35,195 nucleotides of DNA from Lachnospiraceae bacterium (GTDB lineage: Bacteria; Bacillota; Clostridia; Lachnospirales; Lachnospiraceae), in NCBI GenBank assembly GCA_021199235.1, contig JAJQIL010000030.1, forward strand, positions 1 to 35,195. The letters are read 5' to 3'. A program made the position numbers and the translations under genes. Under the pieces are notes generated by a model. It was not told where the DNA came from, ran no database searches, and saw only the letters and a program-made list of their open reading frames with translations. Within the stretch, counting starts at the first letter, position 1, and each line of letters opens with the position of its first letter. Positions 1-35,195 of the stretch are shown here, in pieces.

Positions 1-53
1 CTAAAGTATTGAGTTTTCAAGGTTCATCACACCAAATGGTGTGGGAAGTTTGA
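1..53 (+). CDS. 3' end of an open frame cut by the left window edge
   Basis: An open frame enters from the left edge and ends at a TGA at 51-53. It reads ...KVLSFQGSSHQMVWEV. The next codon, in the same frame, is the GTG used as start of the following RAMP gene. The VLSF stretch is reminiscent of the segment after the glycine-rich loop in TIGR03986 RAMP proteins, so this could be the N-terminal half of the same gene separated by a nonsense codon. It could equally be the tail of a different upstream cas gene. Too little is visible to decide. Confidence 0.4.
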   Translation, partial: KVLSFQGSSHQMVWEV

Positions 54-1484
54 GTGAATTACAAACCAGAAACTAAATTTGTCAGGAGTGAGCGGGGTGG
101 TCATGTACACTACGAGGGAAGCCGGGGAAAAGCGGATTACAATGAGTGTTACAAGCCATATTTTGAGGAAATCTCATATGCAGTAGGCGATAATGGAAGA
201 GTTTCCGGAATCAGGAAGAATGGTTTAAAGTATAAAGGCTATGTGATCAGCACCGGTAAAATGAATGAAAAGAAGGCTTTTTATGTCATACCGGAAATTG
301 ACGAAGACCATGAAGTGAGCGTTTCAGATGAACAGATAAAAGAAGCTGTGAGAGCGTTTCAGATTGATTACAACCGCAGAAAGAACGGGCTGAAGGATAA
401 AAAGGGGAAGTTTATTGAATTTTTCGATCTGCCGCATGATGGTGAAACACGGCCGGTGTTCTATATCGAGCTGGGCGGCAGATTATACTTTGGTTATACG
501 CCCCGCCTGCGGCTGATGTTTGAACATACTATACTGGATGGTTTGCATCAGGAAGAAGAAATCACAGATTTCTCGAAAAACATGTTTGGTTATTCCCGAC
601 AGAATGGGGATTCTCATAAATCCAGACTGTTTTTTACAGACGCAGTCATAACAAATCAGGCTACTGTACTTCAGCCAAAGAATCTGATTCTGGCGGAACC
701 AAAACCGACCAGTTATCTGGAATATGTGTGCCAGAATGATGGAAAACCGGTAAAGACATACAATGATAAAGATTTCCGTCTGCGCGGAACAAAGCAATAC
801 TGGCTCCAGAATACGGTCAACGACGGTATAGCTTCTGATAAGGAAAATGTGAAGTCCACCATAAAACCATTAAAGGAAGGATGTACATTTGAAGGAAAGA
901 CTCGCTTTCAGAATCTGACTGCTTTGGAACTTGGGCTTCTCATCTGGAGTGTGCGACTTGAAAAGGACTCTCAGATGAATGTGGGGAAAGCAAAGGCTTA
1001 TGGATACGGCCGGATAAAGGTAAATAAAACAGACTTATATTTGCAGAACCAGCAATCCGCCTATATTCCGGGATTGGAAGGGCTCTCGGATGTTCAGATG
1101 GTTAAACTTTCGGAAGAGGAAAGAGATACATTTATAAATGCGTATAAAGTATTTCTTGCTGACTGGCTGAAGGGGGAAGAGCATAGTGCCTCGTCCTGGA
1201 CGAGCTGCCATGCGGCAGTGTTTGCCGAGGAAGATCAAAAATGGGCGCAAAAAGTGCTGTTGCAAAATCCGAGCCTTGGTGACTTTTTCTATATGAAGAA
1301 ACGTGTTGCCTCCGGCCAGATGGTACAATATATGTCTCTTGAGAAAAAGCCAGGCTCCCAGAATTTTGGGATATTTAAACAAAAGAACAATCCGCTTCCA
1401 ACGGTATTTGATTATCGTCAGAATGACAGTAACAGGAAAAAACAATTCCTGAAAGGGGAACAGCAAAGTGGCACAGACGTTTGA
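54..1484 (+). CDS. TIGR03986-type CRISPR-associated RAMP protein, probably N-terminally incomplete
   Basis: A RAMP-superfamily subunit, expected to belong to a type III effector complex that holds the crRNA. Seen in the 476 residues: an opening block with ECYKPYFEEISY and the GYVISTGKMNEKKAFYVIP stretch (62-80), an sRLFFtDA-type block (190-197), LRGTKQYW (243-250), and a C-terminal glycine-rich loop GKAKAYGYGR (311-320). TIGR03986 proteins are usually well above 600 residues and begin with a block carrying an IPGSS-type loop, which is absent here. The GTG start abuts the TGA of the preceding frame and has only a weak upstream purine run, so either translation is coupled or the gene is split. 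It overlaps cas6 by 17 bases, so the two are co-transcribed. The family call is from motif recall; the exact subtype cannot be set without cas10. Confidence 0.8.
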   Translation: MNYKPETKFVRSERGGHVHYEGSRGKADYNECYKPYFEEISYAVGDNGRVSGIRKNGLKYKGYVISTGKMNEKKAFYVIPEIDEDHEVSVSDEQIKEAVRAFQIDYNRRKNGLKDKKGKFIEFFDLPHDGETRPVFYIELGGRLYFGYTPRLRLMFEHTILDGLHQEEEITDFSKNMFGYSRQNGDSHKSRLFFTDAVITNQATVLQPKNLILAEPKPTSYLEYVCQNDGKPVKTYNDKDFRLRGTKQYWLQNTVNDGIASDKENVKSTIKPLKEGCTFEGKTRFQNLTALELGLLIWSVRLEKDSQMNVGKAKAYGYGRIKVNKTDLYLQNQQSAYIPGLEGLSDVQMVKLSEEERDTFINAYKVFLADWLKGEEHSASSWTSCHAAVFAEEDQKWAQKVLLQNPSLGDFFYMKKRVASGQMVQYMSLEKKPGSQNFGIFKQKNNPLPTVFDYRQNDSNRKKQFLKGEQQSGTDV

Positions 1485-2391
1485 CATTCCATATATCAGA
1501 CTTCATTTTTCTCTGGAAATGCTCGAAGATACCATACTGCCGTCGACCAAGGCTTCTGCCTTGCGCGGCGGTATGGGAGAAATGCTGCTTCGCCAGAACT
1601 GCGTCCGGGACAGGAAATGCGACAGCTGCTCTTTTCAAAAGGACTGTGTGGTCTGGGATACGTTATATTCCCGCATGGAGATCCGACCAGGCTATGTGAC
1701 GGGAAAGGAGAGCATCGGATATCTGGTTGAATGCAGTGACAGGACAACACATTTCAGTGCCGGAAGCCACCTGAATTTCCAGCTTACGTTGTTTGGACGG
1801 AGCATTCCATTTTTCAACAGTTATATGCAGGCATTTTTGTATCTGGGAATGTCCGGTCTTGGAAAATACCATTCCAGGTTCCGGATATCGGAAGTGAAGA
1901 ATTCTCAGGGACAGCGGCTGGTTTATGGAAATGAAGTGAATATGCAGAATTACCGTATCTTGTCGGTTTCAGATTATGTGCGTGAAAGAAAAGAAAAGCT
2001 GTCGGCCGAAGACGGCCGGTACGTGCTTGTGTTTCTTTCTCCGCTGAATATGAAATTTCAGGGAAAGGAACTGACTGATTTTTCAGGAGAAGCCGTGACA
2101 AAAGGGGCTGTTCGGCGCATTCAGATGCTGAATTATTATCTGGGACGGGAAATGGCTGCGCCCCGGATAGAGGAATATCCGGTTCTTGGAAGCTCTCATG
2201 CAAAAAAAGAAGATATTCACCGCTATTCCAGCACACAGGAGTCCAAAATGCAGATTTCCGGAATTACCGGCAGAGCGGTAATGGAATCTGTGCCGGATGA
2301 ATGTCTCGAATATCTTCTTGCCGGAGAACTGACGCATATCGGGAAAAATACAAGCTTCGGGTTTGGAAAGTATATTATCAATAAAGAATGA
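1468..2391 (+). CDS. cas6: Cas6 pre-crRNA processing endoribonuclease
   Basis: Cas6 cuts the CRISPR transcript inside each repeat and leaves an 8-nt 5' handle, here expected to be AUUGACAC. The protein has 307 residues, typical of the family. An N-terminal cysteine cluster (C45, C51, C54, C60, with CDSCSFQKDC between 51 and 60) is characteristic of the Cas6 clade found with type III systems. The C-terminus carries the glycine-rich RAMP loop IGKNTSFGFGKYII. The start is a GTG preceded by AAAGGGGAA at good spacing; it lies inside the end of the RAMP gene, which suggests translational coupling. It is followed 9 bases later by the first possible start of the CARF-HEPN gene. A catalytic histidine cannot be fixed by eye. 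Confidence 0.93.
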   Translation: MAQTFDIPYIRLHFSLEMLEDTILPSTKASALRGGMGEMLLRQNCVRDRKCDSCSFQKDCVVWDTLYSRMEIRPGYVTGKESIGYLVECSDRTTHFSAGSHLNFQLTLFGRSIPFFNSYMQAFLYLGMSGLGKYHSRFRISEVKNSQGQRLVYGNEVNMQNYRILSVSDYVRERKEKLSAEDGRYVLVFLSPLNMKFQGKELTDFSGEAVTKGAVRRIQMLNYYLGREMAAPRIEEYPVLGSSHAKKEDIHRYSSTQESKMQISGITGRAVMESVPDECLEYLLAGELTHIGKNTSFGFGKYIINKE

Positions 2392-2448
2392 CACACATAA
2401 ATGAAAGCAGGCATTGCCTGCTGCCAGCTGCGAAAGAAGGGCAAATAT

Positions 2449-4605
2449 ATGGATTCTGCAATGGAAAATGTTTTAATCCTGACACTGGGAACAGGATTAA
2501 ACATTGATAAGGATATTTCCAAAGAACTGACGCAACAGAACGGTCTGACTGAAGAAGAAAAAAGGAAAAGAATGATGGAGATATTCTCTTCGGATCAGTT
2601 CTGCTATAGAAAAGCAATTTACTGTACACCCGAAGCAGCCGGAGAAAGGCTGGAAATAGAGTCGGAATTTGTTGCCAAACCGCTGGTTCTTCTGGAAAAA
2701 CCGAAACAGATCTTTATAATAGGCACGGTAAAATCCTCATGGTCGAGCTTTTACAATAAGTTCGCCGGAAACAGGGATTTTGAACATTTTTATACATTGT
2801 TTGAAATCGAGACTGCCAATGGGAAAGATACAGGAAATGAGCGCCTGTGTGAGATAACAGCCATTATTGAAAAGATATACAAGAATGATAAGGTGCTGCA
2901 GTCTCTGTATTCTGCTGATGAACCGCCAGTGGAACTTCATATTCTCCTGACTAAATATGGGCTGAACGAAGCGGAACTGAAAGATAATTATAAGATCATC
3001 AGTTCTATGGAAAAATATTTTCAGAAGGACAGGCAATACCAGATTTCATTTGATATTACGCATTCGTTTCGTTCGATACCTATTTATGATCTTGTCATTT
3101 TAAATTACTTGAAGCACATTACGCAGTACCATGTTGAGATTTCTCATGTGTACTATGGAAATGTGGAAGTGAGCGGAGAAGCGGGGAAAGCATATATCGT
3201 CGATCTCAAAGATCTGATAAGCGTATTGGAACTGACCAATGGCGTTGGCGAGTTTCGCGATACCGGAAATGCTGTCGCCCTGCTTCATGAACTTTCAGAT
3301 TCAGAATCGGCTCTGGGTACAGCTTTAGAAAGGTTTGACTGGGCTACCCAGATCAATGATTACCAGGCAATCATAAACTCTGTGGAAGGTTTGCTGCGGC
3401 TGGTGAATACACCTGAAACAAAAAGCCGCTATACGGATCTAAAAGATATGCTTGCCAGGGTTCTGGAAGAACAGTTTATTTCTGAAGAAAAACTGCTTGA
3501 ACTGAAAGAGAGTTCGACTTATCCGGATCATGTTGGGGAACTTCAGCTATGTATCTGCAAGTGGTTCCGGAATCAGAACCGATATGGGCTGGCCATAGCT
3601 ACTGCATTGGAAACATTGAGAAGCTTTCTTGTGCCGTTTTATCTGAGAAGGAATGGCGGCCTGAATGATGAAATCACATTGACCGACTGCCAGAACGAGA
3701 ATAAGAGAAAGAGTGCAGAAGATGTGCTTACTCATTTGTCCGGCTTTATTAAAAGCGGTGAAATGAAAGCGGACTCAGAAGAGCTTAAGCTTTTGTGTAC
3801 TGTGGCGGACCTGAGAGATCAGGTCAGACCGATAAGAAATCGTTTTGCACATAATTTAATGTCCGCTCAGGACAAAACGACCGGGGATGAAAGAATGTCT
3901 GAGCGGAATGAAACGGATGAATATTTAAATGATAAAAAACTGATTGATGAGTTTATATCCGCATTGGATCGTCTTTTTGCTTTACCAAAAGGAAAAATCG
4001 CGAAAGCGTATTATAAAAAGCCGGCTAAAAAAATGACTCGGAAAATAAGCAGCAATAAGGAAATGAGGCTGATCATTTGCAATGCTGACAGTTATGATAA
4101 TAAGTATAAAAAACTTTTAGAATACAGATTCCTGAAAAAAAGCAATAAAAACAGCTTTGATGTTTATGTTTTGCCGGAGCAATTATCGAGGATGATCAGC
4201 AGCAGAACGAAACAGGAAGAAGTTATCCTGGATGCGTTTCTGGTACGGCAATATATAGAGGAGCATTTTGAAACAGAACATTTAACTGTGATCCTGGATG
4301 ACCTCAGGTATCTCCAGTGTGTGTTTTATCCTGCGGTTTTAATGAGACAGAATATTGATGTTAATTTGCTTCAATACAATCAAAAGAATAAGCAAAAGAC
4401 TCTTCAGATTATATCATCGTCATACGAGCTGGAATTGGAATATGACGAGATGGAGCAGAGAGCTGCTGAAGAATATGTGAGTGCTGAATGGACTCATGAG
4501 ACATGGGAACTTTTACATAAAAGTTATGCATCAGATTCTGAATGGTCAATAAAAATAAAGGAAGGAGAGCACATAAGATATAGTCCTCTTCCAATGAACC
4601 ATTAA
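2449..4605 (+). CDS. Csx1/Csx2-type (TIGR02221-like) CARF-HEPN ribonuclease with a C-terminal extension
   Basis: A predicted ancillary RNase of type III immunity: the N-terminal CARF domain senses cyclic oligoadenylate made by Cas10, and the HEPN domain then cuts RNA. Seen: an N-terminal strand ENVLILTLGTG, the TIGR02221 hallmark DITHSFRSIP (about 202-211), and a HEPN motif RNRFAH (R463-H468, RX4H spacing). Residues about 536-718 form an extra segment starting RLIICNADSYD with a VILDDLRYLQ strand; I do not recognise it. The ATG at 2449 is chosen because AAGAAGG lies 8 bases upstream; an in-frame ATG at 2401 would add 16 residues. It is the last gene of the left cas operon, followed by a hairpin element and array 1. 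Confidence 0.85.
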   Translation: MDSAMENVLILTLGTGLNIDKDISKELTQQNGLTEEEKRKRMMEIFSSDQFCYRKAIYCTPEAAGERLEIESEFVAKPLVLLEKPKQIFIIGTVKSSWSSFYNKFAGNRDFEHFYTLFEIETANGKDTGNERLCEITAIIEKIYKNDKVLQSLYSADEPPVELHILLTKYGLNEAELKDNYKIISSMEKYFQKDRQYQISFDITHSFRSIPIYDLVILNYLKHITQYHVEISHVYYGNVEVSGEAGKAYIVDLKDLISVLELTNGVGEFRDTGNAVALLHELSDSESALGTALERFDWATQINDYQAIINSVEGLLRLVNTPETKSRYTDLKDMLARVLEEQFISEEKLLELKESSTYPDHVGELQLCICKWFRNQNRYGLAIATALETLRSFLVPFYLRRNGGLNDEITLTDCQNENKRKSAEDVLTHLSGFIKSGEMKADSEELKLLCTVADLRDQVRPIRNRFAHNLMSAQDKTTGDERMSERNETDEYLNDKKLIDEFISALDRLFALPKGKIAKAYYKKPAKKMTRKISSNKEMRLIICNADSYDNKYKKLLEYRFLKKSNKNSFDVYVLPEQLSRMISSRTKQEEVILDAFLVRQYIEEHFETEHLTVILDDLRYLQCVFYPAVLMRQNIDVNLLQYNQKNKQKTLQIISSSYELELEYDEMEQRAAEEYVSAEWTHETWELLHKSYASDSEWSIKIKEGEHIRYSPLPMNH

Positions 4606-4611
4606 TCTTTT

Positions 4612-4663
4612 GATGCGCAGAGCTGCGTAAGAAATTTTTTCAGCTATTGCTGGACGCAGCTCT
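4612..4663 (+). repeat. Structured palindromic repeat element, copy 1
   Basis: Seven bases after the CARF-HEPN stop lies a two-level hairpin: an outer perfect 10 bp stem AGAGCTGCGT (4619-4628) with ACGCAGCTCT (4654-4663), and an inner stem CAGC-TATT-GCTG (4641-4652). The same element, with compensating base changes, recurs at 31682-31731. No T-run follows, so it is a poor intrinsic terminator. It may be a dispersed REP- or MITE-like element or a small structured RNA. Confidence 0.7.
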
Positions 4664-4675
4664 CACATAATTGAT

Positions 4676-4848
4676 TCTGAGTTTAATATATTTTGTTGAC
4701 ATTGGTGGATGAAAAGTTTATTATGATCTCAGAAATAGCGTGAACCCCAAAAAATGACCTAAAAATCCTCATTATCAGAATATTCTGATAATTATTTGCG
4801 GAAATGACCTTCGGAAGCCGCATAAATAAAGGCTTTTTCGAGGGGTGC
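4676..4848 (+). promoter_or_regulatory. CRISPR leader of array 1
   Basis: About 170 bases directly left of the first repeat are nearly identical to 9305-9476, left of array 2. Shared parts are the sigma-A promoter, an A-rich block, a 22 bp perfect palindrome at 4771-4792 (half site ATTATCAGAAT and its mirror), and CTTCGGAAGCCGCATAAATA close to the first repeat. This fixes the array orientation as rightward and marks the site where new spacers should enter. Confidence 0.9.
4696..4724 (+). promoter_or_regulatory. Sigma-A promoter in leader 1
   Basis: TTGACA (4696-4701), 17 bases, TATTAT (4719-4724). Transcription should start near 4731 and read into array 1 as pre-crRNA. The 29 bases are almost identical to the leader 2 and nrdD promoters. 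Confidence 0.85.
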
Positions 4849-6331
4849 GTAGAAATGAGGAAGCCCGCTACGAGGGCATTGACACAAGTTTCGCTAAAAC
4901 AACACAAAGCACGTCGTCTGGTAGAAATGAGGAAGCCCGCTACGAGGGCATTGACACATTTTCGTTGTATCAATTAAACTATCCGTCATATCTATGTAGA
5001 AATGAGGAAGCCCGCTACGAGGGCATTGACACCGCGTTACCAATCGCATCGAACATACTAGACATATTGTAGAAATGAGGAAGCCCGCTACGAGGGCATT
5101 GACACCTTCCTGCTCATGTGTCATTGCGTGACGGCTAAACGTAGAAATGAGGAAGCCCGCTACGAGGGCATTGACACCTCTATTCTTCAAGAACGAGCCG
5201 AATACCTTGGTCACGGTAGAAATGAGGAAGCCCGCTACGAGGGCATTGACACACAGCGAGTAGTATAGCCACCGTATATCAGCTCACCGTAGAAATGAGG
5301 AAGCCCGCTACGAGGGCATTGACACTTAACGGCCATGATGACCGGTCTAACTCCAGCAGCTGCGTAGAAATGAGGAAGCCCGCTACGAGGGCATTGACAC
5401 AGGTATATGGGTTACCTGCATATTCCCCTATACCGTGTAGAAATGAGGAAGCCCGCTACGAGGGCATTGACACATTTCCTCGGCCACCGATACCATGCTT
5501 GTATATGTAGAAATGAGGAAGCCCGCTACGAGGGCATTGACACATTCATCTGGTAGACGAAAATTTCCGTTATGCGTGTAGAAATGAGGAAGCCCGCTGT
5601 GAGGGCATTGACACCCCTTGCTCGTTGACACGCTCGTTTCCTTTGGCGTCGTAGAAATGAGGAAGCCCGCTGTGAGGGCATTGACACTTACCTGCGATGA
5701 AGCTACCTTTTTCCGGCTTGTTGTAGAAATGAGGAAGCCCACTGTGAGGGCATTGACACAAATCAGAAAGACTTGTTTCGTTCTTTCTAATTTCTCCGTA
5801 GAAATGAGGAAGCCCGCTGTGAGGGCATTGACACAAGTTCTGAATCTTTGGAATGAACACCTCATTCATGTAGAAATGAGGAAGCCTGCTGTGAGGGTAT
5901 TGACACAATTCGATTGCCTTGTCAAAATCAGTCAGCGCCCAGATGCGTAGAAATGAGGAAGCCCGCTGTGAGGGCATTGACACGATGAGAGATACTTTGT
6001 ACAGTAGTATTTCCCTCTTGTAGAAATGAGGAAGCCCGCTATGAGGGCATTGACACTGCTTATTCATGACTCTATCGCGGGTTGCGAACGGAGTAGAAAT
6101 GAGGAAGCCCGCTACGAGGGCATTGACACGGTTTTCTTTGCCTTGCTCTTTGCCTTGACCGTCGTTGGTAGAAATGAGGAAGCCCGCTACGAGGGCATTG
6201 ACACCGTTTCCTCTCCTGGAATTCAATTTCAGACTTCACCGTAGAAATGAGGAAGCCCGCTGTGAGGGCATTGACACACCCAGAGTATACCTACAAACTT
6301 TTTAGATCTGTATGTAGAAATGAGGAAGCCA
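4849..6331 (+). CRISPR. CRISPR array 1: 20 full 37-nt repeats, 20 spacers, one degenerate terminal repeat
   Basis: The repeat begins GTAGAAATGAGGAAGCCCGC and ends GAGGGCATTGACAC; spacers are 33-40 bases. Repeat starts run 4849, 4921, 4996, 5069 ... 6168, 6241, with a truncated copy at 6313 that diverges after GAGGAAGCC. GCCC and GGGC can pair, with a variable loop. The loop reads TACGA in repeats 1-10, 18 and 19, TGTGA in repeats 11-16 and 20, and TATGA in repeat 17; repeats 13 and 15 have further changes. Leader-proximal repeats are uniform and distal ones are mixed, as expected if new repeats are added at the left. The ATTGACAC end matches the 5' handle style of type III crRNAs. Confidence 0.99.
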
Positions 6332-6385
6332 GCGAACAGTACGCAATGAACCATAAGAAGAATAATTTTATCTGGATCAAGAATT

Positions 6386-6419
6386 GAGCTATCCACTGCA
6401 CTCGGATGGCTCTTTTTTT
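6386..6419 (+). terminator. Intrinsic terminator after array 1
   Basis: GAGCTATCC pairs with GGATGGCTC (one G-U pair) around a 9-base loop, followed by a run of seven T. It should end the array 1 transcript. The rest of 6332-6561 holds only AT-rich sequence with no credible gene. Confidence 0.85.
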
Positions 6420-6561
6420 GCTGGAAATTTATGTGGTAACGGAAGAATTTTTTAAAAGTCGCAACTTTTCCTTTTTCTTTAACCTATTTTTTTATCAGGG
6501 AAAGGGAATGAGACCAGCAGGAATAGCAGGACAAAAAAATCAAAATAAATTAACAACAACC

Positions 6562-6609
6562 GCAACTTTTCAATCAAATCTGCACTATGTATTAAGTATG
6601 AGGAGGTGA
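6562..6609 (+). repeat. 48-bp direct repeat upstream of a small-gene cassette, copy 1
   Basis: It begins GCAACTTTTCAATCAAATCT and ends with GAGGAGGTGA, which supplies the ribosome binding site. It matches 8231-8278 at 44 of 48 positions. Both copies precede a GTG-started mini-ORF and then a glycine/alanine-rich membrane protein, so this is probably a duplicated 5' regulatory region. Confidence 0.8.
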
Positions 6610-6713
6610 GAAAACAACATACAGATAAAACAGGAATGAAACTTGATACTAATCCGGTTGGAACAGGAATAAAAAGCTATAGAGGAAAATTATCAGGAGG
6701 AAAAGAACAATGA
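6606..6713 (+). CDS. 35-residue small protein, translationally coupled to the next gene
   Basis: A GTG-started mini-ORF with TATGAGGA just upstream, whose TGA overlaps the ATG of the next gene in an ATGA arrangement. The peptide is polar and rich in Lys and Gly (for example TNPVGTGIKSYRGKLSGG), with no membrane segment. The position is matched by a second GTG mini-ORF at 8280 after the other copy of the 48-bp repeat, but the peptides are not clearly homologous. It could be a leader peptide for coupling rather than a functional protein. No family recognised. Confidence 0.45.
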   Translation: MRKQHTDKTGMKLDTNPVGTGIKSYRGKLSGGKEQ

Positions 6714-7075
6714 CAAATAATGAAAAAATCAAGTGTAACGCGATCATCCATTCAGCAAGTGCAGAAGCAGCAGCAGTTGGAGCGGGTCTTGCTCAGGTTC
6801 CGGGAAGTGATAATCTTGTAATTACGCCGATTCAACTGACTATGACAATCGCTTTAGGAAAAGTATTTGGATTAAATTTGAGTGAGAGCGCGGCGAAAGC
6901 TGCTGTAGGAAGTAAGGCGGCATCAACAATTGGAAGGACAGCTTCACAGGTTTTGCTTGGTTGGGTTCCCGGTGTAGGAAATGTAATAAATGCCGGTACG
7001 GCAGCGGCGATAACCGAATCAATGGGATGGATCCTGGCAAAGGAATTTGAAAAGGAGGCGAGGCACATAGCATAG
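6710..7075 (+). CDS. Small DUF697-like hydrophobic protein
   Basis: A 121-residue protein that resembles the DUF697-type helical module otherwise fused to GTPases. Seen: IIHSASAEAAAVGAGLAQVPG (12-32), ITPIQLTMTIALGKVFGL (38-55), then VLLGWVPGVGNVINAGTAAAITESMGW (81-107). Helical hairpins packed with Gly and Ala suggest membrane association. No GTPase domain is attached or adjacent, so the module stands alone. The ribosome binding site CAGGAGGAAAAG is strong. It lies in the islet between the two CRISPR arrays, next to other small Ala/Gly-rich proteins. A role in defence, for example membrane damage, is only a guess from position. Confidence 0.7.
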   Translation: MTNNEKIKCNAIIHSASAEAAAVGAGLAQVPGSDNLVITPIQLTMTIALGKVFGLNLSESAAKAAVGSKAASTIGRTASQVLLGWVPGVGNVINAGTAAAITESMGWILAKEFEKEARHIA

Positions 7076-7129
7076 ATTTAAATCAGTGATTTATGGGATA
7101 TCATTTACAAAGGATAATTTAAGACAGTA

Positions 7130-7333
7130 TTGGCAGCGACAGGCGCAATTGGGACAGCGATAGCAACCGTAGGAGGAGTAGTCACAACAGCAGTAACGAC
7201 GGCGGCAACAACGGCAGGAATAGACCCGGCAACAGCGGTAGCAACAGGCGCCATAGCAGGAGGAACAACAACTACAGGATTGAATGTTGCAGCTATAAAT
7301 ACAGTAAAAGATGCAGTAGAAGAATTGGAATAA
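7130..7333 (+). pseudogene. Truncated copy of the Ala/Thr-rich small membrane protein gene at 8391
   Basis: The 67 codons match residues about 25-93 of the intact 8391 protein, ending TTTTGLNVAAINTVKDAVEELE against TTTTGLNIAAINTVKDVVEELE. The first 24 or so residues and the ribosome binding site are missing, and only a TTG is available as start. Just upstream (about 7074-7096) GATTTAAATCAGTGATTTATGG resembles the decayed start of the 8688 gene. This is one of three copies of the same cassette in the islet, only the third being intact. Confidence 0.7.
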
Positions 7334-7430
7334 TAAAGAAGGACACGCGTTACTAATATAGGAACATAAATCAGATAAAAACAATAAAATAGAATTAAAA
7401 AGGTAACAAAGACAAGGCTATATTATTCAT

Positions 7431-7459
7431 TTGAAAATTACCATTTGCCATGATAGAAT
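7431..7459 (+). promoter_or_regulatory. Sigma-A promoter before the micro-ORFs
   Basis: TTGAAA (7431-7436), 17 bases, TAGAAT (7454-7459). It lies 51 bases upstream of the 19-codon micro-ORF at 7511 and could drive that ORF together with the ones at 7608 and 7763. Confidence 0.6.
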
Positions 7460-7510
7460 GAAATTGTTCCGATAAAGATAAAAGCAGAAAAAATGAAAGG
7501 AAGTGAGAAA

Positions 7511-7570
7511 ATGTTTGAGAGCGTAAAAATTTTTGTGAAAATCGTGATTATTCTGAAAGAACTTATTTGA
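7511..7570 (+). CDS. 19-residue amphipathic micro-protein
   Basis: ATG follows AAGGAAGTGAGAAA, a good ribosome binding site, and a promoter lies 51 bases upstream. The peptide is MFESVKIFVKIVIILKELI: almost entirely Ile/Val/Leu/Phe with regularly spaced Lys and Glu, as in an amphipathic or membrane-inserting helix. Small type I toxins, phenol-soluble-modulin-like peptides and leader peptides all look like this. No family can be assigned. A second micro-ORF follows 37 bases later. Confidence 0.5.
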   Translation: MFESVKIFVKIVIILKELI

Positions 7571-7607
7571 TGTAGCTATATGCCAATTGGAGAATGGAGG
7601 TGATTTG

Positions 7608-7700
7608 ATGAATATTGTACCAATTCAGTGCCCGCTTTCGTGGGTTTGCCCGGGAAAAGGCATCATGTGCATACTTTGCCCGCTTTCCCGGAGATTGTAA
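7608..7700 (+). CDS. 30-residue cysteine-rich micro-protein
   Basis: ATG preceded by the near-perfect ribosome binding site GGAGGTGATTTG. The peptide has four Cys (positions 8, 14, 21 and 24), CPLS occurs twice (8-11 and 24-27), and it ends SRRL. At DNA level TGCCCGCTTTC is repeated, and CCGGGAAA with TTTCCCGG forms an 8 bp inverted repeat inside the ORF. It could be a metal-binding knuckle, a modified peptide precursor, or a structured RNA that happens to be open. No family recognised. Confidence 0.5.
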   Translation: MNIVPIQCPLSWVCPGKGIMCILCPLSRRL

Positions 7701-7762
7701 TGTTCGTTCAGACGGATCTTTATTATTGTTTTTGACGGGAGAAGGGGGAAAGAAGCACGAAT

Positions 7763-7987
7763 ATGGAAACGGTAAATAAGAAGAACAAAGGAAAGAAGAC
7801 TGGACTTATAGCGGTAATTTCACTCGTGGTTGGAACGGCTGTTTTCGCTTTGCTGAAAGTTATGGCCGAATGGAGAACAGATTATATAACGGTTTCAAGA
7901 AGAGATGAGAATGGAGATGAAAAATATGTGGAAATGGCAAAAAGAGGGCTTTGGCACAGGGTGGCAGAACTTTTAAGAAAATTTTAG
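7763..7987 (+). CDS. Small single-pass membrane protein, 74 residues
   Basis: A lysine-rich N-terminus (METVNKKNKGKK) is followed by one hydrophobic helix, TGLIAVISLVVGTAVFALL (13-31), and a charged C-terminal part with RTDYITVSRRDENGDEKYVE. This predicts an N-in, single-span protein. AAGGGGGAAAG lies upstream of the ATG at rather long spacing. It is in the inter-array islet downstream of the two micro-ORFs. Family unknown; the call is a description only. Confidence 0.6.
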   Translation: METVNKKNKGKKTGLIAVISLVVGTAVFALLKVMAEWRTDYITVSRRDENGDEKYVEMAKRGLWHRVAELLRKF

Positions 7988-8006
7988 TGGACAGAAGGAA
8001 AAGAGT

Positions 8007-8119
8007 TTGTTTTTATTTTACAGGTTTTAGCATTAATAACGGATACAGCGGCAACTGTGACTGGATTGGCTTGGGCTCGGCAGGAACAATGGGAACAGTT
8101 GAAATTGAAAAGGAAATAG
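8007..8119 (+). pseudogene. Decayed copy of the 8391 gene (frameshifted)
   Basis: The stretch encoding FILQVLALITDTAATVTG aligns with FILPVLAAVAETAATVTG of the intact 8391 protein, but the reading frame is shifted by one base just after the TTG that replaces the start codon. The frame then runs into unrelated LAWARQEQWEQLKLKRK and a stop at 8117. It is followed by a decayed copy of the 8688 gene, so the gene order matches the intact cassette. Confidence 0.65.
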
Positions 8120-8163
8120 CAGAAATAGCAGAATAAATCTGAATGAGAAAGGTAAGGTGAGTT

Positions 8164-8230
8164 TATGATTTAAATCGGTGTTATGAATAAAGGCGATGGA
8201 GAAAAAATAATTCGAATTAACAAGCTTATT
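8164..8230 (+). pseudogene. Decayed copy of the 8688 gene
   Basis: ATGATTTAAATCGGTGTTAT, continuing GAATAAAGGCGATGGAG, closely matches the first 37 bases of the gene at 8688 (ATGATTAAGATCGGTGTTAT and on), but the third codon is a TAA. The match fades towards the next copy of the 48-bp repeat. Confidence 0.65.
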
Positions 8231-8278
8231 GCAACTTTTCAATCAAATCTGCACTATATATAAAATATGAGGAGGCGA
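8231..8278 (+). repeat. 48-bp direct repeat, copy 2
   Basis: Matches 6562-6609 at 44 of 48 positions. This copy contains TATATATAAAATATG in place of TATGTATTAAGTATG, which may be a -10-like element, and again ends in the ribosome binding site GAGGAGGCGA of the following GTG mini-ORF. Confidence 0.8.
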
Positions 8279-8279
8279 T

Positions 8280-8366
8280 GTGTATAGAGTAAGAATGAAA
8301 AATAACTTAGAATCTGCAACATGGGAACTGAAATCCGGAAATCAATATTCATACAAAAACACATAA
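8280..8366 (+). CDS. 28-residue small protein or leader peptide
   Basis: GTG start directly after AGGAGGCGAT (spacing is tight). The peptide is polar (for example MKNNLESATWELKSGNQYSY) with no hydrophobic segment. It sits in the same place, after the 48-bp repeat and before a Gly/Ala-rich protein gene, as the 35-residue ORF at 6606. This parallel is the main reason to list it; it may be a leader peptide. Confidence 0.35.
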   Translation: MYRVRMKNNLESATWELKSGNQYSYKNT

Positions 8367-8390
8367 GCGAATTTTAAGGAGGAAACAATT

Positions 8391-8672
8391 ATGTTATTTA
8401 TCTTACCGGTTTTAGCAGCAGTAGCAGAGACAGCAGCAACAGTGACAGGAACAGTATTGGCAGCGACAGGAACAGTTGGAACAGCGATAGCAACCGGAAC
8501 GGCAGCTGTGGGAGGAGCAGTCACAACAGCAGTAACAGCGGCAGCAACATCGGCAGGAATAGAGACAGCAACAGCGGTGGCAACAGGAGTCGTAGCAGGA
8601 GGGACAACAACTACAGGATTGAACATTGCAGCTATAAATACAGTAAAAGATGTAGTAGAAGAATTGGAATAA
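8391..8672 (+). CDS. Ala/Thr/Gly-rich small membrane protein, 93 residues
   Basis: The intact member of a cassette that also occurs as two broken copies (7130 and 8007). AAGGAGGAAACAATT provides an excellent ribosome binding site. After an N-terminal hydrophobic MLFILPVLAAVAETAAT the protein is built of Ala, Thr, Gly and Val (ATGTVGTAIATGTAAVGGAV) and ends with a short charged tail TVKDVVEELE. The composition suggests glycine-zipper helices that insert into or oligomerise in a membrane; holins and some bacteriocins look alike, but no family can be named. It is followed 15 bases later by the 8688 gene, and remnants show that the pair was duplicated together. Confidence 0.75.
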   Translation: MLFILPVLAAVAETAATVTGTVLAATGTVGTAIATGTAAVGGAVTTAVTAAATSAGIETATAVATGVVAGGTTTTGLNIAAINTVKDVVEELE

Positions 8673-8687
8673 AAGGAGGATGGCAGT

Positions 8688-8906
8688 ATGATTAAGATCG
8701 GTGTTATGAATAAAGGAGATGAGGTGCTCGGCGTTACAAATGATTTTATTGCGATCCGCAGAAGGAAAGGAGATGTAGATATTATTCCACTATTGAAGGA
8801 CTGCTTTCCATGGCAAATAGATACTGCAAATATAATCAACATCGGCTACGGGAAAAATATTGTAACAATGGAGACAGAGGACGAAGTGTCGGTTAGCAGT
8901 TTTTAG
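8688..8906 (+). CDS. Uncharacterised 72-residue protein, partner of 8391
   Basis: A good ribosome binding site (AAAGGAGGATGGCAGT) precedes the ATG. The protein is soluble in character, with alternating strands: MIKIGVMNKGDEVLGV, FIAIRRRKGDVDIIPLL, KNIVTMETEDEVSVSSF. It looks like a small beta-rich fold. It lies 15 bases after the Ala/Thr-rich gene, and the two were duplicated together, so they may work as a pair, for instance toxin and immunity. That pairing is an inference; no family is recognised. Confidence 0.65.
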   Translation: MIKIGVMNKGDEVLGVTNDFIAIRRRKGDVDIIPLLKDCFPWQIDTANIINIGYGKNIVTMETEDEVSVSSF

Positions 8907-8980
8907 CCACGCAGGAAAGGGCGGCAAGTAAAAAAATAAAATAATAAACCAGTAATTCGAGAGAAAAGGAGATGCAGAAA

Positions 8981-9175
8981 ATGGCAGGGAAAAGAAATCG
9001 TGTAGTGGTAGCTGTGATTAGTGGTATGACGGATACGCAGGCGGCAGATGTAACGAAAGAAATAATGAAAGCCAAGCAAAAAAAGGCGCCTAACGCGAGA
9101 GGTACAATTGCAAGTGGGAATGAAAACGAAGTTGGTGGTTTGTTGCAGCAGGGTTATAGAAAGCAGATAAAGTAG
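8981..9175 (+). CDS. Uncharacterised 64-residue basic protein
   Basis: The start at 8981 is preferred because AAAAGGAG lies about 10 bases upstream; the in-frame ATG at 8972 directly abuts that site. The protein begins MAGKRNRVVVAVISGMTDTQ, followed by a helix with ADVTKEIMKAKQKKAP, and ends LLQQGYRKQIK. It is basic and without a membrane span. A clear terminator overlaps its stop codon. It closes the inter-array islet; function unknown. Confidence 0.6.
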   Translation: MAGKRNRVVVAVISGMTDTQAADVTKEIMKAKQKKAPNARGTIASGNENEVGGLLQQGYRKQIK

Positions 9176-9212
9176 GGGCTGGGTGATTTAGTGATCATAC
9201 AGCCCCTGTTTT
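9174..9212 (+). terminator. Intrinsic terminator closing the inter-array islet
   Basis: AGGGGCTG (9174-9181) pairs with CAGCCCCT (9200-9207), followed by GTTTT and a second T-run. It shields leader 2 from read-through. From here to 9304 I see no gene. Confidence 0.85.
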
Positions 9213-9304
9213 ATCTGTTTTTGATTTAACATTTTCTGCACCATTCTGAAGAAGTATATTGATGCGTTTTTCGAAAAGGATGAAACAAATGAAGAAGTAT
9301 TTTT

Positions 9305-9476
9305 CTGAGTTCAATATATTTTGTTGACATTGCTGGATGAAAAGCTTATTATGAACTCAGAAATGGCGCGAGCCCCAAAAAATGATCTAAAAGTCCTCAT
9401 TATCAGAATATTCTGATAATTATTTGCAAAAACGACCTTCGGAAGCCGCATAAATAAAGGCTTTATCGAGGGTACC
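9305..9476 (+). promoter_or_regulatory. CRISPR leader of array 2
   Basis: Nearly identical to leader 1 from CTGAGTTCAATATATTTTG to the first repeat, including the 22 bp palindrome at 9399-9420. Scattered substitutions (for example GGTGG to GCTGG and TTTCTTT variants near the repeat) show that the copies have begun to diverge outside the promoter and palindrome. Confidence 0.9.
9324..9352 (+). promoter_or_regulatory. Sigma-A promoter in leader 2
   Basis: TTGACA (9324-9329), 17 bases, TATTAT (9347-9352). It should produce the array 2 pre-crRNA from about 9359. Confidence 0.85.
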
Positions 9477-12225
9477 GTAGAAATGAGGAAGCCCGCTATG
9501 AGGGCATTGACACGAGTGTTGCACATCTTCTGATCTTTCGGCTTTCTCGTAGAAATGAGGAAGCCCGCTATGAGGGCATTGACACTAACCGGATGAGTGT
9601 TTTCATACGTAGCCACATGAAGTAGAAATGAGGAAGCCCGCTATGAGGGCATTGACACCGTCGAAGAAGTCCTGACTTGTGCAGGTGGGTTCCTGGTAGA
9701 AATGAGGAAGCCCGCTATGAGGGCATTGACACCGTACTTCTTTGATGTCTCCCACTCATCCCAGCTGTGTAGAAATGAGGAAGCCCGCTATGAGGGCATT
9801 GACACAGTTTTAGTTTCCTCCTTATATTTTTATAATGGCGTAGAAATGAGGAAGCCCGCTATGAGGGCATTGACACCTCCTGGGCTATCATTTTGAGCTG
9901 TAACGCCCCATGGGTAGAAATGAGGAAGCCCGCTATGAGGGCATTGACACAAACCTTTCTTTTTCATTACTGCTCACCCCCATTCAGTAGAAATGAGGAA
10001 GCCCGCTATGAGGGCATTGACACGTTACACATGTTAAATCCCAGGGATTCTCACTCGTAGTAGAAATGAGGAAGCCCGCTATGAGGGCATTGACACATCG
10101 TCCGAATCGATACTCTTCGTCACCTCGTTCACAGTAGAAATGAGGAAGCCCGCTATGAGGGCATTGACACGTATTTCCAGCAGCAAGGACTGTTTCATCA
10201 TCAGCAGTAGAAATGAGGAAGCCCGCTATGAGGGCATTGACACAAAACACGACAAGCCAATGACAGTCGCAAGTGTTCGTAGAAATGAGGAAGCCCGCTA
10301 TGAGGGCATTGACACATTGATTGCTGCAATGCTTTCGGCTGTTTCCGATTCGGTAGAAATGAGGAAGCCCGCTATGAGGGCATTGACACAGAAATCTTGT
10401 ATAATAAGATCTCCCTCTTTCTTCGTAGAAATGAGGAAGCCCGCTATGAGGGCATTGACACATATGAAGAGTAGGTACTCGCTCTTCCAGCCGAGGTAGA
10501 AATGAGGAAGCCCGCTATGAGGGCATTGACACGCTCCGGAGACATCTCGTGTCTCGAGAACCACATAAGTAGAAATGAGGAAGCCCGCTATGAGGGCATT
10601 GACACCTCCAAGCCCACTTATCCCGTGGCCTTTGTTATCGTAGAAATGAGGAAGCCCGCTATGAGGGCATTGACACAAGGCCGTCATAATACCGCAACAA
10701 TACTCGGTTGTCGTAGAAATGAGGAAGCCCGCTATGAGGGCATTGACACTCATATAATATGTACTCATGGTACTCCTTCCTCCTGGGTAGAAATGAGGAA
10801 GCCCGCTATGAGGGCATTGACACGTCTGCGGCCTTAGCCTTTTCTACCCTACAGTACTCCATGTAGAAATGAGGAAGCCCGCTATGAGGGCATTGACACT
10901 CTCATCCGTTCATTGTTTTGTTCGACTTCTCTTTTTCGTAGAAATGAGGAAGCCCGCTATGAGGGCATTGACACTATTTTACCGCTCCCCACCTTTCTTT
11001 ACAGAATATCCGTAGAAATGAGGAAGCCCGCTATGAGGGCATTGACACCCTCCATCTTTCCGGCTATAAATGAACCTTTTTCCGTAGAAATGAGGAAGCC
11101 CGCTATGAGGGCATTGACACGTGACATCAACCGACGACCGCGGACTTCTTTCGTTGTGTAGAAATGAGGAAGCCCGCTATGAGGGCATTGACACATGTCT
11201 CATTCATTATGGTACTGTGACTCCCTCATCCCGTAGAAATGAGGAAGCCCGCTATGAGGGCATTGACACACTATGGCCTTTTCGTACTTACCGAGGCCAC
11301 AAGGTAGAAATGAGGAAGCCCGCTATGAGGGCATTGACACTTTCGTTGTTCGAGTATGCCCAAATCCTCAGAACATCGTAGAAATGAGGAAGCCCGCTAT
11401 GAGGGCATTGACACACTATGGCCTTTTCATATTTTCCAAGACCACTCGTTTGTAGAAATGAGGAAGCCCGCTATGAGGGCATTGACACATTTCTACTAAA
11501 GTATTCTTAGATTCTGTCAGCTTGTCGTAGAAATGAGGAAGCCCGCTATGAGGGCATTGACACATTCGTTTCTCCGACGAGCAAGCCATCAAGGAAGATT
11601 TTGTAGAAATGAGGAAGCCCGCTATGAGGGCATTGACACATTGCCGTAATGCTCTCCATCGCCTTCTGATCTGCCGGTAGAAATGAGGAAGCCCGCTATG
11701 AGGGCATTGACACCCTCCGATACCAATTGCCGTACCTCCAATGAGACCGGGTAGAAATGAGGAAGCCCGCTATGAGGGCATTGACACATAGTTGCTCCCT
11801 GTACGTTCTGATTCATTTTCTTTGTAGAAATGAGGAAGCCCGCTATGAGGGCATTGACACTACTCTATGATCGACTCATCTCTATAATCGATCATGTTAG
11901 TAGAAATGAGGAAGCCCGCTATGAGGGCATTGACACCGTTTTTTGTCATATTAAAACTCATATCTAATTCTGTAGAAATGAGGAAGCCCGCTATGAGGGC
12001 ATTGACACGATTAATTGGGGCTACTATTGCTATAATATCAAGTAGAAATGAGGAAGCCCGCTATGAGGGCATTGACACCCTCCGGACTCCATGAAGATAT
12101 ATGTAGAAGCGCCATCGTAGAAATGAGGAAGCCCGCTATGAGGGCATTGACACACTCGGTATCCGTTCGACCGTAGCATTTTGTTAAATGGTAGAAATGA
12201 GGAAGCCCGCTATGAGGGCATTGAC
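9477..12225 (+). CRISPR. CRISPR array 2: 38 repeats of 37 nt, 37 spacers
   Basis: Repeat starts run 9477, 9549, 9622, 9696 ... 12042, 12117, 12191. All repeats carry the TATGA loop variant and look uniform, in contrast to array 1. The last repeat is cut two bases early (TTGAC then CACC), 33 bases before the DUF6431 gene. Spacers are 33-39 bases. Spacers 25 and 27 (11270-11303 and 11415-11451) share their first 14 bases and differ afterwards at every third base. Spacer 22 (11049-11083) encodes on its complement the same EKGSFIAGK peptide as array 1 spacer 12. Spacers 7 and 18 contain a Shine-Dalgarno and ATG on the complement. Confidence 0.99.
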
Positions 12226-12257
12226 CACCAAATACTTGCAACACAATAGATAACGCG

Positions 12258-12830
12258 ATGGTGATTATCAGCGAGTACACGCTTGAACCAAAGCCAGGTA
12301 CAAATTTTTTCTATGTTCGGAGCAGGGCAGTCTGTGACTGCCCTTTTTGCGATGGCAAATTAAAGATGATTGGCAGCCGCCAACGCAAACTGAGGCGTTT
12401 GGACGGTGAGACGATAATCCTGATCATCCGGCGGTTTCGTTGTCTGGATTGCCTGCGCATCCATCATGAATTCCCGGATATCGTTGTTCCATATAAAAGA
12501 TATGACGCGGAGACGATAGAACGAATCATGATATCTATGCCCGCTGCAGATTCTGAAGATCTGGAGAATCAATCGACAGGATCAGAGAAAACTGTCCGCA
12601 CTTCTGAACTGGATTTTCCATGTGAACTCAGCACGGCTTTACGGTTAGTAGATTGGTTTCTTGGACTACTTGCATCTCTGAAACAATCAGAAAAAACGCG
12701 GCAGACCATGATCATGCGGCTGCTGCAGATCGAATCGATTTCCATAGACAATTTGAAAAATCTGGCAATCGGCTGGATGAAAAGCTTTATCCGTGCAGTA
12801 ATTGTTACGGAATATACCCGTTTTGCATAG
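12258..12830 (+). CDS. DUF6431 domain protein with zinc-binding N-terminus
   Basis: A 190-residue protein with the N-terminal DUF6431 pattern: IISEYTLEPKPGTNFFYV, then paired cysteines (CDCPFC and CLDC) that should bind zinc, RIHHEFPDIVVPYKRYDAETIE, and an acidic linker followed by helices. The family resembles the DNA-binding zinc module of transposases and is often found near mobile elements; no catalytic DDE domain is present here. There is no strong ribosome binding site before the ATG. It lies directly after the truncated last repeat of array 2, and a strong terminator hairpin is embedded in its codons 23-31. It may be a passenger inserted between array and adaptation genes, not a cas gene. 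Confidence 0.75.
   Translation: MVIISEYTLEPKPGTNFFYVRSRAVCDCPFCDGKLKMIGSRQRKLRRLDGETIILIIRRFRCLDCLRIHHEFPDIVVPYKRYDAETIERIMISMPAADSEDLENQSTGSEKTVRTSELDFPCELSTALRLVDWFLGLLASLKQSEKTRQTMIMRLLQIESISIDNLKNLAIGWMKSFIRAVIVTEYTRFA
12325..12348 (+). terminator. Intrinsic terminator inside the DUF6431 reading frame
   Basis: GGGCAGT-CTGTG-ACTGCCC followed by TTTTT: a perfect 7 bp stem, 5-base loop and U-tract. It lies in sense orientation about 120 bases after array 2, where a pre-crRNA terminator would be expected, yet within the coding frame. Confidence 0.7.
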
Positions 12831-12931
12831 CTTCGGAATGGCTCCTTTGCTAAACTGCCATTATAAGCTGGAGGACAATTATGATGCGGCTGTAAAGCTG
12901 CAGCATACGGCACAGAAAGGAGCGGCAGGAT

Positions 12932-14545
12932 ATGGCGGACGATCAAAAACGAGAAGCGCTTTCAACACCGGAGGAGATTCAAAAACTGGCGGAAGACCAG
13001 AGGCTGGAGAAGCGGACGGAAGTCTGGATGGGGATGGAACGGAAGACAAGCAGGCAGCGGGAAAAGGCGGAGAAATATTATGAGAACAATCTGATGCAGC
13101 TTATCATTGAGCATTACAGGGAGAAAAACGTAGATATGGTATTTGAGGAAGTCGACTACCTGATTCTCTCTGTCGGTACATCATATGAGCCGCTTCTTTT
13201 AAATATTTCCCTGATGAAGCCGAAGAGAATTCTGTTCCTTTATACGGAGGACTCTGAGAGTATTATTAATAAGGTTGTGAATTTCCTGCACCTGCAGGTG
13301 ACGGAGTATGAAAAGAGTAAGGTGGATCCGACGGATTCTCTGTCTGTTTATCAGAAAATCAAGGAAGCTTATGTGGCATGGGATCGTCCGGCGCGGGTCT
13401 ATATAGATTTTACCGGTGGAACGAAGACAATGTCCGCGGCTGCGGCGCTGGCAGGGTCATTGATCAATGTTCAGCTGGTCTATGTCGGTACGAACGAGTA
13501 TATGCCCTTTTTCCGTAAGCCGAAACCTGGGAGCGAGGAGCTGTTTTATATCGACAATCCGATTGAGGTGTTTGGAGACTTTGAACTGGAAAAAGTGTTC
13601 GCGTTGATTGAACGATTTAATTACGCGGGCGCTGCGGAAAAGCTGAAGGACTTAAAAGATAATCTGCCGGATCCGCTGAACCGCCAGCAGATCAATTTTG
13701 TGTATCTTCTTGTTCGGGTGTATGAATGCTGGGATGCGTTGGAATTTCAGCAGGCAAAAGAGATTATGGAGGAGCTGCTGAAAGAACTGAAACGGGATTA
13801 TCGGGTTCACAAGAAAATTCTGATGATGGATTTTCAGCCGATTCTGAATAATCAGTACAGGATTCTTTGTCAGCTGGATAAGATTCCGCCGCTGCTTCGG
13901 GAGAAAAAGCCGCAGGAAATTCTGAAAAACAAATCGGTGATCGTCGCACTGATGCATACGATGTACAGCAACGGGATACGGCGTGAGGAACAGGAAAAAT
14001 ATGATATGGGGGCACTGCTGTTTTATCGGCTTCTGGAAATGATCGTTCAGAAAAGACTGATGAATTATGGCCTTTATGTCTCAAGACCGGTGTACGATGA
14101 ACTGGATTTTTCACTTGCGAAGGGATATGAGAACCTTTCAAGAGAGGAACAGTTTGGGAAACTGAAATCAGAAAACGCGAATTTACGTCAGCGACTATTC
14201 CGTGGGAAACCGCTGGATTATCTGCCGAACCCGGTCGCGCTGTTGGATGGATGCCTTCTGCTGGCTTCGCTTGGTGATGCGGTGATTGTTGAGAACGGAA
14301 AAGATCCTCTGCCGCAGCTGCAGAAGATCCGTGCAATGGTATCCTTGAGAAACAACAGTATTTTTGCTCATGGACTGGGACCGGTGCAGCGGGAGGATTA
14401 TTTTAAATTCCGCAATTTTGTAACGGAACTCTTTCAGCATTTTTGTGAACTGGAGAAGGTGAACTTCGCGGTATACGAGCAGGCCTGTGCGTTTTTGAAC
14501 CCGATCAACTCGCAGTATTATCAGATTATGGGGGAACCCGGATGA
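12932..14545 (+). CDS. TIGR02710-type CARF-HEPN protein (Csm6/Csx1-like RNase)
   Basis: A second predicted cyclic-oligoadenylate-activated RNase. After a charged helical N-terminus of about 70 residues comes the CARF-like Rossmann part: VDYLILSVGTSYEPLL (74-89), KPKRILFLYTE (97-106), and the TIGR02710 signature IDFTGGTKTMSAAAALAG (158-175). The C-terminal helical part carries the HEPN motif RNNSIFAH (R473-H480, RX6H). Its 537 residues are slightly long because of the N-terminal extension. AAAGGAG precedes the ATG at about 9 bases. Its stop overlaps the cas1 start (ATGA), so it is part of the adaptation operon. It differs from the left-hand CARF-HEPN gene in family and in motif spacing. Confidence 0.87.
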   Translation: MADDQKREALSTPEEIQKLAEDQRLEKRTEVWMGMERKTSRQREKAEKYYENNLMQLIIEHYREKNVDMVFEEVDYLILSVGTSYEPLLLNISLMKPKRILFLYTEDSESIINKVVNFLHLQVTEYEKSKVDPTDSLSVYQKIKEAYVAWDRPARVYIDFTGGTKTMSAAAALAGSLINVQLVYVGTNEYMPFFRKPKPGSEELFYIDNPIEVFGDFELEKVFALIERFNYAGAAEKLKDLKDNLPDPLNRQQINFVYLLVRVYECWDALEFQQAKEIMEELLKELKRDYRVHKKILMMDFQPILNNQYRILCQLDKIPPLLREKKPQEILKNKSVIVALMHTMYSNGIRREEQEKYDMGALLFYRLLEMIVQKRLMNYGLYVSRPVYDELDFSLAKGYENLSREEQFGKLKSENANLRQRLFRGKPLDYLPNPVALLDGCLLLASLGDAVIVENGKDPLPQLQKIRAMVSLRNNSIFAHGLGPVQREDYFKFRNFVTELFQHFCELEKVNFAVYEQACAFLNPINSQYYQIMGEPG

Positions 14546-15549
14546 GTGTACTTTATGTGAAAGAGCAGGGCTCCTATGTCAAAAAGAGTGGAGAGACGGT
14601 CGAGGTGATGTCCCGACAGAATGAGCGGTTGCTGACGTTCCCGGTAGCAAATCTGGATGGGCTATCTGTATTTGGAAATGTGCAGCTTACCACGCAGGCA
14701 TTGGCTTTTCTCCTGGAAAATGGTGTCGATGTAAGCCTGTTTTCCAGAAATGGCACCCTGATCGGTCAGGTACTGGCGGATGCGTCGAAAAATATTTTTC
14801 TCCGGCTGGCACAGTATGACGCCTATCAGGATTTTGACATCCGAATGGGGCTGGCCCGTGTGATTATCTGTAATAAGATAGAGAACCAGTGTCAATTGAT
14901 CCAGCATTACCGTTATAAAGATGGATTTTCACCTCAACAGGAACTGGGGAAGATGGAGAAGCTGAAAAGAAAGCTGGAGACCTGCATGACCTCGAATGAA
15001 ATACTGGGGGTAGAGGGAATGTGCAGTAATATTTATTTTTCCTGCTTTGCGCACATGGTCTCCTGCAATTTTGAGTTTAGCGGAAGAAACCGCAGACCGC
15101 CGAAGGATCCGATCAATGTGATCTTAAGTTTGGGATATACATTTTTGACAAGAGAAGTATGTACGGCTCTGGAAGCAGAGTCTTTTGAAGTGTATCTGGG
15201 TTTTTTACACGGCGTTAGATACGGACGAAAGTCCCTGGCACTGGATATGGTGGAAGAATTCCGTCAGCCGGTGGTTGACCGCTTTGTGATCCGGAGCTTT
15301 AACAAACGGATTTTAAACGAATTCGATTTTGAAGTGGAAGAAGATAAGGTGACACTTGCAGAAGAAGGATTCTCTAAGTTTTGCAGGGAATTCGAAAACT
15401 GGATGACCGGAAGAAAATCTGTACAGCCCGTCAATTATCGGAAACTGATTCGAAGCCAGGCGGCCGGGCTGAAGAAAGCTTTGCGGGATAAAACGGATTA
15501 TACGCCGTATCACTGGGAGGGCGGCCGTGATTTATGTGATCAGTTATGA
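14542..15549 (+). CDS. cas1: Cas1 integrase
   Basis: The catalytic subunit that joins prespacers to the leader-proximal repeat. At 335 residues it is full length. The N-terminal beta domain (MSVLYVKEQGSYVKKSG) is followed by the helical catalytic domain with E158 (ILGVEGMCSNIYF), H223 (GFLHGVRYGRKSLALDM) and the acidic pair of DMVEEFRQPVVDRFV (about 235-249). Translation is coupled to the preceding gene by ATGA, and its 3' end overlaps cas2 by 23 bases. Unlike the best-known RT-Cas1 proteins it is not fused to a reverse transcriptase; the RT is a separate gene downstream. Confidence 0.97.
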   Translation: MSVLYVKEQGSYVKKSGETVEVMSRQNERLLTFPVANLDGLSVFGNVQLTTQALAFLLENGVDVSLFSRNGTLIGQVLADASKNIFLRLAQYDAYQDFDIRMGLARVIICNKIENQCQLIQHYRYKDGFSPQQELGKMEKLKRKLETCMTSNEILGVEGMCSNIYFSCFAHMVSCNFEFSGRNRRPPKDPINVILSLGYTFLTREVCTALEAESFEVYLGFLHGVRYGRKSLALDMVEEFRQPVVDRFVIRSFNKRILNEFDFEVEEDKVTLAEEGFSKFCREFENWMTGRKSVQPVNYRKLIRSQAAGLKKALRDKTDYTPYHWEGGRDLCDQL

Positions 15550-15814
15550 CATCGAATCAGATCGGATGCGGACAAAACTTGCGAAGCTTCTGGAGGGATA
15601 TGGCGTGCGGATTCAATATTCTGTATTTGAATGCTCCCTCACAGAGCAGCGTTTTAAAAAGCTGTACAGGGAAATCCTGAAGCTGACGACAGAGGACTGC
15701 CCGGGAAGTGTTCGCTTTTATGCTATCTGCCGGAACTGTGAGAACCGGATTGTCACGATTGGAAAACCCATGAATGAACTGGCTGAGCACCGGAAAGAAA
15801 TCATTATTGTGTGA
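15527..15814 (+). CDS. cas2: Cas2
   Basis: The structural partner of Cas1, 95 residues, ferredoxin-like fold: MIYVISYDIESDRMRTKLAK with the conserved Asp at position 8, YGVRIQYSVFECSLTEQRF, and SVRFYAICRNCENRIVTIG. The start is a GTG within the end of cas1, giving a 23-base overlap. It is followed 25 bases later by the RT-primase gene. Confidence 0.97.
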   Translation: MIYVISYDIESDRMRTKLAKLLEGYGVRIQYSVFECSLTEQRFKKLYREILKLTTEDCPGSVRFYAICRNCENRIVTIGKPMNELAEHRKEIIIV

Positions 15815-15839
15815 ATCATGACGGAGGAGGAAAGAGGAT

Positions 15840-18773
15840 ATGGGACTCTATACGAAGATCATAGATCTGCAGAAGCTGCGGCTTGCCTGGAAGCAGGTGT
15901 ATAAAAATAAACCAAAAGAAGGAATAGATGAAGTCACCTGCGATGCTTTTGAAGAGGACAAAGATAATCAGCTGAAGCTGTTGGCGGCGCAGCTTCAGGA
16001 TCACAGCTATGAATGTCAGCCGGTGCGCCTCTGTCCGCTGTATAAAGGGGAAAAGGTTCGGTATATCAGCCTGTATTGTATGCGGGATAAGGTCGTACAG
16101 AATTCGCTGGCCAATGAATTATCCGGAATCTACGAAGGCCAGTTTCCGCCATGCACCTATGCCTACCGCAGCGGTAAATCAGCGCTGGAAGCGGGTAATG
16201 ATGTAGTCAGACATATAAAAAGCACAGAAAATGAATATGTCCTGCGAACGGACATCCATTCTTTTTTCGACTGTATTGTTCATTCAAAGCTGTTTTCCAT
16301 TCTTCGCGGCAGGATCAGGGAGGCGGATGTGCTGGAATTGATCCGCAATATCATATCTGTCCCATCTATGGAACGCGATGGTACCCTCAACAGAAAACAG
16401 GTGGGAATTTATCAGGGAGCTTCGATTTCTCCCGTGCTGTCAAATATCTATCTGATGCGGCTTGATGAGAAAATCATGCAGGAGGTCTCGTTTTATATTC
16501 GATATTCGGACGACCTTCTCCTTTTCTTCCAATCCTTTGATCAGGCGGCAGCCTACAGAGACAAATTGAAGCTGTATCTGGAAGAACTGGGCCTTGAACT
16601 GAATATGGAAAAGACGCAGCTGGTATCGGTAGCGGATGGATTTGATTTTCTTGGGTACCATTTCGACCAGACAGGAATGTCTGTGCCGGATAAGGCCAGA
16701 GAGCAGCTTGGTGAACGTCTGGAAAACATCTGGCTGGATTCTACACTTACGACATTTGAAGGTCGGATGCAGAAAGCTTCGGAAATAGTGACGGGATGGG
16801 AACAGTATTTTTCAACAGAAAAGTCGGCGGGCGGAATACTGGAATTTGCACTGCGTATCTATCGGAAGAAGAAGCCGGATCAGGCGGATCTGGAACAGTT
16901 TGTCCGGATGCGGGTCGGGCTTGAGAATCCTTTCCGGGATGTAGCAGAGTACCTGATCGCATTCTGGAATGAAAATGGACGCCGGGATATGGCTCTTCGG
17001 GAATACGAGTCGTTTTATGGCCTGCCGGAGATATGGGAGGATAAGCGTACCTTTGACAACATGGAAAATATAACGGATTCGGGACGGGAATCAGATGATG
17101 ACAGAGCAGCGAGCGAGAAAACCGAGGCTGGAAAGGCAGCCCTGCTCCGTCAACTCCTTAAGCTTTACGAGCAATATTTTGCCGCCGAATCCCATGAAAT
17201 CCGTGTGGAACTTATTCAGATTTATACAGACCTGAAAAAATATCGCAACGCTGCGTTCCTTACGGAGAATGAGCCAAAAGTGAATGGATCACAAATACAA
17301 TTGCGGAGAAGAAATACTTTGAGTCCTGTAGCGGGAACTTCAGAGGGGATGGGACAATATGGTGATACAGACGCAGTGTCTTTGAATTCGAAAGAACGGA
17401 ACCGCTATATAGAATTGTTTGTGGGACGCGAAGATCTTTATGCGTTGAATGTTATATCAGAAAACAACCGCAGAATCTGTGAGGATGTGCCGGAACCACT
17501 GCTGCCTGATGTTGTACAGTCGCACCTGGACGGCATAAATACGGTCAGCACATATATTCAGCGAAGCAACGCAACGGTAAAATACCTGGTGCTGGATCTT
17601 GATATTTCGAAAGCAGTTTTGCTTGGAAAAACGGAAGAAGTGGCTGCAGAATATAAGAAGAAGTGTTTTGAACTGGCTGTCGCCTGTATAAAGGAACTGC
17701 GTCATCTGGGCATCAGCGGATATCTGGAGGACAGCGGAAACCGTGGCTATCATGTGTGGGTGTTCTTTGACGGATGGATTCCTGCCAGGTATGTAAATCT
17801 GCTCACTGATATCATTGCGGTGAAGATGACTCCGGTCTTCCGCGACACAGGAATTCAGATTGAATATTTTCCAAATAAAACAAAAGTCAGAAATGGGAAG
17901 AAGGGACAGTGTATCAAACTGCCGTGGGGCATTCACCCAAAGTCCGGACGGCGCGGCTGCTTCCTGATGGAAACAGGTGAACCCTGCCAGCCACAGTCAT
18001 CCATTCTGGATGATATCTCTGCGACATCTCTCCATCTGGTAAAAAGAATTATTTCCGCAAATCAGGCGCAGACAACTGAGAACCCCTTGGGGCAGAACAT
18101 AGAGGTGGACAAAGATCTGTCTGAATTCGGAGGATTGCCTGACACGGTACGTGTGGTACTCGAAAACTGTACACTGATGCGTTACCTCTGTCAGAAAGCG
18201 CGGAAAACCCGCTATCTGACACACTTTGAGCGTCTCAGCATCCTGTATGTGTTTGGACATTTGGGCGAAGAAGGCCAGGAATTTGTGCACAAGGTCATGT
18301 CGTTTACTTTGAACTATTCTGAACATGTGACGCAGAAATTTATTACTCGCTGCCCGGAGAAACCAATCAGCTGTATCAAACTTCGGGATCAATATAAGCA
18401 GATTACCGCGGAAATCGGCTGCGCCTGCAGCTTCAGAAGAACCAAAAACTGTTACCCATCCCCGGTGCTGCACGCCTTAAAAAAAGCAGAAGAGAACACA
18501 GCGGTGACCATGCCGCTTTCCAGAACAGTATCGGTGGAACGGCAGGACGTCATGAAGAATGAGATCAATGTGACCGCTCACGTTCAGGAAATTGCGGAAA
18601 AACTGATTGAAATTCGGAAACAACGGAGAAATCTTGACAAGACTGCACGTAAATATGAGCAGGAATTAACAACACTGTTTGACGATAATCATACGGACAG
18701 CATGGAAATCAAAATGGGTCTTCTGGTACGAAGAAAAATCAATGATAAGGTGGAGTGGAGCATCGAGCTGTAA
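15840..18773 (+). CDS. Reverse transcriptase - AEP primase-polymerase fusion (RT-CAPP)
   Basis: A 977-residue protein with two polymerase modules. Residues 1-290 are a group II intron-like RT: LRTDIHSFFDCIVHSKLF (135-152; D138, D144), GIYQGASISPVLSNIYL (189-205), the active site YSDD (222-225) and FDFLGYHF (268-275). A helical and poorly conserved linker (about 300-520) follows. Residues about 520-740 are an archaeo-eukaryotic primase domain: YLVLDLDIS (582-590; D586, D588), SGNRGYHVWVFF (632-643; H638), and a late basic block with GQCIKLPWGIHP (689-700). Residues about 770-900 carry cysteines in the pattern of a PriL-like Fe-S region (RCPEKPISC, GCACSF, NCYPSPVLHA). A GGAGGAGG-rich ribosome binding site precedes the ATG. 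Directly after cas2, it is expected to convert RNA prespacers into DNA. CRISPR-associated primases, including RT fusions, have been described before. Confidence 0.93.
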   Translation: MGLYTKIIDLQKLRLAWKQVYKNKPKEGIDEVTCDAFEEDKDNQLKLLAAQLQDHSYECQPVRLCPLYKGEKVRYISLYCMRDKVVQNSLANELSGIYEGQFPPCTYAYRSGKSALEAGNDVVRHIKSTENEYVLRTDIHSFFDCIVHSKLFSILRGRIREADVLELIRNIISVPSMERDGTLNRKQVGIYQGASISPVLSNIYLMRLDEKIMQEVSFYIRYSDDLLLFFQSFDQAAAYRDKLKLYLEELGLELNMEKTQLVSVADGFDFLGYHFDQTGMSVPDKAREQLGERLENIWLDSTLTTFEGRMQKASEIVTGWEQYFSTEKSAGGILEFALRIYRKKKPDQADLEQFVRMRVGLENPFRDVAEYLIAFWNENGRRDMALREYESFYGLPEIWEDKRTFDNMENITDSGRESDDDRAASEKTEAGKAALLRQLLKLYEQYFAAESHEIRVELIQIYTDLKKYRNAAFLTENEPKVNGSQIQLRRRNTLSPVAGTSEGMGQYGDTDAVSLNSKERNRYIELFVGREDLYALNVISENNRRICEDVPEPLLPDVVQSHLDGINTVSTYIQRSNATVKYLVLDLDISKAVLLGKTEEVAAEYKKKCFELAVACIKELRHLGISGYLEDSGNRGYHVWVFFDGWIPARYVNLLTDIIAVKMTPVFRDTGIQIEYFPNKTKVRNGKKGQCIKLPWGIHPKSGRRGCFLMETGEPCQPQSSILDDISATSLHLVKRIISANQAQTTENPLGQNIEVDKDLSEFGGLPDTVRVVLENCTLMRYLCQKARKTRYLTHFERLSILYVFGHLGEEGQEFVHKVMSFTLNYSEHVTQKFITRCPEKPISCIKLRDQYKQITAEIGCACSFRRTKNCYPSPVLHALKKAEENTAVTMPLSRTVSVERQDVMKNEINVTAHVQEIAEKLIEIRKQRRNLDKTARKYEQELTTLFDDNHTDSMEIKMGLLVRRKINDKVEWSIEL

Positions 18774-18873
18774 GGGGACTTGTCGTACGAAGGAACGAAG
18801 TTCCGATAATGTGACACTTGTCGGAGAGAGCGCCGGACATCCGGTGGCGAAGACGGTACAAATAAAGAGCGGG

Positions 18874-18906
18874 AAAAGGACTGTCCGGACGGATGATCCT
18901 TTTTTT
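18874..18906 (+). terminator. Intrinsic terminator of the adaptation operon
   Basis: AAAAGGA (18874-18880) pairs with TCCTTTT (18897-18903), with a GTCCGGAC palindrome in the loop and seven T at the end. It lies 100 bases after the RT-primase stop. The rest of 18774-18948 holds no credible gene. Confidence 0.75.
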
Positions 18907-18948
18907 GTTGAAGAACTGTCTCACGAGATTCCGACAGTATGAAACAGG

Positions 18949-18977
18949 TTGACATTGAAGTATGAAAAGCTTATTAT
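18949..18977 (+). promoter_or_regulatory. Sigma-A promoter of nrdD, near-identical to the CRISPR leader promoters
   Basis: TTGACA (18949-18954), 17 bases, TATTAT (18972-18977). Of the 29 bases, 26 equal the leader 2 promoter, including the non-consensus spacer part ATGAAAAGCT. TCAGAAA follows shortly after the -10 box in all three. Confidence 0.8.
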
Positions 18978-19033
18978 TTCAGAAAAAAGAATGGTCTGTA
19001 TAATAAAACTACAGGAAATATACAGATGAACGG

Positions 19034-21205
19034 ATGGAAAGACGGATTATGAAAATTACTTTTGAATTAATAAAGCGTGATGGAGAAACAGTTTATTTCA
19101 GTAACAGATCGTTATGGATAAAAGCCCTGATAAGGAAAGCGGCGGATAAGGTTCTGATTCCGATTGATGATGAGGAAATAGAAGAGATAAACAGTGCTTT
19201 TTTTCAGGAACTGGTTTCGCTGAGTACATCACTTGGCCGTACCAGATTTGAGAACGAGGAATGGCGCGAATGTATAAAGAAGTCGATGGCCGCATATCCG
19301 GAGATCTGTAATGCATTTCTTTTTGCGCATAAAGAGGAAAACGCGGATTTGTATGAACAGATCTGTAAACAGATGAAGGAGATTACTCTGGATGGGGACA
19401 GAAGTAATGGCAGCGTAGACAGCAGCCTGACTTCGAGCAAACGTGCTCTGACCGTGGATGCCGTAGAAAAAATTACATACAGTAATTATCATCTGACTCC
19501 AGAGCAAAGGGAAGCCTGCAATGACGGGTATATATACATACATGATATGGGGCACAGAAGAGATGCTATCAATTGTTGCCTGTTTGACATGGAAAATGTG
19601 CTGACAAATGGTTTTGAGATGGGGGAGATGTGGTATGACGAGCCGGCCTCATTGAGCGAAGCGTTTGACGTGATTGCCAGTGTCTCCATTAATGCTGCCG
19701 CACAGATTTATGGAGGATTTACTATTCCCCAGATTGATGAACTGCTGTCAAAATATGCGAAGAAGAGTTTTGACTTATACGTCTCTGAATATTCTGAAAC
19801 AGGGATTGAAAAACAGCAGGCAGCAGCTTTGGCTGATAAAAAAATCGAAAAAGATTTTGAAAAAGGCTTCAGCGCGTTAGAGGCTAAATTTAATTCACTG
19901 ATCTCACCGAGAGGCGATTATCCATTTATTACAATATCTTTTGGCATTGGAAGAGACAAATACTCTCAAATGGCAACGAGAATGGCTTTGAAGGTAAGAA
20001 AAGAAGGCCATGGAAAGGATGGATTTAAGAGACCGGTCCTTTTTCCAAAATTAGTATTTTTATATGATAAAAATCTCCATGCAAAAGGAATGGAACTATA
20101 TCATCTTTTTCAGGATGCCGTTGACTGCTCCAGCAAAGTTATGTATCCGGAATACCTGAGCCTGACCGGAGAGCGAGGGATTGTATCGGAAGTATATAAG
20201 AAATATGGGAAAGTGATCAGCCCTATGTGTTGCAGAGCTTTCCTTACCAAATGGTTTGAAAAAGGAGGAGAGGAACCTGCCGATGAAAATGATATGCCGA
20301 TATTTATTGGTAGATTTAATATAGGCGTTGTTTCACTGAATCTTCCGATGATTCTGGCAAAAAGCAGGGAGAATTCCGGGGATTTTTTCAAAACACTTGA
20401 TTATTACCTTGAACTGATAAGACAGATTCATAAGAGCACGTACAGGTTTCTGGCAGAAAAGAAAGCCTATACGAACCCGCTGGCTTTTATGCAGGGCGGT
20501 TTGTATGGCGGCCATCTGGACAGGGATGATAAGATTGAACCATTACTGAAGAGCGCTACTGCTTCTTATGGGGTCACAGCGCTGAATGAATTACAACGTT
20601 TATATAATGGAAAATCAATTGTTGAGGATGGTGCGTTTGCGCTTGAAACTGCACAGTACATCAATCATAAAGTTTCAGAATTTCAGGTACAGGATCATAT
20701 TCAGTATTCTGTATATGGGACACCGGCGGAAAGCTTATGTGGGAAACAGGTCAGGCAATTTAGAGAGAAATATGGGATCATTGAAAATGTGAGTGACAGG
20801 GATTATTTTTCAAATTCATTTCACTGCCACGTTTCAGAAGACATTTCACAGATTGAGAAGCAGGAGTATGAGGCGAGATTCTGGGATTTGTTTAATGGAG
20901 GAAAAATTCAATACGTTCGCATTGATGTGCCATACAATATTCCGGCTTTGGAAACATATATTAAGCACGCTATGGATCTTGGCCTGTATGAGGGAATTAA
21001 CATATCGTTAGCATATTGTGATAACTGTGGTTTCCAATGGAATAATATAAAAAATGACAGGCCTCAGATATGCCCCAGATGTAAAAAGAACGAGATGACT
21101 TTAATTGACAGAATGTGCGGCTATCTGGCATTTACAAGAGTTCATGGTAAAACAAGGCTGAATGAAGCAAAAATGGCGGAAATTAATGACCGCATATGTA
21201 TGTAA
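19034..21205 (+). CDS. nrdD: Anaerobic (class III) ribonucleoside-triphosphate reductase
   Basis: Reduces ribonucleotides to deoxyribonucleotides by a glycyl radical under anoxic conditions. An N-terminal ATP-cone (FELIKRDGETVYFSNRS) is followed by the 10-stranded barrel with INCCLFDMENVL (179-190), GRFNIGVVSLNLPMIL, YSVYGTPAESLCG and DRDYFSNSFH. The C-terminus has the zinc cysteines C662, C665, C680, C683 and the glycyl-radical motif RMCGYL (G696). At 723 residues it is full length. The usual PMGCR motif reads PMCCR (397-401). No gene for the activase NrdG is adjacent. An alternative start at 19049 removes five residues; neither start has a clear ribosome binding site. Its promoter resembles the CRISPR leader promoter, and it follows the RT-primase gene. 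Confidence 0.93.
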   Translation: MERRIMKITFELIKRDGETVYFSNRSLWIKALIRKAADKVLIPIDDEEIEEINSAFFQELVSLSTSLGRTRFENEEWRECIKKSMAAYPEICNAFLFAHKEENADLYEQICKQMKEITLDGDRSNGSVDSSLTSSKRALTVDAVEKITYSNYHLTPEQREACNDGYIYIHDMGHRRDAINCCLFDMENVLTNGFEMGEMWYDEPASLSEAFDVIASVSINAAAQIYGGFTIPQIDELLSKYAKKSFDLYVSEYSETGIEKQQAAALADKKIEKDFEKGFSALEAKFNSLISPRGDYPFITISFGIGRDKYSQMATRMALKVRKEGHGKDGFKRPVLFPKLVFLYDKNLHAKGMELYHLFQDAVDCSSKVMYPEYLSLTGERGIVSEVYKKYGKVISPMCCRAFLTKWFEKGGEEPADENDMPIFIGRFNIGVVSLNLPMILAKSRENSGDFFKTLDYYLELIRQIHKSTYRFLAEKKAYTNPLAFMQGGLYGGHLDRDDKIEPLLKSATASYGVTALNELQRLYNGKSIVEDGAFALETAQYINHKVSEFQVQDHIQYSVYGTPAESLCGKQVRQFREKYGIIENVSDRDYFSNSFHCHVSEDISQIEKQEYEARFWDLFNGGKIQYVRIDVPYNIPALETYIKHAMDLGLYEGINISLAYCDNCGFQWNNIKNDRPQICPRCKKNEMTLIDRMCGYLAFTRVHGKTRLNEAKMAEINDRICM

Positions 21206-21260
21206 TGAGACAGAAGAAGTAAAATGGCAGATGTAAAAGATTGCTAAAACGCTGCTATAA

Positions 21261-21290
21261 CGCCCCCGGGATTTCCCGGGGGCGAAATCT
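21261..21290 (+). terminator. GC-rich terminator hairpin after nrdD
   Basis: CGCCCCCGGGA-TT-TCCCGGGGGCG is a perfect 11 bp stem with a 2-base apex. Only AAATCTTT follows, so the U-tract is weak. Confidence 0.65.
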
Positions 21291-21293
21291 TTC

Positions 21294-21470
21294 GTTATGC
21301 TGGTTGGAATCAATTATGCCAGAGAAGCGAAAGGAAAAGACAAAACGGCACTCTTGATACGCCGATGAAGCTGACATGCTTTAGCCGTCCCGGACGGTTT
21401 GGCAAGTCCTTTGCGGCCAAAATGCTGTGCGCGTATTATGATAAAAGCTGTGCGATTATGCACTTGCATT
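21294..21470 (+). pseudogene. Rearranged remnant of an AAA-ATPase-like/PDDEXK_9 gene
   Basis: The stretch first matches the C-terminal end of the gene at 24891 (MLVGINYAREAKGKDK against ILVGINYDKDAKGKDQ) and then, directly after it, the N-terminal part of the same gene family (LDTPMKLTCFSRPGRFGKSF, then AAKMLCAYYDKSC). The order is thus 3' end followed by 5' end, as in the junction of two tandem copies after loss of the middle. The Walker A has a changed residue (RPGRFGKS). After about 21470 the similarity stops, and to 21664 no clear gene is visible. Confidence 0.75.
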
Positions 21471-21664
21471 TTTCGCATCTTATGAAAGGTCAAAATCTCA
21501 GCCTGTCTTCCGTACGCATGGTGAATAGTAACAAAGCATCAGAAGAGCTGCATAAAAATGTTCAAATGCACAAAAAATGGAAATGAATATTGAAATTCTG
21601 GCCATTCAGCGATAGAATAGCATTACTAAAATTTGTGATTGTGCACGGAAATGAGGAATGCAAC

Positions 21665-22918
21665 ATGGAAATCAATAGAGATTCTTACCTGCAGCAGCTG
21701 ATAGAACGAAAAGATAATGGAATGATAAAGGTGATTACCGGCATTCGCAGATGCGGGAAGTCTTATTTGCTGTTTACGATCTTTAAGAGATACCTTTTGG
21801 AGAATGGTGTTGATGCTGATCATATTATCGAGATTGCACTGGATGGTATTGAAAGTGAGGAGTTGAGAGATCCTAAAGTGTGCTTCCATTATATCAGAGA
21901 AGCTATGAAGGATACCGGCAGCTACTATCTGCTTCTGGATGAAATACAGTTCATGCCGCGTTTCGAAGAAGTATTGAATAGCCTGCTGCGCATGAGTCAT
22001 GTGGATGTTTATGTAACCGGAAGCAACTCCAGATTTCTTTCCAGTGATATTGTGACTGAGTTTCGCGGCAGAGGGGATGAAGTCAGAATTTATCCGCTTT
22101 CTTTCGCGGAATTTTACTCTGCCTGTGATGGCGATTATGATGATGCCTGGAATGATTATATGTTTTATGGCGGATTGCCGCAGATTATGAGTTTTCACAG
22201 TGAACGGCAGAAAGCAGAATATCTGAAAAATATTTTTTCTAATGTTTATCTGAAGGATGTTATTGAGAGAAACAAAATTCAGAGCGCGGATGAGATAGGC
22301 ATCCTTGTGGATGTACTTGCTTCTGCAATCGGGGCTCCAACGAATCCGTCAAAGCTGGCAAATACTTTTGCCAGCGAACGCCGGATGACTTATGCGAACA
22401 AAACAATCTCTAAGCATATCGATTATCTGGCGGACGCATTTTTGATTTCCAGAGCCTGCAGATATGATATTAAAGGCAGAAAGTATATTGGTGCAAATCT
22501 GAAATATTATTTTACGGATTTGGGTCTGAGAAATGCAAGACTTAATTTCCGGCAGCTGGAACCCACTCACATGATGGAAAACATTGTTTATAATGAATTG
22601 CTGATCCGCGGCTATAATGTTGATGTGGGCATCGTTGAGGTGTTCGGTAAGGATAGGGATGGCAGGCGTGTCCATAAACAGCTGGAAGTTGATTTTGTGG
22701 TAAATCAGGGAAGCTTAAGATATTACATTCAGGTTGCGTATGATATGACTTCAGAAGAAAAACAAAAGCAGGAGTTCAACTCTTTGCGCAGCATACCGGA
22801 CTCTTTCAAAAAAATTGTTATTGTGAACGGAACGACGAAGCCATGGCGTAATGAGGAAGGCTTTGTTATCATGGGAATGAAGTATTTTCTTCTGAATGCG
22901 GACAGCCTGGAGTTTTAG
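21665..22918 (+). CDS. AAA_14/DUF4143 family ATPase
   Basis: A predicted P-loop ATPase with a C-terminal restriction-endonuclease-like DUF4143 region. Walker A is TGIRRCGKS (25-33), Walker B YYLLLDEIQF (about 87-96), and a sensor-like VYVTGSNSRFLSSD follows. The middle part has the family's PLSFAEFY block. The C-terminus has LEVDFVVNQGSLRYYIQVAYD, a PD-(D/E)XK-like core in which the usual Lys is not evident. The ATG at 21665 is chosen because ATGAGGAATG lies just upstream; longer in-frame starts lack a site. The protein has 417 residues, typical of the family. Substrate and role are unknown; such genes are common in anaerobe genomes, often in several copies. Confidence 0.85.
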   Translation: MEINRDSYLQQLIERKDNGMIKVITGIRRCGKSYLLFTIFKRYLLENGVDADHIIEIALDGIESEELRDPKVCFHYIREAMKDTGSYYLLLDEIQFMPRFEEVLNSLLRMSHVDVYVTGSNSRFLSSDIVTEFRGRGDEVRIYPLSFAEFYSACDGDYDDAWNDYMFYGGLPQIMSFHSERQKAEYLKNIFSNVYLKDVIERNKIQSADEIGILVDVLASAIGAPTNPSKLANTFASERRMTYANKTISKHIDYLADAFLISRACRYDIKGRKYIGANLKYYFTDLGLRNARLNFRQLEPTHMMENIVYNELLIRGYNVDVGIVEVFGKDRDGRRVHKQLEVDFVVNQGSLRYYIQVAYDMTSEEKQKQEFNSLRSIPDSFKKIVIVNGTTKPWRNEEGFVIMGMKYFLLNADSLEF

Positions 22919-23233
22919 TGCGGTGTTTTATCAGTCTTGAACTGCTATGACGGTTCTGATGAGCTGTTTACCTGTGACTGATGTGGGCAAACCAGTCCGG
23001 TGACTCCCTGTGACGGAAGCGGATTTCGTGCCGGAGAAGACCACTGATGATAACGGACAGGTATTATGATGTGACTTGCCCCCTTGTTTTGTAATCACAG
23101 AGGATCTCGTAGATGTTCGGCTTGAACTTTACGCACAGCATCTTCTGAAAGACTAAGAAGTTCTGCTGTTTCAGAAACGCTGTGCCCCTGTTTTGTCCAG
23201 ACTAAAAAAACAGAATGCCTGAATGCTTACGAT
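22919..23233. other. Intergenic stretch without a recognised gene
   Basis: These 315 bases lie between two convergent ATPase genes. The minus strand holds a 25-codon frame (MLCVKFKPNIYEILCDY and so on) that might be a remnant, but it has no start signal. No terminator with a clear U-tract was seen. Confidence 0.5.
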
Positions 23234-24634
23234 TCATGATAAAAAGAATCGCAGCAGATCTGCATAGGATACCAGAAAGACATTCTCTGCTTTGTCTGCG
23301 GCGTTCATACAGCCTTCGGTAAATCCGTTTTTGGCGAAGAGATACAAATATTTATGGCTGTAGTGGAAGAGACTGCTGCGGTATATCAGTTTTTCCAGGA
23401 CGCCCTGATCCACTTTTTCGTTCGTCCATTTACACTCGCCAAACAGGGCGGTATCCGGCTCCTGTACACCCATGATGTCAATCTCTGTCTGACTGTGGGT
23501 GGATGCGTCGGTACCCCACCATCTGCCGAGGTCGAAAAACTCCACTGGAGACATCCCTTTTAACAGCAGCTTCCAGAGATACTGTCTGCAGATTTCCTCA
23601 AATACTTTCCCCATATAGTCGGAAAGATTCGGCTCGATCCGTTTCCAGGCAAGATCAGCGGCGCCTCGTGCAATGATGGAACTGTTTGCCGGAATAAAAC
23701 GGTACCAGAAACGGAACATATTGTCATCAATGTGGTAAATCGATTTCCGGGATGCTTTTTCTCCATACGGGGTCTCCTTTTGTATCAGACCCAGCGAGAT
23801 TAGATTGTTCAGATAAGTTGCGCATACACTGGTAGACTCACCGACTTTTGAGGAAATCTCTGCCATACGGGAGGCACCGGTTGCGATGGCCGTGATAATG
23901 GCATTATAAAGTGCAGGCTCCCGGACTTCCTGCTTCAGAAGATTCTCCGGCTCTTCAAAAAGGAAAGAGGCCGGATTCAGAAAAGTATTTTTAATGTTAT
24001 CTTCGACGCTCATCCGGTCGTTCATTTGCAGAAGATACTGCGGTGTGCCGCCGACAATTCCGTAGATCAGAGCTTTCTCTTCCTCAGAGAAATTCTTATA
24101 GCAACGGCAGGCCTCTTCAAAATCAAAAGGAAGAATCTTCATCTGCGCTGTCCTCCGGCCATAAAGCGGCGCCTTATATGCCAGTACGTGATCTTCCATA
24201 TAGGACATGGAAGACCCACAAAGAATCAGCATCAGTCTGGAGGAATCTTTGTACTGATCAATTAAAAGCTGAAGGGTGGAGGCCAGGCTTTTTGAAGAAC
24301 GGGCAACATATGGGTATTCATCAATGACCAGGATCAGACGCTCTTTTCGCGACAGCTGGAAAACATACTCAAGTGCAGCCTGAAAAGAGGAGAAAACAGT
24401 CTCAACCTGTGCATTTACACGGTACTCCATGATATTCCGGCTGAAATTCTCCAGATTCTGCCGGGAATTACTTTCTACGCCCATAAAATAAATGGCTTTT
24501 TTATCCTGAATGAACCGGCTGATGAGCGCGGTTTTCCCTACCCTGCGGCGGCCATAAATCACCGTGAACTCAAAGTGATCCGACTGATATAATCGGTTTA
24601 AAGATTCTAATTCCCGCTCTCTGCCAATAAACAT
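23234..24634 (-). CDS. ATPase_2 / DUF234 family ATP-binding protein
   Basis: A 466-residue P-loop ATPase of the archaeal-type ATPase_2 family with C-terminal DUF234. The start MFIGRERELESLNRLY is the family's usual N-terminus, so the Met at 24634 is preferred over a frame that is open 36 codons further. Walker A is GRRRVGKT (28-35) and Walker B LILVIDEYPYV (100-110), followed by GSSMSYM. A winged-helix-like part (RMAEISSKVGESTSVCATYL) precedes the DUF234 region with EIDIMGVQEPDTALFGECKW, which has the D and ExK of a PD-(D/E)XK nuclease core. It reads against its neighbours. Function unknown. Confidence 0.88.
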   Translation of the reverse strand: MFIGRERELESLNRLYQSDHFEFTVIYGRRRVGKTALISRFIQDKKAIYFMGVESNSRQNLENFSRNIMEYRVNAQVETVFSSFQAALEYVFQLSRKERLILVIDEYPYVARSSKSLASTLQLLIDQYKDSSRLMLILCGSSMSYMEDHVLAYKAPLYGRRTAQMKILPFDFEEACRCYKNFSEEEKALIYGIVGGTPQYLLQMNDRMSVEDNIKNTFLNPASFLFEEPENLLKQEVREPALYNAIITAIATGASRMAEISSKVGESTSVCATYLNNLISLGLIQKETPYGEKASRKSIYHIDDNMFRFWYRFIPANSSIIARGAADLAWKRIEPNLSDYMGKVFEEICRQYLWKLLLKGMSPVEFFDLGRWWGTDASTHSQTEIDIMGVQEPDTALFGECKWTNEKVDQGVLEKLIYRSSLFHYSHKYLYLFAKNGFTEGCMNAADKAENVFLVSYADLLRFFLS

Positions 24635-24762
24635 AAATCTGCCCCGCCTGAATTTAAATGATAGTTTGTGTGATGCAATATTGTAACGATTCCTGTCGGT
24701 GATGGATAAAGGTACTATATCATCCTGATTTCCAATAGTCAATTATGATTTACTAATTTTCG

Positions 24763-24836
24763 CTTGACTGAACGTAAATCTGCACTTGTCCGAATGCAAA
24801 TCTCTCACTTGACTGAATGGAAATCCACACTTGTCC
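24763..24836. repeat. Degenerate 22-23 bp tandem repeat in a divergent promoter region
   Basis: Units begin CTTGACTGAACGTAAATCTG, CTTGTCCGAATGCAAATCTC, CTTGACTGAATGGAAATCCA, and a partial CTTGTCC. The units alternate CTTGACT and CTTGTCC. The block lies between the divergently read genes at 24634 (minus) and 24891 (plus), so it could hold binding sites for a regulator. Confidence 0.7.
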
Positions 24837-24890
24837 ATCCCGCCGCTTTGTGTTACTCTATTAGCAAAAGATAAAAAGGCGGTGAATCGC

Positions 24891-26480
24891 ATGGGACTTT
24901 ATCTGAACCCGGGAAATAAAGGATTCGAGACAATCTTAAATGGTATTTATGTAGATAAAACGGGTCTGATTGATTACGTAAACAGTACACTTGATACGCC
25001 GATGAAGCTTACGAGCTTTAGCCGTCCCAGACGGTTTGGCAAGTCATTTGCTGCCAAAATGCTGTGCGCGTATTATGATAAAAGCTGCGATTCCCGTGCA
25101 CTTTTTGAAAACATGGAAATTTCAGGAAAGAAATCTTTTGAAAAGCACCTGAATCAATATAACGTAATTTATCTGGATATCACGAGATTTATTTCAACGT
25201 GTACAGAGATTAATAACGTGGTTTGCATGATTCAGGTCAAAGTGATTGAGGAACTGCGAACTGCTTATCCGAACTGTGTGGCCGCAGAAGAGAGCGTGCT
25301 GGCGGATGCACTTTTTGACGTCAGTCATAAGACCGGGAACCGTTTTTTTGTGATCATAGATGAATGGGATGCTTTGTTTCGAGAAGCAAAGGACAATATA
25401 GAATTGCAGAAAGAATATGTCCGGCTCCTTCGCGGACTTTTCAAGGGTGGGGTAGCTACTGATGAGACGATTGTCGGCGCGTACATGACAGGCATTCTTC
25501 CTATTAAAAAATACGGGACGGAATCTGCGCTGACTGATTTCAGGGAATTTACAATGCTGGAACCGCTGGTATTGGCAGAATATATTGGCTTTACGGAGCA
25601 GGAAGTTCGGAAATTGTGTGCAGAGCATGATGTCAGCTTTGAAGAGATGAAACTGTGGTATGACGGGTACTCCTTTTCAGATATTAAATCTGTATACAGC
25701 CCTCATTCTGTAATGAATGCGGTTATATTCAAAAAAATGAGAAATTACTGGAAATCGTCCGAGACATTTGAATCTCTGAAGGATTATATCACCAGTGGAT
25801 TTGACGGGCTGAAAGATTCCATCATACAGATGCTGGGCGGTCAGCGTGTACATGTCGACACAGGCTCTTTTCAGAATGATCTTACGTCAATGAATTGCAG
25901 AGATGATGTACTGACTTTGCTGATCCATCTGGGGTATCTGGCATTTGATGAGATGAGAGAAGAAGTATATATTCCTAACCTTGAGGTTGCGGATGCTTTC
26001 AAAACTGCTGTGAAGAGCACAAGGTGGAACGAAGTGATCCAGGCACTGACGCAGTCGGAGACATTATTGCAGGCAACGATTAATGGAGATGAAAAGGCAG
26101 TCGCTGAAGCATTGGAATTAGCTCATGAGACCTGCGCGTCCAGTATCGAGTACAATGATGAGAATTCGTTAAGCTGTGCGATTATGCTGGCTTATTATAC
26201 TGCGAGAAATGATTATGAAATATTTCGAGAATTACCTGCGGGAAAAGGATTTGCGGATTACGCGTTTGTGCCGAGGCGGAATACGGATAAGCCGGCCATG
26301 ATTATTGAATTGAAATATAATAGAAGCGCTGATACCGCAATCAGGCAGATTCATGACAATCGTTATGATGGAAAATTGAAAAGCTTCAGCGGGAAAGTTA
26401 TACTGGTTGGAATCAATTATGACAAGGATGCGAAAGGAAAAGATCAAAAACATCATACCTGTGTCATTGAAAGAATGTGA
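24891..26480 (+). CDS. AAA-ATPase-like / PDDEXK_9 protein
   Basis: A 529-residue member of the AAA-ATPase-like family with a C-terminal PD-(D/E)XK nuclease-like domain. It opens MGLYLNPGNKGF and has YVDKTGLIDYV, Walker A SFSRPRRFGKSF (43-53) and Walker B FFVIIDEWDALF (152-163). The C-terminus has FADYAFVPRRNTDKPAMIIE followed by LKYN (D456, E473, K475), matching the D...ExK nuclease core. The ATG at 24891 follows AAAAAGGCGGTGAATCGC. A scrambled remnant of a close relative lies at 21294-21470. The family is abundant in gut Firmicutes and Bacteroidetes; its biological role is not established. Confidence 0.88.
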   Translation: MGLYLNPGNKGFETILNGIYVDKTGLIDYVNSTLDTPMKLTSFSRPRRFGKSFAAKMLCAYYDKSCDSRALFENMEISGKKSFEKHLNQYNVIYLDITRFISTCTEINNVVCMIQVKVIEELRTAYPNCVAAEESVLADALFDVSHKTGNRFFVIIDEWDALFREAKDNIELQKEYVRLLRGLFKGGVATDETIVGAYMTGILPIKKYGTESALTDFREFTMLEPLVLAEYIGFTEQEVRKLCAEHDVSFEEMKLWYDGYSFSDIKSVYSPHSVMNAVIFKKMRNYWKSSETFESLKDYITSGFDGLKDSIIQMLGGQRVHVDTGSFQNDLTSMNCRDDVLTLLIHLGYLAFDEMREEVYIPNLEVADAFKTAVKSTRWNEVIQALTQSETLLQATINGDEKAVAEALELAHETCASSIEYNDENSLSCAIMLAYYTARNDYEIFRELPAGKGFADYAFVPRRNTDKPAMIIELKYNRSADTAIRQIHDNRYDGKLKSFSGKVILVGINYDKDAKGKDQKHHTCVIERM

Positions 26481-26594
26481 TTGTGTGTGCATAAAGGATC
26501 GGATCTCTATAAGGACAACACATCAGACAGAACCGCTGTTTTGCTGCTGCTTCATGTCAGCGGCTTAGTTACCATATCTCCGGAGGTGAACGGT

Positions 26595-28430
26595 ATGGAG
26601 GATAAAAGGAGTGCTTCGGCATCCTGCAGGCCGCAGGATGTACAGAAAAAGCGGCTCCCGATTGGGGTAGAGGATTTTGCGGATTTTCGCAAAATGAACT
26701 ATTACTACGTGGATAAAACAGGCTTTATAAAAGAGCTTTTGGATAATCCGGGAAAGGTGAATCTTTTTACCCGTCCGCGGCGGTTCGGAAAGAGCCTGAA
26801 CATGAGTATGCTGAAATATTTTCTGGAAACCGGTACGGACAGGAGCCTGTTTGACGGCCTTGCGATTGCGAGGGAGACTGCTCTGTGCGAAGCTTATATG
26901 GGGCAGTTTCCGGTCATATCGGTCAGCCTGAAGACGGCTCATGCGGACGGTTTTGAAGAAGCGAAGAATCAGCTGTGCTCGATTATCGGGGAAGAAGCTT
27001 TGCGCTTCTATTTTCTCACTGAGAGTGAAAATCTCAATGAAAATGAAAAGGAACTGTATCGCCAGCTGATCCGAGTTGATACGGGAAATCAGGGAATTTA
27101 TTCGATATCGGATGCGGCGCTGACAGGAAGCTTAAGGACTCTGTCCATGCTGCTGCAAAAGCATTATGGGCGGAATGTGATTATTTTGATCGACGAATAT
27201 GACGTACCGCTGGCAAAAGCAAATGAGCGCGGCTATTATGATAAAATGGTTGGTCTGATCCGAAATATGTTTGACAGTGCCTTAAAGACCAATGGCAATC
27301 TGCAGATGGCGGTTCTGACAGGATGCTTAAGAGTATCGAAAGAAAGCATATTTACCGGGTTGAATAATCTGAAAATGTATACGCTGCTGGATGCTGAATG
27401 CGATGATTATTTTGGCTTTACAGATGCAGAAGTTTGCCAGATGCTGGATTATTATGGACTTTCCGAATACTATGATATTACGAAGGAATGGTATGACGGA
27501 TATCGTATCGTTAATGCTTATGTTTATAATCCCTGGGATGTCATTAACTGGTGCAATCAGCTGCAGACCAATCCGAGTCAAAGACCAAAGAGCTACTGGA
27601 AGAATTCCAGCAGCAATGAGGAAGTCAGAAGATTTCTCCGCCGGATGGGAAATGGCGTGACGAAAACGCAGATTGAGCGGTTGATTGCAGGGGAAACCGT
27701 GCAGAAAAAGATTGAGGAACAGCTGACATACAATACCATGTATGATACTGTTGAAAATATGTGGAGCCTGTTGTACGCGACTGGATATCTGACGCAGGGG
27801 GCGCTTCCGGCAGACAATCTGGTTCAGCTGAAGATTCCGAACAATGAAGTGCGTGAGATTTTCAGCGACTTGGTTCTGGAACTGTTTTCCGAGAAGGTGG
27901 CCGAGGACGGAACGCTTGTAACGGAATTCTGCTCGGCTCTGAAAAGTGGTGATCCCGCTGATGTCGAGCGTGTGTTCACAAAATGCATGGGAAAAACCAT
28001 CAGCATCAGGGATACAGTGCCGTCCTGCGCAAAGCGCATTGGAATGGACGGCACGACTTGCCGCCGAGCAGAGCGAGGGGGCGCTACCCGTGCTGTAAAA
28101 AAAGAATTTAAGGAGAATTTTTACCACGGAATGATTCTTGGAATCCTTTTTTATAAGGGCGACTGGGGCGTTGTCTCGAACAGAGAAGCAGGGGACGGAT
28201 ATTTTGATATCGCCATTGAAATCGAGGATGAAGGGATTGGCATTATTATTGAAATGAAATATGCGGAGGGCGGAGACCTTGCCGGAGCCTGCCAGGAAGC
28301 GCTGAGCCAGATTAATGAAAACAATTATACTGCCGAGCTGAAAGAAGATGATATGGGGACGATTCTGAAATATGGGATTGCGTGCTATAAAAAGCAGTGC
28401 CGGGTGGTATTGGAACGCGAAATGCAGTAG
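26595..28430 (+). CDS. AAA-ATPase-like / PDDEXK_9 protein with an in-frame insertion
   Basis: A second, more distant member of the same family, 611 residues. It shows LPIGVEDFADFRKMNYYYVD, Walker A LFTRPRRFGKSLN (57-69) and Walker B VIILIDEYDVPL; the nuclease-like part is GDGYFDIAIEIEDEGIGIII followed by EMKY (D538, E553, K555). Residues about 475-502 (with GMDGTTCRRAERGGATRAV) interrupt the otherwise conserved SIRDT...ENFYHG block and look inserted. The ATG at 26595 follows CCGGAGGTGAACGGT. It starts 114 bases after its neighbour's stop on the same strand, and the two may form one unit. Confidence 0.88.
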   Translation: MEDKRSASASCRPQDVQKKRLPIGVEDFADFRKMNYYYVDKTGFIKELLDNPGKVNLFTRPRRFGKSLNMSMLKYFLETGTDRSLFDGLAIARETALCEAYMGQFPVISVSLKTAHADGFEEAKNQLCSIIGEEALRFYFLTESENLNENEKELYRQLIRVDTGNQGIYSISDAALTGSLRTLSMLLQKHYGRNVIILIDEYDVPLAKANERGYYDKMVGLIRNMFDSALKTNGNLQMAVLTGCLRVSKESIFTGLNNLKMYTLLDAECDDYFGFTDAEVCQMLDYYGLSEYYDITKEWYDGYRIVNAYVYNPWDVINWCNQLQTNPSQRPKSYWKNSSSNEEVRRFLRRMGNGVTKTQIERLIAGETVQKKIEEQLTYNTMYDTVENMWSLLYATGYLTQGALPADNLVQLKIPNNEVREIFSDLVLELFSEKVAEDGTLVTEFCSALKSGDPADVERVFTKCMGKTISIRDTVPSCAKRIGMDGTTCRRAERGGATRAVKKEFKENFYHGMILGILFYKGDWGVVSNREAGDGYFDIAIEIEDEGIGIIIEMKYAEGGDLAGACQEALSQINENNYTAELKEDDMGTILKYGIACYKKQCRVVLEREMQ

Positions 28431-28521
28431 CCAGGAGGCGGCTTGCCGACTCCTGCTCGCCCGCGCCGGCCGCGTCCGGCTTTAGCCGGAATAATTCCTT
28501 GCCCGGCCCTGCGCATAAAAC

Positions 28522-28547
28522 CGCCCCCGGAACCTTTCCCGGGGGCG
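28522..28547. terminator. Bidirectional GC-rich terminator between convergent genes
   Basis: CGCCCCCGG pairs with CCGGGGGCG around an 8-base loop. Read on the minus strand the stem is followed by GTTTTATG, so it suits the DapF-family gene best. On the plus strand only ACTTTTACT follows. Confidence 0.7.
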
Positions 28548-28554
28548 AGCACTT

Positions 28555-29409
28555 TTACTCAGTCATGATCTGGTTTTTGCGCAGGAATTCATCGGAAAGG
28601 GTAATGCGTCCGATGCAGTCGGCGCTGCCGGTCATGTGTGCGGTCATGTCCTCGTCGATGCGGACGGCAAGACGGCCGCCGGGCATGTGCACATAGACGC
28701 ACGGGTCGGTGAGACCGAGCTGATACGCGACGCCTGCCGCCGCGCAGCAGCTGCTGCCGGATGCCAGTGTGTAGCCGGCTCCGCGCTCGTAGACTTCGGT
28801 GTAAATGTTATTTTTGTCCGCGATGCGGATGATCTGCGTGTTGATACCGTCCGGGAACCGTTCGGATTTCTCCAGCGTGCGGCCGATTTCGCAGACTGCT
28901 TCTCTGGAAATTTCTTCCATCGGGATGATGCAGTGCAGATTGCCCATCCACACACAGGTACCCTGATATGTTTTTCCGTTATAGAAGACCGGGACCATCT
29001 CGGTGCGATCGCCGCTCTCCGGTTTTGTCTGGCCGCAGTAGAGTTTTCCCATGGAAATGGTCAGCTCGCGTGCCTCTTCGTTGTGATAGCGGACCGTTAC
29101 CGGACGGCTCTGCGTCTGGATGGTGAATTCTTTTTTCATCACATATCCGGCATCCTTCAGATATTTTGCAAAAATACAGAGGCCGGTACCGGCAATGGCG
29201 GCTTCGCTGCCGTCCGGGTTGTAGATGCGGACGCCCATTTTGCCGAAGATCTGCACAGGGCCGACCAGTATGCCGTCGGCGCCTGCGCCGAACTGGCGAT
29301 TGCAGATGCACCGGATATCTTCCGGTTTCAGTTCATAGCTGTTCTTTTCAGTGTCGTAGATCAGATAATCATTGCCAAAGCTTTCATACATGCCTAATGT
29401 CATTTCCAT
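28555..29409 (-). CDS. DapF-family (diaminopimelate epimerase-like) protein lacking both catalytic cysteines
   Basis: A 284-residue protein with the fold signatures of DapF, which interconverts LL- and meso-diaminopimelate using two cysteines as acid and base. Seen: SFGNDYLIYD, GAGADGILV, NPDGSEAAIAGTGLCIF (64-80), GNLH (156-159; H159), and ERGAGYTLASGSSCCAA (208-224; E208). The positions of the two catalytic Cys hold Ala73 (where MCGNG is expected) and Ser217 (where LACGTG is expected), while the His and Glu partners remain. It should therefore not be a normal epimerase; it could act on another substrate, be a binding protein, or be inactive. The start at 29409 follows AAGGGGGATTTTGAT; an in-frame ATG 13 codons upstream is less likely. 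Confidence 0.85.
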   Translation of the reverse strand: MEMTLGMYESFGNDYLIYDTEKNSYELKPEDIRCICNRQFGAGADGILVGPVQIFGKMGVRIYNPDGSEAAIAGTGLCIFAKYLKDAGYVMKKEFTIQTQSRPVTVRYHNEEARELTISMGKLYCGQTKPESGDRTEMVPVFYNGKTYQGTCVWMGNLHCIIPMEEISREAVCEIGRTLEKSERFPDGINTQIIRIADKNNIYTEVYERGAGYTLASGSSCCAAAGVAYQLGLTDPCVYVHMPGGRLAVRIDEDMTAHMTGSADCIGRITLSDEFLRKNQIMTE

Positions 29410-29456
29410 ATCAAAATCCCCCTTATTCTTTTGATATTCGTCTGTCATTGATAAAT

Positions 29457-29484
29457 CATACTATAACACAGATCAGAGGCAAAC
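29457..29484 (-). promoter_or_regulatory. Possible promoter of the DapF-family gene
   Basis: On the minus strand TTGCCT, 16 bases, TATGAT, about 48 bases upstream of the preferred start codon. The -35 box is only a partial match. Confidence 0.45.
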
Positions 29485-29586
29485 GAAAGGTTATTTTGCC
29501 GGTGCAATTACGTTTATTTTTTCTGGCACTACCGTAATCCTTTATTTTATGATATGATTCTTTCTGGCGAGTGAAAATGTTGGAAT

Positions 29587-29720
29587 GTAACTATTCAGGG
29601 CAGTACCTCGCACTCGCTGCGAGGTACGTATGAAAACGTACATTCTACAGGAAAAAGTCCCCTCGCGCAGCGATTTTAAATGGACTTTTTCCCGTAACTG
29701 TGAAGGCACTGAACAGTTAC
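29587..29720. repeat. Multi-hairpin inverted-repeat element
   Basis: Within 134 bases lie three hairpins: GTACCTCGCA with TGCGAGGTAC (29603-29627), GGAAAAAGTCC with GGACTTTTTCC (29650-29692), and GTAACTG with CAGTTAC (29694-29720). An outer arm GTAACTATTCAG (29587) can pair instead with CTGAACAGTTAC (29709-29720). It fills most of the space between two divergent genes. It looks like a MITE-like element or a structured RNA; no ORF is present. Confidence 0.7.
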
Positions 29721-29779
29721 GTTGGAATTTGATTGAGTGTGAAAGCAGATTCTCGTGAATCGTTTTACAGGAGGAATAC

Positions 29780-30664
29780 ATGGAAAATCAGGAGATTTAC
29801 CATTTATTACAGCAGGTGTACGAGGGCAATCGCACACCGGAGCAGGCGATGGAAGATATGGACAGCTGGCTTCGCCCGGAGATGCAGGTCGGCAATTATG
29901 CGGATATTGATCTGCATCGCGCGGCCCGGCAGGGAATGCCGGAGGTGATCTACGGGGAAGGAAAGACGGCGGAGCAGATAGCCGGAATCATCCGGGCTAT
30001 GACGGGGCGGGGCGTGAAAAACATTATGACGACACGTCTGTCTGCTGAAAAAGCGGAGGAAGTGGCCCGGATGCTTGGGGGAACAGTGAGCCCTTTTTCT
30101 GCGAAGATGGAATCTGAAACTGGATCAGAGACGGCATCGGAACCGGACAATGCGATCAATTCGGAAGAGACATCCGGCATGGATGATGCACATAATTTGC
30201 TATATGATCCGACCTCCCGCATCGGCATCGCCAATGCGGCCCATGTGGAGAAGATCGGTAAAGTCGTTGTGGTGGCGGCCGGGACCAGCGATCTGCCTGT
30301 CGCGGAGGAAGCCACAATCACGGCGGAATTAAACGGCAGTCATGTGGAGCGTGTTTATGATGTCGGCGTGGCGGGACTGCATCGTCTGCTGCATCGTCTG
30401 CCTGTACTGGAAGACGCAAATGTGATCGTTGCGGTCGCAGGCATGGAAGGCGCTCTGGTGAGCGTGGTCGGCGGCCTGGTCGCCTGCCCTGTAATCGGCG
30501 TGCCGACGAGTGTGGGTTACGGCGCGAATTTTGGCGGAGCCGCGGCGCTTTTGTCCATGCTGAATTCCTGCGCGAGCGGCGTCAGTGTCGTCAATATTGA
30601 CAATGGCTTTGGAGCAGGGGTACTCGCGGCGCGGATCAACCGGCAGTCGTGCAAAGAAAAATAA
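29780..30664 (+). CDS. larB: Nickel-pincer cofactor biosynthesis protein LarB
   Basis: LarB carboxylates and hydrolyses nicotinic acid adenine dinucleotide in the first step of the nickel-pincer cofactor pathway used by lactate racemase; it is related to the PurE AIR carboxylase. Seen: PEVIYGEGKTAEQIAGII (54-71), the signature VVAAGTSDLPVAEEATITAE (164-183), VIVAVAGMEGALVSVVGGLV (215-234), and CPVIGVPTSVGYGANFGG (236-253). An excellent ribosome binding site, ACAGGAGGAATAC, precedes the ATG. Residues about 106-138 are a low-complexity insertion rich in Ser, Glu and Thr that replaces a short loop. larC and larE are not in the window. A HAD phosphatase gene follows 19 bases later. Confidence 0.93.
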   Translation: MENQEIYHLLQQVYEGNRTPEQAMEDMDSWLRPEMQVGNYADIDLHRAARQGMPEVIYGEGKTAEQIAGIIRAMTGRGVKNIMTTRLSAEKAEEVARMLGGTVSPFSAKMESETGSETASEPDNAINSEETSGMDDAHNLLYDPTSRIGIANAAHVEKIGKVVVVAAGTSDLPVAEEATITAELNGSHVERVYDVGVAGLHRLLHRLPVLEDANVIVAVAGMEGALVSVVGGLVACPVIGVPTSVGYGANFGGAAALLSMLNSCASGVSVVNIDNGFGAGVLAARINRQSCKEK

Positions 30665-30683
30665 AAGAGGAGAGAAGAGATTT

Positions 30684-31448
30684 ATGAGACATTACGATAC
30701 TATTTTATTTGATCTGGACGGGACACTGACGGAATCGGCGCCGGGGATTGTCAATGCGGTTCTGTATGCGTTGAAAAAGAACGGAATCGAGGAGACAGAC
30801 CGGGAGAAGCTGATGACCTTTGTCGGCCCGCCGCTTTACGACAGTTTTCAGAAGCATTATGGGATGTCGAAACAGCAGGCAGACCATATGGTGGATGATT
30901 TTCGGGAGTATTATCACGAGCGGGGATGGAAAGAAAATTCTCCTTATGAAGGGGTACCTGAGATGCTGCAGACTCTGCGCGCGCAGGGACGAAAGCTTGC
31001 CGTGGCGACCTCCAAGCCGGAAGTGACCGCAAAGCAGATTCTTAGCTTTTTTGGCCTGACAGAATATTTTGATCTGATTGCCGGGGCGACGATGGACGAC
31101 AGCCGGAGCCGGAAGGGAGATGTGATCGCCTATGCGGTCGCGCAGCTGAAAGCAGCGGCAGTGGGCGAGCCGGAGAAAGCAGAGGCTGAGGGTGAGCTGA
31201 AGAAGACAGCGGCTGCGGACGAGCCGGAGAAGTCGGAAACAGGGCGCGCTAACGGAACTGGTGATCATATTCTCATGGTGGGCGACCGTTCTCATGACGT
31301 AGCCGGTGCGAAGGAAAATGGCCTCCCCTGTGTGGGCGTGCTTTATGGTTACGGCTCCCGCGAGGAGCTGGAGGAGGCAGAGGCGGCGGCAATCTGCACC
31401 ACAGTGGAGGATCTGCCGGATGTGATCGCGGGGCTGGAGAGGGAGTAA
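30684..31448 (+). CDS. HAD-superfamily phosphatase, phosphoglycolate phosphatase-like
   Basis: A 254-residue HAD subfamily IA hydrolase: motif I TILFDLDGTLTES (D10 nucleophile, D12), a helical cap with FVGPPLYDSF, motif II VATSKP (107-112), motif III Lys144 in SRKGDVI, and motif IV LMVGDRSHD (197-205). An Ala/Glu/Lys-rich insertion with repeated PEK units fills residues about 158-193, between motifs III and IV. The ATG at 30684 follows AGAGGAGAGAAGAGATTT. It follows larB closely, so the two are probably co-transcribed. The substrate cannot be named from sequence. Confidence 0.88.
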   Translation: MRHYDTILFDLDGTLTESAPGIVNAVLYALKKNGIEETDREKLMTFVGPPLYDSFQKHYGMSKQQADHMVDDFREYYHERGWKENSPYEGVPEMLQTLRAQGRKLAVATSKPEVTAKQILSFFGLTEYFDLIAGATMDDSRSRKGDVIAYAVAQLKAAAVGEPEKAEAEGELKKTAAADEPEKSETGRANGTGDHILMVGDRSHDVAGAKENGLPCVGVLYGYGSREELEEAEAAAICTTVEDLPDVIAGLERE

Positions 31449-31502
31449 ACGTTCAGGACAGTTATAAAGTGAAATAAAATAGTATATTTACAATATTTGC
31501 TA

Positions 31503-31531
31503 TTGACTTTTTCATGAATTAAGTATATTAT
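31503..31531 (+). promoter_or_regulatory. Sigma-A promoter for a probable antisense RNA
   Basis: TTGACT (31503-31508), 17 bases, TATTAT (31526-31531). No credible ORF follows on this strand. A transcript from about 31538 would run into the 3' part of the small minus-strand gene at 31651-31830 and its terminator, as the antitoxin RNA does in txpA/ratA-type systems. Confidence 0.6.
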
Positions 31532-31568
31532 GACTTCAGCTAAGGAATGCGATGATTCCATGTGGCAC

Positions 31569-31609
31569 AAAAATCGAACACCCCGGAGGCGGCTTCCTCT
31601 GGGGTGTTC
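31569..31609 (-). terminator. Intrinsic terminator of the minus-strand small gene
   Basis: GAACACCCC pairs with GGGGTGTTC (31576-31584 and 31601-31609) with further GAGG/CCTC pairing inside. On the minus strand the stem is followed by GATTTTTG. It lies about 40 bases after the stop codon of the small gene. Confidence 0.8.
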
Positions 31610-31650
31610 TTGCTCGTTACGGTGAGCTGATCCGTTTAGGCTGGTGCTCT

Positions 31651-31830
31651 CTACTTATCCCGATCCAGCCATTTGCTAAGCGATGCGCAGGGCTGCGTAA
31701 GGAATTTTCCGGCTGATGCCGGCCGCAGCCCGCGCGGCGAGCAGAAAGCGACAAGGCACCTTCTGCTCGATGAAAGGCCAACTACACTTGCTCCGACCGA
31801 GACAAAAAATGCGATGACGAGATTTGCCAT
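31651..31830 (-). CDS. Probable type I toxin-like small membrane protein interrupted in frame by a structured repeat
   Basis: The ATG follows a near-perfect AGGAGGTGATGCCAC site. The 59-residue frame starts MANLVIAFFVSVGASVVG, a single membrane helix, and ends SKWLDRDK. This start and end together resemble short (about 30-residue) Firmicutes peptides of the type I toxin kind, where the helix is followed directly by a KWLD tail. Between them lie about 32 codons (LSSSRRCLVAFCSPRG and on) that coincide with two hairpins, one of them the structured repeat also found at 4612. A terminator follows on the same strand and an opposing promoter lies beyond it, as expected for a toxin-antisense pair. 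Whether the lengthened peptide is still active is unknown. Confidence 0.6.
   Translation of the reverse strand: MANLVIAFFVSVGASVVGLSSSRRCLVAFCSPRGLRPASAGKFLTQPCASLSKWLDRDK
31682..31731 (+). repeat. Structured palindromic repeat element, copy 2
   Basis: GGGCTGCG (31690-31697) pairs with CGCAGCCC (31724-31731), and inside it CCGGC-TGAT-GCCGG (31709-31722). Flanks GATGCGCAG and GCGTAAGGAATTTT match copy 1 at 4612. Changes relative to copy 1 preserve pairing in both stems. A further hairpin, GAGCAGAA with TTCTGCTC (31739-31768), adjoins it here only. Confidence 0.7.
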
Positions 31831-32015
31831 GTGGCATCACCTCCTTCCTGCTGGAGAGAGTCGACAGCAGTTTCAATATATCACAAAAACACAATTATGT
31901 CTATGAGAACATCTCTAAAACAATAAAAGAAATTTTATAATTAAAAAGAAAACACACTAAACGTTATAAAAATCCTTGAGAACGAAATGAACACATACTG
32001 GAGATCACAAAACAT

Positions 32016-33452
32016 ATGAAAATATTTCACCTGTCAGACTTACACATCGGCCTGAAGCTTTTGAACCGGGATCTTCGGGAGGATCAGGAGTATATTTTGC
32101 ATCAGATTACGGAAATCGCGCGGCGGGAAATCCCGGATGCAGTGGTGATTGCCGGGGATATTTATGATAAGGCAGTGCCGTCCGCGGAGGCGGTGGAGGT
32201 GTTTGACCGCTTCATCGGGGAACTGCGGGAAGCGGTTCCGGAGGCGGTTATCATGATGATCAGCGGCAACCATGACAGTGCTTCGCGGGTGAACTGTTTT
32301 CGGAGCGTGCTTTCCAGACAGAAGCTGTATATGGTTGGACAGCCGCCGCGTACGGAAGAGGAATGCATCGAACAGGTGACGTGTACGGACGAGTATGGGG
32401 AAGTGCACTTTTACCTGCTGCCGTTTGTAAAGCCGTCGATGGTGAAAGGGATCGTCGGCGTTGATGAAAACGGGAACAATCTTTCTTATGAGGAATCCAT
32501 ACGAAGGCTGATCGCGCGGGAGAATATTGATAAAAGTGCGAGGAACGTTCTGGTCAGCCACCAATTCTACCTTCCGGCTTCTGCAGAGAAGTGCATCGAT
32601 ATGGAGGAGAGCCGCGCATTAGAAGATTTTGATTCGCAAAATTTTGATTCGCAAAATAGCGCAGCCAGCGTCTCCGGTCAAAGTTTGTGGACAGGAGTTG
32701 AGCGCATGGATTCGGAAATTCAGACAGTCGGCAATGTGGATGCGGTGTCAGCAGATGTGATCGACTGCTTTGATTATGCGGTGCTTGGCCATCTTCACAA
32801 GCCGATGAAGGTGGGAAGCGAGAGGATTCGTTACTGCGGGACGCCGCTGGCGTGCTCCGTCAGTGAGGCCGGGCAGGAAAAAGGAATTGTTGTGGTAGAG
32901 CTGGGCGGGAAAGGCATGTCGGTCAGTGCAAAAAACACAAAGGATGACGCGGAGAGTTCTGCCTGCGGGGAAAATGCCTCTTCGACAGATTCGGAGCGTG
33001 CGGAAATCCGGATTTCAACAATTCCCCTAAGGCCGCTTCGTGAGGTACGCGTGATCCGCGGGACACTGGAGAAGGTGCTGCAGCAGTCCTGTCAGGACTA
33101 TGTGACGGTCGTTCTGACGGACAAGACAGACCTGGAAGTGATCGATATGCAGGAGCGGCTGCGCCTTGCGTTTCCGAATTTGCTGGAAATTCGCCGGGAG
33201 ACGGTGCGCACGGCGGATTATGACTATGATTACGGCGACGGCTGGTCGGCGGATTCCACGCCGGATCCCTATGAGCTTTGCTGCGCGTTTCTGAAGGATA
33301 TGGATGACGCGGAAAAAGATATCCTGCGCGATGTGATCCGCACGGTGACGGAAGCGTCTGCAGGAGAAACGCTGACAGAACCTGCGACAAAATCTGTGAC
33401 AGAACCGTCTTCGTTACGATCGCGGAAGCTGCCGGAAGGGGGCGACTTATGA
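32016..33452 (+). CDS. sbcD: Exonuclease subunit SbcD (Mre11-like)
   Basis: The Mn-dependent nuclease subunit of SbcCD, which trims DNA ends and opens hairpins and palindromes. Metal ligands are visible: SDLHIG (D8, H10), VIAGDIYD (D48), SGNHDS (N85, H86), VSHQF (H182) and LGHLHKP (H259, H261). At 478 residues it is longer than the usual 380-410 because of low-complexity insertions at about 203-235 (with DFDSQN repeated in tandem), about 305-330 (Ser/Glu/Ala-rich), and an acidic C-terminal tail. Its stop overlaps the sbcC start as ATGA, so the genes are coupled. An AT-rich stretch lies upstream without a clear promoter. Confidence 0.95.
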   Translation: MKIFHLSDLHIGLKLLNRDLREDQEYILHQITEIARREIPDAVVIAGDIYDKAVPSAEAVEVFDRFIGELREAVPEAVIMMISGNHDSASRVNCFRSVLSRQKLYMVGQPPRTEEECIEQVTCTDEYGEVHFYLLPFVKPSMVKGIVGVDENGNNLSYEESIRRLIARENIDKSARNVLVSHQFYLPASAEKCIDMEESRALEDFDSQNFDSQNSAASVSGQSLWTGVERMDSEIQTVGNVDAVSADVIDCFDYAVLGHLHKPMKVGSERIRYCGTPLACSVSEAGQEKGIVVVELGGKGMSVSAKNTKDDAESSACGENASSTDSERAEIRISTIPLRPLREVRVIRGTLEKVLQQSCQDYVTVVLTDKTDLEVIDMQERLRLAFPNLLEIRRETVRTADYDYDYGDGWSADSTPDPYELCCAFLKDMDDAEKDILRDVIRTVTEASAGETLTEPATKSVTEPSSLRSRKLPEGGDL

Positions 33453-35195
33453 GACCGATCACACTGACAATGCGGGCCTTTGGCTCCTATGGCGAACAGA
33501 CCACGATCTGCTTTGACGGGCTGAATCAGAATCTGTTTCTGATCACGGGGGACACCGGAGCCGGGAAAACGACGATTTTTGACGCAATCGTTTTTGCGCT
33601 GTACGGGGAGACAGGCTCGTCTGCCAATAAAAAAGACGGGGTTGTGCTGCAGAGCCAGTTCACTGCGTATGACCGGGAGCCGTTTGTGGAACTGACCTTT
33701 TCGGAGCAAAATGATCGCGGAAATAGAGCAGCTGATTTTTCAGAAGGATCGCGTGAGGGTTCTTTATATAAAGTGCGTCGTGTACCCCGTCATCTGCGCC
33801 TGCTGACGCGCGGCGCGGGGAAGGGGTTAGCTGCCCGCGAGGTGACCGGCAGTGTTTCCCTGACCATGCCGGACGGCACGGAATATCCATCGAAGGAGAC
33901 GGACAAAAAGCTGGAGGAAATCGTCGGACTGACGAAAGCGCAGTTCATGCAGGTCGCCATGATCGCGCAGGGCGAATTCATGGAACTCCTCCGGGCGAAG
34001 TCGGACGATAAAAAGGTGATTTTCCGCAAGCTGTTTCATACGGACCTTTATCAGAAGATTGAGGATGAGCTGGGAAAACGGAAAAAAGAGAAGGAAAAGG
34101 AAATTGATTCAATCCGCACGGTTTGCAGGACGGAGGCGGCGCATTTAAGAGTTCCGGACGGATATGAAAAGGAACCGGAGATTTTGCGGCTGCAAAAGCA
34201 GGTGACGGACGGAAATATGACTTCGCTTGACCTGTTTCTGGAGGCTCTGGACGAGCTGTGCGCGTATCTCGAAATGAAGCACAAAGAGGCGAAGAAGCGG
34301 CAGGAGGAAACGGCGGCCAATGAAAAGGAGAAACGGGAATCATACACAAATGCGCAGAACCTTGCGCAGACCTTCGGCCGGTTGGAAGCAGCCGAAAAGG
34401 AGCTGGCCGGATACGAAAAGCAGGCAGAGGAAATGGAAGAAAAGAAAGCGCTCATTGCGAATCTGCGGGCGGCTTTTGAAATCCGCGGTGATTATCGGCT
34501 CTTTCGTGATGCAGCTGATGCAGCAGACGCGGCTGAAAAAAGCCTGGAAAAGTTAAGAGACGTCCTTCCTGACCAGGAAACGCTTGTGCAGAAATGCGCG
34601 GCAGCGCAGGATAAACAGCAGGCGCTTTTAAAGGAGGCGCAGGAGAGCGCCGCCCGCACGGAAGAACGCGTCAGCAAGACTCTGGAAATCCTGCAAAAAC
34701 AGGCGGACGCAGACGCGCAGATCCTGAGAGATGAGAGGGCGTTGAAAAAGGCGGAGCAGGATGAGGCGAAAGCTCTGCTTGCTCTTGAACAATTTAATAA
34801 GAAGGAACAGCTTTGGAGGGAGCAGGAAGCCATACTTGCCGATACGCCGGAAAAGCTGGTGCTTTATCAGGGACGCCGGGAAGCACTGTCCCGTTTTGCC
34901 GACCATCTGAGTGCGGTGAAAAAGCTTCGGAAAGAAGAAATTTCTCAGAGACGGGCCTGTGAGCAGGCACAACAGGACTATACGAAAGCAGACGCAGCCT
35001 ATCGGAGAACGAGAGCGGAGTATGAACAGGTTCGCGCGACATTTCTGGATGCGCAGGCCGGAGTCCTTGCGCGCAGTCTGGTGGACGGCGAGCCCTGCCC
35101 TGTGTGCGGCTCACGGGAGCATCCGCACCCGGCGGTGATCATGCCGTTATCCCGTCGCACAGGCTCACTCGACGCAGCGGATTCATCCGGCCGGG
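33449..35195 (+). CDS. sbcC: Exonuclease subunit SbcC (Rad50-like), cut by the right edge
   Basis: The SMC-like ATPase subunit of SbcCD. The visible 582 residues start MRPITLTMRAFGSYGEQTTI, with Walker A GDTGAGKT (34-41), a Q-loop region QVAMIAQGEFMELLRAKSDD, and then a long heptad-rich coiled coil with many Glu, Lys and Ala. The zinc hook CPVC (C550, C553) appears near the right edge, so about half the protein is present and the second coiled coil, signature motif and Walker B lie outside. Translation is coupled to sbcD by ATGA. Confidence 0.95.
   Translation, partial: MRPITLTMRAFGSYGEQTTICFDGLNQNLFLITGDTGAGKTTIFDAIVFALYGETGSSANKKDGVVLQSQFTAYDREPFVELTFSEQNDRGNRAADFSEGSREGSLYKVRRVPRHLRLLTRGAGKGLAAREVTGSVSLTMPDGTEYPSKETDKKLEEIVGLTKAQFMQVAMIAQGEFMELLRAKSDDKKVIFRKLFHTDLYQKIEDELGKRKKEKEKEIDSIRTVCRTEAAHLRVPDGYEKEPEILRLQKQVTDGNMTSLDLFLEALDELCAYLEMKHKEAKKRQEETAANEKEKRESYTNAQNLAQTFGRLEAAEKELAGYEKQAEEMEEKKALIANLRAAFEIRGDYRLFRDAADAADAAEKSLEKLRDVLPDQETLVQKCAAAQDKQQALLKEAQESAARTEERVSKTLEILQKQADADAQILRDERALKKAEQDEAKALLALEQFNKKEQLWREQEAILADTPEKLVLYQGRREALSRFADHLSAVKKLRKEEISQRRACEQAQQDYTKADAAYRRTRAEYEQVRATFLDAQAGVLARSLVDGEPCPVCGSREHPHPAVIMPLSRRTGSLDAADSSGR

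Follow-up and report, generated by a model that had tools for sequence, protein, structure and literature searches.

We identified a reverse transcriptase (RT) fused to a CRISPR-associated primase-polymerase (RT-CAPP) next to cas1 and cas2 in a Lachnospiraceae bacterium, within a 35,195-nucleotide stretch of DNA (the window, meaning the whole stretch analyzed). We estimate a probability of roughly 75% that this protein serves a type III CRISPR-Cas locus as its adaptation polymerase, in which the RT makes prespacers and the primase-polymerase (Prim-Pol) half is still under selection. RT-CAPP belongs to an already known fusion class (CAPP-RT, or CART-CAPP). The new point is the strict conservation of the Prim-Pol catalytic site in the clade sampled, and the puzzle of why Prim-Pol is retained thereby becomes testable by mutants.

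Domain architecture of the fusion protein

The gene and its domains were delimited as follows (window coordinates, strand, and residues of the protein).

15840..18773, +, RT-CAPP (CART-CAPP) gene, 977 aa (NF040561, PADLOC PrimPol)
15840..16859, +, reverse transcriptase fingers, palm, and thumb, residues 1-340 (D138, Y222-S-D224-D225)
16860..17273, +, mainly helical region, residues 341-478 (helices in the structure model)
17274..17381, +, disordered variable loop, residues 479-514 (pLDDT <50 at 480-509; mostly gaps in relatives)
17382..18071, +, Prim-Pol (AEP) domain, residues 515-744 (D586, D588, S632, H638, E675)
18132..18494, +, Cys-rich, possibly PriL-like domain, residues 765-885 (C777, C845, C861, C863, C871)
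18582..18770, +, Gam/Gp157-like C-terminal domain, residues 915-977 (PF22709, 5.6e-21)

Pfam matches (RVT_1 at residues 70-275, 4.3e-29; AEP-TOTE at residues 549-734, 7.4e-25) and the structure model place the RT domain N-terminal to the Prim-Pol domain in one chain, which is the arrangement of the CAPP-RT type. Pfam names of the AEP-TOTE kind come from TOTE conflict systems. The NCBIfam model NF040561 ("CRISPR-associated primase-polymerase type A1") scored 244.9 bits, above its curated cut-off of 200, with a match starting at residue 435, and the PADLOC PrimPol model ("adaptation polymerase") matched the same part of the protein (1.5e-51). An initial annotation, made by inspection of the sequence, had proposed an RT fused to a CRISPR-associated primase-polymerase, and profiles, folds, and NF040561 bear this out; the same NCBIfam entry and the names CAPP-RT and CART-CAPP in the literature agree with its remark that such fusions are already known.

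The fold of the RT half was closest to group II intron RTs in structure comparisons, and the complete active site that had been read from the sequence (YSDD at residues 222-225) is present. In the other half, profile search and structure prediction agree with the earlier assignment of residues 520-740 to an AEP fold, with both catalytic sets present in the protein. Motif I of the Prim-Pol superfamily has been described as hhhDhD/E and motif II as sxH (PMC10345425). RT-CAPP carries both, together with an acidic motif III and the fold itself, and the corresponding elements (LVLDLD, GYH, and E675) each align with the Marinitoga CAPP. The DLD of the primase-type core lies at residues 586-588 as first noted; the GYHVW motif is also there, but at residues 636-640, one residue earlier than the 637-641 originally given.

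The region between the two catalytic halves (residues 300-520) had been described as an unconserved linker, a description that did not hold: most of it is folded, comprising the RT thumb and a helical region, and disorder is confined to approximately residues 480-513. No Pfam match reached its cut-off in the helical region (residues 341-478), which occupies the place of the TPR domain in CAPP-TPR proteins. The latter, from Marinitoga piezophila and Marinitoga sp. 1137, share with RT-CAPP a Prim-Pol domain (aligned over 218 residues, rmsd 1.8), a C-terminal domain with conserved Cys, and a location near cas1-cas2, but have TPR repeats at the N-terminus and no RT. Residues 765-885 resemble the Fe-S domains of primase large subunits (PriL/Pri2) weakly in fold, and their Cys are conserved among relatives; the domain may be PriL-like, with a putative Fe-S cluster. 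A Pri2-like role for the C-terminal domain of CAPPs has been suggested earlier (PMC10345425).

Genomic context in a type III CRISPR locus

RT-CAPP is the last gene of a CARF/HEPN-cas1-cas2 operon, as seen from the other features of the locus.

54..1484, +, cas7-like type III RAMP (TIGR03986; match only from profile position 192-193 on)
1468..2391, +, cas6 (PF10040, 1.1e-11)
2401..4605, +, second CARF-HEPN gene (TIGR02221, Csx1-like)
4675..6277, +, CRISPR array 1 with leader, 20 repeats
9303..12227, +, CRISPR array 2 with leader, 38 repeats of 37 nt
12932..14545, +, CARF-HEPN (Csm6/Csx1-like) gene (PF09670, 9.5e-23; TIGR02710 over cut-off; R-x6-H at residue 473)
14542..15549, +, cas1 (PF01867, 3.5e-87)
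15527..15814, +, cas2 (PF09827, 6.3e-23)
18948..18977, +, 30-nt CRISPR-leader motif copy without an array behind it

The CARF-HEPN gene, cas1, and cas2 overlap one another and precede RT-CAPP, in agreement with the placement in an adaptation module that had been proposed, and proximity to cas1 and cas2 of a type III locus (cas6 and a type III RAMP are present) is likewise found in the CAPP-RT type. The two arrays hold 56 spacers, all different and 33-40 nt long. The locus is type III CRISPR-Cas, perhaps III-D by its TIGR03986 RAMP. Cas10 was not found in the window's own genome assembly with the TIGR02578 and PF22335 profiles, and PF03787 had no match in that genome, although this profile also misses the window's own RAMP and is hence insensitive here. 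Because the contig begins at base 1 of the window, the remainder of the effector operon probably sits on a missing or other contig.

The gene order recurs in relatives. Among eight longer loci examined, four (L001, L003, L050, and L051) contain the complete CARF/HEPN-cas1-cas2-RT-CAPP order, in L004 and L055 the gene after cas1-cas2 is a broken or split RT-CAPP copy (in L004, cas1 is without its N-terminal part and cas2 was judged from its first residues), and L054 ends too early for a gene-order call. In the eighth, L052, cas1-cas2-RT-CAPP is preceded by a CorA-like gene (4988-6499, PADLOC 4.4e-54) where the CARF/HEPN gene stands elsewhere. The effectors differ across loci: Cmr4 and Cmr6 were over their cut-offs in L052, TIGR03986 is common to L050 and the window, and L004 had Cas10-, Csx10-, and Csx7-like matches that were all below cut-offs. 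From these differences we infer that one adaptation module pairs with different type III effectors.

In L052, the signaling partner changes while the adaptation genes stay, with Cmr-type effectors beside them. The broken or split RT-CAPP frames lie at 7824-10636 in L004 and 7906-10756 in L055, where the split separates motifs I and II of the Prim-Pol domain. Errors of assembly, gene decay, or genuine splitting of the gene could each account for these breaks.

Phylogeny of the RT domain

A FastTree phylogeny of RT domains was built from 29 RT-CAPP sequences (hand-picked from 61 representatives), 14 RT-Cas1 sequences, and 18 intron-type RTs. The RT-CAPP RTs formed one clade apart from RT-Cas1 and intron-type RTs (support 0.88, or 0.999 without L007), while neither the RT-Cas1 nor the intron-type RTs formed a single group in the same tree and one intron-type RT (P0188) was placed among RT-Cas1 sequences. 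This topology fits one founding fusion of RT-CAPP, whose deepest member is modestly supported.

The tree also bears on whether the gene is an ordinary group II intron or retron lying by chance in a CRISPR locus. The RT fold would suit that explanation, yet the 18 intron-type RTs fall outside the RT-CAPP clade, relatives repeat both the domain fusion and the order of the operon, and an Rfam scan of the window at gathering scores gave no group II intron RNA; we consider such a chance insertion extremely improbable. RT-Cas1 and Cas6-RT-Cas1 (Marinomonas mediterranea) resemble RT-CAPP in having a group II-type RT that serves spacer acquisition, but their RT is fused to Cas1, whereas the window has cas1 as a separate ORF outside the RT-CAPP chain, a Prim-Pol partner, and an RT of a separate clade. 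The lack of an RT-Cas1 fusion had been given as one reason why this version deserves study; a separate cas1 is the normal arrangement among published CART-CAPPs and does not set this version apart.

Comparison with characterized enzymes

The CAPP-RT type was defined with a Caloramator protein as its example (PMC8211822). CART-CAPPs of Caloramator australicus (CCJ33120) and Geobacillus lituanicus have an N-terminal RT followed by a Prim-Pol and a C-terminal domain, as in the window's protein, and likewise lie near cas1-cas2 in type III loci. The published protein is shorter (713 aa versus 977 here), with its RT Asp pair at 154/155 instead of 224/225. Judged by the construct limits given for it (RT 1-204, PP 322-521), its N-terminus and middle, the parts compared, would be shorter than those of the window's RT-CAPP.

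In the assays described for the Caloramator enzyme, the RT domain alone primed and extended on both RNA and DNA, with priming at a level comparable with that of the full protein, whereas the Prim-Pol domain alone showed neither priming nor extension; a Geobacillus RT mutant was inactive, and Prim-Pol was inactive in both CART-CAPPs tested (PMC10415136). Those authors described the reason for keeping an inactive Prim-Pol as unclear and suggested redundancy and loss of function. In the literature searched, the name CART-CAPP occurred in this one paper, and no follow-up on its Prim-Pol half was among the 15 listed of 1,218 matching papers. That inactivity concerns the published enzymes, and the primase half of the window's protein may still work.

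These results count against the mechanism offered in the initial annotation, whereby the Prim-Pol domain lays a primer on RNA and the RT extends that primer. Such a mechanism would be consistent with two intact active sites and with the primase activity reported for stand-alone CAPPs (PMC8211822). However, it was the RT domain that primed in the Caloramator enzyme, on DNA and RNA, and the Prim-Pol domain alone did not (PMC10415136), and stand-alone CAPPs are described as working best on DNA templates (PMC8211822). Prim-Pol priming of RNA for the RT thus appears to be the less likely direction, and we regard this model as improbable.

Conservation of both active sites

Catalytic positions were compared in an alignment of 170 proteins (P0001-P0168, L005, and L007), including the window's own; as 166 of the 170 were found by similarity to the latter and the rest via two divergent members, the window's clade is oversampled. 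None of the 170 proteins departs from D586, D588, or H638 of the Prim-Pol site, and the position of E675 holds E in 165, D in two, G in two, and a gap in one. At D224 and D225 of the RT, every one of the 156 rows covering this region has D (14 are gapped). Cluster and divergence counts were based on 151 of the 170 rows (length >820, D at 225 and 588). The unfiltered alignment has no row with another residue at 225 or 588, with gaps at 225 only, so that no row was dropped for a changed residue. At a threshold of 70% identity, the 151 near-full-length rows collapse into 61 clusters, and at 50% into 10; the median pairwise identity of the 61 cluster representatives is 47%. By these alignments, the Prim-Pol catalytic site is under selection, with no drift within the clade sampled, and the RT and Prim-Pol sites look equally guarded.

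Mean pairwise identity was 0.438 for Prim-Pol and 0.482 for RT, with the AEP value above the RT value in 251 of 1,830 pairs, which are not independent of one another. The Prim-Pol domain thus diverges slightly faster than the RT, a pattern expected under partial relaxation. This is one of the points in favor of a Prim-Pol domain that has lost catalysis and survives as a relic, retained solely for its shape or for partner binding. The inactivity of Prim-Pol in two tested relatives, in line with the suggestion of those authors (PMC10415136), and the reported binding of MpCAPP to Cas1 through the part before its C-terminal domain (PMC8211822) are others. Nonetheless, a domain kept for shape only need not keep its metal ligands, and here all 170 proteins keep three of the catalytic residues unchanged, while 167 have an acidic residue at the fourth position. 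That D586, D588, and H638 are invariant and E675 nearly so argues against a decaying relic, and we consider the dead-relic explanation rather unlikely.

Proposed function

Our preferred reading is that RT-CAPP acts as the adaptation polymerase of its type III locus. As inferred from relatives, the RT domain would initiate de novo on short pieces of invader RNA or single-stranded DNA, and Cas1-Cas2 would then receive the copy and insert it into the two arrays. The Prim-Pol and C-terminal half probably still acts in some step within this clade, since its structure is complete and selection maintains its catalytic residues. Perhaps it primes or extends the second strand on the freshly made cDNA, a role that we prefer because stand-alone CAPPs work best on DNA templates.

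A more specific version, which we advance tentatively and with low confidence, has two working polymerases in one chain, in which the RT would self-prime cDNA and the Prim-Pol and PriL-like Fe-S domain, as a whole PriS-PriL primase, would prime the second strand. If true, this would yield a double-stranded prespacer for Cas1-Cas2 straight from RNA, and the published Prim-Pol inactivity would be clade specific or due to proteins without a loaded cluster.

Distribution of RT-CAPP

Protein searches at E values up to 1e-3 returned 447 and 482 proteins, with much overlap among the 120 listed for each, and the closest named relatives of RT-CAPP among those listed were mostly Lachnospiraceae. In a contig scan, three of four RT-CAPP loci were labeled as Lachnospiraceae and one as Eubacteriales. 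The NF040561 cut-off was passed in 3 of 299 genomes in the phylum set (own genome included), in 5 of 397 in the family set (own genome included), and in 1 of 391 in the class set, namely the window's own genome alone. A further set yielded 2 of 398 genomes, both already in the phylum set, and the one same-genus genome within the family set had no NF040561 match. The family thus seems sparse and scattered, much like horizontally moved defense genes.

Arrays, leaders, and flanking sequences

The 30-nt leader motif occurs at 4695-4724 and 9323-9352, with a third copy at 18948-18977 between the RT-CAPP gene and nrdD. With as many as three mismatches allowed, the 3.47 Mb genome contains exactly three copies of it (control, 0). 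A CRISPR array stands downstream of the RT-CAPP gene in L001, L003, L004, L051, and L052 (in L055, the array was found on the other side, beyond cas1), and hence the third copy may be what remains of the leader of a third array that was lost, and it perhaps now serves as the nrdD promoter. We also considered nrdD (19034-21205, TIGR02487) as a dNTP-supplying partner and rejected it, as no ORF of at least 700 aa lies downstream of RT-CAPP in L001, L003, L004, L051, or L052.

Two spacers of array 2 (11270-11303 and 11415-11451) are homologous, with five differences over the first 31 nt, at every third base, as if two related phages had each supplied a spacer from one shared protein-coding gene. 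That gene would be coded on the strand opposite to the array strand, and crRNA, if transcribed rightward, would pair with the mRNA. One degenerate pattern covering both spacers had no match in viral contigs.

Between the arrays, the region 6562-8842 has duplicated segments (171 nt at 89%, 48 nt at 92%, and 35 nt at 91%) around small ORFs, one of which (6710-7075) had no Pfam match. A DUF6431 protein (12258-12830, 5e-24) is encoded between array 2 and the CARF-HEPN gene. Behind nrdD, sequence fragments recur at 21272-28555 around AAA-ATPase_like/PDDEXK_9 genes (e.g., 21343-21450 and 24980-25087, at 92%), which suggests a decayed further copy. This region also includes a GA-cis RNA (28013-28092), the sole Rfam match in the window at gathering scores.
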